Shown: in pieces, positions 1 to 64,000 of the stretch
Layout of the letters: the number at the start of each line of letters is the position of its first letter
Position numbering within the stretch: position 1 is the stretch's first letter
Assembly: GCF_024721315.2 (NCBI RefSeq)
Contig: NZ_JANFAK020000009.1
Location: forward strand, 1 to 64,000
Direction: 5' to 3'
DNA: 64,000 nucleotides
From: Streptomyces sp. Isolate_45
GTDB taxonomy: Bacteria; Actinomycetota; Actinomycetes; Streptomycetales; Streptomycetaceae
Translations under genes and position numbers: made by a program
The notes under the pieces: generated by a model
Seen by the model: the letters and a program-made list of their open reading frames with translations, nothing else
Told to the model about the DNA's origin: nothing
Databases searched by the model: none

Positions 1-3
1 GGC

Positions 4-408
4 TCAGTACCAGTGGTGGGTCTGCCAGAAGTTCCAGGCGCCGACGGGGCTGCCGTAGCGGGAGTTCATGTAGTCCAGGCCCCACTTGATCTGGGTGGCG
101 GGGTTGGTCTTCCAGTCGGAGCCGGCGGAGGACATCTTCGAGGCCGGGAGGGCCTGGACGAGGCCGTAGGCGCCCGAGGAGGAGTTCGTCGCGGTGTGGT
201 TCCAGCCGCTCTCACGCGAAATGATGTTGTTGAACGCCGCGAACTGCGCCGGGTCCTTGATCATCTGCTGCGCGATCGCCTTGGCGCTCGTCGGAGCCGC
301 CTGGGCGGGAACCGTGGCGAGCATCGAACCGGCGACACCGAGGGCGACGACGGTACCCGCGAGGGCCTTCTTCGAGGCGGCGATGCGGCGGATGACGGTG
401 TTCGACAC
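4..408 (-). CDS. secreted lytic transglycosylase-like (SLT-fold) protein
   Basis: A 134-residue exported protein of the transglycosylase-SLT type that Streptomyces secretes. The N-terminus has a basic stretch (IRRIAASKK), a hydrophobic core and an AQA-type signal-peptidase site near residue 37. The mature part has IISRESGWNHTATN, which carries the catalytic Glu expected of lysozyme-like transglycosylases, then SSGAYGLVQALP and QIKWGLDYMNSRYGS, the usual order for this fold. GTG at 408 is chosen because GGAAGG lies about 7 nt upstream and the signal peptide then begins properly; a longer frame exists upstream but looks non-coding. Role by family: cleavage of peptidoglycan glycan strands in the wall. 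The protein is short, essentially signal peptide plus one catalytic domain. It stands alone, reading leftward out of the window. Confidence 0.85.
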   Translation of the reverse strand: MSNTVIRRIAASKKALAGTVVALGVAGSMLATVPAQAAPTSAKAIAQQMIKDPAQFAAFNNIISRESGWNHTATNSSSGAYGLVQALPASKMSSAGSDWKTNPATQIKWGLDYMNSRYGSPVGAWNFWQTHHWY

Positions 409-443
409 GGAGGAACCTTCCACAGGGGACGAGGGCGGTCGCG

Positions 444-460
444 GCATGCCAACGGCATGC
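444..460. repeat. perfect 7-bp inverted repeat in the transglycosylase leader
   Basis: GCATGCC-aac-GGCATGC forms a perfect hairpin with a 3-nt loop, 36 nt upstream of the GTG start of the transglycosylase gene and inside its probable 5' leader. It could be a regulatory hairpin or an operator. Streptomyces wall-hydrolase genes can carry c-di-AMP (ydaO) riboswitches, but I could not fit that consensus here. Confidence 0.45.
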
Positions 461-987
461 GTGATCCCTTCACGCGCTGGAGAGGGGTTCGTCCGCGGCG
501 GGTGGAGCACCCGTGCCGCTCGGCGACTCATCCAGTTCTACCGACGCCCCACCGGCCTGGCAACGAGCCCACCTACTACCCGCCCTCGCAGCCCGGGCCC
601 CCCGACCCGTCCACGAGCCCGGGGGTATCCGTGCAGGTGGGAGTCGGATGCGATGCGCTCGTACGGGCCTTCTGCGTCTACTATCCGGGCTCGTGTGTGA
701 CGTGGGTCCTATGGGACGGCTCACCCCGGAACCACCTGAATCTCACCGAAAGTAACCAGATATACCGGTTTGGGGTGGGTGTGCGGGATGCCGGATTACC
801 CCCGGTCGAAGAGGGGCTCCTGTTCCGAGGACTTCCGTCCGCGTCTGTGGGAGGGCGGCCCGAGACCTGCTGACCTGCTGACGTGGGGGCCGGGGGCCTG
901 GGGACCTACGAGGCTGGGGTAATGCATGCCGCGGCGCTTTGCCAGGGACGGACGGGTCGAGCCGAACTGCGCAGGGATACTGCTCCG
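461..987. other. intergenic stretch with no convincing gene
   Basis: Open frames are present on both strands, but their products are Arg/Pro-rich with no family resemblance, as expected for chance frames in GC-rich DNA. The left part should contain the promoter of the leftward transglycosylase gene. Nothing else was recognised. Confidence 0.5.
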
Positions 988-1398
988 GTGCTGTTGACGT
1001 GGATCTCCGAGATAGCGGCCGAGCCCCTGGTGCTGGAGCCGGCCGACCGGCGGGTGGAGCGGGAGACCAACACCTGGTCCCTGGGTGCGACGGACGAGGA
1101 CAGGATTTCGTTGTCCGTCGCCGAGGTGGTGGCTGCCTTCGAGCGGACTGCTGCTGCCATCCGGGAACGCATTCGCGATCTGGGGGTCTTCGGGGTGGCG
1201 ACGTTCTAGGTGTGGCACGACGAGCAGGCCGGGCAGCTTCGGTGCTCGACCGGTTCCGTGCCGCCGGACGCGTTGCCTTTCAGCGGTGCCCATGTGGCTT
1301 GCGACGACCTCGGTCCGGTTGTCGAGGGCTTTCTGCCGACAGCGAGCCGGGCTCCATCGCCCGGTCGGACCGGGACGACGCGCAGAGCCTCTCGATGA
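988..1398 (+). pseudogene. conserved hypothetical gene interrupted by an in-frame amber codon
   Basis: The frame starting at GTG 988 reads [16 protein letters not shown] and runs to VFGVATF, then hits TAG at 1207-1209. Reading on in the same frame gives VWHDEQAGQLRCSTGSV and then VACDDLGPVVEGFL. Both halves have the character of one Streptomyces protein: an acidic helical N-terminal part followed by a WHDEQAGQLR segment. The simplest explanation is one gene broken by a nonsense mutation, with the far 3' end also degenerating after about 1340. Function is unknown. If the stop is read through or is a sequence error, the protein would be about 120 residues. Confidence 0.4.
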
Positions 1399-1594
1399 AG
1401 ACAGGGGCCGAGTCGGAGATCATGCCGCTCGGTGTCCGGGCCACCAGCTTCGGGGCCTCACACCGACGGGTCCTGCCCCGTCCGCTCCCGCGCAGAGTCC
1501 CCGAGCCGCCGGCCGGTCAAGACCGGTCCCGCACTGCACCGGACACGCCGCAACATCGGACTCGAACCCTCACCCCTGGCCTATAATCGAACTT

Positions 1595-1930
1595 GTGTCC
1601 GATAATCAGTCGTCGCGCCTGGAACTCCTGCGCTTCCTGGAAAAGGTCCAGATCAACGACCTGAGACGGACCCGCGACTGGATCGCCGCCGAGGAGCGCC
1701 GCGAAGCGTCCACCGCGGCGCAGTCGCCCGCTCCACCGCGGCCGGAGTGGTTGGTCGAGCACGGCATCGGGACCGGCCGTCCCGCCGTGCGCGTGCACGC
1801 CGGAACCTGCTGGGACACCCGCAGCCGCTGCAAGCCCGCGACCTGGGAGGCGGTCCGGCGCGCCCTCGCCGAGGGGATTCCGGCCTGCCCGCACTGCCGC
1901 CCGGACACCGCCCTCGGCATGCTCGAATGA
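1595..1930 (+). CDS. DUF6233 family protein
   Basis: A 111-residue protein of the Streptomyces-restricted DUF6233 family, function unknown. The N-terminal third is a basic amphipathic helix (LRRTRDWIAAEERRE). The rest carries the family core: PEWLVEHGIGTGRPAVRVH, a first Cys in GTCWDTRSRCK, and the closing IPACPHCRPDTALGMLE. The CxxC at the end, with two upstream Cys and a His, suggests a small metal-binding fold, which is inference. The start is GTG 1595, giving VSDNQSSRLELL, just downstream of an AT-richer CTATAAT stretch that may be a -10 element. It is followed after 23 nt by another small conserved gene and is probably co-transcribed with it. Confidence 0.8.
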   Translation: MSDNQSSRLELLRFLEKVQINDLRRTRDWIAAEERREASTAAQSPAPPRPEWLVEHGIGTGRPAVRVHAGTCWDTRSRCKPATWEAVRRALAEGIPACPHCRPDTALGMLE

Positions 1931-1953
1931 ACCGGTGCGTTCAGGGTGGAGAC

Positions 1954-2169
1954 ATGACCGCCAACGAACTGCGCGTCGTCGTCCACCCGCCCGATGAACA
2001 GGGCGGGCGCCGTGTCCGCGTCGACGGACGGATGCTCGGCCGCGCCTTCGGCCCTGCCGATGTCCTCGAATTCCTGCGCCGCGCCGGGATCGACCCCGAC
2101 GACGCCGCCCCGTACGGCGAAGGCCTCATCGAATGGCGTGGCGGCGGCCCCGCCACCTGGCACCCGTAA
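1954..2169 (+). CDS. small conserved Streptomyces protein (71 aa), function unknown
   Basis: This 71-residue protein has the pattern LRVVVHPPDEQGGRRVRVDG, then ADVLEFLRRAGIDPDD, and ends in IEWRGGGPATWHP. I recognise it as a recurring small Streptomyces hypothetical, often found near DUF6233 genes. It has no membrane segment, signal or catalytic motif. The ATG at 1954 is preceded by AGGGTGGAG at 1942-1950, a reasonable ribosome-binding site. It probably forms a two-gene operon with the DUF6233 gene. Confidence 0.75.
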   Translation: MTANELRVVVHPPDEQGGRRVRVDGRMLGRAFGPADVLEFLRRAGIDPDDAAPYGEGLIEWRGGGPATWHP

Positions 2170-2412
2170 GCCGCCCAGGACCCGCACTGCCTACGCCGCG
2201 CTCACGTACGGACGGTAGACCCCCGCCTCGGCCGGCGACGACCTCCGGGACGCCCGCCTCGCCGCCACGGTGGCGTGGGTAAAACCGCCGCGACGGACGC
2301 ACCACACAGGAATTCGCGCCTGCGCCGCGCAGGCCGACCGAATCGAACCGATGACGAGCGAGCACGACCCCGACCGGTCGAGGGCACCCGCAAGGTGCAG
2401 GGGCCCCGGGGT

Positions 2413-2668
2413 TCAGCAGCCGACCGGGCGGTCAGGGGCGTCCAGCCACCCGGCCGCCGGCTGCCGTCGCCAAGAACGCTGCTGTGACTCCAGGCTCCGT
2501 AGCCGAGTCCTCAGGTCCGCGGCCCGTTGCGGGGCTCCCGCGGCGGCGGCCCACGCGTCGGTGTCCGTCTCAGTGGCGGTCTGCTTGCCGCTCTCCGGCC
2601 GGGAGACCTTGGAACGCTGCCATCCGAGGCGGGCCGCGAAGTCCTTCCCGTTGAGGCCCGCCTCAGTC
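2413..2668 (-). pseudogene. remnant of an XRE/DUF5753-type helix-turn-helix regulator
   Basis: The minus-strand frame shows GLNGKDFAARLGWQRSKVS followed by ESGKQTATETD, AWAAAAGAP and RTRLRSLESQ, the N-terminal HTH region of the abundant Streptomyces XRE regulators that normally carry a C-terminal DUF5753 domain (about 280 residues). Here only about 80 residues remain and no DUF5753 follows. A recognition-helix residue is altered (SRPESG where SRLESG is usual) and the natural start is missing. The 5' end is fused directly onto the end of a decayed DUF6879 gene, so both look like products of one deletion. Confidence 0.65.
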
Positions 2669-3009
2669 CGGCAGTTCCAGCCGTGCGGCTTCCGCACGGG
2701 CCAGGACCCTGGTGTCCTCGCCCGCACCGGTGTTGCAGGCCGCACTGGCCATCAGGAACCGTTGCCCGTCCGTGGGCGGATCGTCGACGATCCGGACCCC
2801 GGCGCACTGGGCGCCCGGTGCGGCCTTCTTTCGGACGTTGACGTTCCACGGGGTTCCCCGGGCTCCGGCCGGAGGTCGATCCCGCGCATGAACGCCCGGT
2901 ACCGGTCGCCCTGCCGGTCTTAGTCCTACCCGCGCCGGGTCTCCAGCCGGAACGCGGTGTGCTCCAACTCCGTGAAGAAGTGCGCGATCGCCTCGAACGG
3001 GACGGGCAC
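2663..3009 (-). pseudogene. decayed DUF6879 gene
   Basis: Read from GTG 3009, the frame begins VPFEAIAHFFTELEHTAFRLE, the DUF6879 N-terminus. It then meets TAG (2926-2928) and TAA (2920-2922) at codons 28 and 30, where the family has a Tyr-x-Thr-Asp segment. The family sequence resumes as RQGDRYRAFMRGIDLRPEPG, is shifted out of frame near 2868, and continues in another frame as VRIVDDPPTDGQRFLMASAA and EDTRVLARAEAARLELPD before stopping at 2663. DUF6879 proteins are usually about 170 residues and sit beside XRE/DUF5753 regulators, as the remnant here does. Two stops, a frameshift and loss of the C-terminal half make it a clear pseudogene. Confidence 0.75.
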
Positions 3010-3011
3010 GG

Positions 3012-3173
3012 CTACCCCTTCGGCGCGAAACGGGTCAGCAGCTCTCGCGGGTCGACGACGAACGTCTCGTGCTCGCCGACGTCACCCAGCTGTGCGAGGT
3101 GCTCGGCGTCGGTGAGGCGGTCGCCCTCGACCACGATGCCGCCGGTCTCCTCGACCTTGCGGCTGAGGGACTG
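3012..3173 (-). pseudogene. 3' fragment of an unknown gene
   Basis: Directly upstream of the decayed DUF6879 gene, the minus strand reads SLSRKVEETGGIVVEGDRL, AEHLAQLGDVGEHETFVVD and ELLTRFAPKG before TAG at 3012-3014. The codons have the host's third-position bias, so it looks like a genuine gene end. On its 5' side it stops abruptly at the repeat GGGACTGAAGG (3167-3177), where the repeat-rich region begins. The parent protein is not recognised. The break at the repeat suggests a rearrangement or insertion boundary. Confidence 0.4.
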
Positions 3174-3816
3174 AAGGATCCATGGGCTTCCGGTGCATGT
3201 GAAGGCAAAGGGTCCGATGCCGCTCTTGGTCCCTTCCCTCTCGCTTGACTTCAGTCCCTGCCTAAAACTGCAGGTCAGGGCAATCTCATCCTTGAGTCAG
3301 GGACTGAAGGGACTCAGTTTCACTACTTCCAGCCTTCGTGTGCGCGTATGTATGTGCGAGCGCGTAAGGAGCCTGTGCTCTGGTTGAGTCATAACTAGGA
3401 AATTCGGTCCCTTCGGTCCCTGTTGCTAGCCGAGAACAGCCCTGACCAGCAGGTTTCGTAGTGACTGAAGAACTCAGGGACCGAAAGGGTCCGATGGGAG
3501 TCCAGCCCCTGGTCGAGGGTGCGGCGGGAGGGGCCGTTGCGGAAGACCGGGGGTGCCCGGGACTCCGCAGGGTCCGAGGGTCCGAGGGACTGAGGAGGGA
3601 GGGTGTGGGGAGAGGGGCTGGCGCGCAAGCGCGGCGCCACGCCCGGGATCGCCAAAGGAGCAAACCGTCACGCTCTTTGCAGAGTGCCTACTTGGCCGTG
3701 GACTCAAGGGACTCAAGGGACTGAAAAGTAACTACGGTCCAGCGGGCTACGGGGTTCGTGTCATGAGCTGCGCTAGGCTCCGCAATACTGAAACTTTGGT
3801 CCCTTCAGTCCCTGTG
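3167..3816. repeat. cluster of AGTCCCT-type direct and inverted repeats upstream of the replication genes (possible iterons/origin)
   Basis: At least seven copies of one element occur in both orientations: GGGACTGAAGG at 3167-3177, CTTCAGTCCCTG at 3249-3260, CAGGGACTGAAGGGACTCAG at 3298-3317, GGTCCCTTCGGTCCCTG at 3406-3422, CTCAGGGACCGAAAGGGTCC at 3473-3492, three GGGACT steps at 3701-3725, and GGTCCCTTCAGTCCCTGTG at 3798-3816. The core is CAGTCCCT, often doubled 9 bp apart as AGTCCCTTCAGTCCCT. The DNA is poorer in GC than its surroundings (notably 3230-3420 and 3730-3800) and contains no convincing gene. A matching block lies just past the replication genes at 7094-7162. Iterons or an operator array at a replication origin are the best explanation; this is inference. 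Confidence 0.7.
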
Positions 3817-3881
3817 TCAGAGGGAGCGGGCGCCCGCCCAGGACCGAGACACACCCCAGGCAACTGTCGAGGAAGCAGAAC

Positions 3882-4970
3882 GTGCCAGCCCACTCCGGCA
3901 ACCGGACCCAAGCCGCTCCCGCTGTGTCAGATCAGCATCCGGGCGTGGCACGCTGGTTCGCGGCACACGGCTATCCCGTACACCCGCTGATGCCCGGCAT
4001 GAAAACGCCCCCGGCGAACTGCCCCTCTTGTCGACCTCCCGCGCAGTCACACGAGCCGCAGACGTGCCCCTGCGTTACACAGGGCCTCTGGTGCCATGGC
4101 TTCCACGCGGCCACGACCGACCAAGGGGTGGTCGAGAAGTGGTGGCGTCAGGAGCCGGGGTTCGGCGTCGCGGTCTCCTGCGGACCCGCAGGACTCCTCG
4201 TCATCGACATCGACGCCCACTCGCCCGTCCTGCCGGACCGGCAGCGGCTGCTTCCCGGGATCCGCATAGACGACCGTGTCGACCTGTCAGGCCTCGCCTC
4301 CGGGTTCGACACCCTGGCGCTTCTCGCAGCCTGCCGCTCGCAGCCGAATCCGGCGGACGACACCGAGACCCTGCGCGTACGGACGCCGTCGGGCGGACTG
4401 CACGTCTGGTACCGGGTGCCGTGCGGGGGTCCTCGTTACCGCTCCTCCAGCGGTTCCAGCCCCCGTGTCGCGCTCGCCTGGCAGGTCGACATCCGGGCCA
4501 CCGGCGGCTACGTCGTCGCGCCCGGCACCCGCACCGCCTCAGGGACCTACCAGGCACTGCCCGGTGCTCGAACTCCCGCCATCCTGCCCCTGTGGCTGAG
4601 CGCCGAACTCATCCGCACAGGCCACACCGGTACCCCTGTGACTGTTCCCGCCCCCGCGCCGCTGCCTGCCCGCCCCACACGGTCGGACGACGCGGCCGCC
4701 CACCGGATCCTCAAGCCCCTCCTCGACGAGATCCGCGCCTGTGCGACCACACCCTCCGGGACGGCGTTCACCGAAAAGCTCAACCGAGCCGCCTTCACCG
4801 CTGGAGGTCTCGCCGGAGCCGGATACATCACGCAGGCCGAATGCGCCGGCCTCCTGACCGAAGCCGCCGATGCCGCCCGCCCCCGCCGGGGCCGCAGAAA
4901 CCGGCTCGTCATCGACTCCGCACTCCGCGCCGGCAGCAACCGCCCGATCCACCCCAAGGGACGTTCATGA
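3882..4970 (+). CDS. bifunctional DNA primase/polymerase (prim-pol domain)
   Basis: A 362-residue protein of the bifunctional primase-polymerase type found in actinobacterial plasmids and phages, which makes primers and extends DNA at replication start. After WFAAHGYPVHPLMPGMKTP comes a Cys-rich loop (NCPSC, then TCPC), then WWRQEPGFGVAVSCG and the acidic LLVIDID near residue 107, which fits the metal-binding DxD of the fold. LRVRTPSGGLHVWYRVP and VDIRATGGYVVAPG follow, both typical of the family. The C-terminal part (from about residue 270) is a helical extension. The start is GTG 3882 with GAGGAAG upstream. Its stop overlaps the ATG of the helicase gene (ATGA), so the two are translationally coupled. 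It lies immediately downstream of the repeat cluster. Confidence 0.9.
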   Translation: MPAHSGNRTQAAPAVSDQHPGVARWFAAHGYPVHPLMPGMKTPPANCPSCRPPAQSHEPQTCPCVTQGLWCHGFHAATTDQGVVEKWWRQEPGFGVAVSCGPAGLLVIDIDAHSPVLPDRQRLLPGIRIDDRVDLSGLASGFDTLALLAACRSQPNPADDTETLRVRTPSGGLHVWYRVPCGGPRYRSSSGSSPRVALAWQVDIRATGGYVVAPGTRTASGTYQALPGARTPAILPLWLSAELIRTGHTGTPVTVPAPAPLPARPTRSDDAAAHRILKPLLDEIRACATTPSGTAFTEKLNRAAFTAGGLAGAGYITQAECAGLLTEAADAARPRRGRRNRLVIDSALRAGSNRPIHPKGRS

Positions 4971-6547
4971 GCAGCGCAGGCAGCACCGGGTTCGACGCGC
5001 ACGCCGCGGCCGAGCAGCTCGCCGTCTTCAACGCCGAAGCCGCCCCCTCGGCCACTCCGCAGCTGCCGGCTCAACAGGGCGCCGTCGTCGACGGATTTCG
5101 TCCGGGAGACTTCGTTCAGTCCGGGCTGCTGGGCAACCTCACGGATCGCGGCAACGCCAAGCTCTTCGCCCACCTGCACAACCACCGCTTCCGGCATGTC
5201 GAGGGACTCGGCTGGTACGTCTGGGACGAATACCGGTGGAAGCGCACCGGTGGCGAGAAGGCCGCCATCTGGGCCGCCGGGGACATGGCCGAGGACATGC
5301 CCGTGCACGACCCGCGCGGCGTCTTCACCGACCGGGAGCTCAACCAGCACCGCAAGCGGGCGATGTCCACCTCCGGGGTCAAGGCGATGCTCGCCCAGGC
5401 GAAGGCCTCGCCCGGGCTCGCCCTGGACCCCGACACCCTCGACGGCGACAAGTACGCCCTGTGCACCCCCGCCGGTGTCGTGGACCTGCGCACCGGGGAC
5501 CTCCGCAAGCCCGACCCCCGGCGCGACCTGCACTCGCGCGCCACCTACGTGGCCCCCGAAGCCATGCCCACACCCCGTTTCGAACGCTTCCTCACCGAGA
5601 CGTTCGGCAGCGACGACAAGGGCAGGGAGATGATCAATTTCCTGCACCTGCTCCTCGGCTACTCCATCACCGGTGACGTCGGCGGCCAGGTCCTGCCCTT
5701 CCTCTACGGCATCGGCGCCAACGGCAAATCCGCCCTCATGGACGTGGTCATCAAGATCCTCGGGGACTACGCCGACGTCGCCCCGCCCGGCTTCCTCATG
5801 GAGCGCGGCAAGTTCAACGAGCACAGCACCGAGCTCACGGAACTGCACGGCCGTCGACTGTTCGTCTGCAGCGAGCTCAAGCCCCACGACAAATTCGACG
5901 AGGCCCGCGTCAAGCTCCTCACCGGCGGCGACCGACTCAAGGCACGTCGGATGCGCCAGGACTTCTTCAGCTTCGAACCCACCCACAAACTGTGGCTCCT
6001 CGGCAACCACCGGCCCGAGGTCGGCACCGGCGGTCACGCCTTCTGGCGCCGAATCCGCCTCATCCCCTTCGATCGGGTCGTCCCCGACCACCGCAAGATC
6101 GACAACCTCGCCGAAGAACTCGTCGCCGACGAGGGCCCCGGCATCCTCCAGTGGATGGTCCACGGAGCCATGGCCTACCTCGCGACCAAACCCTCGCTGG
6201 GTGGACCCACCGTCGTCCGCACCGCCACCCAGGCATACGCCACCACCGAGGACCACATCGGCCGCTTCCTCGCCGAATGCTGCACCGCGACCGCCGACCT
6301 CGACGAACCCCGCGACCTCCGAGTCGAGCAGGGCGCCCTCTACCGCGCCTACAGCACCTGGTGCCAAGAAGGCGAAGGACTGCGCCCCGCCACGACCCGC
6401 GCGTTCGCCACCCGCATCCGCGCCGAGGCCGGCATCTCCTCACCCAGCGAGATGCTCCGATCCAATGGCCAGAAGTTCTACCCGGGCCTGGCCCTCCTCA
6501 CCGAGGAGAGCCCGCCGGGCGAGGCGACCGGGGCAGCCCGAGCGTGA
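4967..6547 (+). CDS. phage/plasmid primase, P4 family; SF3 helicase
   Basis: A 526-residue DNA-helicase/primase of the P4/D5 type. After a low-complexity N-terminus comes LFAHLHNHRFRHVEGLGWYV, then LCTPAGVVDLRTGDLRKP (D5_N-like region), the Walker A loop GIGANGKS at about residues 248-255, RRLFVCSELK with the acidic Walker B-like region, LTGGDRLKARRM, and KLWLLGNHRPEV followed by RRIRLIPFD, the order of superfamily-3 helicases. It should unwind the origin and load with the upstream primase-polymerase, with which it overlaps by 4 nt. No integrase, relaxase or structural phage gene is seen nearby, so the block looks like a replication cassette cut off from its element. Confidence 0.9.
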   Translation: MSSAGSTGFDAHAAAEQLAVFNAEAAPSATPQLPAQQGAVVDGFRPGDFVQSGLLGNLTDRGNAKLFAHLHNHRFRHVEGLGWYVWDEYRWKRTGGEKAAIWAAGDMAEDMPVHDPRGVFTDRELNQHRKRAMSTSGVKAMLAQAKASPGLALDPDTLDGDKYALCTPAGVVDLRTGDLRKPDPRRDLHSRATYVAPEAMPTPRFERFLTETFGSDDKGREMINFLHLLLGYSITGDVGGQVLPFLYGIGANGKSALMDVVIKILGDYADVAPPGFLMERGKFNEHSTELTELHGRRLFVCSELKPHDKFDEARVKLLTGGDRLKARRMRQDFFSFEPTHKLWLLGNHRPEVGTGGHAFWRRIRLIPFDRVVPDHRKIDNLAEELVADEGPGILQWMVHGAMAYLATKPSLGGPTVVRTATQAYATTEDHIGRFLAECCTATADLDEPRDLRVEQGALYRAYSTWCQEGEGLRPATTRAFATRIRAEAGISSPSEMLRSNGQKFYPGLALLTEESPPGEATGAARA

Positions 6548-6606
6548 ACCGACCCCGGCGTACTGTCCGCAGCAATCCCAGCCCCCTACGATGGACGGAA
6601 GCAACC

Positions 6607-6714
6607 ATGACCCAAGCCCGGCACCCCATAGCCGGTACGCGGCTACCTGCCGCGCACAGGGCCGCCTGCCCCACCGGACAGGAACGCAAGACCGAGGAGG
6701 GACGAAAGCCATGA
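6607..6714 (+). CDS. small coupled ORF (35 aa) in the replication block
   Basis: ATG at 6607 follows GGAAG with 4-nt spacing and opens a 35-residue basic frame (TQARHPIAGTRLPAAHRAAC ... EEGRKP) whose stop overlaps the ATG of the next gene (ATGA at 6711-6714). The ribosome-binding site and overlap suggest a translated leader that couples translation of the downstream gene. The peptide has no recognisable family. Confidence 0.4.
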   Translation: MTQARHPIAGTRLPAAHRAACPTGQERKTEEGRKP

Positions 6715-7091
6715 GCTCGCTACTCGAACCGAGCGATCTCGCCCACGAGAACAAAGTGGTGTGGCTGGAGGACCCCGACGAACTCGACTACGTACGCCAG
6801 GCCCTCGACAAGACGCCCCGCCGACGGGGCAAGCCCCGCTACTACCGGGACGGCCGCATGATCGGCTTCACCGAACTCGGCGACACGGCGGAGGCCGACC
6901 CCGACAGCGGCCTGCAAAAACGCCGCGTCTTCTACCTCCTCCCGCACGACCGGGACGCCGAGCCCAACGGCCTGTACAAGGAGGGCGCCCCCGGCGAGGC
7001 CGTCGACCCGCGCACCATCGAGCCCCGCAAGGTCGGCCTCAAAACGCCACGCTCCCAGCGAGGACTCGCAGCCGGCGAGACAGTTGCCTGA
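6711..7091 (+). CDS. hypothetical protein of the replication block (126 aa)
   Basis: A 126-residue soluble protein starting at ATG 6711 behind a strong GAGGAGGG. It is highly charged. Visible segments are VVWLEDPDELDYVRQALD, then KPRYYRDGRMIGFTELGD and KRRVFYLLPHDRD. I do not recognise the family. The position, last in the primase-helicase block and immediately before the second repeat zone, suggests a replication accessory or control protein, possibly one that binds the repeats. That is inference from context. Confidence 0.6.
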   Translation: MSSLLEPSDLAHENKVVWLEDPDELDYVRQALDKTPRRRGKPRYYRDGRMIGFTELGDTAEADPDSGLQKRRVFYLLPHDRDAEPNGLYKEGAPGEAVDPRTIEPRKVGLKTPRSQRGLAAGETVA

Positions 7092-7093
7092 TC

Positions 7094-7162
7094 CAGTCCC
7101 TTCAGTCCCTGCCGTTCTGTCGAACGGACTCTGAGCTGCGCGTTCGTCCAGGGACCGAAGGG
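7094..7162. repeat. second AGTCCCT-type repeat zone after the replication genes
   Basis: CAGTCCCTTCAGTCCCTG at 7094-7111 and CCAGGGACCGAAGGG at 7148-7162 repeat the motif found at 3167-3816, so the same element brackets the primase-helicase block. The copy at 7096-7111 matches that at 3800-3813 almost base for base. It may be an iteron, an operator or a recombination scar. The following DNA to 7344 shows nothing recognisable. Confidence 0.6.
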
Positions 7163-7344
7163 CGGAACCGGAGCGGGATATACCGGAAAGCCTCCCGAGG
7201 CGGCCCGGCCGCCACGGTGAGGGTCGACTCCGGGAACCGTGAAGGGGCAGGGACACCGAATCCTGCTCCACCGACCAGCCGAGGCGTGCGCAGGGGGTCA
7301 CTGCCGGGCGATGCCTCCCTCGGGTGTCTGCGCCGGCCGGGGCC

Positions 7345-8742
7345 TCAGGCGGTGACGGACTTCCGTTCGCTCTCGGAGATCGGAGCGGCAGTCAGGTGGG
7401 CAAGTTTCCTACCCGTGAACATGTGCCGCAGCATGTCGGGCTTGAACAGCCGGGAGGGCGGCCGCTCCATGCTCATCACGTCCAGCAGAGCGCTCATGGC
7501 ATGCGGGTTGCGTGCGCCGGCATCGACGGCGCGGTCGATGAAGGACGCGAGGAACTTCTCCAGCCTTGTCGGCGGCTTCCCGCTGGCCCCCGGATAGAAG
7601 ATGTCCTGTCCCACTGCCAGAGCCCAAGCGATCCCCACCGGGCGGGCGACGGCTCGCTGAACGCGGCGAGCCGTTCCGGGGTCACCGATCTCGTGGCTGT
7701 TGAGCATGTCCCGGAGTGCGACGGCGCATTGGGCGGAGACGGTCAGACCATGGCCGTAGACGGGGTTGTATCCGGCAACGGCATCGCCGAGGACAGCGAA
7801 TCCGGAAGGCCAGTGAGCGGCCTTCTCGTAGAATCGCCGCTTGTTGGCGGTACTACGGGTGGTGACCACATCGGCGACCGGCTCCGCGTTCGCGAGCAGT
7901 TCGCCGATGACGGGATCGCTCAACGACTTGGCGAAATCCAAGAATTCGTCGTTCCGATTCGAGGGCCGGCCGCCGCGGGTGCCGGAGAGGGTCACCATCC
8001 AACGCTTGTTCTCGATCGGGATGATGATGCCGCCCCGGCCGGGCGCGTCGTTGGGGTTCGCCTGCACGTTGACGAGCGGGAAACCGTCGGCGGTGGTGCC
8101 GGGCGCATGGTAGATCCGGCTCGCATAGCCGACGCCGGCGTCGACGACACGCTCCCGCACCGCTGGTACGCCGAGCTTTCCCAGCCACGTCGGTGCCTGG
8201 CTACCTCGTCCACTCGCATCGATCACGAGGTCGGCGGCCAGTGACGTTTCGGCGCCGGCGGACCTGACGCGGACTCCGGTCACCCGCCGTGAGTCACCCT
8301 CCAGAGACAGGAGTTCGGTCTCCTGACGTAAAGTGATGCGGGGGCGCCTCAGGACCTCCGCGCGGATCGTCGCGTCGAGCAGATCACGACTGCAGACGAG
8401 GTTGGTGTGCCGGCAGGCGTCGAAGCGGCGGAACCACTGGCCGGAGGGGGCTTTCGAGACGAGGCCCGCCATGACCGGTATGCGCCGGGCGCCACGGGCT
8501 ACGAGCTTGTCGACGATTCCGGGCAGGATTTCCTCGAACGCCTTGACTCCGCCGGACCACAGCAGATGGCTGTGGCGTGCTTGAGGGAGTCCTTTTCGAG
8601 GCTCGGGGCCTTCGGGGAGTGCGTCGCGTTCGATGATGGTGACGTCGGCGAAGTCGGCGAGAACGGCTGCGGCGAGCATGCCCGTCATACCTCCGCCGAC
8701 CACTATTGCCGTGCGCCGCGGTGTGTTGGATCCTTCATCCAT
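7345..8742 (-). CDS. FAD-dependent monooxygenase of the HTH/HExxH/DUF6545 operon (copy A)
   Basis: A 465-residue flavoprotein of the aromatic-hydroxylase/geranylgeranyl-reductase type. The N-terminus has the dinucleotide loop AIVVGGGMTGMLAAAVLADF and the acidic end of strand 2 in VTIIERD. PRKGLPQARHSHLLWSGG follows, then LVIDASGRGSQAP, FAVLGDAVAGYNPVYGHGL (the GD motif contacting FAD) and VGQDIFYPG. ATG 8742 lies 8 nt inside the end of the upstream DUF6545 gene, so the operon is tightly coupled. The paralogue at 18823-20259 shares the PRKGLPQARH, WSGG and YGHG segments. The substrate is unknown; hydroxylation or epoxidation of a hydrophobic molecule is a reasonable guess. No membrane segment is evident. 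Confidence 0.85.
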   Translation of the reverse strand: MDEGSNTPRRTAIVVGGGMTGMLAAAVLADFADVTIIERDALPEGPEPRKGLPQARHSHLLWSGGVKAFEEILPGIVDKLVARGARRIPVMAGLVSKAPSGQWFRRFDACRHTNLVCSRDLLDATIRAEVLRRPRITLRQETELLSLEGDSRRVTGVRVRSAGAETSLAADLVIDASGRGSQAPTWLGKLGVPAVRERVVDAGVGYASRIYHAPGTTADGFPLVNVQANPNDAPGRGGIIIPIENKRWMVTLSGTRGGRPSNRNDEFLDFAKSLSDPVIGELLANAEPVADVVTTRSTANKRRFYEKAAHWPSGFAVLGDAVAGYNPVYGHGLTVSAQCAVALRDMLNSHEIGDPGTARRVQRAVARPVGIAWALAVGQDIFYPGASGKPPTRLEKFLASFIDRAVDAGARNPHAMSALLDVMSMERPPSRLFKPDMLRHMFTGRKLAHLTAAPISESERKSVTA

Positions 8743-9931
8743 CGGTGTGACTACTCTTTCTGTTTTCTGCGAGCCGGCGAATGGCTTCAATCCGTGAGGG
8801 GGACCGGAGAGCAAGCGAAATCGGTTCCACGCTGATCAGGTCACTGCTGAGAGGGGCGGAGTCCTCGCCGCCCTCGGGCCGTGTCGCGGTGCGGAAGAGG
8901 TCAACAGCCACGAGGATGTCGATCGCACCGGCCGTTCCCCGCGCGTCGTGCTCCTTGTACCCGGCCTCCAGGGCGGCGTGGAACGCGGTACCGCGACGTT
9001 GATCGTCAAGATGAGGCGCCAGGAGCAACAGACCGTCACGAATGTTCGTCTGTCGTCGCATCAGACGCAGGGGGAGGGGGGAGAAATGGCGAACCCGGAT
9101 GGGGACGGGCGACGGGTCGATCGAGTGGAGCAGCTGCCACAGCGGCCTCAGACGACGGTAGGTCGCATGATCGGTCCAGCGATCCCGTAGGAACGGGCCG
9201 GCCTGGGGCAGGATGAAGCCGAGGGCGACCAGAATGCCATTGAGCAACGCGAAATTGGGGGCGATCCGCAAGCTCAGGAAATCCCAGTCGGGGGTACCGA
9301 ACCACCGGGCAACGAGCGCACACAACTTTGAAACATCGAAGACGAGGCCGCAGGCATAGCCGGCCTGAAGCAGGCGTAGACCCATGCGTAGCCAGGCCGA
9401 TTCGAGCTCCTTGACCCAGGGCAGGATCAGCCTGACGGCGGCCATGGCCGAAGCCATATGAGCCAGCAGATACAGTAAAATGTGCTCCCGCATCCATGGC
9501 GTGGTGGCGTAATAGGTGTCGAGATCCGTGATGCGCTCACTGGGGACATCCGCCATGAGGAACGAAATCCAGAGAGCGGCGATTATCCCTGCGTGAATGA
9601 TCCACACGCGGCGTGTGCGCCGAAGACGCCGTGGCCCCGGTCCGTCCTGCCAGGTGATGAGCATGCTGAGGCAGCAGCCGCCGAAGGCGGTGAGCAGGGA
9701 ATATGTCCACGGTGCGGCGACATTCGAGATGCCGATGAACGTGTTGATCCTGTGGACGGAGGTGGGGGCGATGGAGAGAAATATCAGCGTAGCCAGGAAC
9801 ATCATGAGGCTGGTCGAGCGGACATTTGGATCGCGAAAGGCGCGCCGGAGCGTGGGCAGCTTGATCAGTAGCGCCACGACGAAGAAGGCGGCAGGCACGA
9901 TGTATGGAATGCGTATGTCGGTCAATTCCAT
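8735..9931 (-). CDS. DUF6545 / MAB_1171c-family seven-helix membrane protein (copy A)
   Basis: A 398-residue membrane protein named in annotations as a MAB_1171c-family putative transporter. The first roughly 240 residues are hydrophobic segments (IPYIVPAAFFVVALLIKLP, LMMFLATLIFLSIAP, IHAGIIAALWISFLM and more), about seven in all. The family signature here is DLDTYYATTPWMREHILLYL between helices. The C-terminal part, about 150 residues, is soluble and starts with YRRLRPLWQLLHSIDP. ATG 9931 overlaps the stop of the HExxH gene (ATGA). Biochemical function is unproven; it could transport or sense the product of the FAD enzyme. Two paralogues lie at 16155 and 17476. Confidence 0.85.
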   Translation of the reverse strand: MELTDIRIPYIVPAAFFVVALLIKLPTLRRAFRDPNVRSTSLMMFLATLIFLSIAPTSVHRINTFIGISNVAAPWTYSLLTAFGGCCLSMLITWQDGPGPRRLRRTRRVWIIHAGIIAALWISFLMADVPSERITDLDTYYATTPWMREHILLYLLAHMASAMAAVRLILPWVKELESAWLRMGLRLLQAGYACGLVFDVSKLCALVARWFGTPDWDFLSLRIAPNFALLNGILVALGFILPQAGPFLRDRWTDHATYRRLRPLWQLLHSIDPSPVPIRVRHFSPLPLRLMRRQTNIRDGLLLLAPHLDDQRRGTAFHAALEAGYKEHDARGTAGAIDILVAVDLFRTATRPEGGEDSAPLSSDLISVEPISLALRSPSRIEAIRRLAENRKSSHTDG

Positions 9932-10515
9932 CAGCTCATCGGCCCGTTTCTGGCCGTGAGTGACGAGGCTATTCGGCCCGCCCGGGTTCGCTCGGTTATC
10001 GTGTCACGGGCGCGCGGACCGGGTAGCCACGACCGGAATCGACTGCCGACGAGCAGCCCGAACTCCTCGGCTTTCATTTCGGCCTTCACGTTGGGATCGG
10101 CCCGTGAGTCCGAGCGTGCCGCGATCCTGACCAGTTCCTCCCAGGGGATGTCATCATCCGTACCGAAGCGCCGGGCGGCAGCGGCGACCGGAATTCCATG
10201 ATGGCCGCAGTCCCCGTTCTTGACGTGCCAAAGTTCGTGCCCCAGGATCGTGAGCTGATGCTCCGGATGCGTGCGCTGTTCCACGATGACCAAGATGAAC
10301 TTGTCGCCCTCCAGGGTGAGCCCGGAAGCCCCGGTGCTGTCGGGGAACGCGCGAATTCGTAACCTGATGGGTTTTCTCATTTTCTCAGGCATTTGCTCGG
10401 ACATCACGCTGCACAGTGTCTGCATCAACGCTTCGGGCTCGGCGGGGAACTCGAGGATCTCGGCGGTCTCCCTGGCGAGATCCGATAAGAGGTTCTTCAT
10501 CGCCCTGGAGCTCAC
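9931..10515 (-). CDS. ImmA/IrrE-like HExxH protein (copy A), often annotated toxin component
   Basis: A 194-residue protein with the zinc-metallopeptidase motif HELWH at residues 93-97, inside EHQLTILGHELWHVKNGDC. The segment before it (GLTLEGDKFILVIVEQR) is the beta region usual in ImmA/IrrE-like enzymes. In ImmA-type pairs the peptidase cleaves or inactivates a cognate HTH repressor; the gene just upstream is such an HTH protein, so a regulator/peptidase pair is likely. The start is taken as GTG 10515, which overlaps the HTH stop (GTGA); ATG 10500 is an alternative. The paralogue at 15559 shares EHQL, GHEL and the G-x-C spacing. Confidence 0.8.
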   Translation of the reverse strand: MSSRAMKNLLSDLARETAEILEFPAEPEALMQTLCSVMSEQMPEKMRKPIRLRIRAFPDSTGASGLTLEGDKFILVIVEQRTHPEHQLTILGHELWHVKNGDCGHHGIPVAAAARRFGTDDDIPWEELVRIAARSDSRADPNVKAEMKAEEFGLLVGSRFRSWLPGPRARDTITERTRAGRIASSLTARNGPMS

Positions 10516-11147
10516 TCGTCGCCGTCCTCGTCCATCCACTCACGGATCTTCTTGGCGAGAGTGTTCTTTCTCGCATGCGAGAGGGCCTTGGTGCGGGTAG
10601 CGGCCCCTGACAATCCAAGTTCCTCCATGATCTCGTGCATGCGGTCGTTCGTGGGGCGTTCAGGTCGATTTTGGTCGGGTGCGCGTTCGAGTTCGATGAG
10701 TGTCGACTGAAGCGCCCTGTTCACCAGCTGTGAGTTCGTCGCCCACAGGAACCCTTCCTCGGTGCCGAAGAATTTCTCGAAGTACTCCTGCAGGGGAACC
10801 CCGTGTTCAATGGCCGGCACCTTGATCCCGAGGCACAGCTGTCGTACCCACTCGGGGGACAGGTTGAGCTGAGAGGCGATCTCCCTGCGCACGTCGGTAG
10901 CCCGCTTTCCCGTCTCAGCCACAAGCTTCTCGAAGAGGATCTTGACTCGTCCGCTGACGCGTTCGTTGATGCTCTCTTCCGGAAGTTCCTCACCCGCCAG
11001 CAGCCTGTTGACCTCTTCTTCCGTCAACAGGGTGCGGCTGGACAGCATCGAGACGTTGACGACCTCGGCACGGTCGAGGCCTCTCTCGGTGATCAGCGCG
11101 TCAAGACGCGCCAACGTCTCGCTGAGAGGGGGGTGGGGCCTACTCAC
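10512..11147 (-). CDS. XRE-type HTH regulator (copy A), first gene of operon
   Basis: A 211-residue protein with a helix-turn-helix in ATDVRREIASQLNLSPEWVR (about residues 83-102), followed by EYFEKFFGTEEGFLWAT, a segment also seen in the paralogue as LEKFFGRPAGFL. The N-terminal 70 residues and C-terminal 60 are helical and charged; the C-terminus ends in KIREWMDEDGDE. GTG 11147 has GGGAG 8 nt upstream. It heads a four-gene leftward operon whose members overlap by 1-8 nt. Two palindromes at 11238-11272, about 90 nt upstream, are its likely operators. It probably represses its own operon and is relieved by the downstream HExxH protein; this is inferred from ImmR/ImmA-type systems. Confidence 0.8.
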   Translation of the reverse strand: MSRPHPPLSETLARLDALITERGLDRAEVVNVSMLSSRTLLTEEEVNRLLAGEELPEESINERVSGRVKILFEKLVAETGKRATDVRREIASQLNLSPEWVRQLCLGIKVPAIEHGVPLQEYFEKFFGTEEGFLWATNSQLVNRALQSTLIELERAPDQNRPERPTNDRMHEIMEELGLSGAATRTKALSHARKNTLAKKIREWMDEDGDE

Positions 11148-11237
11148 CTTTGTGCTCCCGGAGTTGAAGGTGACGATCAGGTTCGCTGGTATGTGCTGCG
11201 ACCCTACGCTGCCGAATCGGCCTGCGGCCAGGCTCCG

Positions 11238-11272
11238 CCAACGATCGTGGCTGAATCACCAACGATCGTTGG
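11238..11272. promoter_or_regulatory. paired CCAACGATCGT palindromes upstream of operon A
   Basis: CCAACGATCGTTGG at 11259-11272 is a perfect 14-bp palindrome. CCAACGATCGTGG at 11238-11250 is a second copy lacking one base. Their starts are 21 bp apart, two DNA turns, so two dimers would bind the same face. They sit 91-125 nt upstream of the HTH start codon, where an autoregulatory operator is expected. This motif was not found before the paralogous operon at 14757. Confidence 0.6.
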
Positions 11273-11642
11273 CGGCGGCGGAGTTGGTGGCGCCACGGGG
11301 TGCGGAGGCAGCGGGTCGTCCCGTTCCACACCCGGCGGCAGCCCGCCGACCACCGGCAGCCGGGTCCCGGTGGCGGTGGGAAGGCGAGATCGGCCCGGAG
11401 AGCGGCATCCATGGGCACCGGCACCACCCCGGTGCGCGGCTGCCACATCTCCCCGGTCTGAGGGTGAACCGGCACCAGCACCAGGTCCCCGGCCGGCTCG
11501 CCGAACCCCGGCCGCTCCGCGGCCCGCACACCCGAACACCGCCAAGCCGTACCCCTCCCGCCGCCGAAACCCCTGCATCCCATCCAGCGGGCGGACCAGG
11601 GAGCAAAGGGTTTTCGGACGACCCCGAACGCCCCACCGATCG
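11273..11642. other. region between operon A promoter and IS630 gene; possible gene remnant
   Basis: No intact gene is seen. On the minus strand around 11390-11510 the frame DLVLVPVHPQTGEMWQPRTG followed by VVPVPMDAALRADLAF reads like a genuine protein fragment but has neither start nor family. It may be the relic of a gene destroyed by the transposon. The 5' end of the transposase gene must begin near the right edge of this stretch. Confidence 0.3.
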
Positions 11643-12745
11643 GCGGAGCCGGAGGGCCAGAAACTCCAGCACATCGTCCGGCGGGGCAGCACGAGTTCGG
11701 TGCGGTTCCGGCGGGCGATGGTGCTCCTGGCTTCGGCCGGCGGCAGCACGGTCCCGGTCATAGCCCGCCTGGTCCAGGCGGACGAGGACACCGTCCGCGA
11801 TGTGATCCACACGTTCAACGAGACCGGGCTCGCATGTCTGAACCCTCGGTGGGCGGGAGGCCGTCCCCGCCTTCTCGACCGTGACGAGGAGGACTTCGTC
11901 GTCCAGACGGCCACTACTCGTCCAACCGTGCTGGGCAAGCCCTTCACCCGCTGGTCGATCCGCAAGCTCGCCGATCACCTGCGCAGGAACACTGCCCGGC
12001 CCGTCCGGATCGGCCGGGAGGCTCTGCGGTGCTTACTGTCCCGCCGCGGGATCTCCTTCCAGCGCACGAAGATCTGGAAGGAGTCCCCGGACCCCGACTT
12101 CGACTTGAAGCTCGCCCGGATCGAGTACGCGATCAACGAGCGGCCGGACCGCACGTTCGCGTTCGACGAGTTCGGGCCTTTGGGAATCCGCCCCACCGCC
12201 GGCTCCTGCTGGGCCGAGAGGACCCGGCCCGACCGCCTGCCGGCCACCTACCGGCGCACCCATGGGATCACCTACTTCCACGGCTGCTATTCGGTCGGCG
12301 ATGACCAGATGTGGGGGATCAACCGGCGCCGCAAGGGCATCGACCACACCTGGACCGCGTTGAAAACGATCCGGGCCGCCCGCCCGGACGGCGCCCCGAT
12401 CTACGTGATCCTCGACAACCTCTCCGCCCACCTCAACTGGAAAATCCGCAGGTGGGCGGCTCGCATCAAGGTCGAGCTGTGCTTCACCCCGACTTACGCC
12501 TCCTGGGCCAACCCGATCGAAGCCCACTTCGGACCCCTACGGCAGTTCACCCTGGCCAACTCGAACCACCCCAACCACACCGTCCAGACCCGGGCCCTGC
12601 ACGCCTACCTGCGCTGGCGCAACAAGAACGCCCGCCACCCCGACGTCCTCGCCGCCCAACGACGCGAACGCGCCCGCATCCGCAGCGAGAAGGGGCTGCG
12701 CTGGGGAGGACGGGCACTGGCTACTGCTGCCTGATCAGCGATTGC
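11600..12745 (+). mobile_element. IS630-family insertion sequence (ends not resolved)
   Basis: The extent is set by the transposase homology. I could not find terminal inverted repeats or a TA target duplication with confidence, so both borders are approximate. The element lies between the two head-to-head copies of the HTH/HExxH/DUF6545/FAD operon. Confidence 0.55.
11643..12734 (+). CDS. IS630-family transposase, possibly lacking a start codon
   Basis: A DDE transposase, about 363 residues as drawn. The N-terminal HTH region reads VIARLVQADEDTVRDVIHTF, then NPRWAGGRPRLLD and FTRWSIRKLADHLRR. The catalytic triad is visible: Asp in FAFDEFGPLGIRPTAGS, Asp in YVILDNLSAH, and Glu in YASWANPIEAHFGPLRQF. 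The C-terminus LRWRNKNARHPDVLAAQRRE is typical. Homology begins by about 11648 (EGQKLQHIVRRGSTSSVRFR), but the frame has no ATG or GTG before it; the first GTG is at 11700, already inside the conserved HTH region. Either the 5' end is damaged or a start lies in another frame, so the element may be inactive. Confidence 0.85.
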   Translation, partial: AEPEGQKLQHIVRRGSTSSVRFRRAMVLLASAGGSTVPVIARLVQADEDTVRDVIHTFNETGLACLNPRWAGGRPRLLDRDEEDFVVQTATTRPTVLGKPFTRWSIRKLADHLRRNTARPVRIGREALRCLLSRRGISFQRTKIWKESPDPDFDLKLARIEYAINERPDRTFAFDEFGPLGIRPTAGSCWAERTRPDRLPATYRRTHGITYFHGCYSVGDDQMWGINRRRKGIDHTWTALKTIRAARPDGAPIYVILDNLSAHLNWKIRRWAARIKVELCFTPTYASWANPIEAHFGPLRQFTLANSNHPNHTVQTRALHAYLRWRNKNARHPDVLAAQRRERARIRSEKGLRWGGRALATAA

Positions 12746-12758
12746 CGATACTTCCTCC

Positions 12759-13085
12759 ATGGGAAGCAGAAGGAAGCCGTACTGGCGCACGATTGGGACT
12801 CCGAAGACACTCGCCCTCTACCGCACGCCAGATCGGTGGCGGTTTGCTGTGTATTTCGAAGCACCGGGCGGCATTGCCGACGGCTTCCTCGATCACCCCG
12901 CCCCCAACTGCGACCCTGAGTCAGCCCAGGCTGCCCTCCACCTCAGGGCCCAAGAGCTGACCCACCGAGAGCTGGAAGTCTCCTGGCAGCCCGCCGATCG
13001 ACCGGATTGGTGGACCGGAGTTGTCACCAAGGCGGGACCAGCCGCCGCGTTGAGCCACCATCGGCAGGGCGTAGCAACCCGGTGA
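12759..13085 (+). CDS. conserved hypothetical protein (108 aa)
   Basis: A soluble 108-residue protein. LALYRTPDRWRFAVYFEAPG, then GIADGFLDHPAPNCDPESAQ and ELEVSWQPADRPDWWTG are the recognisable segments, and I have the impression of a recurrent actinobacterial hypothetical. It may be a small beta-rich protein with conserved Trp residues. ATG 12759 has no good ribosome-binding site and lies only 25 nt after the transposase stop, so the transposon may have replaced its native 5' region. Function unknown. Confidence 0.6.
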   Translation: MGSRRKPYWRTIGTPKTLALYRTPDRWRFAVYFEAPGGIADGFLDHPAPNCDPESAQAALHLRAQELTHRELEVSWQPADRPDWWTGVVTKAGPAAALSHHRQGVATR

Positions 13086-13103
13086 ACGTATCCGGTCAGA
13101 GCA

Positions 13104-13679
13104 CTAGACGGCGGCCCGGCGCGCCACGCGGTACCGGAGGTGGACGGCGTTCGAACTGAAGTTGCGCGTCTCGACGAGTTCGAGGTCCACCCGGCGCTCG
13201 TCCCGGGGGAAGAACGGAATGCCACCGCCGACCAGTACCGGATAGACCACGGCCCGGTACTCGTCGATCAAACCCGACGCGGCCGCCTCGGCTGCGAGCG
13301 TCGCGCCGCCGATCGCGATGTCGCCCTCCCCCGGCTCGGCCCGCAACCGTTCGATCTCCTCCGCCAGGCTTCCGGAGGCCAGGCGGGCATTGCCCCGCAC
13401 CGCCGACAGCGTCGTGGAGAACACCACCTTCGGGAGCGGATTCCAGAGCGAGGCCCACTCCAGCTCGGCTTCGCCGGTCGAGGGATCCTGGTCGGCGGTC
13501 TCCCAGTACAGCATCGTCTCGTAGAGCCGTCGTCCCATCAGGTGGACGCCTACCTGTCGGATCTCGTCGATCCAGAAGCGGAAGACCTCCTCGTCGGGCG
13601 TCGTCCAGTTGAAGTCGCCGTCCGGCCCGACGATGTAGCCGTCGAGGGAGACACTCATCGAGTAGGTCACGTTGCGCAT
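13104..13679 (-). CDS. dihydrofolate reductase (RibD C-terminal-like) family protein
   Basis: A 191-residue protein of the RibD-C/DHFR-like family. The N-terminus NVTYSMSVSLDGYIVGPDGD is the family hallmark, followed by FWIDEIRQVGVHLMGRRLYE, the GGATLAAEAAASGLIDEY segment near residue 130 and VYPVLVGGGIPFF. ATG 13679 follows AGGAGG at good spacing. Members of the family are NADPH-dependent reductases, but most of these short stand-alone proteins lack a proven substrate and are not folate enzymes. It is convergent with the 12759 gene and separated from it by 18 nt. Confidence 0.88.
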   Translation of the reverse strand: MRNVTYSMSVSLDGYIVGPDGDFNWTTPDEEVFRFWIDEIRQVGVHLMGRRLYETMLYWETADQDPSTGEAELEWASLWNPLPKVVFSTTLSAVRGNARLASGSLAEEIERLRAEPGEGDIAIGGATLAAEAAASGLIDEYRAVVYPVLVGGGIPFFPRDERRVDLELVETRNFSSNAVHLRYRVARRAAV

Positions 13680-13826
13680 CAAAGTCCTCCTCGGGTACCG
13701 GATTCGACCCTACGGCCACCGGACGCCGCGGGACTCGTCACGGCTCGCGGGGCCGCATCAGGTCCACCCGCTCCGGCTTGTTCTCCAACCACCAGGACCT
13801 GCCGGGACTTCTGATGGCCTTGAGGG

Positions 13827-14171
13827 TCAGCCACCGCCTTGGAAGGCCCACAGCAGGAGCGCCAGCGCGCACAGCACGAAGGTGGCCACGTGCGCGTAGA
13901 TCAGGGCGATCAAGGCGCCGACCCCGCCCAGCACCAGGCCGCGGGTCCGCGTGTTCCGGTGGGCCGAGGCCCGCCAGGAGGCCGCCACGAGGGTCAGTGG
14001 AATGACGTACGGCAGCACCAGCCACGGAACACCGTGGATGATCGGGGAGGAGTGGTAGCCCCACGTGCCGCCCAGTACCGCGGTCACGGTGAACAAGGCC
14101 GGGGCCGCCGGCCACCACGGCGAGCGGAGGGCCCGTTCGGGCGGAGGTACCGGGGTGGAAATCGTTCTCAT
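13827..14171 (-). CDS. small integral membrane protein (114 aa)
   Basis: Four hydrophobic segments can be seen: APALFTVTAVLGGTWGY, VPWLVLPYVIPLTLVAAS, GLVLGGVGALIALIYA and VATFVLCALALLLWAF. ATG 14171 follows a GGGGG tract. The family is not recognised. It is a single gene reading toward the DHFR-family gene and could be co-transcribed with it. Confidence 0.65.
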   Translation of the reverse strand: MRTISTPVPPPERALRSPWWPAAPALFTVTAVLGGTWGYHSSPIIHGVPWLVLPYVIPLTLVAASWRASAHRNTRTRGLVLGGVGALIALIYAHVATFVLCALALLLWAFQGGG

Positions 14172-14756
14172 GCCCCCATTGCACCGCCCGCCCCGTCGCC
14201 TCGGCATGGGCGTACGTACTCAGTTCGCCCGGTCCGCGTACCCAACTGGGGGCACTCGTCTCCCCTCATGGTCGCGGGCACCGCAGGGGCCTCGCTCCCC
14301 CCACTTGCCGCCGCGGCCGGAGCGCTGGGCCCTTCCGTCGCCGGTTCCTTGACGCCGCATTCGCCGGCACGGCGCCCGCCCTCACCCACCGGCTCGGTGA
14401 CCGGCCCGCCGCCCGTGACGGATCCTGCGGGGGCGATCGTCATCGCCCGCGTCGGGCAACGCCGGCGCGGGGACGCCGTACGGTAACGAGCCACCGCACG
14501 GGCCCCTGCGCCCCTGCTCGGGCGGGCCCCGCAGGGTCGCTCCTTCGGCGAACGGATGCTCCCAGCCGTCTGCCGTCGCGGGCACGCGGTCCCGCCGGTC
14601 GAACAGCAACCTGTCGTCAGGCGTGGCAGGTTGGGATACGGATCATGGATATCCTGCCACGGTTGTGGCAGAGTCTTCGGTGTGCGTCCCCCCTGGCTCC
14701 GTCCTCCAGATAGCGCCGGGGGGCGGTCATTCTGTCTACTCCCGGGAGATCGATCC
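14172..14756. other. 585-nt stretch with no intact gene; upstream region of operon B
   Basis: No protein-coding gene is supported. A minus-strand frame near 14520-14609 (LFDRRDRVPATADGWEHPFA) looks like a fragment of a real protein but has no context. The right end contains GTGGCAG repeats described separately, which probably belong to the promoter of the rightward operon. Confidence 0.4.
14623..14671. promoter_or_regulatory. GTGGCAG inverted and direct repeats upstream of operon B
   Basis: GTGGCAGG at 14623-14630 and CCTGCCAC at 14653-14660 form an inverted repeat with 22 nt between the arms, and a third copy GTGGCAG follows at 14665-14671. The stretch between the arms is AT-richer and contains GGATATCC-like symmetry. 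The block lies 86-134 nt upstream of the HTH start codon, the same relative position as the palindromes of operon A, and is the best operator candidate for copy B. Confidence 0.5.
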
Positions 14757-15431
14757 GTGACGGATGCCGCCCCCACGTCACCGGCAGCCGCCGCGCAGTT
14801 GGCCGCGACCTCCGATCGGGTCGCGGCCCTGGGGGCGAAATTGGGCCGCGGCCGCGAGGAGGTCCTCGATCCATTGAGGTTGAGTTTGGCCTCAGGCGTT
14901 CCCGTGGACGTGGTCCGAGCCCTCCTCCGGGGCAGGCAGGCAGGTGAGCCTGATCTTCAGGAGCGCTTCAAGCAGAGGTTGCGTCTGCTTCACGAAACGT
15001 ACCTCCATGAGACGGGACGAAAGTATTCGCATGGGGAGATCGCTGCTCGGAGCGGCTCCTCCAGGCAGCAGATTCAGGCTCTCTTCGCGGGAGATCGTCG
15101 CCCGACGATGCAGCACTGCTCCATGCTGGAGAAGTTCTTCGGAAGGCCGGCAGGATTTCTCCAGGCCGAGGACGTCGATGCGCTCAATACCGCGCTGGTC
15201 GTCATCGAGAAGTCACTTCTTCAGGAGTACAGCGAGCGGGAGGCGCCGGAAAGCACTCCTGCCGCGCCCGGGATGCCAAGCATCTATGCCCGTCACGGTG
15301 TGGACGGGATCGCCCTGCGCGCGGCCCTGATGCCCGACGAGGGCCGCCAGAGGTTGCTGGAGTGGATGGACGACTACCTGGCCGAGAACCCCATGGAGGG
15401 GGAAGCGGGTGCGGTGGGGGGCTCGCCGTGA
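14757..15431 (+). CDS. XRE-type HTH regulator (copy B), first gene of operon
   Basis: A 224-residue regulator with an HTH in YSHGEIAARSGSSRQQIQAL (about residues 92-111), followed by the family segment MLEKFFGRPAGFLQAED. The C-terminus ends with RQRLLEWMDDYLAENP, comparable to the IREWMDED end of copy A. The N-terminal part contains an extra helical region (GVPVDVVRALLRGRQAGEPD). The start is GTG 14757 with GGGAG about 9 nt upstream. The gene is followed after 127 nt by its HExxH partner. Overall similarity to copy A is low apart from these segments, so the two repressors may recognise different operators, as the different upstream repeats also suggest. Confidence 0.78.
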   Translation: MTDAAPTSPAAAAQLAATSDRVAALGAKLGRGREEVLDPLRLSLASGVPVDVVRALLRGRQAGEPDLQERFKQRLRLLHETYLHETGRKYSHGEIAARSGSSRQQIQALFAGDRRPTMQHCSMLEKFFGRPAGFLQAEDVDALNTALVVIEKSLLQEYSEREAPESTPAAPGMPSIYARHGVDGIALRAALMPDEGRQRLLEWMDDYLAENPMEGEAGAVGGSP

Positions 15432-15558
15432 GGTGGTGCCCGGGGCCAGGTTCCATCGGGTCGAGGCGTCACCGGCCCGATTCGTTCGATTCCGTGGAAT
15501 CGTTCGGTGACGCATTGTGTGGATTAGCCCTTCGGGGAACAGGGGCAGGGGAACGCAT

Positions 15559-16152
15559 ATGTTCAAACGATGGGACATGCGGCATTCGATCGATGCCCTG
15601 GCGGGCGAAATCGGCCATTTGGAAGGTCCGGTTCCGGGCCCGGATATTTGCCTGGCGCTTTGTGAGGCGCTGGGAAGACGTCGGGGAAGGAAGATCGAGT
15701 TACGCATGATTTCCTTCCCTCTCGGCACGGTCAGTGGGCTCGCGCTCAACCTCGGGGAACAGGACCTCGTCCTCGTGGAGGAGAGGACCGTCGCCGAGCA
15801 TCAGCTCATCATCACCGGACACGAACTGTGCCACCTCGAACTGGGTCACTGTCACATGCGTCTGACGGAGGGATTACTGGCGGCCCGTCTGCTCCACCAC
15901 GACGCCGATCTGCAGAGCGTTGTCCGTTCGGCGCTGTCGGTCGCCGGACGTCGGAGTCCCGCGCTGCGGAACTCGGATGGCACAGCCGCCAAGAGGCACA
16001 AGAAGCAGGAGGCCGAGGCTGAGCGCTACGGGTTGGAGCTGGCACACAGGGTCCAGCACCTCCTCACGGACACCGGCGCCGAATCTGTTGATCGGGGCAC
16101 GACACCCGGTCGAATAGAGGCCGCGCTCGGCTCCCGAAGCGTACGAGGCTGA
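15559..16152 (+). CDS. ImmA/IrrE-like HExxH protein (copy B)
   Basis: A 197-residue protein with HELCH at residues 88-92 in EHQLIITGHELCHLELGHC, flanked by the beta segment LALNLGEQDLVLVEER. The position and order match copy A (9931-10515). After the motif comes a long helical part with LLAARLLHHDADL and a Lys-rich KRHKKQEAEAERYGLELA that may carry a further zinc-ligand Glu. ATG 15559 has GGGG about 7 nt upstream. It is likely to act on the HTH protein encoded just before it. The stop is 2 nt before the TTG start of the next gene, implying coupling. Confidence 0.78.
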   Translation: MFKRWDMRHSIDALAGEIGHLEGPVPGPDICLALCEALGRRRGRKIELRMISFPLGTVSGLALNLGEQDLVLVEERTVAEHQLIITGHELCHLELGHCHMRLTEGLLAARLLHHDADLQSVVRSALSVAGRRSPALRNSDGTAAKRHKKQEAEAERYGLELAHRVQHLLTDTGAESVDRGTTPGRIEAALGSRSVRG

Positions 16153-16154
16153 CG

Positions 16155-17321
16155 TTGTCGGATCTGAGCTTCTACGTACCCGCGGCGCTGGGTTGCCTGG
16201 CAAGCCTTCTCAGGCTTCCCAGTCTCCTCAGGAATCCACGCGACCCCATGCTCCAGGCCGTCATGGCATACCTGGTCACCGCCACCTGCTTGTTCGTCTT
16301 CGGGTCGATCCCGATGCTGATGAGGGTCAACGATCTTACGGGCACACCCAATTTCGCGGCCCCGCTCCTCTACTCCATCCTCATGGCGTGCACCGGCTCC
16401 GGCATCGTCCTGATCATCAATTGGCGCGGTGGCCCACCCGACCGCATCCGGAGGGCCACGAGCTGGTGCATGGGTGCCTACGCCGCGGTCAGTGTTGCCC
16501 TCTTCGCCCTGTTCATGCTGGGCGAGGCACCCGTCGAGCGACTGGAAGACTTCGACACCTACTACGCCACCACACCGTATGTGCGTGAAATGATCGCCCT
16601 CTACCTGGCGGCCCACACCACATCGGTTCTGGTCATGGTCCACCTGTGCCGGCGTTGGCTCCACAGCGTCAAGGGGGAACTCCGCGTGGGCCTGGCCCTC
16701 ATGGTGACCGGATACGCGCTCGCGGTGGCGTTCGACCTGTGCAAGTTCGCCGCTGTGGGCGCCCGATGGGCCGGTCTGAACTGGGACGTTCTGAGCACCG
16801 ACTTGGCACGTCCGTTAGCCGCGGCGAGCGCCCCGTTCGTCGCGTTCGGCTTCGGCATACCGTACGTGGTGCAGCGCCTCAGGAAACCCTGGCGGGAGTG
16901 GACCCGTTATCGGCAGCTGGGGCCTTTGGCGCGGCTGCTGCGCGGGCTCGCGCCCACGGCCTCGACCATCAGGATGCCACTGTTCTCGTCGGCGGGCGTC
17001 CGCCGCCTGCAACTCGAATCGATCATCCATGACGGACTGCTCACCTTGAACCCCTACTTCGACCTCACCCTCAGGGCCCGCTCGATCGCCGACGCACTCA
17101 CCCGCGGAGTCGCCCCCGAGGCCGCCGACGCGGCCGCCGACGCGGCCATGATCGTCGCCGCCGTCGAGGCGCTGCGCGCAGACCCCGAGCGTCAAGTGAT
17201 CACCACGTCACAAGGCCTTCAGGAAGGCGCCGGAGAGGACCGCGACCTCGTCCGCATCTCGCAGTCGCTGTCCTCGATCCCGGCTGCCGGCCGGCCGAAC
17301 ACGACGCGGGAGCCCGCGTGA
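16155..17321 (+). CDS. DUF6545 / MAB_1171c-family membrane protein (copy B, first)
   Basis: A 388-residue protein with about seven hydrophobic segments in the first 240 residues (VPAALGCLASLLRLPSLL, AYLVTATCLFVFGSIPML and others) and the family signature DFDTYYATTPYVREMIALYL. The soluble C-terminal part begins YRQLGPLARLLRGLAP and contains a duplicated AADAAADAA Ala/Asp run. TTG 16155 is the only usable start after the upstream stop; LSDLSFYVPAALG aligns with the start of the copy A protein. It is followed by a second member of the same family, which copy A lacks. Confidence 0.85.
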   Translation: MSDLSFYVPAALGCLASLLRLPSLLRNPRDPMLQAVMAYLVTATCLFVFGSIPMLMRVNDLTGTPNFAAPLLYSILMACTGSGIVLIINWRGGPPDRIRRATSWCMGAYAAVSVALFALFMLGEAPVERLEDFDTYYATTPYVREMIALYLAAHTTSVLVMVHLCRRWLHSVKGELRVGLALMVTGYALAVAFDLCKFAAVGARWAGLNWDVLSTDLARPLAAASAPFVAFGFGIPYVVQRLRKPWREWTRYRQLGPLARLLRGLAPTASTIRMPLFSSAGVRRLQLESIIHDGLLTLNPYFDLTLRARSIADALTRGVAPEAADAAADAAMIVAAVEALRADPERQVITTSQGLQEGAGEDRDLVRISQSLSSIPAAGRPNTTREPA

Positions 17322-17475
17322 GAGCCCTTCTCGTTTCGCGCCGCACCATCCACACCATCGCAGTCGATCGAACCGCCTCAACACGCCGCGCCACTCCTGT
17401 GGGACCGCGCGCCGACATCAACCTCCCCGGTGATCCGGCTCCGCTGTGCGACGTGCGAGCCGAGGGGTGCACGTC

Positions 17476-18711
17476 GTGACCAACCTTCACTACTACGTAC
17501 TTGCCGCGCTCCTGGCCTTCGCCTTCGCGTTGAGGGTGCCCGGCCTGATCAGGCACTGGCGGGACCCGTTCGTCCGCGCCGTGTCATTGCTGCTGCCCCT
17601 GGCCTCGGCCGTCTTCTTCTTCGCCGCGCCACCGACGATCTCCAGGGTGAACGAGCTCACCGGCATGGCCAACCTTTCGGCTCCGGTCGTCTACGGCATC
17701 GTCACCGCGCTGAGCGCGGCCCTGGTCAACCTGATGATCACGTGGCGTGGCGGGCCCGAGGAACGAAGGCGCGCGGCCACTCGATGGTGCATCGGCGTCT
17801 ACGGGGCCGTCATCGTTGCCTTGTTCACGCTGTTCGCGCTCGGGGATTCACCCGAGGAGCGCCTCCTCGATTTCGACACCCACTACGCCAATGCCCCGTA
17901 CATCCGGGAAATGATCGTCCTGTACATCGCCGGGCACGCGCTGTCGACCCTGACTCTGGCCGTCCTGTGCTGGCGCTGGGCACGCGAGGTCCCGGGCCTC
18001 CTGCGCATCGGGTTGGTGCTCATCGTGGCCGGATCGTTCCTGAGCCTGACATGGGATGCCTGCAAACTCCTCGCCGTTGCCGCCCGGTGGACCGGCCACG
18101 ACTGGGACGGCATCAGTACGACCGTCGCCCCGACTGTGGCCTCCCTGGCCACGCTCACCCAGGCCATCGGGCTCGTGCTTCCGTCCGTCAGTCAAAGCCT
18201 GGCCATTCGATGGCACCGATGGTCCCAATACAGAAGGCTCCGGCCCCTATGGCTGACCATGCGGGCCGTGACGCCGTACGGAGCGGTGGGCATTCCCTGG
18301 TGGTCCTCCCTCAGCATCAGGCACCTGCGCAGGACCATCCTCATCCGTGACGGCCTCAGACTGCTCCACTCCTCTCTCGAGCGGGATACGAGCCCCTGTG
18401 CGCAGGCGACGACCACCTCGATCCCGGACCCGCTCAAACCGGAGTCGGCCCGGCACGTCTCCATGGTGCTCGCGGCGTTGGCCGGTTTGCCCCGCTCCCC
18501 CCACGGTCACGCCGGCAGTAGCGTTGAGAGCGTGCTGGAGGGCGATGACGAGGGGCTCGTCATGCTCTCCGACGCCATCGGCGTGTTGATGGTGCATGAC
18601 GACCACGCCCCCCTGAGGTTCCACCGCGGGCCTGCCCGGCCCGCCGGTCGACCGCGCGGACTTCACCCGGACCGACCGTCGGTACGGCCCGTGGGCGTTG
18701 ACGGCGACTGA
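17476..18711 (+). CDS. DUF6545 / MAB_1171c-family membrane protein (copy B, second)
   Basis: A 411-residue relative of the preceding protein: VTNLHYYVLAALLAFAFALR start, RVNELTGMANLSAPVVYGIV loop, DFDTHYANAPYIREMIVLYI signature, then YRRLRPLWLTMRAVTPYG at the beginning of the soluble tail. GTG 17476 has GAGGGG at 17462-17467. The 154-nt gap to the previous gene contains no gene. Tandem DUF6545 genes suggest either a heteromeric complex or two related specificities. The soluble tails differ more than the membrane parts, as expected if the tail decides the partner or the signal (inference). Confidence 0.85.
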   Translation: MTNLHYYVLAALLAFAFALRVPGLIRHWRDPFVRAVSLLLPLASAVFFFAAPPTISRVNELTGMANLSAPVVYGIVTALSAALVNLMITWRGGPEERRRAATRWCIGVYGAVIVALFTLFALGDSPEERLLDFDTHYANAPYIREMIVLYIAGHALSTLTLAVLCWRWAREVPGLLRIGLVLIVAGSFLSLTWDACKLLAVAARWTGHDWDGISTTVAPTVASLATLTQAIGLVLPSVSQSLAIRWHRWSQYRRLRPLWLTMRAVTPYGAVGIPWWSSLSIRHLRRTILIRDGLRLLHSSLERDTSPCAQATTTSIPDPLKPESARHVSMVLAALAGLPRSPHGHAGSSVESVLEGDDEGLVMLSDAIGVLMVHDDHAPLRFHRGPARPAGRPRGLHPDRPSVRPVGVDGD

Positions 18712-18822
18712 TCCGCTCACTCCACCAGGAACCTCGTTCCGCTCCGCCGTCCGCCTGCGCGAGTTCGGCACCATGACGCTGACGCAGCCCGCCCCAGCGG
18801 CGGCCCACCAGAGAGCTGTCAC

Positions 18823-20259
18823 ATGACCAACCCCGGCAACACCCGCCCCACATCGACACAGCGGCGGGCCATCGTCATCGGCGCGGGTATCACAGGGATG
18901 CTGGCAGCGGCCGCGCTGCGCGAAGTGACCGATGAAGTCCTGATAGTCGAGAACGATGAGCTGCCCGACGGCCCGTTCCCCAGAAAGGGGCTTCCCCAGG
19001 CCCGACACGCCCATACCTTCTGGAGCGGCGGCGTACTCGCCGCCGAGACGCTCCTGCCCGGGGTGACCGACCGTTGGCTGGCGGCCGGCGCGAACCGGAT
19101 CCCGATTCCCACCGGCATGGTCGGATTCAGTAGCGAGGGGTGGTTCCGGCGATGGAACGCCGAGACCCACTTCATCCTCGCCTGCAGTCGAGACCTCCTG
19201 GATTCCGTCGTACGCCACTTCGTTCTGGGAGCCGGGGGAGTGAACATCCGTCAGCGCACACGTGTCGAAGGCCTGACCGGCAGCGCCGCCGTGGTCACCG
19301 GGGTGCGGGTGCGCGGGGCGGACGGGCGCGTGGAGGACCTGGAGGCCGACTTCGTCGTGGACGCCGGCGGACGAGGCTCACGCACACCCCAATACCTCCA
19401 GGAGCTGGGGGTGGGATCCGCCCCCGAGCGATCACTGGACCTCGGCCTCGTGTACGCGACACGCCTTTTCCGCGCGCCCGAAGGAGCCGACGCCTTCCCC
19501 ATAGTCAGCGTCCAGTCGGATCCGCGTCTCGGGCGGCCCGGGCAGGGGGCCAGTATCCTTCCGATCGAAGACAACACATGGCTGGTCACGGCACTGGGCA
19601 CCAGAGGAGGCGAGCCCACGGGGGTCGTCGAGGACTTCGAGCCGTTCACCCGCGGCCTCCGGCACCCGATCATCGGCGAGATCATCTCTCATCTTGAGCC
19701 TCTGACCGGCGTGGCGATCAACCGGAGCACCCGCAATACGCGCCGGTACTTCGAGCACCTCAAGAACTGGCCGGAGCGATTCGTCGTGATGGGCGACGCC
19801 CTCGCCGCGTTCAACCCCACCTACGGGCACGGCATGTCCGTGGGCGCGCAATCAGCACTGGCACTCCGGAACGTGATGTTGGCCAACGAGATGGACACGC
19901 CCCGCCTCTCCCGGCGCATACAGAAGGCGGTGGCCAAGCCCGTTGCCGCGGCCTGGGACCTGGCGATGGGGCAGGACGTCTTCTACCCGCAGGTCCGGGG
20001 CGGCACGCCGAGCCGAAAGGACAGGATCCTGGCCACCTACGTGAACCGCCTGCTGAAGACGAGCTGCGGAAACTTCACGATGGTCCGCGACTTCACCGAC
20101 GTGACCTCACTCCAGGCCCCACTGACGACGCTCGTGAAACCACGTGTGCTGCTCGCCGCCGCCCGAGGCCCGCTGCACCCGCCCCTGACCGGGCCGCCAC
20201 TGACCGAACGGGAACTCGGGTTGGTGACCGCCCGCGGCTATCGACCTGCGGACCAGTGA
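18823..20259 (+). CDS. FAD-dependent monooxygenase (copy B), last gene of operon
   Basis: A 478-residue flavoprotein paralogous to 7345-8742. The dinucleotide loop is AIVIGAGITGMLAAAALREV, and PRKGLPQARHAHTFWSGG is almost identical to copy A. The sugar/ribityl-contacting FVVMGDALAAFNPTYGHGM motif and MGQDVFYPQ are also conserved. The C-terminal 40 residues differ (LTERELGLVTARGYRPADQ against the ISESERKSVTA end of copy A). ATG 18823 follows AGAGAG-type sequence. Being last, after the membrane proteins, it fits an enzyme that makes or modifies the compound handled by them. It is converged upon by the 20474-24673 gene, with a terminator hairpin between. Confidence 0.87.
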   Translation: MTNPGNTRPTSTQRRAIVIGAGITGMLAAAALREVTDEVLIVENDELPDGPFPRKGLPQARHAHTFWSGGVLAAETLLPGVTDRWLAAGANRIPIPTGMVGFSSEGWFRRWNAETHFILACSRDLLDSVVRHFVLGAGGVNIRQRTRVEGLTGSAAVVTGVRVRGADGRVEDLEADFVVDAGGRGSRTPQYLQELGVGSAPERSLDLGLVYATRLFRAPEGADAFPIVSVQSDPRLGRPGQGASILPIEDNTWLVTALGTRGGEPTGVVEDFEPFTRGLRHPIIGEIISHLEPLTGVAINRSTRNTRRYFEHLKNWPERFVVMGDALAAFNPTYGHGMSVGAQSALALRNVMLANEMDTPRLSRRIQKAVAKPVAAAWDLAMGQDVFYPQVRGGTPSRKDRILATYVNRLLKTSCGNFTMVRDFTDVTSLQAPLTTLVKPRVLLAAARGPLHPPLTGPPLTERELGLVTARGYRPADQ

Positions 20260-20416
20260 CTTCCCTCGGGCACCAATCGCTGTTCGCCGGCACGCTGCGG
20301 GCCGCCTGCCCGGCATCTCTCCGAGCGGCCGTTCACGTCGGGCGCGCGGTGGCGGCCGAGGCCGACTCCGAGGGCGGACCCGGCCGCTGAGAACCCGCCG
20401 AGCGTTCGCAGCGCTT

Positions 20417-20456
20417 CGGTCCTGCCTCCCCGGGGAATGCCAGGAAGGCAGGACCG
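20417..20456. terminator. bidirectional terminator-like hairpin
   Basis: CGGTCCTGCCT (20417-20427) and AGGCAGGACCG (20446-20456) make a perfect 11-bp stem around an 18-nt loop that holds CCCCGGGG. It lies between the convergent FAD monooxygenase and lectin-protein genes and could end both transcripts. No U-tract is seen, which is common in Streptomyces. Confidence 0.7.
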
Positions 20457-20473
20457 TCGGTCACGTACCTCTG

Positions 20474-23400
20474 TCAGTCGCCGACTCCCAGTGGCGAGGC
20501 AAGGCCCGGTGCGGACCAGAGCTGAGCGTTCGTACCGTTGCATTCCCAGAGCTGGAGTTGGATGCCGTTGTCGGTGCGACTACTCGGCAGATCCATGCAA
20601 CGCTTGCTCATCGGGTTGTAGAGGCTGCCGTCGGCCAGCGGCAGCCACTGCTGCGGTCCGGTTCCGTTGCAGGTCCACAGCTGTACCAGGATGCTGTTCT
20701 CAGGGGCGTCCACACATCGGCCGAGCACACGAAGTTCGCCGTTCTCCCGCAGCTCGAACTGTTGGGGGGCGCTTCCGTTGCAGTCCCAGATCTGGATGCG
20801 GTTGCCGTCGGCCGTGCCTCCCATGCTGTCGTCGACGCACTTGGTGTCGCTGACTCCCGACACCAGGGACGTCCGGGTGGCGGACGGAACGGTGGAGTGG
20901 TTGTGGACGGCGAGGCCGCTGATGCGGCCGTCGAGGAATACGCTCGGGTTGCCCTGGGCCTTGTAGCGGCCGATGACCAAGGGGCCGGTGGCCTGCCAGG
21001 TGTTCGCCTTGGCGTGGTGGCCGGTGGCTGCGAGCGTGCCATTGACGTAGAGCGCGATCAGACCGGTGGTGTCGTCGTAGGTGGCCATCAGCTGTGTCCA
21101 GACCCCGACCTGAACCCGGGCCGCGGAGTTGCGGATGTCGGTCTGGTCGTAGTTCCAGCCGTCGCCGTCGGTACGGCTCAGGGCGAAGCGCCAGGTGCCG
21201 TCGGAGTCGGACCAGAGCATGAAGCCACTGGAGCGCTGTCCGTCCTGGCTGACGACGACGCCCCCGGCCTTGTCGGCCTTGACCCAGGTGGAGACGGTGA
21301 AGCTACGGCTGGTGTCCACCCCGGGCTTTGCCGCGGTGACCGTGGCCCCGCCACCGTCCAGGTCGACGACCTTGGTGGCGGTGCCGGCGACGGTGTCGTC
21401 GGCCCAGGTGGCACCGGCACCGGTGAGGGCGGCACTGTTGTTGCCTCGCAGGTCGGCCACCGCGGTTCCCGAACCCTCGTTCAGCTTCCACGCGCCGGCC
21501 GAGATGCGGGAGTCGCCCATGGCCTGTGCGTTGCCGAAGCCGGTGACCCTTCCCGTGGTGGTGGTGCCGTTCCACGTCAGCAGCCGATGGCGGCTGTCCA
21601 GGGCCCAGAGGTCAGGGGTGCCGTCCGCGCTGGTGTCTCCGGAGGAACCGAGGACGGGGTGGGAGGCGGCACTGACGCCACCGCCGATCCGGGTCCGCTT
21701 GCTGTGGTCGCCCAGGGCCGCCGGGTTTCCGGGGACGTTGGCGTACTGGTAGACCTCGCCAGTGGCCTTGTCACGAGCCCACAGGTCCGGAAGACCGTCA
21801 CCGGTGGCGTCTCCGGGAGCAATCAGCGTGAGGTTGTCCCAGCCCGAGGGACTGAGGACGAGCACGACCGGGTCGCGCAACTCGCCGGTCGCGCCAGTAC
21901 CCTGAAAGAGCACCAGGGAGCTGTTCGTGCCGCTCTTCTCGACCGTGAGCAGGTCATTGCGAGGAGCGACGCCCGCTTCGGGTAGGGCGTCGCCCACGGC
22001 GAGGATCTGATGGACACGGGTCCAGTCCTCGACGTACGTGCTGCCGCAGGGTTGGCCTGTGGCGGCCAGGGTGCAGTCCTGTCTGTAGGGGCGCTGTACG
22101 GGCACGGCTTTGGTAGCGCTGTAATACAGGCCGTCGTTCGCTGCGAGCCCTCCCTGTGTGAGGGAGTTGCGGTACAGCGTCAGTTGTCCGTCACGGTAGG
22201 CCCACAGATCATCGATGCGGATGCTGTTGCCGCCGCGGTGCGTGGTCAGGGTGCCGTTGCCCCAGCCCTTGCCCCCGGGGCTGTTGGCCAAGTTGGAGGC
22301 GATGATTCCGCCGGCGGCCGGGTCGAGCGCGGTCGGGTATACGACGAGGTCGCCGTCGCTCGTGGGCGCGATGAAGTCCACCCGCTCGTCACCGGTGATG
22401 TCGCCGAGGGTGGTCTTGGCGTTCGGGTCGTCAGGCACGTAGAACGCGTAGGTCTGCTGCTGCGATCGGTTGCCGGCGCGGTCCACGGCTTGGACACGCA
22501 GGAGATTGGTACCCCAGGTCGTGGGGGTCAAGGGAATGGATGCGCTGCCGTCGGCTGCGGAGTCCACCCGGTTGGCTCCCGCTGCCGGGATGGCCGAATT
22601 GAAGGCCCATTCGTAGTAGAGGACCCCGCTGGTCGTATCGGCCGACCTGACGCCGAAGGTGCCGCTCCGGCCGATGTGCTTCGTCGAGCCGGGCATGCTG
22701 CCTGACGGGGGGTAGTCGGGGGAGGTGACCACGGGGACGGATGGAGGTTGGAGGTCCATGCTGAAGGTGCAGCCGGTTACCCAAGCGGATTCCAACTCTC
22801 CGTCGTGGGCGGCGACCCGCCAGTTGTAAGTGTGCCCGTCCAGGAGGCCGGTGGGTCGGGTGCTCACCCAATGGGTGCCGGTCGCCTGGCCTACTTGCCC
22901 GCTGGCGTGGGCAAGGGATCCGTCGGCAGTGTCGTTGATGTTGAAGAGGGCGGAGACCGGCTGGCTGTCCGGGTCGCCGATCCACGTACCGACGCTCAGG
23001 CTCGCGTACGTGGTGGCGCCCACCCAGCCACAGCCGTTTCCGTTCGGGTTCTGGGGAGCCGGGCTCATGCCGAGGCTCCACGGAGGGTAGGGGGCTCGGT
23101 TGTACTCGACATAGAGGAACGGCAGGTTGTTCTTGTCCCTGGTGAACCGCTTGAAGGAATTGTTGCCGCTGGTTTTCGACTCGTCGGCAGCGAACAGACC
23201 GTACGTGAGGCTTCCTCGCCACTCGTTCGCGATGAGGTGGTCGCGAACGTCCCATTCACCACGCGTTGTGGAACCCGTGCATCCGGGACCGCCGGCGCTA
23301 TTGACCGCGGTGGTGCGCAGGATCTCCCAATCGCGAGGCTGGGTGTTCCAGGTGATGTTGGAGAGCAGTGGCTCGGTGGAATGCAGATCCACGTTGTACG

Positions 23401-24673
23401 TCCGGCTGCATGTGGCGTCGGCAGCGTACGACTGAGTCGCGAAGAAGGAGGCCTTTCGGACTGTCTTGTCCCGTAGGTCGCCGGTGTCGACCTGTACGTA
23501 GTACCTCTCCAGTCCGGTGCGTGTCCGCCAGCGCTGGTAACCGACGCCTGGGTCGTAGGTGTCGCCGTAATCGTCGTAACTGGTGGTGGCCGGATATGCC
23601 TCCTGGACCCAGGCCCAGTGCTGCGTGCCGCGGTTGGTGGGGGTCCAGGCCGGGTCGATGTACACCGGATAGGCGGTGTTCGGGTCATTCAGGAAGGATG
23701 GGTCCGGGGTCAAATCCACGGACTCCTTCCCGAGGTCTGTCCGCAGGCGTGCCACTTTGGCGAAATCACCGGGACCCACGCTGTCCGAGGCGTACTTGGC
23801 CGCTTCGTCGTCCCGACTCACGGGGGCGGGGGCGTTGACGAGCTGAGGAGCTTTGTCGGCACCCGCGGCTTTGCCGGCCGGTGCCTTGGCGGGTGTGCTG
23901 GAGTCCCACATGGTCGGGGTCGGAGCCTGGAAGATGGTACGGCCGGAGGTGTCCGCGGCCTTCAGATTGCCGTGTCCGTCGGCGGAGACGGCAACGCCTT
24001 CGCCTTTGAGGCCAAGGGTGAGCTTGGCCAGTTTCGGATGTTGGGCGGCTTGTGCGGAGTTGACGACCAGGACCTGAGAGATCCCCCCGCTCTCGTCGGC
24101 CGCGACCTTGAGGTCGGTACCGGGCGCCACTTCACGGTAGATGGCGCTCTCGCCCTCCAACGCGGGGGCGGGTAGCGGGTCGGGCCAGCTCAGTACCAGC
24201 CTTTTGCCGTCCTGCTCCAGTACGGCGAGCGGGCCGGTGCCTCCGGCCGACAGGGTCAAACCGTTCGTTGCGGCCTTCGGACGCAGCTTGCCGTCGGCTG
24301 CCCGGACGAGAGTGGCGTCCAGGCCCACCCATGTGTCGCCATGTCGGGTCCGTAATGGAGCGACGCTGCGGGTCAGGCCCAGTGTTCCGTTCGGGTTGGC
24401 CACCGTTGTGTCCGTCTCGGTGGTGAAGGCCGGGATCGGAACCGGTTTTCCGGTGCGCCTGGCCTCTGCCAGCGCCGCCTCTTCAGCCTGATCTCGTTGG
24501 GTGGCGGGCCGCGGAGGCGGAGTCTGGGCGTTGGGCGCGGCGCCAGGTCTCTCCACGGCCAAGGCCGCGCCGGGTGCGGCGCCCAAGGAAGTGATGGACA
24601 GGGCCAGTGTGACCAGCCCCGCGAGCACGACCGGATGGACTGGTCGCCGCCCTGATTCGAGTATGCCCCCCAC
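20474..24673 (-). CDS. very large secreted protein: DNRLRE, FG-GAP-like, LamG and ricin-lectin domains
   Basis: A 1399-residue exported protein. GTG 24673 is preceded by GGGGAG and opens a signal peptide (PVHPVVLAGLVTLALSITSL, AALA cleavage near residue 40). About residues 330-525 form a DNRLRE-like region (TAYPVYIDPAWTP ... LPFLYVEYNRAP). About 760-1045 hold FG-GAP/VCBS-like repeats (LGDITGDERVDF, PGDATGDGLPDLWARD). About 1060-1265 are a LamG/concanavalin-like lectin domain (SFTVSTWVKAD, WTQLMATYDD, YVNGTLAATG). The end, from about 1270, is a ricin-type beta-trefoil with three Q-x-W-type repeats (IQIWDCNGS, VQLWTCNGT, LQLWECNGT). Such proteins sit beside RHS proteins in Streptomyces; the divergent neighbour is one. 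A surface or extracellular glycan-binding partner of the RHS protein is likely. Confidence 0.88.
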   Translation of the reverse strand: MGGILESGRRPVHPVVLAGLVTLALSITSLGAAPGAALAVERPGAAPNAQTPPPRPATQRDQAEEAALAEARRTGKPVPIPAFTTETDTTVANPNGTLGLTRSVAPLRTRHGDTWVGLDATLVRAADGKLRPKAATNGLTLSAGGTGPLAVLEQDGKRLVLSWPDPLPAPALEGESAIYREVAPGTDLKVAADESGGISQVLVVNSAQAAQHPKLAKLTLGLKGEGVAVSADGHGNLKAADTSGRTIFQAPTPTMWDSSTPAKAPAGKAAGADKAPQLVNAPAPVSRDDEAAKYASDSVGPGDFAKVARLRTDLGKESVDLTPDPSFLNDPNTAYPVYIDPAWTPTNRGTQHWAWVQEAYPATTSYDDYGDTYDPGVGYQRWRTRTGLERYYVQVDTGDLRDKTVRKASFFATQSYAADATCSRTYNVDLHSTEPLLSNITWNTQPRDWEILRTTAVNSAGGPGCTGSTTRGEWDVRDHLIANEWRGSLTYGLFAADESKTSGNNSFKRFTRDKNNLPFLYVEYNRAPYPPWSLGMSPAPQNPNGNGCGWVGATTYASLSVGTWIGDPDSQPVSALFNINDTADGSLAHASGQVGQATGTHWVSTRPTGLLDGHTYNWRVAAHDGELESAWVTGCTFSMDLQPPSVPVVTSPDYPPSGSMPGSTKHIGRSGTFGVRSADTTSGVLYYEWAFNSAIPAAGANRVDSAADGSASIPLTPTTWGTNLLRVQAVDRAGNRSQQQTYAFYVPDDPNAKTTLGDITGDERVDFIAPTSDGDLVVYPTALDPAAGGIIASNLANSPGGKGWGNGTLTTHRGGNSIRIDDLWAYRDGQLTLYRNSLTQGGLAANDGLYYSATKAVPVQRPYRQDCTLAATGQPCGSTYVEDWTRVHQILAVGDALPEAGVAPRNDLLTVEKSGTNSSLVLFQGTGATGELRDPVVLVLSPSGWDNLTLIAPGDATGDGLPDLWARDKATGEVYQYANVPGNPAALGDHSKRTRIGGGVSAASHPVLGSSGDTSADGTPDLWALDSRHRLLTWNGTTTTGRVTGFGNAQAMGDSRISAGAWKLNEGSGTAVADLRGNNSAALTGAGATWADDTVAGTATKVVDLDGGGATVTAAKPGVDTSRSFTVSTWVKADKAGGVVVSQDGQRSSGFMLWSDSDGTWRFALSRTDGDGWNYDQTDIRNSAARVQVGVWTQLMATYDDTTGLIALYVNGTLAATGHHAKANTWQATGPLVIGRYKAQGNPSVFLDGRISGLAVHNHSTVPSATRTSLVSGVSDTKCVDDSMGGTADGNRIQIWDCNGSAPQQFELRENGELRVLGRCVDAPENSILVQLWTCNGTGPQQWLPLADGSLYNPMSKRCMDLPSSRTDNGIQLQLWECNGTNAQLWSAPGLASPLGVGD

Positions 24674-24978
24674 TGCAAGACTCCCCAAAGTAATGGTGTT
24701 GACGGGATGGGCGTGAACGCTAACAGGTGACAGACCCATCCGTTTTTGATCAGAAATATGGAATCCAATATTCCCCGGGGAAGAATCCCCGGATTCGTGA
24801 TCGTTCGATCGCCAAGATTAGGTCATCGCGTATGCGAACGGTCGACTTTCGGACCTTTTTTCGAACTTCGAGAATGACGGGGGCTGGATTGTCCGGATTG
24901 GAACCAAATGCGCGAACCGTCTACCGGTTAACATCTCAGGCCAATTGATCAACTCGGTCAACATTGGGGGGGCGTGCC
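24674..24978. promoter_or_regulatory. divergent promoter region between the lectin and RHS genes, AT-rich
   Basis: These 305 bp are much poorer in GC than either gene. They contain TTCCCCGGGGAA, a perfect 12-bp palindrome (24771-24782), and a GATCGTTCGATCG stretch near 24799-24811, as well as AT-rich tracts (CCTTTTTTCGAAC) suited to unwinding. Both large genes should be started from here, so a shared regulator is plausible. Confidence 0.6.
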
Positions 24979-27900
24979 GTGTCGGCACCACACGAACTTC
25001 ATGCAACCAGAAAACGTTCGATGGCCAGAAAACATATCGGCGTACCACTCTTGGCTGCATTCTCGCTGCTCATCAGTGCGGGAGCGGCCCAGGGGGCGGA
25101 AAACAAGCCAAAGGATCCGCGTCGCTGGTCACAGGGTGCTCTCAAGAGGGCCGACTCTGTTTCGGGAAAGAATGCGCCGAAGGCGGAGGTGAGAATTCCG
25201 CAGGGCGACGGCGCCGCAGTCTGGCGGCCGAGAGACGTCTACTGGCCCCCGGCCTCCCGAACAGCGATCGATCTGGGTGCGAAACGGCCTGTCTCTCCGC
25301 CCGGCGCACCCTTCACCAAGGCCGTCCCCGTTCGCCCACCGACGGCCCCGGCGGCCGATCCGAGCCGCGCGGGCACGGCACCCGTATGGGTCGGTCCGGC
25401 ATCGGAGAACGGTGTGTCGCCCGCGGGCAAGGTGGATGTCGAGTTGGCCGACCGGGCAACTGCCGAGAAGGCCGGAGTCCAGGGCCTTCTGCTCTCGGTC
25501 CGGCCCTCGAAGGACGCAGCGGTGGGCGATGGCCCGGTGAAGGTTTCCGTCGACGTCTCGCACATAGCCGGGGCCTTCGGAGGCGATTGGCTCTCCCGTG
25601 CGCGTCTGATCTCTCTTCCCGCGTGTGTTCTGACAACCCCCGACCGCCCCGAATGCCGGACGCAGACACCCGTGGTGACTGCCAGGCAGGGCGACAGGGT
25701 CGGGCTGCTCAGTGCGGACATCAGCCTGAAGGCGAACACGGACACGGTTGGGGACAAGCGCCCGCCCTCGTCAGCCGGCGCCGCGGGCACTTCTGCCACT
25801 TCGGTCGGGGCGACGGTGCTGGCGGCTTCGGCGGCTCCCGCCGGTAGCGCCGGTGACTACAAGGCCACCAGCCTGGCTCCTTCCGGCACATGGAGCAGCG
25901 GGGGCAGCACCGGAGGATTCTCCTGGACCTATCCGATCGTGACCCCCGAAGGGCTCGGCAGCACCAAGCCGGACATCGCCCTCGGGTACAGCTCCCAGTC
26001 AGTGGACGGCCGCACGGCCGCCACCAACAACCAGTCCTCGTGGATCGGTGAAGGTTGGGACTACTCTCCCGGCTTCGTGGAGCGCCGCTTCAAGCCTTGC
26101 TCCAAGGACGGACAGACCGGCTCCGGCGAACAGTGCATGGCCGGCGAGAACGCCACCCTCTCCCTGAACGGGAAATCCTCTGCCCTGATCCGTGACGACG
26201 CGTCCGGTGTCTGGCGGCTGGAAGCCGATGACGCATCGAAGGTCGAGCGACTGACGGGCGCGGTCAACGGCGACAACAACGGGGAACACTGGAAGGTCAC
26301 CACGGCCGACGGTACCCAGTACTACTTCGGCATGGGCCGCAAGCCGGGAAGCCCGAGCGCCCCGGCGACCAACTCGGCATGGACCACACCGGTTTATGGG
26401 AACAACGCCGGCGAGGAGTGCCATCAGGCCACCTTCGCGGCATCCTGGTGCCAGCAGGCCTGGCGCTGGAACCTCGACTTCGTCGTCGATCCTCGCGGTG
26501 GTGTGATCACCCACTGGTACGAGACCGAGACCAACCACTACAAGCGCGGCAGCACGGCCTCGGCCCCGGGGGGCACACTCACGCCGTACATCCGCAGCGG
26601 CAACCTCACCAAGATCACCTATGGTTCAAAGCTCACGGATGCGGACAGCGTCAAGCCGACCGCGCAGATCGTCTTCGACACGACCCAGCGCTGCTTACCC
26701 GATGCGGGCTTCGACTGCGCACACTCCAAACTCGTCAAGGCCAACGCCACCAAGTGGCCCGACGTGCCTTACGACCTGCACTGCGCCGCCGCCGGCTCCT
26801 GCGAGAACTACTCCGCCACGTTCTGGACAACGAAGCGCTTGAGCAAGATCAGCACTCAAGTCCTCAACGGCACCGGCGGCTACGACCAGGTCGACTCCTA
26901 CGAGCTGAAGCACGAGTTCCCCAACCCACAGGACGGAACCGCGCCCACGCTGTGGCTCGCCTCGCTCACCCACATCGGCCATGACGGTGCGGGATCCCTG
27001 GCCACACCCCCGGTCACCTTCACCGGCCGGCTGATGAACAACAGGGTTGACTCCAGCGCCGACAACAAGCCGGCGCTCAACCGTCGTCGTATCGTCGGCA
27101 TCACGTCCGAGACCGGTCAGGTCACCGATGTCGGATACGCCGACCCGGACTGTGCGCCCGGTACCGGGTTGCCTTCGGCCCAGGACTCGAACTCCAAGCG
27201 CTGCTACCCCGTCTACTGGGCCCCGGACGAGAAGAGCTCGCTCGACCCGACCCTGGACTGGTTCCACAAGTACGTCGTCACCCGCGTCACCGAGCTCGAT
27301 CCCTTTGGAGGGTCACTGGCCCAGGAAGTCCGCTACGAGTACGTGGGCCCGGCCGCTTGGCACCGCGACGACGAGGAGCTGACCGAGGACAAGCGCCGCA
27401 CATGGAACGAGTTCCGCGGCTATGAGCAGGTCATCACCCGATCGGGCAGTGCTCCCGACGTCGTCTCCCGCAGCGCGGTCTTCTACCTGCGCGGCATGGA
27501 CGGCGATGTCAAGGCGGACGGCAGCAGGAGGACCGCCACCTTCACGGGAATTTCCGGACAGACCCTCAAAGACTCCAACCCGCTGGCGGGAACCGTCCGT
27601 GAGACGCAGACCTTTGCGTCCGATGCTGGAGAGCTCGTCACGGTCTCACAGTCGGATCCCTGGCTTTCGCCCGTGACCGCGACTCGTGGCCGCGGCGGCA
27701 AGCTCCCTGCCCTCACTGCCCAGATGCATCGCGAGGGCTCCATCAAGAAGAGGTCACTCCGGGCCGACAGGACATGGCAAAGCACGTCGAAGGTCACCAC
27801 CTACGATCCCGCGTTCGGCATGCCCGTGAGCATCCTTGACCGAGCCGACGGACTGCCCGACACCTGCGGTACGACTTCCTACGTCCGCAATACCGCCAAG

Positions 27901-30900
27901 TGGATGATCGACCGCGTCTCCGAAACGGTGCAGGTCGAGGGCGACTGCGCCACCGCTCCCAAGGTGGGCAACACACTGGGTCGTTCCCGCACCTACTACG
28001 ACGGCCAGAGCCACGGCTCCCTCACCGGCGCGGGCCAGGTCACCAGCACCGAGGAGCTCGATCACTTCGAAGGCGACCAGCCCGAGTACACCCGGATTTC
28101 CGCAACGGCCTACGACGCCTACGGTCGTGTTGTCAGCGTCACCGACGCGGTGGGCGCGCAGACGACGACGGCGTACGAGCCGGCTGGTCCCACCCGCGCC
28201 ACAACGGTGAGGACCACCAACCCCAAGGGCTGGAATACCACTTCCACTTTGCACGCCCTCCGCTCCAGTGAGATCAAATCGGTGGACGAGAACGGCCGCA
28301 CCACCGAAACGTCCTACGACGCACTCGGCCGCGTCACCAGTGTCTGGCTGCCCGGCCGCGCGCGTGACCAGAGCGCGAGCAAGGTGTTCTCGTACGATCT
28401 CTCGAACACCGGAACCAGCTCGATCACCAGCCAGAGCCTACGCGCCGACCAGTCGTACGCCACGACCATCAGCATTCTCGACGCGTTCGGGGAGCAGATC
28501 CAGCAGCAGTCGGTGCCGCAGAACGGCGCGGCCGGTGCCCGTCTGATCGCCGACACGGCCTATGACAGCCATGGCCGTGTCCACAAGAACAACGAGACGT
28601 ACTTCAACACGTCCTCCGCCCCGGCCAAGACTCGCTTCCTCGCCAATGACAACGCGGTCCCCGGGCAAAACACCACCGTCTACGACGGGCTCGGACGCCC
28701 GGTGGCCAACGTCTTCTCCTCCAAGGCCGCCGAACAGTGGCGCACCACGACCGCGTACCCCGGCATCGATCGCACGGACGTCACCCCACCCAAGGGAGAC
28801 ACCGCGGTCAGTACCGTCACCGACTCCCGTGGCCGTAAGGTCGAGCAGCGGCGCTTCAAGGGGGGCAAGCCGGAAGGCGACTACGACGCCACCCGGTATT
28901 CTTACAGCGTCGACGGCGAGCTGGCCCGAATCACGGACCCCGCCGGCAACGCCTGGACGTACGACTACGACCTGCACGGCCGCCAGGTGCGGGTCGTCGA
29001 CCCCGACAAGGGTGCGGGCACGATCACCTACGACGCCGCCGACCGTGCGGTGTCGACAACGGACGCCCGCGGCACCACCGTCTTCACCAACTACGACATC
29101 CTGGGACGCCCCACCTCCCGCAACCTCAGCGCGGCTGACGGCCCCAAGCTTGCCACGTACGAGTACGACACCGTCGCCCTCGGCCGGCCCACGGCATCCA
29201 CCAGTTGGGTCGATGGCAAGCCCTGGCGCCAGGAGACCACGGGCTACGACGTCGGATACCGGGCCACGGACACCAAGCTGGTCGTGCCCGACGGGGAAGG
29301 GGCTCTGACCGGTACCTACAGCGCCTCGACCACGTACGACCCGATCACGGGCCTCGAGCGTCGCTCGACGCTGCCCGCTGTGGGCGGTCTGCCCTCCGAA
29401 CGGCTCAGCGCCGGCCGCAACGTCAACGGACTGCCCGTTTCCTACGGCTCCGACAACGTCAGTTACGTGAACTTCACGGACTACGACCCCTTCGGTTCGG
29501 TCCAACGAACCACTCTCGGCGATGACCCCAGGCAGGTCAGTGTCACGAACATCCAGGACCCGGCCACCGGCCGACTCCTGAACAGCCGAGTGGACAAGCA
29601 GGACAGCGCGGTTGCCGTGGATACCACCGACTACACCTACACCGCGGCAGGCGACGTCACGTCGGTCACCAGCACCCAGGGCGCCACGCGCGACACGCAG
29701 TGCTTCGCGTACGACCCCCTCCGTCGCCTCACCGCTGCCTGGACCGACACCGGTACCACGACGACACAGCCCGGGCCCTCCGTCCCAGGCATCGGAGGCT
29801 GCGCCAATACCTCCCCGCAACAAGCCAAGATCGGCGGCTCGAATCCCTACCACCAGTCCTTCACCTATGACGTGACCGGCAACCGCACCTCCTCCACCGA
29901 CCACGACCCGGCCGGTGACCCCACCAAGAACATCACCAACACCTACACCTTCCCGGACGCGGGCACCCCGCGCCCGCACGCACCGATCTCGACCACGACC
30001 CGGACCGGCGCTGCCTCGTCGGCTGCCAAGGCGATCACCTACGACGAGACCGGCAATACCCTGACCCGGCCCTTCGGTGCCGAAGGCGTACAGGCACTCA
30101 CGTGGACGGCCGAGGGGCAGCTCGCATCGGCCACCTCCAGCTCGGGTACCTCCACGTACGTCTACGACGCGGACCGCAAGCGCCTGCTGCGCCGTGACCC
30201 GGGCAAGACCACCCTCTTCATCGGCTCGACCGAACTCACTCTCGAAACCGGCACCAACAAGGTCACCGGTACCCGCTACTACTCGGCTCCGGGTGGGACC
30301 ACCATCGTCCGGTCCTCGGCCGGCACCCTGTCCTACGTCGCCGCCGACCACCACAACACGGGCGTCACCTCCATCGACGCGATGACCCTCCAGGTCCAGC
30401 GCCGTGGGTCCAAGCCATTCGGTGAGGATCGCGGTACGAAGCCCGCCGCATGGCCGGGCGAGCGTGGGTTCGTGGGAGGCGTACAGGACACGATGACAGG
30501 CCTGACCCACCTCGGAGCACGCGAATACGATCCGAGATTGGGCCGCTTCCTCTCCGTGGACCCGATCATGGCGGTGGACGATCCCCGTCAGCACCACGGG
30601 TACCAGTACGGGAACAACAGTCCCCTGACCGAGTGGGATCCGACCGGCGAGGCCCTCGAGGAATGCCGCAGTGGCATGTACACCTGCACCAACGGCGGAA
30701 CCAGGCCGACCGGTTACGGGAACAATTATGAGCGAGAGGTATCGAACAACCGCGGCACTCTCGCGCCTGAGTACGTGAGGCAGAAGACTCGCAACAAGAA
30801 CGCCTGCCGACACGACCCCAGCTGCGGGCGGAGCAGTTACAGCGCTCCGAAGAGCGTCTCGAAGCCCCAGCGGAGCAAAGGCAAGAGCCTGGGAAGAGTG

Positions 30901-31440
30901 GCGCTGTCCGGTCTGAAGGACGGGCTGCTGGGACAAGGCGGTCGGTGGATCGTCGACAACACCGAGCGAGTCAAGCGGGGCTTGAACATTGCGAAGGACT
31001 GGGCCATAGAGCATCGCGGTCTTCTCGCGACGATCGCCTCGACCGCTGCATGCCTCACCCCAGGCCTGGGGTGGGCCGTCTGCGCGGTGGCAACAGGTAT
31101 CGCCCTGGGCACGCGCATGAGTCAACGGGCATCGGAAGGTGGTGGTTGGGGCAAAACATGGCAGGACAACACCTTCGACGCAATCTTCACCGCGGGCACC
31201 TTCGGCGTGGGCAGTTCCATCAGGTACGCGAAGTTCGGCAGCCTCTCAGGCCTGAAGGAACCCTTCCGCGCTCCCCATCCGTTGCAGGGCAGGGCCTGGA
31301 GCGGAGCGGCCCCGCAGGCATGGGAGCGGGCTGCGGAGCGAGCCGGCCCGGTTTACGACATGGTGGGCGCCTACAGTCCGCTGTATACACTGGGAGGAGC
31401 CGTCCCCTCGGTGGTCGGAGCCTTCCGCGACAACAACTGA
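24979..31440 (+). CDS. secreted RHS-repeat protein with a polymorphic C-terminal domain
   Basis: A 2153-residue RHS/YD-repeat protein. After a signal peptide (RKHIGVPLLAAFSLLISAGA) come a long N-terminal domain with the SpvB/TcdB-like YSSQSVDGRTAATNNQSSW, then dozens of YD-type repeats (e.g. TSYDALGRVTSVWLPGRA, YDLHGRQVRVVD). The RHS-associated core closes with GAREYDPRLGRFLSVDPI near residue 1852 and GNNSPLTEWDPTG. Beyond it, about 265 residues form a variable tip with GLLATIASTAACLTPGLGW and AVCAVATGIALGTRM, a hydrophobic pair typical of membrane-active or pre-toxin modules. GTG 24979 follows a G-rich ribosome-binding site; ATG 25021 is an alternative. By family, the shell encloses a toxic tip that acts on competitors. 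Confidence 0.88.
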   Translation: MSAPHELHATRKRSMARKHIGVPLLAAFSLLISAGAAQGAENKPKDPRRWSQGALKRADSVSGKNAPKAEVRIPQGDGAAVWRPRDVYWPPASRTAIDLGAKRPVSPPGAPFTKAVPVRPPTAPAADPSRAGTAPVWVGPASENGVSPAGKVDVELADRATAEKAGVQGLLLSVRPSKDAAVGDGPVKVSVDVSHIAGAFGGDWLSRARLISLPACVLTTPDRPECRTQTPVVTARQGDRVGLLSADISLKANTDTVGDKRPPSSAGAAGTSATSVGATVLAASAAPAGSAGDYKATSLAPSGTWSSGGSTGGFSWTYPIVTPEGLGSTKPDIALGYSSQSVDGRTAATNNQSSWIGEGWDYSPGFVERRFKPCSKDGQTGSGEQCMAGENATLSLNGKSSALIRDDASGVWRLEADDASKVERLTGAVNGDNNGEHWKVTTADGTQYYFGMGRKPGSPSAPATNSAWTTPVYGNNAGEECHQATFAASWCQQAWRWNLDFVVDPRGGVITHWYETETNHYKRGSTASAPGGTLTPYIRSGNLTKITYGSKLTDADSVKPTAQIVFDTTQRCLPDAGFDCAHSKLVKANATKWPDVPYDLHCAAAGSCENYSATFWTTKRLSKISTQVLNGTGGYDQVDSYELKHEFPNPQDGTAPTLWLASLTHIGHDGAGSLATPPVTFTGRLMNNRVDSSADNKPALNRRRIVGITSETGQVTDVGYADPDCAPGTGLPSAQDSNSKRCYPVYWAPDEKSSLDPTLDWFHKYVVTRVTELDPFGGSLAQEVRYEYVGPAAWHRDDEELTEDKRRTWNEFRGYEQVITRSGSAPDVVSRSAVFYLRGMDGDVKADGSRRTATFTGISGQTLKDSNPLAGTVRETQTFASDAGELVTVSQSDPWLSPVTATRGRGGKLPALTAQMHREGSIKKRSLRADRTWQSTSKVTTYDPAFGMPVSILDRADGLPDTCGTTSYVRNTAKWMIDRVSETVQVEGDCATAPKVGNTLGRSRTYYDGQSHGSLTGAGQVTSTEELDHFEGDQPEYTRISATAYDAYGRVVSVTDAVGAQTTTAYEPAGPTRATTVRTTNPKGWNTTSTLHALRSSEIKSVDENGRTTETSYDALGRVTSVWLPGRARDQSASKVFSYDLSNTGTSSITSQSLRADQSYATTISILDAFGEQIQQQSVPQNGAAGARLIADTAYDSHGRVHKNNETYFNTSSAPAKTRFLANDNAVPGQNTTVYDGLGRPVANVFSSKAAEQWRTTTAYPGIDRTDVTPPKGDTAVSTVTDSRGRKVEQRRFKGGKPEGDYDATRYSYSVDGELARITDPAGNAWTYDYDLHGRQVRVVDPDKGAGTITYDAADRAVSTTDARGTTVFTNYDILGRPTSRNLSAADGPKLATYEYDTVALGRPTASTSWVDGKPWRQETTGYDVGYRATDTKLVVPDGEGALTGTYSASTTYDPITGLERRSTLPAVGGLPSERLSAGRNVNGLPVSYGSDNVSYVNFTDYDPFGSVQRTTLGDDPRQVSVTNIQDPATGRLLNSRVDKQDSAVAVDTTDYTYTAAGDVTSVTSTQGATRDTQCFAYDPLRRLTAAWTDTGTTTTQPGPSVPGIGGCANTSPQQAKIGGSNPYHQSFTYDVTGNRTSSTDHDPAGDPTKNITNTYTFPDAGTPRPHAPISTTTRTGAASSAAKAITYDETGNTLTRPFGAEGVQALTWTAEGQLASATSSSGTSTYVYDADRKRLLRRDPGKTTLFIGSTELTLETGTNKVTGTRYYSAPGGTTIVRSSAGTLSYVAADHHNTGVTSIDAMTLQVQRRGSKPFGEDRGTKPAAWPGERGFVGGVQDTMTGLTHLGAREYDPRLGRFLSVDPIMAVDDPRQHHGYQYGNNSPLTEWDPTGEALEECRSGMYTCTNGGTRPTGYGNNYEREVSNNRGTLAPEYVRQKTRNKNACRHDPSCGRSSYSAPKSVSKPQRSKGKSLGRVALSGLKDGLLGQGGRWIVDNTERVKRGLNIAKDWAIEHRGLLATIASTAACLTPGLGWAVCAVATGIALGTRMSQRASEGGGWGKTWQDNTFDAIFTAGTFGVGSSIRYAKFGSLSGLKEPFRAPHPLQGRAWSGAAPQAWERAAERAGPVYDMVGAYSPLYTLGGAVPSVVGAFRDNN

Positions 31441-31480
31441 CGCCGCCCGAAGAACCTCCAGGCTCCGAAGGGATCCAGCA

Positions 31481-31948
31481 GTGAATGGCAAGATAGCGTT
31501 CCGTAGTCCTTGGAACATCGTCGTGTGCGGAAGTGGGCTTCTCGCTCTCCTCGTTGGTGCTGCCACGGCCTCCGAAATACCGTGGAGTAAGGAACCCTTC
31601 ACCATCACTGTGTGCCTGCTCGGCGGTCTGTGGTTGTCCGTCAGAGGGGCGTTGTGTGCGGCATGGGTCGACCACTCAGGAGTCAGGTATCTGGGGGTCT
31701 TCTCCTCGACCCGAATTCCGTGGGCCGCCATAGAGGAGATCACCACTGAGCTCCGCGGCGGTACCCTTCTGACCTCCGCGATGCCGGTGCTCAAGCTGAA
31801 GGGCGGCCGGTCGGTCTCTCTGGACGGTCTGGCCGGATACACCGTCGGCAACGACGAGAACGCCCGCGTGTCCATGCAGGTGCACGAAATGAACGCCGCT
31901 CGCAAGCTGCACCAAGGCGCCGGCCGCCGGCCGGTCGACGGCGCGTGA
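31481..31948 (+). CDS. PH-like membrane protein, candidate immunity protein for the RHS tip
   Basis: A 155-residue protein with two N-terminal hydrophobic segments (IVVCGSGLLALLVGAATA, FTITVCLLGGLWLSV) followed by a bacterial PH-domain-like beta region (VRYLGVFSSTRIPWAAIEEI, PVLKLKGGRSVSLDGLAGY). It begins 40 nt after the RHS stop with GAAGGGAT-type sequence before GTG 31481, on the same strand and thus in the same transcript. Genes in this position after polymorphic toxins are usually immunity genes, and a membrane location would suit protection from a membrane-directed tip. Immunity is inference; a PH-domain protein of unrelated function is the alternative. Confidence 0.65.
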   Translation: MNGKIAFRSPWNIVVCGSGLLALLVGAATASEIPWSKEPFTITVCLLGGLWLSVRGALCAAWVDHSGVRYLGVFSSTRIPWAAIEEITTELRGGTLLTSAMPVLKLKGGRSVSLDGLAGYTVGNDENARVSMQVHEMNAARKLHQGAGRRPVDGA

Positions 31949-31952
31949 GATG

Positions 31953-31985
31953 ACGGGGCCACAGTCCTACGGGCTGTGGCCCCGT
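31953..31985. terminator. strong terminator hairpin after the RHS operon
   Basis: ACGGGGCCACAG (31953-31964) and CTGTGGCCCCGT (31974-31985) form a perfect 12-bp stem with a 9-nt loop, 5 nt past the stop of the PH-like gene. The leftward 31967 gene ends inside the loop, so its last codons are part of the hairpin. Confidence 0.85.
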
Positions 31986-32368
31986 CCGCCTGCGGACGGC
32001 GGGGATACGCCCTCCTGATGGACATCGCACTGCACGGCCGCTGACCTGCCGACCAGTTGATGCCGGGAACGGCGACGGTCCCGTTGGAGGAGCGTTCCGG
32101 CCATCAGGACGGCGCAGGAGAGGGCCAGTTCGGCGAGCTTGCCCAGGACGAACTCCTCCCGCCCGTCGCTCAGCGGATACGCCACGACGATCCAGATCGC
32201 GGCGACGATGCCGAGCACCGTCCGCCCGAGCCGCATCGCGTTGATGACCTTGTCCTCCGGGCGTTCGTCCAGCGCCGGCCGGCCCTCTCCCAAGGCGGCG
32301 TGGAACACGCTGTTCACCGCTCCGACCGACCCCCTGAGGACGCCGGGACGCGGACTGACCCTGTTCAC
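31967..32368 (-). CDS. hypothetical membrane protein (133 aa)
   Basis: Two hydrophobic stretches are visible: TVLGIVAAIWIVVAYPL and LAELALSCAVLMAGTLL, separated by a short DGREEF loop. The N-terminal 45 residues are soluble (GEGRPALDERPEDKVINAMR) and the C-terminal 40 are basic. GTG 32368 is preceded by GGGGAATT with suitable spacing. It is not a recognised family. Its final residues overlap the terminator hairpin, and the true end may be shorter. Confidence 0.55.
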   Translation of the reverse strand: MNRVSPRPGVLRGSVGAVNSVFHAALGEGRPALDERPEDKVINAMRLGRTVLGIVAAIWIVVAYPLSDGREEFVLGKLAELALSCAVLMAGTLLQRDRRRSRHQLVGRSAAVQCDVHQEGVSPPSAGGRGHSP

Positions 32369-32489
32369 TTGAATTCCCCCGAGTGTGGTGCGTGGTGCGT
32401 GCGCTCCGTGTGACCTGCGCGATCACGACGAACGTCGAACACCCTAAAGGTTCTTGACGGGCGCTCCGTGTGGGTTCGTGGTGACGTGG

Positions 32490-32906
32490 TCAGGGACCGG
32501 CGGTCAGGCTTCCGTTGATCCTGCCGCTGTCGTCCGAGGTGACGCTCAGGTCCACGATGACCACGCTGCCCGTGTCGTTCCGCCAGAGGGTGACGGTGCC
32601 GGACGACGGCGTCACGTTCTGGACGGTGCCGAGCACCCCGCCCGTCCGGCGGTCGACCGCCTGGAAGTCGCCCCGCGTCACCGTTCCGGACTCCGCGACC
32701 GCCACGGTCACGGTTTCCCCCGCGCTCGCGTACACCCTGTCGCAGCGCTGGAACGGGCCGGGCCCGACCCCGCACGTGTACGGGGCGAAGTCCGTTGAGG
32801 GCACGGCAACGCTCGGCGTTCCCAGGGCTGCGGCCGCGAGCGCGAGGCAGGCGGCCCCGACCAGTCGGCCGCGCCGGAACGGGCCGGACCTCGGGACTCG
32901 ATTCAT
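32490..32906 (-). CDS. small secreted protein (138 aa), function unknown
   Basis: ATG 32906 (with GGAG 6 nt before) gives a basic N-terminus and a signal peptide (LVGAACLALAAAALGTPSVA). The mature part is beta-rich and has one likely disulphide, in TCGVGPGPFQRCDRV, then ETVTVAVAESGTVTRGDFQA and SVVIVDLSVTSDDSGRING. This looks like a small secreted beta-sandwich. An ATG at 32918 is the alternative start. The neighbouring 31967 gene reads the same way across a 121-nt gap. No function can be given. Confidence 0.65.
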   Translation of the reverse strand: MNRVPRSGPFRRGRLVGAACLALAAAALGTPSVAVPSTDFAPYTCGVGPGPFQRCDRVYASAGETVTVAVAESGTVTRGDFQAVDRRTGGVLGTVQNVTPSSGTVTLWRNDTGSVVIVDLSVTSDDSGRINGSLTAGP

Positions 32907-33219
32907 GGACGGCTCCATGCCCTGCTCGCCCCGCGGACACGACTCGACATCGCACTGGCGTGGCACCCGGTGACCTGCACGTACCGGGCGCCGGGACGGA
33001 TCCCGGGAATGCGTCACCGGCTCCGTCGGGGGCGCATCGCGCGCTCCCTTCGAATTCTGGTCCGCCCCCGCGCCCCCGCGCCCCCGCAACCGGGCCCGTT
33101 CCGTATCCGTGACCCGTCCCGGCCGGACCCTCGGCCGGTTGTTGGGGACATGATGAATCCCGCTAGGGTGCCCAGGTCACCGACCCGGTGACCGAACCGA
33201 CTTCTTCGAGGGGACCATC

Positions 33220-33861
33220 GTGGCCACTCCACCACCGCAGCAGGGCTCGGTCCCGCAGCACCAGCACAACCCGTACGCCCAACAGCCCGGCCAGGGAAAC
33301 CCGTACGCGCAGCAGCCCCAGCAGCCCCAGCAGCCGCCGGGGCACGGCAATCCGTACGCGCAGCAGCAGCCCGGCGGCGCCCCGCAGCAGCCCGCCGGCC
33401 ACGGGAACCCGTTCGCCGCGGGCCCCTTCCCCCACCCGGGTCACCATGCACCGCAGCAGGGCGGCGGCCCCGGCTGCCGGCTGTGCGGGGCGCAGCCGGC
33501 GGCGCATGCGACCGTCCGGGGCCACCAGGGCATGGTCCTGATGATGCGCTCGCTGAGCGTGCAGGGGCCGTTCTGCCGTGACTGCGGGACCGCGACCGTC
33601 CGGGGCATGTCCGCGAAGACGCTCTGGCAGGGTTGGTGGGCGCCGATGTCCATGCTGCTCACCCCGATCACGGTGTTGCGCAACCTCGGCCCGAGGTCGA
33701 CGTTCGCCGGGCTCGCGGCCCCGCAGGGCGGCTTCCGTCCGCCGCTGGACCCGGGCAAGCAGTTGCGGCGGCGTCCGGAGGCGCTGGTCGTCTCGGTGCC
33801 GATGGCGCTGTCCCTGCTCTTCTACGCGACGTTCATCGTCATCGCCGTGGCCACCGGCTGA
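33220..33861 (+). CDS. NPYAQQ-repeat membrane protein with Cys pairs
   Basis: A 213-residue protein. The first 75 residues are low-complexity Gln/Pro/Gly with four near-repeats of GNPYAQQ/NPFAAG. Then come two CxxC pairs, CRLCG (about 87) and CRDCG (about 118), that suggest a zinc ribbon, and two or three hydrophobic segments (LWQGWWAPMSMLLTPITVL, ALVVSVPMALSLLFYATFIV). The start is GTG 33220, about 10 nt after GAGGGG. I recognise the architecture as a recurring Streptomyces membrane protein of unknown role. A strong hairpin follows its stop. Confidence 0.75.
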   Translation: MATPPPQQGSVPQHQHNPYAQQPGQGNPYAQQPQQPQQPPGHGNPYAQQQPGGAPQQPAGHGNPFAAGPFPHPGHHAPQQGGGPGCRLCGAQPAAHATVRGHQGMVLMMRSLSVQGPFCRDCGTATVRGMSAKTLWQGWWAPMSMLLTPITVLRNLGPRSTFAGLAAPQGGFRPPLDPGKQLRRRPEALVVSVPMALSLLFYATFIVIAVATG

Positions 33862-33881
33862 CCGGCCTCCGACGAAGCGAC

Positions 33882-33916
33882 CGTGCCCCCGCCGGCCCAT
33901 GGCCCGCGGGGGCACG
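33882..33916. terminator. terminator hairpin after the NPYAQQ protein gene
   Basis: CGTGCCCCCGC (33882-33892) and GCGGGGGCACG (33906-33916) pair perfectly over 11 bp with a 13-nt loop, 21 nt after the stop codon. Confidence 0.8.
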
Positions 33917-34038
33917 GACGTTCCCGGTGACGAGGTGAGGCGGGGGAGGACCCGTTCCTCCTCAACTTCGGCTTCCGCGAACTCACTCAACCATCGACGG
34001 CACGTGACGCTCATCGCGTTCACGTGCCGCATCAGGCG

Positions 34039-34731
34039 TTATGGATGACCTTCGAGTTCGGAGGAGTCCGCTTCGGAAATCACAACGGAGTCGAGGCCGG
34101 ATTCGATGCCGGAGGTGATTCCGGATGCCGGATCGAATGCGGGCAGGCGGGCGTGGATGACCGCGCTGCCGTATGCGGTGAGGCTGGCGCGCAATTGGCT
34201 CCAGCCTTCTTCGGATCCGGCGACGAGCCCGGCCATCAGTCGACGTTGCTGCTCCACCACGAAGGGCCAGGAGGCGATCCCGATCAGGGTCATCAGTAGA
34301 TGGCCGACCTCTTGGGATGAGGTGGGGGACAGGGCCTTGCAGAGGGCCTCGTTCTTGCTCAGGTAGTACGCGTGGCGTTCTTCCTCGCCGGGAATCTTCG
34401 CGTCTCCGTAGTGCAGGCCCTCCCATGCGAGGAGGCGCACCAGGCTCGGGTCGTGCCGGTGGTAGTCGAAGACCTGGCCGACGTATTGCTCAAGACCCTC
34501 CCGCGTCGTCGGCACGGGAACCTGCTCGCTCAGATCCTGGTAAGCGCAGGCCAGGACCCTGGAGAAGAGCTGCTCCTTGCTGCCGAAGTACGAGTACAGA
34601 CGCTGTTTGTTCGCCGCCGCCTGTTCGGCGATGCGGTCCACCCGGGCGCCCGCGATGCCGTACGTGGCGAACTCCCTGCGGGCTGCGTCCAGCAGACGGG
34701 TCGGCGTGTCGCGAGTTGGATCGTTGGCCAT
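34039..34731 (-). CDS. TetR-family regulator of the AfsA-like/KAS III cluster
   Basis: A 230-residue TetR-type repressor. The N-terminal HTH is in RLLDAARREFATYGIAGARV, then DRIAEQAAANKQRLYSYFGS (to about residue 50), with the usual YxYFGSKEQLF end. The ligand domain includes LEQYVGQVFDYHRHDPSLVR. Its ATG lies 23 nt from the first of three palindromic sites (34754-34814), and the AfsA-like gene begins on the other side, so it should repress both directions. The ligand is unknown; in hormone systems the partner cluster often makes it. Overall length is normal for the family. Confidence 0.9.
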   Translation of the reverse strand: MANDPTRDTPTRLLDAARREFATYGIAGARVDRIAEQAAANKQRLYSYFGSKEQLFSRVLACAYQDLSEQVPVPTTREGLEQYVGQVFDYHRHDPSLVRLLAWEGLHYGDAKIPGEEERHAYYLSKNEALCKALSPTSSQEVGHLLMTLIGIASWPFVVEQQRRLMAGLVAGSEEGWSQLRASLTAYGSAVIHARLPAFDPASGITSGIESGLDSVVISEADSSELEGHP

Positions 34732-34753
34732 GCATCGAGCCTAGCACGACGAA

Positions 34754-34814
34754 CCAACTGGATGGTTGGTCACCAACCAACCGGATGGTTGGGCCCAACC
34801 AACTAGATGGTTGC
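34754..34814. promoter_or_regulatory. three tandem TetR-type operators
   Basis: CCAACTGGATGGTTGG (34754-34769), CCAACCGGATGGTTGG (34777-34792) and CCAACTAGATGGTTGC (34799-34814) are three copies of one palindromic site with starts 23 and 22 bp apart, about two helical turns. The consensus is CCAACYnGATGGTTGG. They fill the gap between the leftward TetR gene and the rightward biosynthetic operon, and would place three repressor dimers on one DNA face. Confidence 0.85.
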
Positions 34815-34977
34815 GCCCTTTCGAGCCTTCCCCTAGTGTCGATGACGTCAGCCCGGCCGGCGCCTCCGCCAAGGCCCCCGGGGCCCGGGTACTGCCAGGC
34901 GTCGCGAAGCGCGCAGTGCCCCGCGAATGCCCTTTCTCCCGCATGCTCATCGCCCTGGAAACCCGTCGTGACATTCA

Positions 34978-35778
34978 ATGCCGCGCGGTTCCACTACCGA
35001 GGAGTTCGTCATCAATCAGCCGATCCAGAGCATCGTCCTGGTCGGAGACCGGTTTGTCGGTTTCGCCGCACAGGAAAACGTATTCACCGTCTCTCAGTTC
35101 ATCGACGACCTGCGCCGCGGCGCATATGCGACGGAAGGCGAGCCGGTCCTCGCGGAAAGTGCGCAGGGCGTCTCCGAATCCGATGTGTTGCTCATCGTCG
35201 AGGAACTGCGCCACCGCGGCCTTGACCGCGTGCAGATCCGGCTCCAGCCGGCCGCCCTCAGTGGCGCCGGTGAGGTGCACAAACACCAGGTGGCCAACGC
35301 GCTGATCGCGGACCTGCACCAGGTGAACGACTCGTTATTCGGAGCGGGACTGCGGCTGCACAACGACAACGAGCTGTTGCTCGACCACCAGACCGGCCAG
35401 CACGTACAGGGCATGGTCGCGGTCGAGGCCTCGCGGCAGATGTTCCTGGCCGTGACGGAGCGCTTCTTCGCGGCTCAGTGGCCGCAGCGCAAGTACTACT
35501 TCGTCATCGAGCACATGAACACCGCCTTCGAGAACTTCCTCTTCCCGCTGTGTTCCACCATCGAGTACCGGATCACCGACTCCCGTACGCAGGATCCGTC
35601 CCGGCTCTCCTTCCACTCCGAGGTCGGTATCCACCAGGCCGGCCGTCGCTCCTCACTCACTCACCTGGCCTTCACCGCCTTCGATGCCGATGTGATCGAG
35701 GCCAAGGAAGACCGCCGCGCCCGCCAAGCCGTCGAGCACACGCTCCGGATACCGGCCGCAGCCCTTTCCGGTGTCTGA
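34978..35778 (+). CDS. AfsA-like hotdog-domain protein
   Basis: A 266-residue protein resembling AfsA/ScbA enzymes that start gamma-butyrolactone hormones by joining a beta-keto acyl chain to a glycerol-type phosphate. The hallmark EVHKHQVANALIADLHQVND begins near residue 100, followed by LLLDHQTGQHVQGMVAVEAS RQ at about 140-160, matching the DH-x-x-G / ExxRQ pattern of hotdog AfsA domains. AfsA itself has two such repeats; this protein has one clear domain plus a divergent N-terminal half. ATG 34978 has only a weak ribosome-binding site. It is the first gene of the cluster and divergent from the TetR gene, the classical arrangement of hormone loci. The biochemical role is inferred from the family. 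Confidence 0.75.
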   Translation: MPRGSTTEEFVINQPIQSIVLVGDRFVGFAAQENVFTVSQFIDDLRRGAYATEGEPVLAESAQGVSESDVLLIVEELRHRGLDRVQIRLQPAALSGAGEVHKHQVANALIADLHQVNDSLFGAGLRLHNDNELLLDHQTGQHVQGMVAVEASRQMFLAVTERFFAAQWPQRKYYFVIEHMNTAFENFLFPLCSTIEYRITDSRTQDPSRLSFHSEVGIHQAGRRSSLTHLAFTAFDADVIEAKEDRRARQAVEHTLRIPAAALSGV

Positions 35779-35869
35779 CCGACCGCGGCTCCCCCTGCGC
35801 CGAACCGGCCCACCCACCACCACCCAGCACTCACTCCACTCACTCCACTCATCCCACCGAGGAGCAGCC

Positions 35870-36487
35870 GTGTCCGCATCACTCATCACCGCCGTGGAAC
35901 TGTCGGTCAAGCCCGATCAGGTCGATGCCGCCGTTACCGCCTGGAAGGCCCACCACGCCGCATCCGGGTTCGAGGGCCGCGCCCTGTTCCGGAGCCTTGA
36001 GGGAGCCGGCCTCCTGGAGCTGGCCCCGGTCACCGGCTGGGAGCAGTTCGCCGATCTGCGATCCGATTGGGCGCAACTGTGGGACACCCTGGCCCCGGTG
36101 GCCGAGGGTGACTTCCGGCGCCAGGTGCTGGGCTTCGTCGACGCGCCCAAGCCGGCCGACACTCCGTTGCCGCAGACCCCCTACATACAGATGCGGCACA
36201 TCGAGGTGCCGCCGCGGGTCCACCCGGCGTACCGAGCCTGGCGCGAGGAGACGATCTACGACGTCGTGCGCACCGCTGACGAGGTCGAGGTCTTCGAGGC
36301 CTACCACTCCGTGCTGAGCACCGAGCCCGGTGTCATGTTCGTCTCCGGATTCAGCTGCGACCCGGCCGAGTACACGGCGGTGTTCACCTCCCCGCGCTAC
36401 CAGGAGATCGTCCGGCAGGCCGGTGACCGCTTCATCGCGGGAGGCGAGCGCGGCCTCTACACCACGATCTACGCCCGCGTGTCGTAG
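35870..36487 (+). CDS. dimeric alpha/beta-barrel (ABM-like) protein
   Basis: A 205-residue protein with two ferredoxin-like halves: LITAVELSVKPDQVDAAVTA at the start and QMRHIEVPPRVHPAYRAWRE near residue 105, each followed by helix and strand. This resembles antibiotic-biosynthesis-monooxygenase and NIPSNAP-like folds. GTG 35870 follows GAGGAG at good spacing. In such clusters these proteins oxygenate or cyclise intermediates without cofactor, but the family match here is tentative and no catalytic residues can be assigned. It is the second gene of the operon. Confidence 0.55.
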   Translation: MSASLITAVELSVKPDQVDAAVTAWKAHHAASGFEGRALFRSLEGAGLLELAPVTGWEQFADLRSDWAQLWDTLAPVAEGDFRRQVLGFVDAPKPADTPLPQTPYIQMRHIEVPPRVHPAYRAWREETIYDVVRTADEVEVFEAYHSVLSTEPGVMFVSGFSCDPAEYTAVFTSPRYQEIVRQAGDRFIAGGERGLYTTIYARVS

Positions 36488-36556
36488 CACCCCTACCCAC
36501 CTGCCCGTCACCGGCAGGACGCAAGAAGAAGACCATGCGAAGGAAAGGAGAAGCGG

Positions 36557-37408
36557 ATGGGACCGTCGCGCACCTACCAGCTGAGTCTCACCACTCAGGG
36601 GCCGACCTACCCGCCCAGTGAAGTGATGGACGCGAACGGCGACTTCGTCGTGATCGGCCGCATCAACCGGGACGACGGCGCGGGCGGCGTGTCGAACGGC
36701 TGGGGATGCGCCATCGTTTCCGCCGAGAGCCCGCTGCCGCCGTTCGGCGGCAACGAACCGTACCGCATCGTCCGTGACCTGCCCGATCATCCCGGCCAGT
36801 TCAGTCCGGCCGACAACGAGATCGTGCTGTACACGCTGCCGCTGCCACTGCCCTGCAGCAACTACCCGATGGTCTTCGCCCCGGAGCAGTTCCCGAAGGC
36901 GTCGGAGGTGGTGCGCCCGAGCTATCCGTTCCACCAGGTCGACGTGCCTGACCTGCGGGCTCAGGACGGGCCGAAGGTGACGGAACCGGTGACGCTCGGC
37001 ACATGGGGGCGGGCGCGCGGTGAGCTGGAGGTGCGGCTGGCCGGCGACGCGAAGTCCGCGGAATTCAGCTTCGAGTTCGCCGGGATGCTCCCCAACAGCC
37101 TGTACACGGTGATGTCGCTACGGGCACGCGACCTGGACCCGGCGGGGCCGACCCGGCCCGGACCGCTCGGCGTACCCAACGCCTTCGTCACCGACCAGGA
37201 CGGCAAGGGCCGCTACCGGGCGTCCCTCCCCGATCCCTTCCCGGCACCCGGCACCGGCGGCAACCGCATCGTGAACGTCATCGTGCTCTGGATGAGCTAC
37301 CAGCAGAACTACGGCGGAGCGATCGGCCAGTTCGGCCTGGGCGGGGACATCCACGCCCAGCTGAAGCTGCAAGGACCCAGCTTCGAGGAATTCACGACCA
37401 CCGGCTGA
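36557..37408 (+). CDS. hypothetical protein of the AfsA-like cluster (283 aa)
   Basis: I do not recognise this family. The protein has no signal peptide or membrane segment and looks beta-rich: YQLSLTTQGPTYPPSEVMDA at the start, NEPYRIVRDLPDHPGQFSPA in the middle, then a possible second domain from about residue 145 (VTLGTWGRARGELEVRLAGD). The latter contains FAGMLPNSLYTVMSLRARD and ends with LGGDIHAQLKLQG. That pattern (a domain with a conserved LPNSLYT-type loop) is seen in some secreted or polyketide-associated proteins, but the similarity is weak. ATG 36557 has AAGGAG before it. It is encoded 13 nt before the tautomerase gene and is clearly in the operon. Confidence 0.6.
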   Translation: MGPSRTYQLSLTTQGPTYPPSEVMDANGDFVVIGRINRDDGAGGVSNGWGCAIVSAESPLPPFGGNEPYRIVRDLPDHPGQFSPADNEIVLYTLPLPLPCSNYPMVFAPEQFPKASEVVRPSYPFHQVDVPDLRAQDGPKVTEPVTLGTWGRARGELEVRLAGDAKSAEFSFEFAGMLPNSLYTVMSLRARDLDPAGPTRPGPLGVPNAFVTDQDGKGRYRASLPDPFPAPGTGGNRIVNVIVLWMSYQQNYGGAIGQFGLGGDIHAQLKLQGPSFEEFTTTG

Positions 37409-37421
37409 CGAGAGGAACCAC

Positions 37422-37649
37422 ATGCCGATCATCTCCGTAACGACATGGCCCAGTGACAACGACGAGAAGTGCCACGAGCTGATGGAAGAGCTCACGGAGA
37501 CCGTCCACCGGGTCACGGGAGCACCCCGCGACCGGATCACGGTCTACATCCGGGAAGTGCCGCGCGACCGCTGGTCCGAGGGCGGCGCGGTCGGGTCGGA
37601 CCCCGACTTCGCCCGGCTCAGCCGGCTCAGCAGGCCCTCCACCGTCTGA
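37422..37649 (+). CDS. 4-oxalocrotonate tautomerase family protein
   Basis: A 75-residue protein with the catalytic amino-terminal proline directly after the initiator Met (MPIISVTTWPSDND), typical of the tautomerase superfamily, which works as a hexamer or trimer. The later VTGAPRDRITVYIREVPRDR and the final RLSRLSRPSTV tail are consistent. Such enzymes shift enol/keto tautomers and could act on the beta-keto products expected from this cluster. ATG 37422 has GAGAGGA upstream. It is separated from the unknown gene before it by 13 nt. Confidence 0.85.
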   Translation: MPIISVTTWPSDNDEKCHELMEELTETVHRVTGAPRDRITVYIREVPRDRWSEGGAVGSDPDFARLSRLSRPSTV

Positions 37650-37735
37650 CGTCGCCCTCGCCGGTCCGGGGGCCGGGCGCGATGCCCGGCCCCACCCACC
37701 CAGCCACCCGTCCCGTACCAGGAAGAACTTCCGTC

Positions 37736-38608
37736 ATGAGCGCACATTCCGCCTCCTCCGCCCCCTCCGTCGAGTCCGACGACTTCGCCGACGATCACGA
37801 CCGGATGGAGCGGGGGCTACGGACACTGCGCCGGATCGAAGCCACCGAGCGCCCCGGCATCCTCGACGGTTTCCAGGACATCGCCCCCGGCTTCGGTGAG
37901 CTGATCGTCGGCTTCGCGTTCGGTGACGTCTGTTCCCGGCCGGGCCTGGAACTGCCGACCCGCCAGCTCGTCACCGTCGCCGCGCTGACCGCACTGGGCA
38001 ACGCCGCCCCGCAACTGGAGTTCCACGTCCGTGGGGCGCGCAACGTCGGCTGCGGCCGCCGTGACATCGTCGAAACGGTCCTGCACCTGAGTGACCACGC
38101 CGGATTTCCCGCGACGCTGGAGGCACTGGGCGTCGTCAGGACCGTCTTCGCGGCCGAGGCCGGGAGCGCCCGGACCATCGGCCGTTCCGAAGACGGGCCG
38201 GGGGCGAAAGCCCACGACGGCCCCACCAGCCCTACCAGCCTCACCAGCCACGTCGGTGCCGGCAGCCACGACGGCCCCGGCGGTGCCGGCGAGCAGGTCC
38301 TCGCCTCCGTGCGCGCCATCGACCCGGCCCTCGCCGACTTCCTCATCGGGAACGCCTTCGGCGACCCGGATCCCGCCGCTCCGCGCGGCGGCCTCGATCC
38401 GCGCACCCGCGCGATCGTGTCCGTCGCCGCCTGTACGGCCCTCGGCACGCGGCGACCGCAGCTCATGGCGCACGTACACGAGATCCTCGACGCCGGCGGC
38501 ACGCGGCAGGACGCCGTCGAGACCGTTCTGCAGATGGCCGTGTACGCCGGAGTCCCGGCGGCGGTGAACGGCCTGAACGCGGCGCGCGACGTCTTCCGGA
38601 CGCGATAG
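37736..38608 (+). CDS. carboxymuconolactone decarboxylase-like protein, duplicated domain
   Basis: A 290-residue protein with two CMD/AhpD-like domains. The first has LPTRQLVTVAALTALGNAAP and NVGCGRRDIVETVLHLSDHA (about 65-120), the second LDPRTRAIVSVAACTALGTR and GTRQDAVETVLQMAVYAGVP (about 220-275). They are joined by a Gly/Ser/Thr-rich linker (GPTSPTSLTSHVGAGSHDG). Neither half has the CxxC of peroxiredoxin-type AhpD proteins, so it is more likely a lactone-type enzyme or ring-forming partner than a disulphide reductase. ATG 37736 follows GGAAG. It lies between the tautomerase and HAD genes, which is a plausible lactone pathway order. Confidence 0.85.
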   Translation: MSAHSASSAPSVESDDFADDHDRMERGLRTLRRIEATERPGILDGFQDIAPGFGELIVGFAFGDVCSRPGLELPTRQLVTVAALTALGNAAPQLEFHVRGARNVGCGRRDIVETVLHLSDHAGFPATLEALGVVRTVFAAEAGSARTIGRSEDGPGAKAHDGPTSPTSLTSHVGAGSHDGPGGAGEQVLASVRAIDPALADFLIGNAFGDPDPAAPRGGLDPRTRAIVSVAACTALGTRRPQLMAHVHEILDAGGTRQDAVETVLQMAVYAGVPAAVNGLNAARDVFRTR

Positions 38609-38750
38609 GCCGACGACAACGCCGCGAGCGGGCCTCCCGGCCGGACGCCAACGGGCCACAACCGGGCGCCGAGGCCTCGCCCCCACCCCCACCCCCGGCC
38701 CCGGAACCGCATCCCGATCACCCACCCGCATCCGAAGGAGGGACCCCACC

Positions 38751-39452
38751 ATGACCGCTCGTCCCTACCTCGTCTTCGCCGACGTGGACGAGACGCTCAT
38801 CCACTGCAAGAGCATGTTCGACTTCCTCAACTACCACCTGACCGGCCGGCACGGGGCCGCGGGGACCGCCGAACACGACCGGCTCCTGGCCGGCTTCCAG
38901 CAGGCCGCCGCGGCCGGCACACCGCGCGAGCTGATCAACCGCGCCTACTACGCCGCGTACGCCGGCGAGTCCGAGGCCACCATCGCCGCCTGGGGCGAGC
39001 GCTGGTTCGCCGACCGTGCCGCGGAAGGCCTGTTCATCGACTCGACCCGGGACGCGCTGCGCGCTCACCGCGGGGCGGGTGCCGAACTCGTCCTGGTTTC
39101 GGGGTCGTTCCCCGCCTGCCTGGACCCCGTCGCCCGCGCCGTCGGCGCCGCGCACCTGCTGTGCAGCCGGCCCCTCGTCGAGACGGACGCGGCCGGCCCG
39201 GGGACCGCCGGCACCTACACGGGCCTCATCGAGACCCCGATGATCGGCCGGCACAAGGCGGCCGCCGTACGTCGCTTCCTCGCCGACCGCCCGCACATCG
39301 ACCCGCGCGACTGCTACGCGTACGGCGATCACCCGTCCGACCTGGAGATGCTCGACTGCGTCGGTCACCCGGTCGTGGTCGGCGACGACCCCGCCCTGCG
39401 CGCCCTGCTAGATGCCCGGCCTTCCCCCACTCCTCTGGAGCACCAGCGATGA
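38751..39452 (+). CDS. HAD-superfamily (class IB, SerB-like) phosphatase
   Basis: A 233-residue phosphatase with motif I in YLVFADVDETLIHC (D-x-D-E-T), motif II in AELVLVSGSFPACL, and motif III/IV in DCYAYGDHPSDLEMLDCVG. The cap is helical. The ATG at 38751 has GAAGGAGG upstream. Its stop overlaps the KAS III start (ATGA), so the two are translated together. In the methylenomycin furan and butyrolactone pathways a HAD-type phosphatase removes the phosphate left by the AfsA-type reaction; the same step is the natural guess here. Confidence 0.88.
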   Translation: MTARPYLVFADVDETLIHCKSMFDFLNYHLTGRHGAAGTAEHDRLLAGFQQAAAAGTPRELINRAYYAAYAGESEATIAAWGERWFADRAAEGLFIDSTRDALRAHRGAGAELVLVSGSFPACLDPVARAVGAAHLLCSRPLVETDAAGPGTAGTYTGLIETPMIGRHKAAAVRRFLADRPHIDPRDCYAYGDHPSDLEMLDCVGHPVVVGDDPALRALLDARPSPTPLEHQR

Positions 39453-40528
39453 CCGTGTACTCACCCGCCACGACCGCCGTCGGCATCATCGGATCCGGCT
39501 CGTACCTCCCGAGCGAGATCGTGCCCAACTCCGTGGTCGCGGAACTGGCCGGAGTGACCGCCGAGTGGATCGTGCGCAAGACCGGCATCCGGGAACGTCA
39601 TCGCGCCGCGCCCCACGAGGCGACCTCCGACCTGGCCACCGCCGCCGCGCGGGCCGCCATGGAAGACGCCGGGATCAGCGCGCGCGACGTCGCCTGGGTG
39701 ATCGTGGCGACCTCCACCCCCGACTACCCACAGCCGGCAACCGCCTGCCTGGTACAGAACCAGATCGGTGCGACCCGGGCGGCCGCCTTCGACATCAACG
39801 CCGTCTGCGCCGGCTTCGTCTTCGCCCTGCAGACCGGGGCGCAGCTGCTGGCGGGCATCGGCGAGCACACCGACGCCAAGTACGCGCTGGTCGTGGGCGC
39901 GGACGTCTACTCGCGGATCCTGGACCACAGCGACCGCAAGACCGCGGTGCTGTTCGGGGACGGCGCGGGAGCCGTCGTGCTCGGCCCGGCCCGCCCCGGG
40001 TTCGGCATCGTCGGGACCGGCACCAGCACCGACGGCAGCCTCCACGACCTGATCGGGGTCCAGGCCGGCGGCAGCCGCCACCCCGCCTCCGCGGGCACGC
40101 TGGCCGACGGGCAGCACTTCTTCAGGATGCGGGGGCGGGAGGTCCGCGACTTCGTCAACGAGCGCCTGCCGGCGGCCGTCCAAGGAGTGCTGGCCGCCCA
40201 CGGCGTCGACCCGGCCGAGGTCAAGCACTTCGTACCCCATCAGGCCAACGGCGTGATGGTCGGCGAGGTCATCCCCCATCTCGGTCTGCCCAACGCCCAG
40301 GCCCACCTACCGGTCGACCTGCACGGCAACACCGGTGCCGCCTCCATACCGCTCGCACTCGACCACGCCAACCGGTCCGGCGCGCTACGGGACGGCGATC
40401 TGGTGCTGTTGGCCGGCTTCGGCGGCGGAATGGGGGTCGGCACGGCCCTGGTCCGCTGGGACGCCACGCCGCCCCGACACCCGGCCGTGCCCCACTCCGC
40501 GCAGCTCGTCGGGAGCGTGGCCCGATGA
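39449..40528 (+). CDS. 3-oxoacyl-ACP synthase III (KAS III / FabH-like)
   Basis: A 359-residue thiolase-fold enzyme. The catalytic triad is visible: Cys120 in DINAVCAGFVFAL, His264 in VPHQANGVM and Asn294 in LHGNTGAAS. The typical start (VGIIGSGSYLPSEIVPNSVV) and the glycine-rich GGGMGVG end are present. KAS III joins an acyl-CoA or acyl-ACP to malonyl-ACP, giving the beta-ketoacyl unit, which is what an AfsA-type enzyme would then use. ATG 39449 overlaps the HAD stop. It may therefore provide a dedicated starter for the cluster, in contrast to canonical butyrolactone systems that borrow fatty-acid intermediates. Confidence 0.9.
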   Translation: MTVYSPATTAVGIIGSGSYLPSEIVPNSVVAELAGVTAEWIVRKTGIRERHRAAPHEATSDLATAAARAAMEDAGISARDVAWVIVATSTPDYPQPATACLVQNQIGATRAAAFDINAVCAGFVFALQTGAQLLAGIGEHTDAKYALVVGADVYSRILDHSDRKTAVLFGDGAGAVVLGPARPGFGIVGTGTSTDGSLHDLIGVQAGGSRHPASAGTLADGQHFFRMRGREVRDFVNERLPAAVQGVLAAHGVDPAEVKHFVPHQANGVMVGEVIPHLGLPNAQAHLPVDLHGNTGAASIPLALDHANRSGALRDGDLVLLAGFGGGMGVGTALVRWDATPPRHPAVPHSAQLVGSVAR

Positions 40529-40764
40529 ACCGACTCGCCACCGGCCCGGCCTCCGCGTTCCGCTCCGCCCCCCTGTCCGACGTGCTGTGCGCGGTACCCG
40601 GATGCGCCATCGCCCACTGGTCGATGGGACGCGACATCCTCGACGCCGGCCCCTGCCCCCACGGTTGGAGCCCCGCCGCTCAGTCGGACACCCCCACCCC
40701 CGCCCCCATCCCCACCCGCACCGGCGGCACGACCGCCCCCGCCCCCATCCACGGAGACCGGTAG
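40525..40764 (+). CDS. small coupled Cys/His ORF (79 aa)
   Basis: ATG 40525 overlaps the KAS III stop (ATGA). The 79-residue frame reads SDVLCAVPGCAIAHWSMGRD, then LDAGPCPHGWS, so Cys and His are spaced C-x4-C-x3-H then C-x-H, which could bind a metal. The C-terminal third is Pro/Thr-rich. It ends 2 nt before the MFS start. It may be a small accessory or simply a translated spacer; no family is recognised. Confidence 0.5.
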   Translation: MNRLATGPASAFRSAPLSDVLCAVPGCAIAHWSMGRDILDAGPCPHGWSPAAQSDTPTPAPIPTRTGGTTAPAPIHGDR

Positions 40765-40766
40765 CC

Positions 40767-42026
40767 ATGACACGAACCTCCTCCACCCTCATCCCGGACA
40801 GGCGACGCCCCGCCGCCGCACCCGGCCCCGGCACCTCACCGGTGCGGGCCTGGCTGGCCGTGATCGCCCTCTCCCTGGGCACGTTCTCCTTCGTCACCAC
40901 CGAGACGCTCCCCATCGGACTGCTGCCGTCGATCGGCGCGGGCGTGGACGTCTCCGTCGGTACCGCCGGCTTCCTCGTCACCGGCTTCGCCGCCGTCGCC
41001 GCGATCACCGCGGCACCGCTGACCACCCTGTGCGGGCGCATGGACCGCAAATGGCTGCTGGCCGGGCTGCTCGTGATGTACGTCGCCGGCAACCTGCTGG
41101 CCACCGTCGCCTCCTCGTACGCCGCCCTGCTGTCCGCCAGGGTGCTGGTGGCACTCGCGCACGGCGTCTTCTGGTCGATCGCCGCGGCCATCGCGGTCCG
41201 CCTGGTCCCCGAGCGGCACGCCGTTCGGGCCACCGCGCTCGTCCTCGGCGGGATCTCGCTGGCCTCGGTGCTCGGCGTCCCGCTGGGCACCATGATCGGT
41301 CAGCGGTCCGGCTGGCACACCGCGTTCGCCGCCGTCGCCGCGATCGGCTTCGTCGTCCTCGTCGCGGTGTTGCTCCTGCTGCCCAACCTGCCCGCGCAGG
41401 GCAGCGGAAGCCTCGCCGCCCTGCCGCGCGTCCTGCGCAACGGCCGGTTACGCGTCGCCGTCGCGGTCACCGCACTGGTGATGATCGGCCACTTCCTCGC
41501 CTTCACCTTCATCGCCCCCTACCTGGAGCAGATCACGGGAATCAGCGAAGGCATGGTCGGCGTACTGCTCCTGGTCTTCGGAGCCGCCGGGTTCGCGGGT
41601 AACTTCGTCGCGGGCGCCGTCGTCGGCCGCTCGGTGCACGGCACCCTGACGGGCGCTCTCGTCCTGATGACGGTCTCGCTCGCCCTTCTGTGGGCCTTCG
41701 GCGATTCCCGGCCCGCGGCGATCACCCTGCTCGTCCTGTGGGGCCTGGCCTTCGCGGCCCTGCCCGTCGGCCTGCAGACCTGGGTGCTGCAACTGGCGAA
41801 GGAAGAGTCCGACGCCGCCTCGTCGCTCTACGTGGCCGCCTTCAACGGCGCCATCGCCGTGGGATCCCTCGCGGGCGGACTGCTCGTGGACTCCGCCGCC
41901 GGACCGCGCGCCGTGACCGCCGTCGCCGCCGCGCTGACCGCCTGTGCCCTGCTGACCCTGCTGCTCTCCGCCCGCGGCACCCGCACCCGCGAGCCCGCTC
42001 CGTCCCCCACCCTCACGAACGCCTGA
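40767..42026 (+). CDS. MFS transporter (drug/arabinose efflux type)
   Basis: A 419-residue transporter with twelve hydrophobic segments. The first helix VIALSLGTFSFVTTETLPIG is typical of the AraJ/YdhP-type efflux proteins, and loop 2-3 is LCGRMDRKWLLAGLLVMY. RVLVALAHGVFWSIAAAIAV and RATALVLGGISLASVLGVPL follow. The ATG at 40767 follows an ACGGAG. It should export the product of the surrounding genes or a related toxic intermediate across the cell membrane. It is followed by the aldo/keto reductase gene after 51 nt. Confidence 0.9.
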   Translation: MTRTSSTLIPDRRRPAAAPGPGTSPVRAWLAVIALSLGTFSFVTTETLPIGLLPSIGAGVDVSVGTAGFLVTGFAAVAAITAAPLTTLCGRMDRKWLLAGLLVMYVAGNLLATVASSYAALLSARVLVALAHGVFWSIAAAIAVRLVPERHAVRATALVLGGISLASVLGVPLGTMIGQRSGWHTAFAAVAAIGFVVLVAVLLLLPNLPAQGSGSLAALPRVLRNGRLRVAVAVTALVMIGHFLAFTFIAPYLEQITGISEGMVGVLLLVFGAAGFAGNFVAGAVVGRSVHGTLTGALVLMTVSLALLWAFGDSRPAAITLLVLWGLAFAALPVGLQTWVLQLAKEESDAASSLYVAAFNGAIAVGSLAGGLLVDSAAGPRAVTAVAAALTACALLTLLLSARGTRTREPAPSPTLTNA

Positions 42027-42077
42027 CCGTACGCCGCGCCGTACCAGCAGGCCCACACACCACGGGAGAAGCACCAC

Positions 42078-43073
42078 ATGGAACACCGCACCCTCGGTAC
42101 CCCGGGACTCCGGGTCTCGGCGATCGGCCTCGGCTGCATGGGCATGTCCGCCTACTACGGGACCAGTGACGAAAGGGAGTCCATCGCCACCATCCGCCGT
42201 GCCCTGGACACCGGCGTGACGTTCTTCGACACCGCCGACGCCTACGCCGCCGGCCGCAACGAAGAACTCCTCGGCCGCGCCCTCAAGGGCCGTCGCGACG
42301 AAGCGGTGGTGGCCACCAAGTTCGGCATCCGCGGCGTCGGACCCGGCGGCACGGCCGGCGGCGCCGTGATCGACTCCAGCCCCGCCCACGCCCGGCAGGC
42401 GTGTGACGCGTCCCTGGCCCGGCTGGGCGTGGAGAGCATCGACCTCTACTACCTGCACCGTCGCGATCCCGACACCCCGATCGAGGAGACCGTCGGAGCC
42501 ATGGCGGAGCTCGTCACCGCCGGAAAGGTCCGGCACCTGGGCCTGTCCGAGGTCAACTCCGACACCCTGCGCCGTGCCCACGCCACCCATCCCATCACGG
42601 CCCTGCAAACCGAATACTCCCTGTGGGAACGGGACGTGGAGAGCGACATCGCCCCCACGGCCGCCGAACTCGGCATCGGCCTCGTGCCCTACTCGCCCGT
42701 CGGCCGGGGCTTCCTCACCGGGGCCCTCACCTCCCTCAGCCAACTGGATCCGGACGACTACCGCCGCAACGACCCCCGCTTCCAGGGAGAGAACCTCACC
42801 CGCAACCTGGCCCTCGTGGAGCGGGTCCGCGCCCTCGCGGGCGACATCGGCTGCACCCCGGTCCAGCTGGCCCTCGCCTGGCTGCTCTCCCGAGGCCCGC
42901 AGATCGTTCCGATCCCCGGCACCCGGCGCATCACCTACCTGGAGGAGAACGCCGGCGCCGCAGACCTGCACCTCACCGCGGCCCAACTGCACGACCTTGA
43001 GCAGGCGCTCCCGGCAACCGAGGTGTCGGGAGAACGCTACGCACCCGCGGCCCTGCGCCTCCTGAACACCTGA
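42078..43073 (+). CDS. aldo/keto reductase
   Basis: A 331-residue NADPH-dependent oxidoreductase. The family motifs are [15 protein letters not shown], then [20 protein letters not shown] with the catalytic Asp/Tyr pair, KFGIRGVG with the Lys, and [17 protein letters not shown] with the His. [13 protein letters not shown] and [16 protein letters not shown] finish the barrel. The ATG at 42078 has GGGAG upstream. It would reduce a ketone to an alcohol, a step needed in butanolide- or furan-type products. It is the last gene before the strong terminator at 43129. Confidence 0.92.
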
Positions 43074-43128
43074 CCCTGCGCCCACAGTTCTTACGGTGCG
43101 CCGTGGCACCGACGCCCGGCGCACCGTA

Positions 43129-43174
43129 CGAACCCCCCTGGCCCGTCGGAATCCCGGCGCACCAGGGGGGTTCG
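43129..43174. terminator. terminator after the AfsA-like/KAS III operon
   Basis: CGAACCCCCCTGG (43129-43141) and CCAGGGGGGTTCG (43162-43174) form a perfect 13-bp stem with a 20-nt loop, about 55 nt after the aldo/keto reductase stop. Confidence 0.85.
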
Positions 43175-43470
43175 TGCGTGCGCCGACGCCTTGCGTCCGA
43201 GGCGGGAAGAGCGGTGCCACCGGAGTCCGGACGGCCGACCGTACGCATGACATGAGTGCGAGCACCGTCGTCACCTACGCCCTCGCGAACACCACGACCG
43301 GCTCGGTCGCCACCCGCTCGCTCCGGTCGGACCAGTCCTACGCACCCCTACGACAGCCACGTCGCCCGACGGCCTCCGCTCGTGGTCGTCCTCATGGTCC
43401 CCGCCGTCGTTCTGGCTGCCGGCGTTGAGGATCCGCCCGTCCTCGTCGCGCTGGATGCCCTCCGCGCCAA

Positions 43471-43540
43471 AACGGGGACTGGTCCCCATTTTCCGTGCTA
43501 CTGTCCCGTCCATCAGCGAAACGGGGACTACTCCCCGTTT
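43471..43540. promoter_or_regulatory. two GGGGA/TCCCC palindromes before the patatin operon
   Basis: AACGGGGACTGGTCCCCATT (43471-43490) and AAACGGGGACTACTCCCCGTTT (43519-43540) are two copies of one site; the second has perfect 9-bp arms. Their 48-bp spacing and position, 22 nt before the patatin start, suggest operators for the TetR protein encoded at the end of this operon (47230). The DNA at 43490-43515 between them is a likely promoter region. Confidence 0.75.
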
Positions 43541-43561
43541 AGGGTGTGGGGGTGGGGGATC

Positions 43562-44401
43562 ATGACGAACACGGCTCTGGTGCTCGGTGGCGGGGGAGCG
43601 GTCGGGCTCGCCTGGACGGTCGGAATGCTGGCCGGGCTCGCCGAGGAGGGCCTCGACCTCTCCGGCGCCGACGTGACGATCGGGACCTCCGCCGGCTCCG
43701 TGATCGGTGCGCGACTCGCCTCCGGCGTCCGGGCCGAGGCGATGTACCGGGAGGAAATCGACGGAGCCCCGAAGCTCGACGTCACCGTCACGCTGAGCCA
43801 GACGGCCCGTTTCCTGTGGGCCGCACTCGGCTCGCGTGATCCGCAGCGGTCCGCCCGGCGCCTCGGGCGGGCCGCCCTGGCCTCCCGTACCGTCCCCGAG
43901 TCGGCCGTGCACGACGCGGTCGCCGTTCTCCTGGCCGGCGTACGCGACTGGCCCGGCGCCGACCTGCGGCTGACCGCCGTCGACGCCCGCAGCGGCGACT
44001 TGGCGACGTTCGACTCCGCCTCGGGCGTCGCTCTGCCCGACGCCGTGGCGGCGAGCTGCGCGGTACCGGTGGTCTGGCCGCCCGTATCGGTGGCCGGCGG
44101 CCGATGGATGGACGGAGGCAGCCGTTCGACGGCCAACGTGCACCTCGCCCGCGGCGCCCGCCGCGTCGTCGCCATCACCCCGATCCCCGAAGCCGTCGGT
44201 CCCCATCCGAGCGCCACCTCCCAGGGAGCCGAACTCGCCGCGGACGGGGCGCTGGTGGCGGTCCTCACCCCCGACCGCGCGGCCCGCAGGGCCTTCGGCC
44301 GCAACATGCTCGACCAGACCCGTCGTACGGCCGCCGCCCGGGCCGGCCGCGCCCAGGCGGCCTCCTGCGCGGAAACCGTCCGCGCGGTGTGGACCCCGTG
44401 A
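43562..44401 (+). CDS. patatin-like phospholipase
   Basis: A 279-residue lipid acyl hydrolase. It has the oxyanion-hole glycine run LVLGGGGAVGLAWTVGML, the nucleophile Ser43 in GTSAG, and the dyad Asp at about 184 in RWMDGGS. The ATG at 43562 follows GTGGGGGA. It is first in an operon with an NDH-2-like oxidoreductase, a P450 and a TetR gene. Patatins cleave acyl esters or phospholipids; in this setting it could release a fatty acid for the P450, which is inference. The protein is slightly shorter than typical and has no signal peptide. Confidence 0.9.
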   Translation: MTNTALVLGGGGAVGLAWTVGMLAGLAEEGLDLSGADVTIGTSAGSVIGARLASGVRAEAMYREEIDGAPKLDVTVTLSQTARFLWAALGSRDPQRSARRLGRAALASRTVPESAVHDAVAVLLAGVRDWPGADLRLTAVDARSGDLATFDSASGVALPDAVAASCAVPVVWPPVSVAGGRWMDGGSRSTANVHLARGARRVVAITPIPEAVGPHPSATSQGAELAADGALVAVLTPDRAARRAFGRNMLDQTRRTAAARAGRAQAASCAETVRAVWTP

Positions 44402-44538
44402 CGCACCGGACGCGTACGGAGCGGAACGGCCTCCGCTCCGGACCGGTCACCGCCCACCCACCCCATGAGCAACCACCACCCCATGAGCACCGACCCACGC
44501 GGCCCCTTCCGCCGCACCCTTCGAACCGGAGTGTGATC

Positions 44539-45744
44539 ATGAACAGCAACGCCGACGTCGTAGTGATCGGTGGCGGTTACGCGGGCGTCATGGCCGCCAA
44601 CCGCCTCACCCGGCGCGGCGATGTGAGGGTCACCCTCGTCAATCCCCGCCCCACGTTCGTCCACCGGATCCGGCTGCACCAGCTGGTCGGCGGGACGGAC
44701 ACCGCGGTCGTCGCGTACGAGGACCTGCTGGCCGAACGCGTACGGCTGGTCGTGGACACCGTCACCTGGATCGACGCCGCCGACCGAGGTCTCGTCCTCG
44801 CGGGCGGCGGCACACTGGCATACGACTACCTGGTCTACGCGGTCGGCAGTGGCAGCGCCGACCTGACGGTGCCCGGAGCCGCGGAGTTCGCCCACCCGCT
44901 CGCCACCCTCGAAGAGGCGGCCGTACTGCGGCCGGCCCTGGAGGCCGCGCCGGCGACGGCCGCCGTGACGGTGGTCGGCGCCGGCCCGAGCGGCATCGAG
45001 ACCGCCGCCGAACTGGCCGAGGAGGGCCGCGCCGTCACGCTGGTCTGCGGCGGGCCCCTCGGACCGTACCTGCACCCCCGAGGGCGGCGCTCGGTCGCCC
45101 GCCGACTCTCGAAGCTCGGGGTGAGCGTGCTCGAAGGCCCCGGAACGAAGGTGACAGCCGTGACCCGGGCCGCCGTGTCGCTCGCCGACGGTCGCGAGAT
45201 ACCGAGCGGGGTGACCGTGTGGACCGCGGGCTTCGCCGTCCCGGACCTGGCCGTACGCAGCGGGCTGAGCACCGACCCCGAAGGCCGTCTGCTCACCGAC
45301 GAGACGCTGATCAGCGTGGACGACGGCCGTATCGTCGCGGCCGGTGACTCGGCGGCGCCGTCGGGCCTGCCGGTGCGGATGAGCTGCCAGGCCGCCATGC
45401 CGATGGGGGCCCGGGCGGCCGACACCGTCCTCAGCCTGATCGGGGGCGAACCGCCCGCCGTGTTCAACCAGCCCTTCGGCGCCCAGTGCATCAGCCTCGG
45501 TCGGGGCGCCGGCGTCTTCCAGTTCGCGGACCGGTTCGACACCGCGATCTGGTTCAAGGTCGGCGGCCGTCTCGGGGCGAAGCTCAAGGAGGTCGTCTGC
45601 ACGGGGGTCGTCAAGCACCTCGCCGACGAGGCCGACAGGCCGGGAGGCTACAAGCTCCACCTCATGGAGCGCGGCGGCACCCGGCGGCGGCTCGTACAGG
45701 CCGAAGGCGCCGCAACCCGGGCCGGCTTCCCGACGCCCGCCTGA
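44539..45744 (+). CDS. NDH-2-like FAD/NAD(P)-dependent oxidoreductase
   Basis: A 401-residue disulphide-oxidoreductase-like flavoprotein. The first dinucleotide loop is DVVVIGGGYAGVMAANRL and the second is VTVVGAGPSGIETAAELAEE (about 150). The GD motif is in VAAGDSAAPSGLP. The protein resembles type II NADH dehydrogenases and FSP1/AIF-type enzymes. ATG 44539 lies about 10 nt after GGAG. In an operon with a P450 it could supply electrons, but stand-alone quinone reduction is equally likely. The stop lies within a 16-bp tandem repeat. Confidence 0.88.
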   Translation: MNSNADVVVIGGGYAGVMAANRLTRRGDVRVTLVNPRPTFVHRIRLHQLVGGTDTAVVAYEDLLAERVRLVVDTVTWIDAADRGLVLAGGGTLAYDYLVYAVGSGSADLTVPGAAEFAHPLATLEEAAVLRPALEAAPATAAVTVVGAGPSGIETAAELAEEGRAVTLVCGGPLGPYLHPRGRRSVARRLSKLGVSVLEGPGTKVTAVTRAAVSLADGREIPSGVTVWTAGFAVPDLAVRSGLSTDPEGRLLTDETLISVDDGRIVAAGDSAAPSGLPVRMSCQAAMPMGARAADTVLSLIGGEPPAVFNQPFGAQCISLGRGAGVFQFADRFDTAIWFKVGGRLGAKLKEVVCTGVVKHLADEADRPGGYKLHLMERGGTRRRLVQAEGAATRAGFPTPA

Positions 45745-45792
45745 ATCGACGCCCGCCTGAATCGACGCCCGCCTGAATCGACGCCCGCCTGA
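45733..45792. repeat. 16-bp tandem repeat across a stop codon
   Basis: ACGCCCGCCTGAATCG occurs three times in a row (45733, 45749, 45765), plus a 12-nt partial copy to 45792. The first copy contains the stop of the NDH-2-like gene (TGA 45742-45744). As the period is not a multiple of three, further copies put stops in other frames. It looks like a recent slippage expansion. Confidence 0.85.
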
Positions 45793-45932
45793 CCCGGCTC
45801 CCGATCCGGGCCGGGGACGGATCCCGGTCCACGGCGGGCTCCATGGTGGATCTTCACGGAGCCCGCCCCCGTCACCCATCAGGACACGAACCCATGCCCG
45901 CTTCGCGCCCCACCGACAACCAGAGGAACGCC

Positions 45933-47138
45933 ATGCCTGCTGCCCCGACACCCGGTGAACTCACCTGCACACGACTCGACTTCAACACCGACCCGCACCC
46001 CGTCCACGCCGCACTGCGCGAGAACGGCCCCGTGCACCGCGTCCACGCCCCCGGGAGCGGCGACGCCTGGCTCGTCCTCGGCCGCGACGAGGTGCGCGCC
46101 GCCCTCACGGACCCCCGGCTGAGCAACGACATACGGCACTCCGCGACATGGGGGAGCGACGGCGGCAACGCCATCGGGCTGAACATGCTGCAGACCGACG
46201 CCCCCCATCACACCCGCCTGCGCGCCCTGGTCGCACGCGAGTTCACCGCCGGGCGGATCGAGGCGATGCGACCACGCGTGCAGCAGATCGCCGACGGCCT
46301 CCTCGACGCCCTCCCGCCGGCCGGGACCGTCGACCTGGTCGCCCACTACGCACTGCCGCTGCCGCTCACCGTCATCTGCGAGCTGCTCGGAGTCCCCGTC
46401 GAGGACCAGCACCTCTTCCACACCTGGTCGACCGAGCTCGTCGCACCCTCCTCACCCGCCGCGGCGGGCGCCGCCGCCGGGGAGATGAGCGCGTACTTCG
46501 CCGCGCTCATCGCCACCAAGGCCGGTGATCCCGGGCCGGACCTGATGAGCGCCCTCGTCGGGGCCTCCACCGAACCGGACGGGCTGAGCGCCGAGGAACT
46601 GCTCGGGATGGCCTTCCTGCTGCTGGTCGCCGGGCACGAGACCACGGTCAACCTCATCTCGGGCGGTGTCCTGAACCTGCTGAGCCACCCCGACCAGCTC
46701 GCCGCGCTGCGGGCGGACCCCGGCCTCCTCGACGGCGCCGTCGAGGAGATGCTCCGCCACAACGGGCCGGTCACCGCAGCCGCCTTCCGGTACGCCGCGG
46801 AACCCCTGGAGATCGCGGGCGTCCCGATCCCGGCCGGCGACAGCGTGATGCTCTCCCTGGCCGCGGCCTCCCGGGATGCCGAGCACTTCACCGACCCCGA
46901 CCGCTTCGACATCCGTCGCGCCACCCGGGGACACGTCGCGTTCGGCCACGGCATCCACCACTGCCTGGGGGCGCCGCTCGCCCGCCTCGAAGGCCGGATC
47001 GCCGTGGCGACCCTGCTGCGGCGGCTCCCGGACCTCGCTCCGGCCACCGAACCCGACTCCCTCGTGCACCGCCGGAGCGCCATGCTCAGCGGCGTCGCCA
47101 CCCTGCCGGTGCGCTGGTCGCGGAGGCTCCCCGCGTGA
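45933..47138 (+). CDS. cytochrome P450
   Basis: A 401-residue P450 of the bacterial class. The I-helix oxygen motif AGHET is at about 233-237, the ExxR in VEEMLR near 275, and the haem loop FGHGIHHCLG near 337-346 with the Cys ligand at about 344. ATG 45933 is used, with AGAGGA 6 nt upstream; ATG 45894 would add 13 residues. It is third in the operon, after the patatin and the flavoprotein. Its substrate may be a fatty acid or a small aromatic, but nothing in the sequence decides this. Confidence 0.92.
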   Translation: MPAAPTPGELTCTRLDFNTDPHPVHAALRENGPVHRVHAPGSGDAWLVLGRDEVRAALTDPRLSNDIRHSATWGSDGGNAIGLNMLQTDAPHHTRLRALVAREFTAGRIEAMRPRVQQIADGLLDALPPAGTVDLVAHYALPLPLTVICELLGVPVEDQHLFHTWSTELVAPSSPAAAGAAAGEMSAYFAALIATKAGDPGPDLMSALVGASTEPDGLSAEELLGMAFLLLVAGHETTVNLISGGVLNLLSHPDQLAALRADPGLLDGAVEEMLRHNGPVTAAAFRYAAEPLEIAGVPIPAGDSVMLSLAAASRDAEHFTDPDRFDIRRATRGHVAFGHGIHHCLGAPLARLEGRIAVATLLRRLPDLAPATEPDSLVHRRSAMLSGVATLPVRWSRRLPA

Positions 47139-47229
47139 CGCCGCCCCCGATGGCGATAGCATCCGTACCGGACCACGATCGCCGGCGGCAGGGCGCCCGA
47201 GTGGGCACCGACGACGCGAGGAGTGGACA

Positions 47230-47901
47230 GTGACCCCGGGCACCGAACGGCCGGCGCCGATACGGCGTGACGCGCTGCGCAACCGCGAGCTGCTGCTGGC
47301 CGCCGCACGCAAGGCCTTCGCCGCCCAGGGCCTGGACGCCCGCCTCGACGAGATCGCCCGCCAGGCCGGCGTCGGAAACGCAACCCTGTACCGGCACTTC
47401 CCCACCCGCGCCGCCCTGATCGACGCGGTGTTCCGGGACGCCCTCCAAGGCACCGTCGACGCCGGGGAAGAGGCCCGTGGCGCGGCCGACCCCTGGGCGG
47501 GGCTGGGCGCCTACCTGGAGGCGGTCTTCACCGTTCTGGCGACGGACCGGGGCGTGAACGACCTGATGACGACCCCGATCGAAGGGGTGACCTCCCTCGA
47601 CGCCGTCCACGTCCACAACCACGAGACGATCGCCCTGCTCGTGGACCGCGCCCAGCGTGACGGCGCGATGCGCCCCGACGTCACCGTCGAGGACATGCTC
47701 CTGAGCCTGGCCACGCTCGGCCGCTCGGTGCCCTCCCTGGCGGCCGCGGGGCCACCGCACGCCTGGCGCCGGCAACTGGCCCTTTTCCTGGACGGCTTGC
47801 GCGCCGCGCCGCGCCCCCCGTCGGACCTGCCCGCGCCGGCCCTCACCGCGGAACAACTGGCGGCGGTCCTCCTCGACCTGGGCCCCCACCGACCGATCTG
47901 A
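47230..47901 (+). CDS. TetR-family regulator of the patatin/P450 operon
   Basis: A 223-residue repressor with the HTH ELLLAAARKAFAAQGLDARL followed by DEIARQAGVGNATLYRHFPT (about residues 20-60) and the helical ligand domain. GTG 47230 has GAGGAG upstream. It is the last gene of the patatin operon and probably binds the two GGGGA/TCCCC palindromes before the first gene, giving autoregulation; this is inferred from position and symmetry. The ligand could be the substrate of the P450 or NDH-like enzyme. Confidence 0.88.
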   Translation: MTPGTERPAPIRRDALRNRELLLAAARKAFAAQGLDARLDEIARQAGVGNATLYRHFPTRAALIDAVFRDALQGTVDAGEEARGAADPWAGLGAYLEAVFTVLATDRGVNDLMTTPIEGVTSLDAVHVHNHETIALLVDRAQRDGAMRPDVTVEDMLLSLATLGRSVPSLAAAGPPHAWRRQLALFLDGLRAAPRPPSDLPAPALTAEQLAAVLLDLGPHRPI

Positions 47902-48068
47902 CCCGACCGGGCCCGCTCCGGTCCGTCGCGATCGCGGCTGCTTTCGGTGGCGGCAAGGACCCCGGTGCGTGACCGCAAGTGGCAGCAGGGCTCCTGCCGA
48001 TACAACAAGTCCATGGCGCGTGACCGGCGTCACACGCAACGAGTTGCCTTGAGCGGACATTACCCAGT

Positions 48069-48635
48069 GTGGACCAGCAACTGTTCGCGGAAATCTATGA
48101 CGCGCACGCCCGTGCGGTGTACGCGCATGCCGTCCGCATGTCCTTCGACCGCGCTGCGGCAGAAGACATCGTCTCCCTCACCTTCCTCGAAGCCTGGAGG
48201 CTCCGTGCAACTCTCGACAACGTGACGAGCCATCGTGCGTGGCTGCTGGGGGTCGCCACGAATGTCATGCGCAACACGCGCAGAGCCGCGCGTCGACACA
48301 GTGCGGCGATGAGCCGCCTACCCCTCACGGATCCGATCGCGGATCCGGCGGATGAGGTGGTGTCCCGCATCACGGACAGGGCCAGGGCCGTGGCCACGCT
48401 GGCAGCCCTGGACCGGTTGCGACGCTCCGACCGCGAAGTCATCGCCCTGTCCGTCTGGTCGGGCCTGAGCCATGCCGAAATAGCCGGTGCGTGCGGCATC
48501 GCGGAGGCATCCGTGCGCTCCCGGCTGTCGCGGGCGCGTAGCCGCCTTCGCGAACTCACCGCGGCCGCCCTGGCCGCGGATCCAACTTCCGGGCAAGTGT
48601 CCGTGTCCCGGATCGCACGGGAGGGACACCTGTGA
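48069..48635 (+). CDS. ECF-type RNA polymerase sigma factor
   Basis: A 188-residue sigma-70 family member with region 2 (FAEIYDAHARAVYAHAVRMS, AEDIVSLTFLEAWR) and region 4 (LRRSDREVIALSVWSGLSHA, EIAGACGIAEASVRSRLSRA), and no region 3. The start is GTG 48069. The next gene overlaps by 4 nt, so this sigma factor is made together with a membrane-anchored partner. It should direct a small regulon in response to an envelope or extracellular signal (family inference). Confidence 0.9.
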   Translation: MDQQLFAEIYDAHARAVYAHAVRMSFDRAAAEDIVSLTFLEAWRLRATLDNVTSHRAWLLGVATNVMRNTRRAARRHSAAMSRLPLTDPIADPADEVVSRITDRARAVATLAALDRLRRSDREVIALSVWSGLSHAEIAGACGIAEASVRSRLSRARSRLRELTAAALAADPTSGQVSVSRIAREGHL

Positions 48636-49639
48636 ACGCCGCTGATGACGCACGAATCGAATCGCCTACTCGTGAGGAACTCCTCCAGCGTTTCCCAGGG
48701 CTCTCCGACGAGGAACTGCCGTTCGGCGCTCACGAACCGATCAAGGAGCACCTGATGCGTGAAGTAGCACGAGGTGACCTGGTCGCCGTCCCTCGACGCG
48801 TCAGGCGTCCCCTGCTGCTTGCCATCGGAGTGGCCGCAGCGGCCTGCGCCGTGGCGGTTGCCCTCACCATGAACGGGGCCGGTCCTGGTGAGACGGTCAA
48901 AGCCGCTCCTGCCGAGCCCGCGGCCGTAAGACTGTTGGATCGGCTCGCTCTGGCGGCGGCCTCATCGCCCGGGCCCTCCGTCCGCAACGGCCAGTTCATG
49001 TACACGAAAACGGTCGGGCACTCGACTGCCCTGTCCGAAGTCCCCGGCGGGGGGATGGAAGCCTCCCCCACCGATGAGTCGGCCGAGCGTTGGCTGTCGG
49101 TCGATGGATCGGCCGGCGTGACGACGCGAACCGCGACAGGATCCGGGACGCGCCCGCCCGACGGGGGCCTACCGAGCCTGAACAACCCCACGTACCGCTT
49201 CCTCGAAACGCTGCCCACCGACCCGGATCGGCTGCTGGAGTTGATATACGAAGACACGCGCAGCCAACATGGACCTGGTTCCGGTTCGACCACCGGGCCC
49301 GATCAGCAGGCGTTCGTCGCGATCGGCGACCTGTTGCGGGGCTTCGAGGCCCCGCCTGGTCTGAGTGCGGCTCTCTACCGTGCGGCTGCCCGTATCCCCG
49401 GTGTCGTCCTGGTTCCCGAATCGAAGGACGCGGCCGGCCGGCCGGGCGTCGCGGTGGCGCGCGAGCACAACCACGAACGAACCGAGTGGATCTTCGACAA
49501 GCAGACTCTGCGGCTGCTGGGAGCTCGCGAGGTCGCACTCAGGGACAGCGCCTGGGGTAAGGCCGGAACGGTGATGACCTCGGTCGCCATCGTGGACCGA
49601 GGAGTCACCGATCTTCCCGGACAGTTGCCGACCCCCTGA
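48632..49639 (+). CDS. CU044_5270-family membrane protein, probable partner of the sigma factor
   Basis: A 335-residue protein with a cytoplasmic N-terminus of about 60 residues, one membrane segment (LLLAIGVAAAACAVAVALTM) and a large extracellular domain. The latter shows GQFMYTKTVGHSTALSE, FLETLPTDPDRLLELIYED, RTEWIFDKQTLRLLGAREVA and VAIVDRGVTDLP, the CU044_5270 pattern. GTG 48632 overlaps the sigma stop. Such proteins act as likely anti-sigma or signal-receiving partners; a classical zinc anti-sigma motif (HxxxCxxC) is not present, so the mechanism is unproven. Confidence 0.82.
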   Translation: MNAADDARIESPTREELLQRFPGLSDEELPFGAHEPIKEHLMREVARGDLVAVPRRVRRPLLLAIGVAAAACAVAVALTMNGAGPGETVKAAPAEPAAVRLLDRLALAAASSPGPSVRNGQFMYTKTVGHSTALSEVPGGGMEASPTDESAERWLSVDGSAGVTTRTATGSGTRPPDGGLPSLNNPTYRFLETLPTDPDRLLELIYEDTRSQHGPGSGSTTGPDQQAFVAIGDLLRGFEAPPGLSAALYRAAARIPGVVLVPESKDAAGRPGVAVAREHNHERTEWIFDKQTLRLLGAREVALRDSAWGKAGTVMTSVAIVDRGVTDLPGQLPTP

Positions 49640-49801
49640 GAGTGCTCACCGACCTCGGCTCGTCGGGGTGGGTCACGGTGCCGGCTGTCGCTACTCGGCA
49701 CACGGCCAACAACCCCGACGAGGCGGCCGGCCTTCCACGGTGGAAGCGACGGATCGAACCCCGCCCCACTCGGCCGGCCGGGCCCCACCGCTCAACCGCT
49801 G

Positions 49802-50244
49802 CTACTTCTCGGCCCCGACACTCATCCCCGTAGGGGCGGTGGCCAGGCGGGGCAGGGAACCGGATTCGTCCCCCTTCCATCCGGTTCGGGGGAACTGCTC
49901 CAGCGGGGCGGAGAGGGACGGTGCCTGGTGAATGGCGGATGACCAGTTCTCCGCGGAGACATCGAGACCCGCCAGAGGTGGGGTGTCCTGGCGAAAGTCA
50001 TAAACAAGAAGTTCGCGGCTTCCGTCCCCACCGATGACGACGACGCCGGGGAAGCGCTCCTGGAACCCTCCGGCCTCGTCGAGGTCGATGAGCTCGGTCA
50101 GCCCGTCGATCACCAGGAAGTCTTCAGCGGGAGGATCGAACCTACTCAGACTGCTTGTAGTGCCCAGGAAGTCCCGGTAGTCCTGCGGAAACCGGACCCG
50201 AAGTGCTGCTCGACCTGCGTGATCCGATCGTCGCTCGAACTCAT
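49802..50244 (-). pseudogene. SMI1/KNR4-family gene with a frameshift near its 5' end
   Basis: The major frame carries the SMI1/KNR4-type sequence RFPQDYRDFLG, then FLVIDGLTELIDLDEAGGFQ and VVVIGGDGSRELLVYDFR. Its natural-looking N-terminus lies in another frame: from ATG 50244 it reads SSSDDRITQVEQHFG, matching the start expected for this fold. One base missing in CTTCGGGTCC would explain the shift, since an extra G restores HFGVRFPQDYRDFL. SMI1/KNR4 proteins are common immunity proteins of polymorphic toxins and also have metabolic roles. The gene is thus either a pseudogene or a sequence error. It is convergent with the 48632 gene. Confidence 0.7.
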
Positions 50245-50521
50245 CAAGCAGTTCTATCAAGGGAATCGCCCGAAACTGATGGCGGTGGCCGACATGCGTG
50301 CCGCGGTGAGGAGGACGGGTTCAAGCTGCCCGAGTGGCGCGAAATCAAGAAAGTGGCCGAGTCGACCACCCCTGTCCAGCCCTCACGTGAAGCCGACGCC
50401 GATTCGTGATCCATTGAGTGATCGACGGGCTGTCCGGACCATTTAGCCTGAGCGGATTCGAACGTCTTCGGGGGAGACCGGGCGTGTTCGCGCTCGGGAA
50501 GTCAGTCAGGGGGAAGAGCAA

Positions 50522-51928
50522 GTGAAGTTCACGCGCATGGCTGCCGTCGCCGCAGCCGCGGTGGTAGGACCGACGATGCTGGCCGGGCCCGCGATGGCCC
50601 AGGAAAGGCCTGCCGTCACCGTTCCCGATACGGCCCCTCAGGCCGACTCGGACGCGAGCACCGCGCCCGCGACATCGCCTGCCGCTCAGGCGCCCCCCGC
50701 GGCGGCGGACAAGACCGTGGCCAGCCCGCGCTATCGCAACGACGGCCCCAAGGTCTCCGTGACGGGCGTCCCCGCCAGTTTCACGCCGGACGGGGACTGG
50801 ACTCAGCTGACCGTGACCGTCGACAACCGGGACCGCCTGCCGGTCACCGAATTCGTCGCGACGGTCGGAGTGACCCAGTACGACAGCCTCTTCCAGGCAC
50901 GCCACATCGAGGCGCAGGTCCGCCAGGCGGACGGAACCTGGAAGTCCGTCACCCCGCAGACCGGCGGCGGGGGCAACTACTACGACATCAATCTCCCGAG
51001 CCGTGGTGTCTCACCCGGGGACCACTACACGGCCGACGTGCGGATCCGGTTCGTCGCCGGCACCCCGGCCGCGCCGTTCGAGCTGTATGTGAGCGGCGAC
51101 GGCAAGGATGAGAGTGGTCGGGTCGTCTCGCCCAGCACCTACTTCGACAGCCGCGTCGGTGACGCGAAGCCCGGGGGCGGCGATGGCGAGGAGACGCCGG
51201 CCACGACCGGCCCGAAGATCGGGTTGACGGGCCTGCCCCAGGCCGGTTTCAAGGCCGGAGGTGACTGGCGGGAGTTTTCGATGCGCGTCGACAACTCCGG
51301 CCAGGAGGCGATCGACGACTACCAGCTCGAACTCGTCCTGTGGGTGAAGAACGGAGCCTTCCGGCAGAGTGACATCAAGCTGGAGGTGTACGCACCGGAC
51401 GCCTCCGGCACGTGGGCCTGGCACCCGGTCGTCTCCGACGGATCCGAGGAAGTGTGGGTGCATGAACTCGCCACCGTCGACATCGAGAAGAACGAGGTGT
51501 TCGACCTCAAGCTGCGGCTGAAGTTCGACGCCAAGACGACACCGCACGACATTTCCCTGCACACCGGCGGGCAGAACGGTTGGGACGAGGGGTCGGTGCA
51601 CTCCGAGGAAGTCAGCCACGCCTCGAAGGTGACGGCCGCCGACTCGGACGCCACACCCGGTCCCGGCGGAAACACCCCGAAGCCCGACGGCGGACACCAG
51701 CCCAAGCCCGGTGGGAATGACCCCAAGCCCGATGGCGGTAGCACGCCGGTGGACGGCGCGGGCAGCGGTTCGAACGCAGGGTCCGGTACGTCCGGCGGTA
51801 CTGGCGGCCAACTGGCGGAAACCGGCACCGACGCGGCCACCAGCTGGGCACTGGGCGGCGCCGGTACGGCGCTCGCCCTGGGTGCGGCCCTCGTGGCCGG
51901 CACCGGACGACGTCGCCGCACCACCTGA
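50522..51928 (+). CDS. sortase-anchored wall protein with duplicated domain
   Basis: A 468-residue exported protein. It has a signal peptide (MAAVAAAAVVGPTMLAGPAMA), two copies of a beta domain (first begins KVSVTGVPASFTPDGDWTQL, second KIGLTGLPQAGFKAGGDWRE), then a Pro/Gly/Lys-rich linker with the repeat KPDGG/PKPGG. The C-terminus has LAETG, a hydrophobic segment and RRRR, the sortase E-type sorting signal. Each domain begins with a GxP-x-x-F-x-x-GGDW-type motif and looks like an adhesin-type fold. GTG 50522 is preceded by GGGGGAAGAG. The hairpin at 51934 ends the transcript. Confidence 0.88.
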   Translation: MKFTRMAAVAAAAVVGPTMLAGPAMAQERPAVTVPDTAPQADSDASTAPATSPAAQAPPAAADKTVASPRYRNDGPKVSVTGVPASFTPDGDWTQLTVTVDNRDRLPVTEFVATVGVTQYDSLFQARHIEAQVRQADGTWKSVTPQTGGGGNYYDINLPSRGVSPGDHYTADVRIRFVAGTPAAPFELYVSGDGKDESGRVVSPSTYFDSRVGDAKPGGGDGEETPATTGPKIGLTGLPQAGFKAGGDWREFSMRVDNSGQEAIDDYQLELVLWVKNGAFRQSDIKLEVYAPDASGTWAWHPVVSDGSEEVWVHELATVDIEKNEVFDLKLRLKFDAKTTPHDISLHTGGQNGWDEGSVHSEEVSHASKVTAADSDATPGPGGNTPKPDGGHQPKPGGNDPKPDGGSTPVDGAGSGSNAGSGTSGGTGGQLAETGTDAATSWALGGAGTALALGAALVAGTGRRRRTT

Positions 51929-51933
51929 GACCC

Positions 51934-51967
51934 GACGCGCCGCACGAAGGACTCCGTGCGGCGCGTC
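51934..51967. terminator. terminator after the wall-protein gene
   Basis: GACGCGCCGCACG (51934-51946) and CGTGCGGCGCGTC (51955-51967) form a perfect 13-bp stem with an 8-nt loop, 5 nt after the stop. The remaining DNA to 52241 shows no gene. Confidence 0.88.
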
Positions 51968-52241
51968 GCGCTGGGCGCCGGCCCGGAGCGGGGCGCTCTG
52001 GGGTTGCTGGACGGGTGAGGGCTCGCCCGCACGGCAGTGCCGGCCTCGGACGTCGCGCACCGGCGCGTTCCGGGCCGCGGCCATGAGCCCCGGGGCACGG
52101 GTACGCTCCCACACCCCGACGTCATCGTGCGGCGTGTGGCGTGTCTCCGTGGGACCCGCCCCGATGGGCGCGGAGCCGTTCGGTGATCTCTCGTAGGGAA
52201 GGACGAGGTCCACTCGGCGGCCACTGCGGCACAATCACGGG

Positions 52242-53360
52242 ATGATCGGCAGACGGATCACCCACCGCACCGCGGACGGCGTCCGCATACCCGGAACCTG
52301 GCGGCACGCCTTCATCCGCAACGGCAGATACTTCCTCACCGACCTCTTCATCTATGCCGACGGACTCATCGACTGCTGGGGCCTGGTCACCATCGAGGAG
52401 TTCGAGGAGAAGCTCCGGACCGGCTGGGTGGCCGCCACCATCCCGGACGGTGCCGAAGCGGCCGCGCACGATCTGGGGCGCTGGAAGTTCAGCGACCCGC
52501 GGAGCCGACTCACCCCTGAACTGTTGCTCGCCGAAGTCCTCGACACCATAGACCAGTTGAACCAGCGGCCCGACTCGACCGGCCGTTGCCTGGCCGCCGT
52601 CGATGCCTTCCTCGCAGATCGGACAGAGGAGAACCGGGCCGCGGCACACACCGCCTTCCTGGCCATTCCAGCCTCGCGGCGCCGCTACGCGCTGGGCGAC
52701 ATGGACAGAAAGGACTGGCCGCTGCGGGTCCTGGTGGCAGGGCCCGGAGGTCAGACCTACCTGGCGAATGACCCGCCGGTCTCACAGGAGAGCTACGACA
52801 GGGCCCTCACGTACTTCGAGGAGCGCGCCCGCTGGAGTGCGGAGCGCGGCACGCACGTCCCGGCCGACGGCCCGGCGGCCCCGCACGCCCCGGCGGTCCA
52901 GCTCTGTCACTCCTATCCGAACAAGCCGGTGGTCGATCCAGGCCACCTCGGATTGCGCAACGACTACCCCGCACCCATCTCCGTCGAAGAGGTCGTCTAC
53001 CCCTCCGTCGCCCACGCCTACTGGGCCCTGTCGGTCACTCAGCCCGATGCCCGCAGCGCGATCACGGCAGCGGACACCGCTGCCGAAGCACGCAAGCTCG
53101 CGGCTGCGACAGCTCGCCTTGAGAGCTGGGAGCACGTCCGCGCCGCCGTCATGACCAGTTTGCTCCGCGCCAAGTACGACCAGCATCCCGAGCTGGCCGA
53201 GATCCTGTTGGCGACGGGCGACGCCACCGTGATCTACGACGACATCGAATCGGCCTTCTGGGGTGACAACGCCGGCCGCGGCCGCAACTGGACCGGCCGT
53301 CTCCTCGAACTTGTCCGCTCCGAACTACACATGAGACGAATCGGGATCCCCGGGCTGTGA
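52242..53360 (+). CDS. protein with C-terminal NADAR domain
   Basis: A 372-residue soluble protein. The first 110 residues form a domain of unknown function (GTWRHAFIRNGRYFLTDLFI, GLIDCWGLVTIEEFEEKLRT), followed by a helical middle. From about residue 235 the C-terminus is a NADAR domain: LRNDYPAPI, YPSVAHAYWALSV, LLRAKYDQHPELAEILLATG and the family end FWGDNAGRGRNWTGRLLELV. NADAR enzymes remove or handle ADP-ribose and related N-glycosides; some reverse DNA ADP-ribosylation in toxin-antitoxin pairs. No toxin (DarT-like) gene is beside it. ATG 52242 lacks a good ribosome-binding site. Confidence 0.82.
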   Translation: MIGRRITHRTADGVRIPGTWRHAFIRNGRYFLTDLFIYADGLIDCWGLVTIEEFEEKLRTGWVAATIPDGAEAAAHDLGRWKFSDPRSRLTPELLLAEVLDTIDQLNQRPDSTGRCLAAVDAFLADRTEENRAAAHTAFLAIPASRRRYALGDMDRKDWPLRVLVAGPGGQTYLANDPPVSQESYDRALTYFEERARWSAERGTHVPADGPAAPHAPAVQLCHSYPNKPVVDPGHLGLRNDYPAPISVEEVVYPSVAHAYWALSVTQPDARSAITAADTAAEARKLAAATARLESWEHVRAAVMTSLLRAKYDQHPELAEILLATGDATVIYDDIESAFWGDNAGRGRNWTGRLLELVRSELHMRRIGIPGL

Positions 53361-53737
53361 CCGGGCCAGGTGTGGCCTCCAAGGCTTTTGGTGAACGGCT
53401 CACGCGGGTGAAGCGCGAGCATCGGCGGAAGGCCCTACCGTCGGCCCTTGCGGACCGTCCGCACCCTCGCGCCGGAGAACGGCCTGGAGCTTGCCAAGGT
53501 CGCGGGGCGTCGCCTGCTCCTACAGCGGTTTCGCCGCGTTCCGGCGGCAGCCGGCGCGAGCCGAGGGCGTCGAACGCAGCCGGCCGACGGCAAGACGGGC
53601 CGACAGGCGAATGCCGGTTGCCCGACCGGGAGAAGCTGATCGATCTTCCGGGGGACGGGATGTGGCATCGTTCCAACCGCGTGCGGGCAGAAGCGGCGGC
53701 GTTGGATCAGGAAGAGACTCGCAGGGGGTACCCGTGA
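53357..53737 (+). pseudogene. decayed HTH-type gene before the 93-aa ORF
   Basis: No single frame makes a sensible protein. One frame starts MTGPGVASKAFGERLTRVKR and ends EKLIDLPGDGMWHRSNRVRA, whereas the middle reads better in other frames (APENGLELAKVAG, then SYSGFAAFRRQPARAE), suggesting an XRE-type HTH gene with at least two frameshifts. Its stop overlaps the start of the next gene (GTGA at 53734-53737), so the genes were once coupled. Confidence 0.4.
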
Positions 53738-54015
53738 CGGACGAGACAGACCCGAAGCCGGTCGCGATCTCGACGTTCCGCAGAAGGACTGCGGACGGAT
53801 TCACGCTCGCGGCTTTCGTCATCGATGAGAGGGAGTGCGCATCTCCTGAGGAAATGAAGTCGATCAGGAAGGAAGCCTCCACCGAGATCCGGCGTCGACG
53901 CATCGTCGGAGAGTACGAGACCCGCTGGGCGAAGGCCGGCGAGTTGCCGTCGACCCTGCCTCGGTGGGCGGAATACAGGAGACAGCTGGAAGCCGCGGAT
54001 CAAGAGTCGTCCTGA
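53734..54015 (+). CDS. hypothetical protein (93 aa) coupled to a decayed HTH gene
   Basis: GTG 53734 has GCAGGGGG upstream and opens a 93-residue soluble frame (PKPVAISTFRRRTADGFTLA, then ECASPEEMKSIRKEASTEIR and GEYETRWAKAGELPSTLPRW). It looks like an intact actinobacterial hypothetical with host-like codons. The overlap with the decayed upstream HTH gene suggests a regulator/partner pair of which only the partner remains. Function unknown. Confidence 0.6.
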   Translation: MTDETDPKPVAISTFRRRTADGFTLAAFVIDERECASPEEMKSIRKEASTEIRRRRIVGEYETRWAKAGELPSTLPRWAEYRRQLEAADQESS

Positions 54016-54089
54016 CCCATCGGGTGTTCGGCGCGCCGCCACGACCGGGACACCGCCCGCCGACAGTTGGCGGTGCTCGCTCCGGAGGC

Positions 54090-54530
54090 TCGGCGCAGCG
54101 CCTCGGGGAGGCCGTCGCGTTCGCAGAAGACGCGCATGGGGTTCAGTGGATGCCCGCCGGTGAGCCGTATGTGGAGCGTCTCCTGGAGCCGGTGGAGATC
54201 CTCGCCCGGGGCGCGGGCATCGGCGACGAGGACCTGCTGGTCGCGGCCGCACTCCACGACGTCGTGGAGGACACCGACCGCGCAGGGGAGGTCGGTGAGC
54301 GGTTCGGCCACCGGGTCGAGGAGCGGGTGGGCTGGGTGACGACGCCGGAGCCCGAGGCTCACGAGGGATCCTGCGGAGGCGCGTGACCGCGGCCCTCTGA
54401 GCCCGTGTCCCGCCCTGCCGAAGGTCCTGGTGCTCAAGCCGGCGGACCGGTTCGGCAACGTACAGCGACTTGATGGGCACCCGTGGCCCGCGAGCGGCGT
54501 TCCCATCACCGCGAGGCCTGTCGCCACCTG
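54090..54530 (+). pseudogene. degenerate HD-domain (RelA/SpoT-like) phosphohydrolase gene
   Basis: The frame to 54386 shows FAEDAHGVQWMPAGEPYVER, LLEPVEILARGAGI and the HD motif LLVAAALHDVVEDTDRAGE, then stops. A second frame from 54430 continues LKPADRFGNVQRLDGHPWPA, which is the DRxxNV region normally found downstream in the same domain. The order and spacing fit one HD-domain protein of about 170-200 residues broken by a frameshift. Nothing else is recognised between 54531 and 54812. Confidence 0.6.
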
Positions 54531-54812
54531 GAGGACGGGGCGCCCTCGGCGATGCCTTGACGCCCGACCTCGGCGCGAATGCCCGGGCGCGGGGTGGCCG
54601 CCGGCGCGGGCCTTGCCGCAGACGGTGGCCGATCTGGCCCGGAGCCCCTCTCTTGCGGCGCCGGCGGAATGACGGACACATCCGGTACCCGACCCCCTGT
54701 GTGGTTCGCGGAGGCACCGGGGACGGGCGAATCCCGCAACCCCGCCGAACCGTGCCCCCGTCGCGGCGATACTCGGTGGATCCGGTCGGGTGGGCGCCGC
54801 AGGATGGGGTGT

Positions 54813-55367
54813 ATGAGTCTGCCGATCGTTGAGCACCGGGTGGAGTTCCTGCGGCACCCCCACCCCGGATACCCGCACCTCATGGCCTGGGGCATCCGTA
54901 TCGAAGGCACCGACCTGCGCGTCCTGGTCGCGGAGGCGACCCGTGCGCTCTGGGGCCGGGAGCTCGACGAGGACGACGACACCCCGCAGGAGCGGGACGA
55001 GTTCCTGCTGCGCCAACACGCCCCGCTGTACCTGGACGACGACGGCGAAGACGACGGCGACGACGGCGCCCGAGCCCGAGCCCATTTCCTGGGCGACGCC
55101 GCACCGCGCCTCCGCGACCGCGACACCGGCGCCCTGTTCCTCCTGGGCTGCTCCTGCGGGATCGACGGCTGCTGGCCCCTGCTCGCCAGGGTCCACGTCA
55201 CGGCGAGGGAGGTCACCTGGTCCGGCTTCTACCAACCCCACCGGCCGCAGTGGGGCGAACTGCCCCTGGGCCCCTACGTCTTCCCGCGCCCGTCCTACGA
55301 CGAGGCCGTGGCCGCGCCGGTCCCTCTCACCGAGGACCCGCTGGCCCCTCTGCTGGGCGAGGGCTAG
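54813..55367 (+). CDS. hypothetical protein (184 aa)
   Basis: ATG 54813 (weak GGATGGGG upstream) opens a soluble protein with VEHRVEFLRHPHPGYPHLMA, RVLVAEATRALWGRELDEDD, an acidic run (DDDGEDDGDDG), and FLLGCSCGIDGCWPLLARVH with three Cys spaced C-x-C-x4-C. It ends in PYVFPRPSYDEAVAA. The Cys triad suggests a metal site. The family is not recognised, though the pattern recurs in actinobacteria. The following 55368-55599 shows no gene. Confidence 0.7.
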   Translation: MSLPIVEHRVEFLRHPHPGYPHLMAWGIRIEGTDLRVLVAEATRALWGRELDEDDDTPQERDEFLLRQHAPLYLDDDGEDDGDDGARARAHFLGDAAPRLRDRDTGALFLLGCSCGIDGCWPLLARVHVTAREVTWSGFYQPHRPQWGELPLGPYVFPRPSYDEAVAAPVPLTEDPLAPLLGEG

Positions 55368-55599
55368 CCACCAGTCAGGGGGACCGGCACCGTCGTGAGC
55401 GGCTGCGGCCGGTGGGCGGTGGTCGCCGCCGCGCTTCCGGAACGGCCGCAGCGTGCTCGGCGGCGGGCAACGCGCAGATCGACCCGGAATCGGCCGTCTT
55501 CGACCGGGCGCACTGAGCCGTGCCGTGCCGGGTGGGAACCGGAACCCGCTGCCGACGCCCGGTCGCTGAAAATACTGGATGCTGACGGCTACCGGAGGC

Positions 55600-56991
55600 T
55601 CAGTCACCCCCGCAGCTCGACCCGCAACCGGAGCCGCAGCCGCCCCCCGTGTGCCGGTTGCCGGAGCCGCTCCCGCGCCCCCGGGTCGACGAGCCGCGCG
55701 GTGGATTCCTGCGGCGGTTCTCCGCCTCGCGCTCCGCCTCCCGCCGGCGCTCCGCCCTCTCCTGCTCCTCGCGGAGCCGCTCGCGCTGACGGGTAGGACC
55801 GTCCGCCGGTTCCCACGGGCCCAGACCGTGGCGGCGGTCCGGACGGAGCGGAACCGTGGTCACGGTCGCGTACATCCGGCCCATCTCCTGCCGGCGGTGG
55901 TATTCGGCACAGGCGTATTCGAGGACGACTTCGTCGCCCTCCACGAGGGTGCCGTAAAGGACCGCTTCGAAGGGCTCGTGCGTGGGATCGATGTCGTGGT
56001 GCCCGTTCCCCACTCCGTAAGCCGAGCCGCTGCCCAGCAGCCGTGTCCTGGCGCGGGTGTCGTTCTTGCGGGGGAGGTACGCGATCAGGGGCGCCGCCGA
56101 GCGGGTGCGGGCGTCCGGGCACACCCAGTGGCGCCCGTCCGCTCCGGCTCGCACGCCCACGATCAGGGCCGGTTGTGGCTCCTCGTGCATCCGCCGGGCC
56201 GCCCGGTAGGCGAGTTGGCCCCGGCCGTAGGAGGTCGTACCGGCCACGAGGAGCACCAGACCGATGCCCTGGTGCCCGACGGCGTCGTAGGCGACGCCGG
56301 ACGCGGTCGGTTCCCCGAACAGGCCGTCGGCGAGGATGGCCGCGGCGACCAGGCAGAGCGCCACCCCGGTGTAGATCTGCTGGTGTCCGCGGTGGCCGTC
56401 CGATTCCGGAGTGCCTTGAGGCAGCGGGAAGCGGCGCCTTCCCGCGGCGGCGAGGGCCAGGGCCCGCTGCCGGCGTCGGGCCCGCAGCCGCAGACAGCTT
56501 CCTGTGAACGCGACCGCCCCGGCGGTGAGGATGACCAGCCACCCGGCCCTCGCCGGATGGTCCAGGTCGCCGGACCGGGCCAAAGTCAGAGCTGCTTCCC
56601 CGGCGACGAACACGGCCGCCGGTATCGCGGCGACCGGAACGTACCGGTACCAGAGGGGCAGGGCGGTCAGCAGGATCAGCCCCGGATACCTCCGCCAGTC
56701 CGTGCCGTCCGCGGGCCCGCTGTGCCAGGCCGCGGACGTGGACGAGAGAGCGAACAGCAGGACGTACCCCGCCGCCACCAGGACGGCCAAGGCCCAACCG
56801 CCCACGGTCGGGGCGAGAGCGGTCGGGACCGCCGCCTTCCGCCACCGTTCGGCGTCGGCCACGGCCCAGGTGGCCATGCCGCCTCCGGACACGGACCGGG
56901 AGGCGACACCGTCCCGGGTCACGGACCAGGTGGGGACACCGTCTTCGGGCAGAGTCCCGAGCGGTAGATATTTGATGTGATATTCCGTCAC
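55600..56991 (-). CDS. membrane protein with Gly/Cys-rich tail (463 aa)
   Basis: A 463-residue protein with hydrophobic stretches GGWALAVLVAAGYVLLFAL, YVPVAAIPAAVFVAGEAAL, AGWLVILTAGAVAFTGSCL and IYTGVALCLVAAAILADGLF. A soluble domain follows (HWVCPDARTRSAAPLIAYLP, EAVLYGTLVEGDEVVLEYAC), then a charged coiled stretch (RQRERLREEQERAERRREAE) and the tail GGGCGSGCGSSCGGD. Tails of alternating Gly/Cys are seen in some actinobacterial membrane proteins of unknown role. The start is ATG 56991. Function unknown. Confidence 0.65.
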   Translation of the reverse strand: MTEYHIKYLPLGTLPEDGVPTWSVTRDGVASRSVSGGGMATWAVADAERWRKAAVPTALAPTVGGWALAVLVAAGYVLLFALSSTSAAWHSGPADGTDWRRYPGLILLTALPLWYRYVPVAAIPAAVFVAGEAALTLARSGDLDHPARAGWLVILTAGAVAFTGSCLRLRARRRQRALALAAAGRRRFPLPQGTPESDGHRGHQQIYTGVALCLVAAAILADGLFGEPTASGVAYDAVGHQGIGLVLLVAGTTSYGRGQLAYRAARRMHEEPQPALIVGVRAGADGRHWVCPDARTRSAAPLIAYLPRKNDTRARTRLLGSGSAYGVGNGHHDIDPTHEPFEAVLYGTLVEGDEVVLEYACAEYHRRQEMGRMYATVTTVPLRPDRRHGLGPWEPADGPTRQRERLREEQERAERRREAEREAENRRRNPPRGSSTRGRGSGSGNRHTGGGCGSGCGSSCGGD

Positions 56992-57192
56992 CGGGCCACC
57001 GCCACGCGCCGCCCCCGTATGCCCATCCCCGCACGCTCCTAGGCTCGTTCCCCCCGTGCATTAATGGCCAGTCTGCCCGCCAGGGCCTCCCACCCCACCT
57101 CGAAGAGCGCTTTCGAGCCAAGAACGCCGTCCGACACCATCAAGCCGCTGTCCGCTCGGAATCCGACCGGGCGGACAGCCGCAAGGCCCGCG

Positions 57193-58962
57193 CTACGGGG
57201 TATCGGGAAGGAGTCCGGAATCGGTCAGCAGCCGGCCGATCTCGGTCGTGTCCAGCTTGGCCAGGAGGTGCCTGCGTACGGCCTCGGGGCCGGGCAGGTC
57301 GAGGGGCTTGCCGTCGCGGAGGTGGAGGGCGGCGTCCAGCAGGGTGCGCACGTCGTAGGTGGAGCCGAAGACCTCCGGGACGCCGCGTTCGATTCCGAGG
57401 AGCCGGTAGGCGGCTTCCATGCCGGTGCGGACCGAGTACTCGGTGGTGAAGATCGTGTCCCGGGTGGTCTCGGCGAACTGCCCGATGAACGCGAAGTTGA
57501 CAGCCCCCTCGGGGACCACGGCGGGGCGGTCGCCGGCCCGGCGGGGCAGGAAGAACGAGGTGACGTACGGCATCATCACCGGAACGCAGCGGGCGCCGGA
57601 CGCCGCGAGCTCGTCGATCTCGTCGATGGGCACGCCGAGGTGGTAGAGCCACTCCTGGGTGATCTCCTGCCCGGTGCAGTCCTGCATGGGCTTCTTCACG
57701 TGGTCGCCGGGGCGCTCGGTGAACAGTCCGTACAGCCAGACGACGATCTGGTCCGCGGGCTGCTGCTTGAAGTGCGGCTGCCGGTTGACCGTCCAGCTCA
57801 GGAGCCAGCTGGAGTCCCGTACCGTCACGATGCCGCCGGTGACGACCTTCCCGCTGAAGGGGTCGCGCCGGGTGATCTTCTCGATCAGCCGGGGGATGCG
57901 AGGGTCGAGGGTGGTGACGGTGGCCGATTCCCACTTGCTCTCGGGGATGTTGCCGCAGAACACCTCGGGGCGGCCGAAGGCCGGATCGCGCTGTGCGATC
58001 CGCCGCCACAGATCCCAGGCCGGGGCGGGGCCGTCCAACAGCCGGGCCGCGGTGTGGTGGTCGCCGTCGTCCGAGTTCTCGGTCAGTGACCCGATCGTGG
58101 TCAGGACGAGGTCGTCCTCGCCCAGGTCGACACCGCCCGCCTCACCCCCGGACGTCCAGTGGATACGCGTCGCCTGCTTGCGCCCCGCCGTGATGTCGAA
58201 GTCGATGTCGGTGACCTCGGTGTCGAACCGAAAGGTCACGCCCTGGTCCACCAACCACCGGGTCAACGGCAGCACCAGGGACTCGTACTGGTTGTACTTG
58301 GTGAACTTCAACGCGGACAGGTCGGGAAGCCCGCCCACGTGGTGGACGAAGCGGTGCAGGTAGAGCTTCATCTCCAGCGCGCTGTGCCACTCCTCGAACG
58401 CGAACATCGTTCGCCAGTACAGCCAGAAGGTGCTGTCCAGGAACTCCCGGCCGAACACCTCGTCGATGCGCTTGCCCTCCATGTCCTCCCGGGTGGCGAG
58501 GAAGGCCTTGAGGATGTCCTTCTGCGCGCGCTCGCTCAGGGAGAACCGGCCGTCGGTGCGCGCGTCCCGGCCCTGGCGCTCGGTGACCCGCTGGAGGGAG
58601 GAGTTGGGGTCGTCCTTGTTCAGCCAGAAGAACTCGTCCAGCACCGAGGCGCCCTCGACCTCGATCGAGGGGACCGACCGGAAGAGGTCCCACAGGCATT
58701 CCATGTGGTCCTCCAGCTCCCGGCCCCCACGGATGACGAACCCCTTCTCCGGCTCCTTGATGCCGTCCAGGGCGCCACCGGCGAGTTTGAGCCGTTCCAG
58801 GACCGTGATCCGGTGGCCGGACATCTGCCCGTCGCGGATCAGGAACGCCGCGCCCGCGAGCGAGGCGAGTCCGGAGCCGACGAACCACGCCGTCTTCCCC
58901 TCCACCCCCTCGGGCTTGCGGGGGCGGGCGAACGCCTCGTAGTTCCCGCTGCTGTAGTACAC
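57193..58962 (-). CDS. ohyA: oleate hydratase
   Basis: A 589-residue FAD enzyme that adds water to the cis-9 double bond of unsaturated fatty acids, making 10-hydroxystearate. Visible are the FAD loop WFVGSGLASLAGAAFLIRDG, the active-site segment GGRELEDHMECLWDLF, FWLYWRTMFAFEEWHSALEM, and the KFTKYNQYESLVLPLTRWL region that holds a catalytic Tyr in this family. Length fits family members (about 550-650). GTG 58962 is chosen because GGAAGAGG lies 5 nt upstream; the frame continues 14 codons further. It is a single transcription unit, divergent from the lipase gene. Detoxification of unsaturated fatty acids is the usual role. Confidence 0.95.
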   Translation of the reverse strand: MYYSSGNYEAFARPRKPEGVEGKTAWFVGSGLASLAGAAFLIRDGQMSGHRITVLERLKLAGGALDGIKEPEKGFVIRGGRELEDHMECLWDLFRSVPSIEVEGASVLDEFFWLNKDDPNSSLQRVTERQGRDARTDGRFSLSERAQKDILKAFLATREDMEGKRIDEVFGREFLDSTFWLYWRTMFAFEEWHSALEMKLYLHRFVHHVGGLPDLSALKFTKYNQYESLVLPLTRWLVDQGVTFRFDTEVTDIDFDITAGRKQATRIHWTSGGEAGGVDLGEDDLVLTTIGSLTENSDDGDHHTAARLLDGPAPAWDLWRRIAQRDPAFGRPEVFCGNIPESKWESATVTTLDPRIPRLIEKITRRDPFSGKVVTGGIVTVRDSSWLLSWTVNRQPHFKQQPADQIVVWLYGLFTERPGDHVKKPMQDCTGQEITQEWLYHLGVPIDEIDELAASGARCVPVMMPYVTSFFLPRRAGDRPAVVPEGAVNFAFIGQFAETTRDTIFTTEYSVRTGMEAAYRLLGIERGVPEVFGSTYDVRTLLDAALHLRDGKPLDLPGPEAVRRHLLAKLDTTEIGRLLTDSGLLPDTP

Positions 58963-59348
58963 GGTGACCTCTTCCCGGACGGATACCACGGCCGGATATC
59001 TCAACGGCCGACTACACCGGGAACATATCTGCTGATACCGGTCTTATCGACGGAGACGCGGGTGGTCGGCGCAGCGCGGGACCGGCATTGACCGGGTGGG
59101 TCGTGCGTCGCGGACAGGACAGGGCCGGGCCGGGGGGTGGGGTGGGGAGTCCCGACGGGTATCCACCTGCCGCCGCCGGGTGGCGAGCACGATGCGGCGC
59201 GTGTCGCGACGGCCAGGTCCGTCACGGGTGGCCCGGGGGCCGGGGGCCCGGTGAGCCGTTACGTTTCTGCGGTGAATCCTTGCCCCCGAGCGGGTGATCG
59301 CGCCCGTAGGTTCAGTCATCCCTGCCGGCGGCACGTTAGAAACCGCGC

Positions 59349-60047
59349 GTGATCAGGAATCCGTCGCGGAGCATCTCCACGCTCCTCCTCGCGCTCATGC
59401 CCCTCCTCCCCACCTCCGCGTTCGCGGCCGAGAGCCGGCAGCGGGCCGCCGGCCCCGACCCGGTCGTCTTCGTCCACGGCTGGAACTCCGACGGCTCCAC
59501 CTGGCAGACCATGGCCGACCGCTTCCGGGCCGATGGATGGCCGGCCGGACACGTCGACCAGTGGACCTACAACACCAGCCAGTCCAACGCCACCACGGCG
59601 CAACAGCTCGCCGGGGAGATCGAACGCGTCCTGCACGCCACCGGCGCCACCAAGGTCGACGTCGTCACCCACTCGATGGGAGCCCTGTCCTCCCGCCACT
59701 ACCTCAAGAACCTCGGCGGCACCTCCAAGGTCGACGCGTGGGTCTCCCTTGCCGGACCCAACCACGGCACCGGGACCGCACACTGGTGCGGCGGCGCCGC
59801 CTGCGTCGAGATGCGACCGGGATCCAACTTCCTGAACGACCTCAACTCCGGTGACGAGACCCCCGGCGCCCCCCGCTACGCCACCTGGGGCTCCCCCTGC
59901 GACATCGTCATCAACCCCGCGACCAGCGTCGCCCTCGACGGAGCCGCCAACCACACCACGACCTGCCTCGACCACAGCGGACTACGCACCGACCGAACGG
60001 TCTACGACCAGGTCAAGGCGCACATCCTCCAGGAGTTGCCCGGGTGA
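59349..60047 (+). CDS. secreted lipase (alpha/beta hydrolase)
   Basis: A 232-residue exported lipase. The signal peptide STLLLALMPLLPTSAFA is cut near residue 26. The core has PVVFVHGWNSDGSTW with the oxyanion-hole HG, the nucleophile Ser109 in VVTHSMGALSS, and VSLAGPNHGTGTA; a His in CLDHSGLRTD is the likely base. Four Cys could form two disulphides. The start is GTG 59349. It acts outside the cell on acylglycerols or esters. It is divergent from the oleate hydratase gene, so free fatty acids released by this lipase could be the hydratase substrate (inference). Confidence 0.9.
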   Translation: MIRNPSRSISTLLLALMPLLPTSAFAAESRQRAAGPDPVVFVHGWNSDGSTWQTMADRFRADGWPAGHVDQWTYNTSQSNATTAQQLAGEIERVLHATGATKVDVVTHSMGALSSRHYLKNLGGTSKVDAWVSLAGPNHGTGTAHWCGGAACVEMRPGSNFLNDLNSGDETPGAPRYATWGSPCDIVINPATSVALDGAANHTTTCLDHSGLRTDRTVYDQVKAHILQELPG

Positions 60048-61039
60048 TCCCTCCAACGACGAGCGCAGGCTTCCCGCGGTAGGGGGTTCGTCGGCTGCGG
60101 CCGTGTTCGCGGTGGCGAGGAGGGCGAACCGGCGCACCCCTTGAGCGGTGTGTTCGGGGCAGTGCTTAGGGTCTTGGGATGATCCAGCCTCTTGCGGGGC
60201 CTCCGTCGTGGAGGCATCCCTTCGCCGCGTTCGTGACGATCTTTGTCATATCTGCCTGCTGGTACGGGCTCCAGCCAGCTCCTCAGGGGTGCACATTGCT
60301 GCTTGGAGGGGGGACCAGTTGGAAGGAGGCGTATCGGCAGGCTGTCGAGTCGGGGGTGTGCGAGGAGCCGACGCGGTGGAGGACCTGGATCGATTGAACC
60401 GCCCGAAGCCCGCCGGAAGGGTTCTGGGTGGGGGAGCGAAGCCCCCGGTCGTGGCCCCGATACGCGTTGCGCCACCGGAGCGCCGACGGGGGCGCGGGTT
60501 CCGCCCGGGGGGACTGGCCGTATGCCGCAACCCACTACCTACTACCCACTACGACCGCGTCCCGGTGGCGCAACGGTGCGGGCGATCCTCGCCCTCGTGG
60601 TGGTCCGTCCCCTCCGGCGATGGACGACCCCCTTGCCTCCCTGGGCCCCGGCACTCTCCGCGCGCGAGCGAACGCTGACCCATCGGGCCGAGACGGCGCT
60701 GTACGTCACGCTGCCGGCGGAGCCGAGGTGTCCGTTGCGGCTCCTGCGGCTCCGGCGGTTTGGGCCGTTGGTGGCTGGTTACGGTGTCGGGTGGCAAGGC
60801 GTCCCCGTGGCCCGGTGATGATCCTGGAGGGTGACGGGATGCCCGCCATGCGGGTCGGCACAGGAACGAGAGGTCTTTGCCCGCCATCGGAGTGCCTCCC
60901 GCACTCGTCGACAAACACCTCCCGCCCTCGTGAATGAAGCCGGCTCAGCGACGGTGGGCGTGTCATCCCAATGGGGCGATGTGAGGCACCGTCGATCAGG
61001 CAAGACTCTCGCGAAGCCCAACTTCGCCCCGGAGGTTCC
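60048..61039. other. nearly gene-free stretch before the MFS gene
   Basis: Apart from the small ORF at 60179-60397, no gene is supported. The other open frames are Arg/Pro-rich and their codon bias does not match host genes. The sequence from about 60960 to 61039 should contain the promoter for the MFS gene. Confidence 0.4.
60179..60397 (+). CDS. possible small membrane protein (72 aa)
   Basis: ATG 60179 opens a 72-residue frame with one hydrophobic segment (PFAAFVTIFVISACWYGL) and then LLLGGGTSWKEAYRQAVESG. No ribosome-binding site is clear and no family is recognised. The amino-acid composition is more protein-like than in the neighbouring frames. Confidence 0.3.
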   Translation: MIQPLAGPPSWRHPFAAFVTIFVISACWYGLQPAPQGCTLLLGGGTSWKEAYRQAVESGVCEEPTRWRTWID

Positions 61040-62671
61040 ATGTCGAAAAGTGGCGCGCCTGGCATCGACGTTCCGCGTGAGGCCCCGGCGCGGGCGCCGC
61101 TCGTTCTGGCATCACTGATCACCGTCGCCGCGGTGGCCAACTTGAACCTGTCGGTGGCCAACGTGGCGCTGCCCGCGATCGGGAAGGCCTTCGACTCATC
61201 CCAGACCGCACTGAACATGGTCGCCGTGGGGTACTCCCTCGGCCTGGCCGCGTCGGTGCTCTATCTGGGTGCGGTCGGCGACCGCCACGGGCGCAAGCTG
61301 ATGCTGCTCCTCGGCATCGGTCTGTCCATTCCCGCCTGCCTGCTCGCCGGGTACGCGCCGAACGACACGGTCCTCGTGTTGGCCCGGATCCTCGGCGGGC
61401 TCTCGGCCGGCATGGCCTACCCGACCACCCTGGCGCTGATCACGGCCCTGTGGGCGGGGCCCGCGCGGACGAAGTCGATCGCGCTGTGGTCGGCCCTGGG
61501 CGGCGGCATCTCCATGCTCGGTCCGGTGATCGCGGGCGCGCTGCTCCAACACTTCTACTGGGGGTCGGTCTTCCTCGTCACGCTGCCCCTCGCCGGGGCC
61601 GCGCTGGTCATGGCCCTGCTGTTCGTCCCCGCGCACGCCAATGAGTCGACCGAACCGGTGGACAACCTCGGCGGCGTCCTGTCCGTCCTCCTGATCGCGG
61701 GACTGGTGCTCGGGATCAACTTCGCCGTCGTCCCCAACCAGGGGGCAGTGGCCGTCGGCCTCATCGTGGTCGCCCTCACCGCCGGGGCGGCGTTCTTCTG
61801 GCGTCAGCGTCGGGCGCCCAACCCGCTGTACGACCTCCACATCGCCGGCCGGCGCACGTTCTGGGTTGCCGCATGCGCGGGAATCATCGTGTTCGGTTCC
61901 ATGATGGGGTCGGCGTTCATCAGCATGCAGTACCTGCAGAACGTGCTGGAGTACAACGCCGTCGAAGCGGGCGCCGCCATCCTCCCCCTCGTCGTGATGA
62001 TGGTGCTCGTGGCACCGCGGTCCGCGAAACTGGTCGAGACCCGAGGCGCCCGCATCACCCTGCTGATCGGCTACGCGTTCCTCTTCCTCGCCTTCGCCTG
62101 GATGCTGCTGTTCTGGGGCGAGCACAGCAGCTACTGGCAGATCGGCCTCGCCTACGTCTTCATCGGCATCGGCGCCGGCCTCGCCGGGACGCCCGCATCG
62201 CACTCGCTGACCGGATCGGTGCCCGTACGACGGGCCGGCATGGCCTCGGGCACGGCGGACCTGCAACGGGACCTCGGCGGGGCCATCATGCAGTCCTTCA
62301 TGGGCGTGCTCCTCATCGCCGGCTACGCCTCGGCCTTCAGTGCGGCGATCGCCGCTTCCCCCGAGAGCAAGAAGGTGTCGGACCAGGTCCAGAGCGAGCT
62401 GACGAAGTCGTTCGCCTCCGCCGGGCAGGTCGCCCAGCAGCACCCCGAGTACGCCGACCAGATCGTCGCGGCAGCACGCCAGTCGTTCCTCCACGGCGAC
62501 GACTGGGCGTACACCGTCGGCCTGGCCGCGATCGCCCTGGGTGCGCTGCTGGTCTTCTTCAAGTTCCCGCACGGGGACGCCGAGCGGGAACTCCTCCGGG
62601 CCTACTACACCGAGGACTCCGCCACGGCCGCCACCGCCGCCACCGAGAGGTCGGGCGGACCGGAAGCCTGA
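61040..62671 (+). CDS. MFS transporter, DHA2-like (14-helix type)
   Basis: A 543-residue transporter with about fourteen hydrophobic segments. Helix 1 is VLASLITVAAVANLNLSVAN; the loop GAVGDRHGRKLMLLLGIGLS is motif A of the family; ARILGGLSAGMAYPTTLALI follows. An extended soluble loop (SPESKKVSDQVQSELTKSFA) precedes the last helix, which is common in this subfamily. ATG 61040 has GGAGG 5 nt upstream. It should export a hydrophobic compound or drug by proton antiport. No regulator gene is adjacent. Confidence 0.93.
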   Translation: MSKSGAPGIDVPREAPARAPLVLASLITVAAVANLNLSVANVALPAIGKAFDSSQTALNMVAVGYSLGLAASVLYLGAVGDRHGRKLMLLLGIGLSIPACLLAGYAPNDTVLVLARILGGLSAGMAYPTTLALITALWAGPARTKSIALWSALGGGISMLGPVIAGALLQHFYWGSVFLVTLPLAGAALVMALLFVPAHANESTEPVDNLGGVLSVLLIAGLVLGINFAVVPNQGAVAVGLIVVALTAGAAFFWRQRRAPNPLYDLHIAGRRTFWVAACAGIIVFGSMMGSAFISMQYLQNVLEYNAVEAGAAILPLVVMMVLVAPRSAKLVETRGARITLLIGYAFLFLAFAWMLLFWGEHSSYWQIGLAYVFIGIGAGLAGTPASHSLTGSVPVRRAGMASGTADLQRDLGGAIMQSFMGVLLIAGYASAFSAAIAASPESKKVSDQVQSELTKSFASAGQVAQQHPEYADQIVAAARQSFLHGDDWAYTVGLAAIALGALLVFFKFPHGDAERELLRAYYTEDSATAATAATERSGGPEA

Positions 62672-62840
62672 GAGGTCGCCGGCCGGTCGCCGATCGCCGG
62701 CCGTATCCCACGGCATCGATGTCGCCGAAGCCCTGGGGCAGGGCGTCCGGGCACCCGCGCCTTCAGAGGATCTACGCGCCGCCGAGGTGGCTGCCGCGCT
62801 CGAATTGCCGGCCGGCCCCTGGCGAGCCCCGCTTTGGCTC

Positions 62841-63068
62841 ATGGTCCGCTATCGGGTGGTCGCCTACGTTGCCACTTTCGTGTTGGTCCTCGCCACGAAC
62901 AAGGCGCTGGTGCTGAGCGGGACCGTCTCCTACAGCGTGTGGGGCTGGATCTGGTTCGCGCCCCTCCTGCTGGCCGACGCCAAGCTCAAACAAGCCCGTC
63001 GGCTGGCACGTCAGCGAGTGATTGCCGCCACGGAGGCCCGCCATGCCGAGAATGCGACCGCCGGCTAG
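62841..63068 (+). CDS. small membrane protein (75 aa or longer)
   Basis: From ATG 62841 the frame reads MVRYRVVAYVATFVLVLATNKALVLS, with further hydrophobic YSVWGWIWFAPLLLAD and a basic helical tail (KLKQARRLARQRVIAATEA). The frame is open upstream and sensible residues (AAEVAAALELPAGPWRAPLW) precede the ATG, so a longer form from GTG near 62786 is possible. The family is not recognised. Confidence 0.5.
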   Translation: MVRYRVVAYVATFVLVLATNKALVLSGTVSYSVWGWIWFAPLLLADAKLKQARRLARQRVIAATEARHAENATAG

Positions 63069-63344
63069 TTTGCCGACGAATGCCTCGCTTGGAGGACGGC
63101 TGCGGCCCGGCGCCGATTCCGGACCTCCTTGTCCTGGGCCACCGAACCTCGACGGATAGGGATTTGTGTCGTCGAAGTTGGATCATGCATGGTCAGGCCC
63201 CGGCGGGAGGGCGACGAGGACACCGAAGGCGTGGGACCTGAAGTTCCGAAACCAGAGAGACGCGGCGAGACGGGGCACACCGGTGACCAGGGTGAACGTA
63301 GCATTGTCATCATGATTCTTTCGGTGGAGTGGAGTTGACCAGCC

Positions 63345-63611
63345 GTGATGCCCCCGTACTGCGCAGTCCCGATCTGTACTGCGTCCCACAATGACCAGGA
63401 CTACGAGAGTTTCACCCTCGTACGCTTCCGTGCGATAGAGCCACCCACCGGCCGTGAGGGACATCCCGAGAACATGCTCTGGTTCTGCAAGGATCACGTC
63501 CGTTACACCGTGGGGAAGACCGACATGAGTGCCGTCGTGGCCATGGTCCACATACGCGCGGCGATCCGACGCGGCGCTCCAAACCTCTGGCCACTCACCA
63601 GCATGCCCTGA
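63345..63611 (+). CDS. hypothetical protein (88 aa) with three Cys
   Basis: GTG 63345 (GGAG 10 nt upstream; ATG 63348 also possible) opens an 88-residue soluble frame with strong host-like third-position bias. It has two Cys near the start (YCAVPICTASHNDQDYESFT), FRAIEPPTGREGHPENMLW and FCKDHVRYTVGKTDMSAVVA. A small metal-binding protein is conceivable from the Cys/His pattern. Function unknown. Confidence 0.6.
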   Translation: MMPPYCAVPICTASHNDQDYESFTLVRFRAIEPPTGREGHPENMLWFCKDHVRYTVGKTDMSAVVAMVHIRAAIRRGAPNLWPLTSMP

Positions 63612-63679
63612 GCCCATGCCTTCGCCCCGATTCGAGGGGCGGGGACGCCCAGCGTTGTCGGGCGAAGGACGGTAGTCCC

Positions 63680-63905
63680 GCGCCGCCGCGACCGGTAGGC
63701 CCGGTAGCTGCGTTCGTGGGGGTAGGTGGACAGGGCACAGGCCGCCCCGCGCGTCGGTTACCAAGGCGGTGAGCTCCTGGTACTCGATGTCGTCGACGAC
63801 CGAGTGGTGGATCGTTCCCCGTTGTGCCTCCCACACGAACTCCACGGATTCGTCCGGAGGGAGCGAGGCGAGGGCCGCGCCGACACCGGAGGTCAGGTCG
63901 GGCCG
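63680..63905 (-). other. coding-like segment, gene structure unclear
   Basis: On the minus strand the frame LTSGVGAALASLPPDESVEF, VWEAQRGTIHHSVVDDIEYQ, ELTALVTDARGG has protein-like composition and codon bias, but a start at a sensible place is lacking and the same frame then runs antisense through the 63345 gene. A frameshifted gene extending past the window edge is likely. Confidence 0.3.
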
Positions 63906-64000
63906 ACGAGTTCGCCCGGTACGGCGTTGTCGGCGCCCGGGTGGGCCGCCTCGCCAAGCAGGCACTTACCAGCTCAATCAATGGCGCGGCATCGCCACCG

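Follow-up and report, generated by a model that had tools for sequence, protein, structure and literature searches.

A Prim-Pol, D5-type helicase and DUF6009 block with opposed iterons as a probable replication-initiation module of an SCP1-like Streptomyces plasmid

Antibiotic gene clusters are often found on the large plasmids of Streptomyces. According to the available parts of one published account (PMC13152386), a central replicon, consisting of a helicase gene (rep2) with its iteron (rep1), commonly drives replication in linear Streptomyces plasmids, and the replication system of pSCL4 is similar to that of SCP1. At the central origin of KVP1 lie a primase/helicase-like gene and a gene for a putative replication protein, as given in excerpts of PMC5331497. 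The accessible passages on these SCP1-like replicons (SCP1, pSCL4 and KVP1) describe primase/helicase genes, a kind of gene that we also find here, as an internal origin region, and make no mention of DUF6009, opposed dyads or spelling classes.

The window analyzed here comprises positions 1-64000 of a 104,409-bp contig from the draft genome of Streptomyces sp. Isolate_45 (9.07 Mb in 408 contigs). It contains a block of three genes, located 3 kb from the end of this draft-fragment contig and accompanied by AGTCCCT-type repeats. The initial annotation had taken the block for an iteron-controlled origin with its replication genes; that reading is supported here, and from the sequence we infer, with a probability of roughly 0.83, that the block is the replication-initiation module of an SCP1-like plasmid, with an iteron-controlled origin and its initiation genes. 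In the 1,795-kb pSCL4, tblastn located relatives of all three block genes at 846-850 kb; the iterons there are of the AGTCGCT spelling, and we counted only one double site upstream and two downstream. Because SCP1-like systems have been published and pSCL4 carries relatives of all three genes, we file the block as a member of this known kind; the likeness comes from sequence homology to pSCL4 and published descriptions rather than from SCP1's own sequence. What is new here is the proposed spelling code of the iterons, with DUF6009 as their possible reader. Spelling classes, dyad anatomy and a role for DUF6009 were not met in the accessible text of the open-access literature on related replicons, open-access full texts yielded no paper naming DUF6009, and the available portions of PMC6662830 and PMC8743542 held no information on the block.

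Genes and iterons of the block

The block consists of three open frames running in one direction between positions 3882 and 7091. The first (3882-4970, plus strand) encodes a bifunctional DNA primase/polymerase of 362 aa (PF09250, Pfam E 1.2e-32) with DID, SGGLH and VDIR, which we take to be the catalytic motifs of Prim-Pol. Its stop overlaps the start of the second frame (ATGA), a 526-aa D5-type helicase (4967-6547, plus strand; D5_N E 1e-34; TIGR01613 255.7 bits, cut-off 108.7) that presumably belongs to superfamily 3, with GIGANGKS (Walker A) as the presumed catalytic motif. The two thus form, by Pfam and TIGR01613, the adjacent primase and helicase replication genes seen in SCP1-like replicons. 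The helicase model, of low overall confidence (pLDDT 56), has a winged-helix-like C-terminal region at residues ~443-510, and Foldseek matched it to ASFV PrimPol and poxvirus D5/E5. The third frame (6711-7091, plus strand) encodes a 126-aa DUF6009 protein (PF19472, E 3.7e-62), a candidate iteron reader or accessory initiator. For its model (pLDDT 78) Foldseek gave nothing with an E-value of 0.001 or lower, and a fold assignment was abandoned, the best VIA-align Z of 2.5 being too weak to read. DUF6009 has a single match in the window's genome; Prim-Pol has five further matches elsewhere in it. Searches for Rfam families at the gathering threshold and for tRNAs gave none. The initial annotation had noted no partition, integrase or transfer genes nearby: for partition this held for ParB_N (PF02195), which had no match on the 104-kb contig, and a partial scan of window frames returned no integrase family or FtsK-like Tra.

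The AGTCCCT-type repeats reported around the primase and helicase genes are real, with eight exact copies at 3166-3813 and two at 7095-7110. The exact heptamer occurs 13 times in the 64 kb, against a shuffle mean of 6.4 (13 reached in 1/100 shuffles), the other copies lying within the helicase gene (5202) and at two distant places (21847 and 58277). With up to three mismatches, the 16-mer GGTCCCTTCAGTCCCT has seven matches in the window against 0.75 expected (seven reached in 0/100 shuffles), six of them inside the block. The near identity of an upstream and a downstream copy likewise held up, as GTCCCTTCAGTCCCTG is common exactly to 3799-3814 and 7096-7111. Across the genome the exact double site GTCCCTTCRGTCCCT occurs five times, four of them in the block and one, probably by chance, at C132:5908, where two long frames meet that by inspection resemble a thiolase and an acyl-CoA dehydrogenase.

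The repeat unit spans 9 bp, RGTCCCTTC, and at 3166-3813 is arranged largely in opposed pairs of tandem double sites, with more at 7092-7162; the presence of iterons on both strands, in opposed pairs and with a 9-bp period, had been overlooked by the initial annotation. The outermost upstream double site, with two mismatches, lies on the minus strand at 3166-3181. Dyad 1 has as its left half the double site AGTCCCTTCAGTCCCT (3299-3314, minus) and as its right half the double site GGTCCCTTCGGTCCCT (3406-3421, plus), around a low-GC centre at 3315-3405 that we propose as an unwinding element. Its left arm is the single iteron CTTCAGTCCCTG (3249-3260, plus), conserved in the alignment of 28 blocks of the window's subclade, and its right arm consists of two single iterons, the first with one mismatch (3460-3485, minus). 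Between arms and halves lies a second conserved element (3264-3281, plus) with a mirror copy at 3439-3456 (minus), together inverted pair I5 (18 nt, 89% complementary); parts of both are conserved among the 28 subclade members. Dyad 2 is formed by ~2.6 iteron copies in a 9-bp period (3698-3725, minus; period-9 tandem repeat at 3700-3722) and a double site at 3795-3813 (plus), a possible operator 68 nt 5' of the prim-pol start. Downstream of the genes, a double site (7092-7110, plus) is followed by a single iteron in inverted orientation (7149-7162, minus), the inverted pair being 14 nt long and 93% complementary.

The DNA upstream is AT-richer, as had been claimed, with 61.3% GC over 3182-3881 against 68.8% for the window, but unevenly so: GC is 54% at 3240-3500, 76% at 3500-3660 and 60% at 3660-3870. 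At 52% GC, 3315-3414 ranks among the lowest 0.4% of 100-nt windows. The locus thereby combines multiple direct repeats beside an initiator gene with an AT-rich segment, the combination by which iteron origins are recognized.

Distribution of the repeat and its link to DUF6009

By tblastn, DUF6009 matched 325 of 72,556 plasmid records, 312 of those from Streptomyces, but none of the 50,697 phage records; in species genomes it gave 34 loci. Nearly all named relatives of the block are Streptomyces. With the family profile, 121 of the 392 genomes from the genus of the window had a match. We gathered 128 loci with 144 DUF6009 anchors, picked mainly from strong DUF6009 matches and hence a non-random sample; a helicase accompanied 139 anchors, giving 132 distinct blocks. 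The repeat is present in 122 of these 132 blocks, so that its absence from orthologous blocks, which would have spoken against the initial reading, was not observed: 112 have at least two exact double sites of the same spelling, ten have one and ten have none. Among the last, three (L095, L154 and L155) have less than 90 nt of upstream sequence and one (L097) has its sites further upstream. In 17 of the 132, no same-strand prim-pol turned up within 700 nt. When, with no motif assumed, the sequence upstream of the blocks was searched for 7-mers recurring at an offset of 9 bp, AGTCCCT (144) and AGTCGCT (96) came out, against a best count of 9 at the control offset of 11, with N and homopolymer runs left out.

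The anatomy extends across lineages. A divergent pair 60-140 nt apart is present in 111 of the 120 typed blocks whose upstream sequence extends over 900 nt or more, and the GC content between divergent sites is 51-58% by lineage versus 66% over 1.2 kb upstream, giving an AT-rich centre in all lineages. DnaA boxes are common, though not universal, at iteron-regulated plasmid origins; here, counted with a box consensus, they are not enriched (0-0.2 per block by lineage versus ~0.1 in mononucleotide shuffles). The bracketing of the genes by repeats, as first reported, is true of the window and most blocks of its subclade but does not generalize: same-spelling copies within 600 nt downstream occur in 20/28 blocks of the subclade, 0/40 other AGTCCCT blocks, 8/49 AGTCGCT blocks and 1/5 AGTCCCG blocks. 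Given this uneven presence, the downstream iterons are probably accessory. In L041 and L172, DUF6009 genes occur with no helicase beside them, which means that the domain is found outside replication blocks as well. Blocks are also seen on contigs the size of a chromosome (G350, G171 and G341), and hence not all of them drive an independent plasmid.

Repeat and DUF6009 co-occur across genomes, in tallies counted by eye and recounted. At least two exact AGTCCCT double sites are present in 42 of 392 genomes, every one of which belongs to the 121 that carry DUF6009 (hypergeometric ~1e-24, a value that ignores relatedness). The co-occurrence is one at genome level, since part of the sites fall outside the block or on a different contig. 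A scatter of repeats without relation to replication genes was accordingly not found. One exact site is present in 40 genomes, of which 16 have DUF6009 and 24 do not; single sites therefore include chance ones. For the reversed control pattern, seven genomes have at least two matches, none of them with DUF6009. AGTCGCT is less exclusive, with at least two exact sites in 37/150 genomes, DUF6009 being present in 29 and absent from eight. When 13 plasmids were scanned whole for the repeat, each had sites of one kind or the other at its block: nine plasmids have exact AGTCCCT sites, all at their block, and four (W04, W05, W06 and W11) have none and carry AGTCGCT sites there instead. AGTCGCT sites away from the block are present on some plasmids; W04 has some a few kilobases off, and W03 has some far from its AGTCCCT block, along with a second DUF6009 place.

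Spelling classes and the candidate iteron reader

Three spellings occur among the 132 blocks, AGTCCCT in 68, AGTCGCT in 49 and AGTCCCG in five, with ten untyped and ten of the 122 typed blocks resting on one double site. Spelling follows protein lineage. When each protein was assigned to the nearest of three references, one per lineage, the assignment agreed with iteron type in 122/122 cases for DUF6009, 117/122 for the helicase and 77/110 for Prim-Pol, figures that hinge on the single reference used for each lineage. Where 23 contigs carry at least two blocks, 25 pairs result, of which 23 differ in type and two are alike; a block's type in this comparison is that of its closest DUF6009 reference, also for four blocks where no iteron was found, and the count covers helicase-bearing blocks on the contigs sampled. 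Shuffling gave a null mean of 11.5 like pairs, with 0/20,000 shuffles as low, and overstates the certainty because shared descent of composite cassettes is still in the data. Among pairs with iterons seen in both blocks, 19/20 differ. In the two like pairs, one block of G318:C2 has a single double site, and the blocks of G179:C3 have none and one, respectively.

Sister modules differ in the spelling of their iterons, apparently to let each read its own address only. Tentatively, at somewhat less than even odds, we propose for giant Streptomyces plasmids that DUF6009 is a new initiator or adaptor that reads the 7-bp iteron, and that single-base differences between the spellings, paired with DUF6009 changes, set incompatibility groups, so that a plasmid can have two independent origins. 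The winged-helix-like end of the helicase model is a full rival as iteron reader, a quite possible reading that falls short of probable, in which DUF6009 would serve as a copy-number or loading factor. A winged helix binds the origin repeats in P4 alpha, by the available description (PMC4234260), and the iteron types are fitted equally well by the helicase and DUF6009 trees. Against it, indirectly, the ratio of spelling-change stems to a control stem on a shared topology is 8.4 (5.3-21.7) for DUF6009, compared with 2.8 (1.9-3.7) in the helicase and 2.3 (1.4-3.8) in Prim-Pol, given as medians and ranges of 25 column resamples with 31 rows. This concentration of DUF6009 change on the branches of spelling change hints at DUF6009 as the reader.

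Tree shape was discarded as a means of choosing between readers, the DUF6009, helicase and Prim-Pol trees each requiring two changes for three states, the minimum. Of the 112 blocks with at least two double sites, these trees used the 96 in which all three proteins are long enough, four helicases with in-frame stops being excluded, and five AU tests rejected no tree (p 0.155-0.438). Group identities offer a further hint toward DUF6009: its two AGTCCCT subgroups are 73.6% identical to each other versus 61-62% to the AGTCCCG group, and one AGTCCCT subgroup of Prim-Pol is 64.4% identical to AGTCCCG versus 59.0% to the other AGTCCCT subgroup. As a reader, Prim-Pol is less likely because 12 typed blocks showed no copy of it next to the helicase on that strand. 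It might still work from another place, as that of L050 is located at the second block on the other strand and that of SGLP1 (L059) in the other block.

Origin activity and comparison with known systems

We propose that an iteron-binding protein, either DUF6009 or the helicase winged helix, would bind the opposed double sites, upon which the AT-rich dyad centre would open and two helicase rings would load in opposite directions. Prim-Pol would then make primers, and the host replisome would take over both ways. The dyad next to the prim-pol start probably doubles as an operator, and the downstream iterons may titrate the initiator. If each lineage reads its own iteron spelling, two modules could therefore share one plasmid without cross-control.

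GC skew, which had been suggested as a check, gave a mixed picture in seven plasmids. The change point lies 2.7 kb from the block in W02 (permutation 0/1000) and 1.4 kb in W05 (0.011), both linear plasmids, and 11.5 kb in W03 (0/1000). W12 (0.011) and W10 (0.002) have a significant change point far from the block, and W06 (0.10) and W11 (0.20) have no significant one; W10, W11 and W12 were chosen for an off-centre block. Skew supports an origin in two plasmids and weakly in a third, and in four it speaks against one or reflects rearrangement. As proof of an origin it was dropped, agreement being clear in two of the seven. Around the block of 12 annotated plasmids, parA and parB lie within ~10 kb in four and parA only in one, and seven have no par gene in the stretch shown, in gene tables that are incomplete.

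The four plasmids in which skew does not switch at the block would suit a reading in which the repeats are operators of the prim-pol operon only, serving autoregulation, with the true origin elsewhere on the replicon. The end of dyad 2, 68 nt from the prim-pol start, is also consistent with it. The anatomy goes beyond the needs of an operator, however: the dyads number two and extend over ~650 bp, the centre is AT-rich, the second element is mirrored, and one subclade has downstream copies. We regard this reading as unlikely. It is very improbable that the block is what remains of an AICE, an integrative element, or of a phage satellite with a Prim-Pol/D5 pair: AICEs use Prim-Pol genes and one encodes a Poxvirus_D5 protein, in the accessible text of PMC3218068, and the genome's five other Prim-Pol matches fit such a source, but DUF6009 matches fall in plasmid rather than phage records (325 versus 0/50,697) and the partial scan of window frames gave no integrase family.

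A replication-initiation module with its own iteron-controlled origin thus remains our preferred reading of the block. If the spelling code is true, the coexistence of plasmids would be predictable from sequence, origins could be marked in draft genomes, and DUF6009, a family named as of unknown function, would gain one.

Among known systems, poxvirus D5/E5 and ASFV have the primase fused to the helicase; their helicase fold is alike (Foldseek E to 2e-8), with query-length TM-scores of at most 0.32 among the matches listed and a helicase model whose low confidence restricts how closely the folds can be compared. The repAB/iteron system of the Streptomyces plasmid pWTY27, as far as the available text of PMC3583192 describes it, resembles the block in having a predicted primase/polymerase, a second Rep protein and a repeat on both strands, and the plasmid propagates in linear form once given telomeres. 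It differs in its iteron (GTGGGAAC/TTCCCAC) and in its iteron binder, a 522-aa RepA (PMC3583192). The two best working analogies are P4 alpha and RSF1010, both drawn from the accessible part of PMC4234260. In P4 alpha, primase, helicase and winged helix act on origin repeats, as proposed here, but within one polypeptide with a Toprim-type primase, whereas the block has a separate PF09250 Prim-Pol gene and DUF6009. In RSF1010, helicase, primase and iteron reader are three polypeptides (RepA, RepB' and RepC), and DUF6009 would take the part of RepC, by functional analogy only.

Genes in and around the replication block of the window

The replication block, comprising the Prim-Pol, D5-type helicase and DUF6009 genes (3882-7091) with their flanking iterons, is adjoined by the first of two gene cassettes that pair FAD-binding monooxygenase-like genes with DUF6545 genes. 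This cassette lies at 7345-9931, with the second, at 16155-20259, about 9 kb beyond it. Also near the block is a transposase-like frame (10803-12734) with winged HTH and DDE_3 domains. Further along, we found a pair of very large genes (20474-31440). The product of one is 1421 aa long and carries both LamG and ricin-B-type lectin domains; the other encodes an RHS-repeat protein of 2158 aa. Measured over 100 nt, AT content in the window is highest between 24661 and 24880.

Iteron sites away from replication blocks

Among the Streptomyces genomes, two contigs that carry a replication block with the AGTCGCT iteron spelling also bear a tandem AGTCGCT array far from that block (G054:C2:203817-203876 and G027:C2:96683-96851), possibly serving as titration or second control sites. 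A divergent AGTCGCT pair was observed with the usual spacing at G145:C15:69780-69873, in a genome without a match to the DUF6009 family profile.

Damaged blocks and isolated DUF6009 genes

In the related loci L040 and L046, the helicase is damaged, no full prim-pol lies adjacent and the iterons are missing too, as if the sites had decayed together with the genes. On a chromosome-size contig, a DUF6009 gene (L172:5851-6354) occurs without an adjoining replication helicase; nearby genes contain DUF6602 and a helicase domain of the Schlafen group. A DUF6009 search of the plasmid collection also returned single matches on plasmids of Nostoc, Natrinema and Natribaculum, hosts distant from Streptomyces.

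Neighbours of related blocks on other plasmids

Gamma-butyrolactone regulator genes were found near the replication blocks of plasmids L050, L054, L056 and L060: ScbR in all four, accompanied in three of them by ScbA. On the circular plasmid of L063, Type I-E cas genes (L063:1-3399) are separated from the replication block by approximately 3 to 4 kb.
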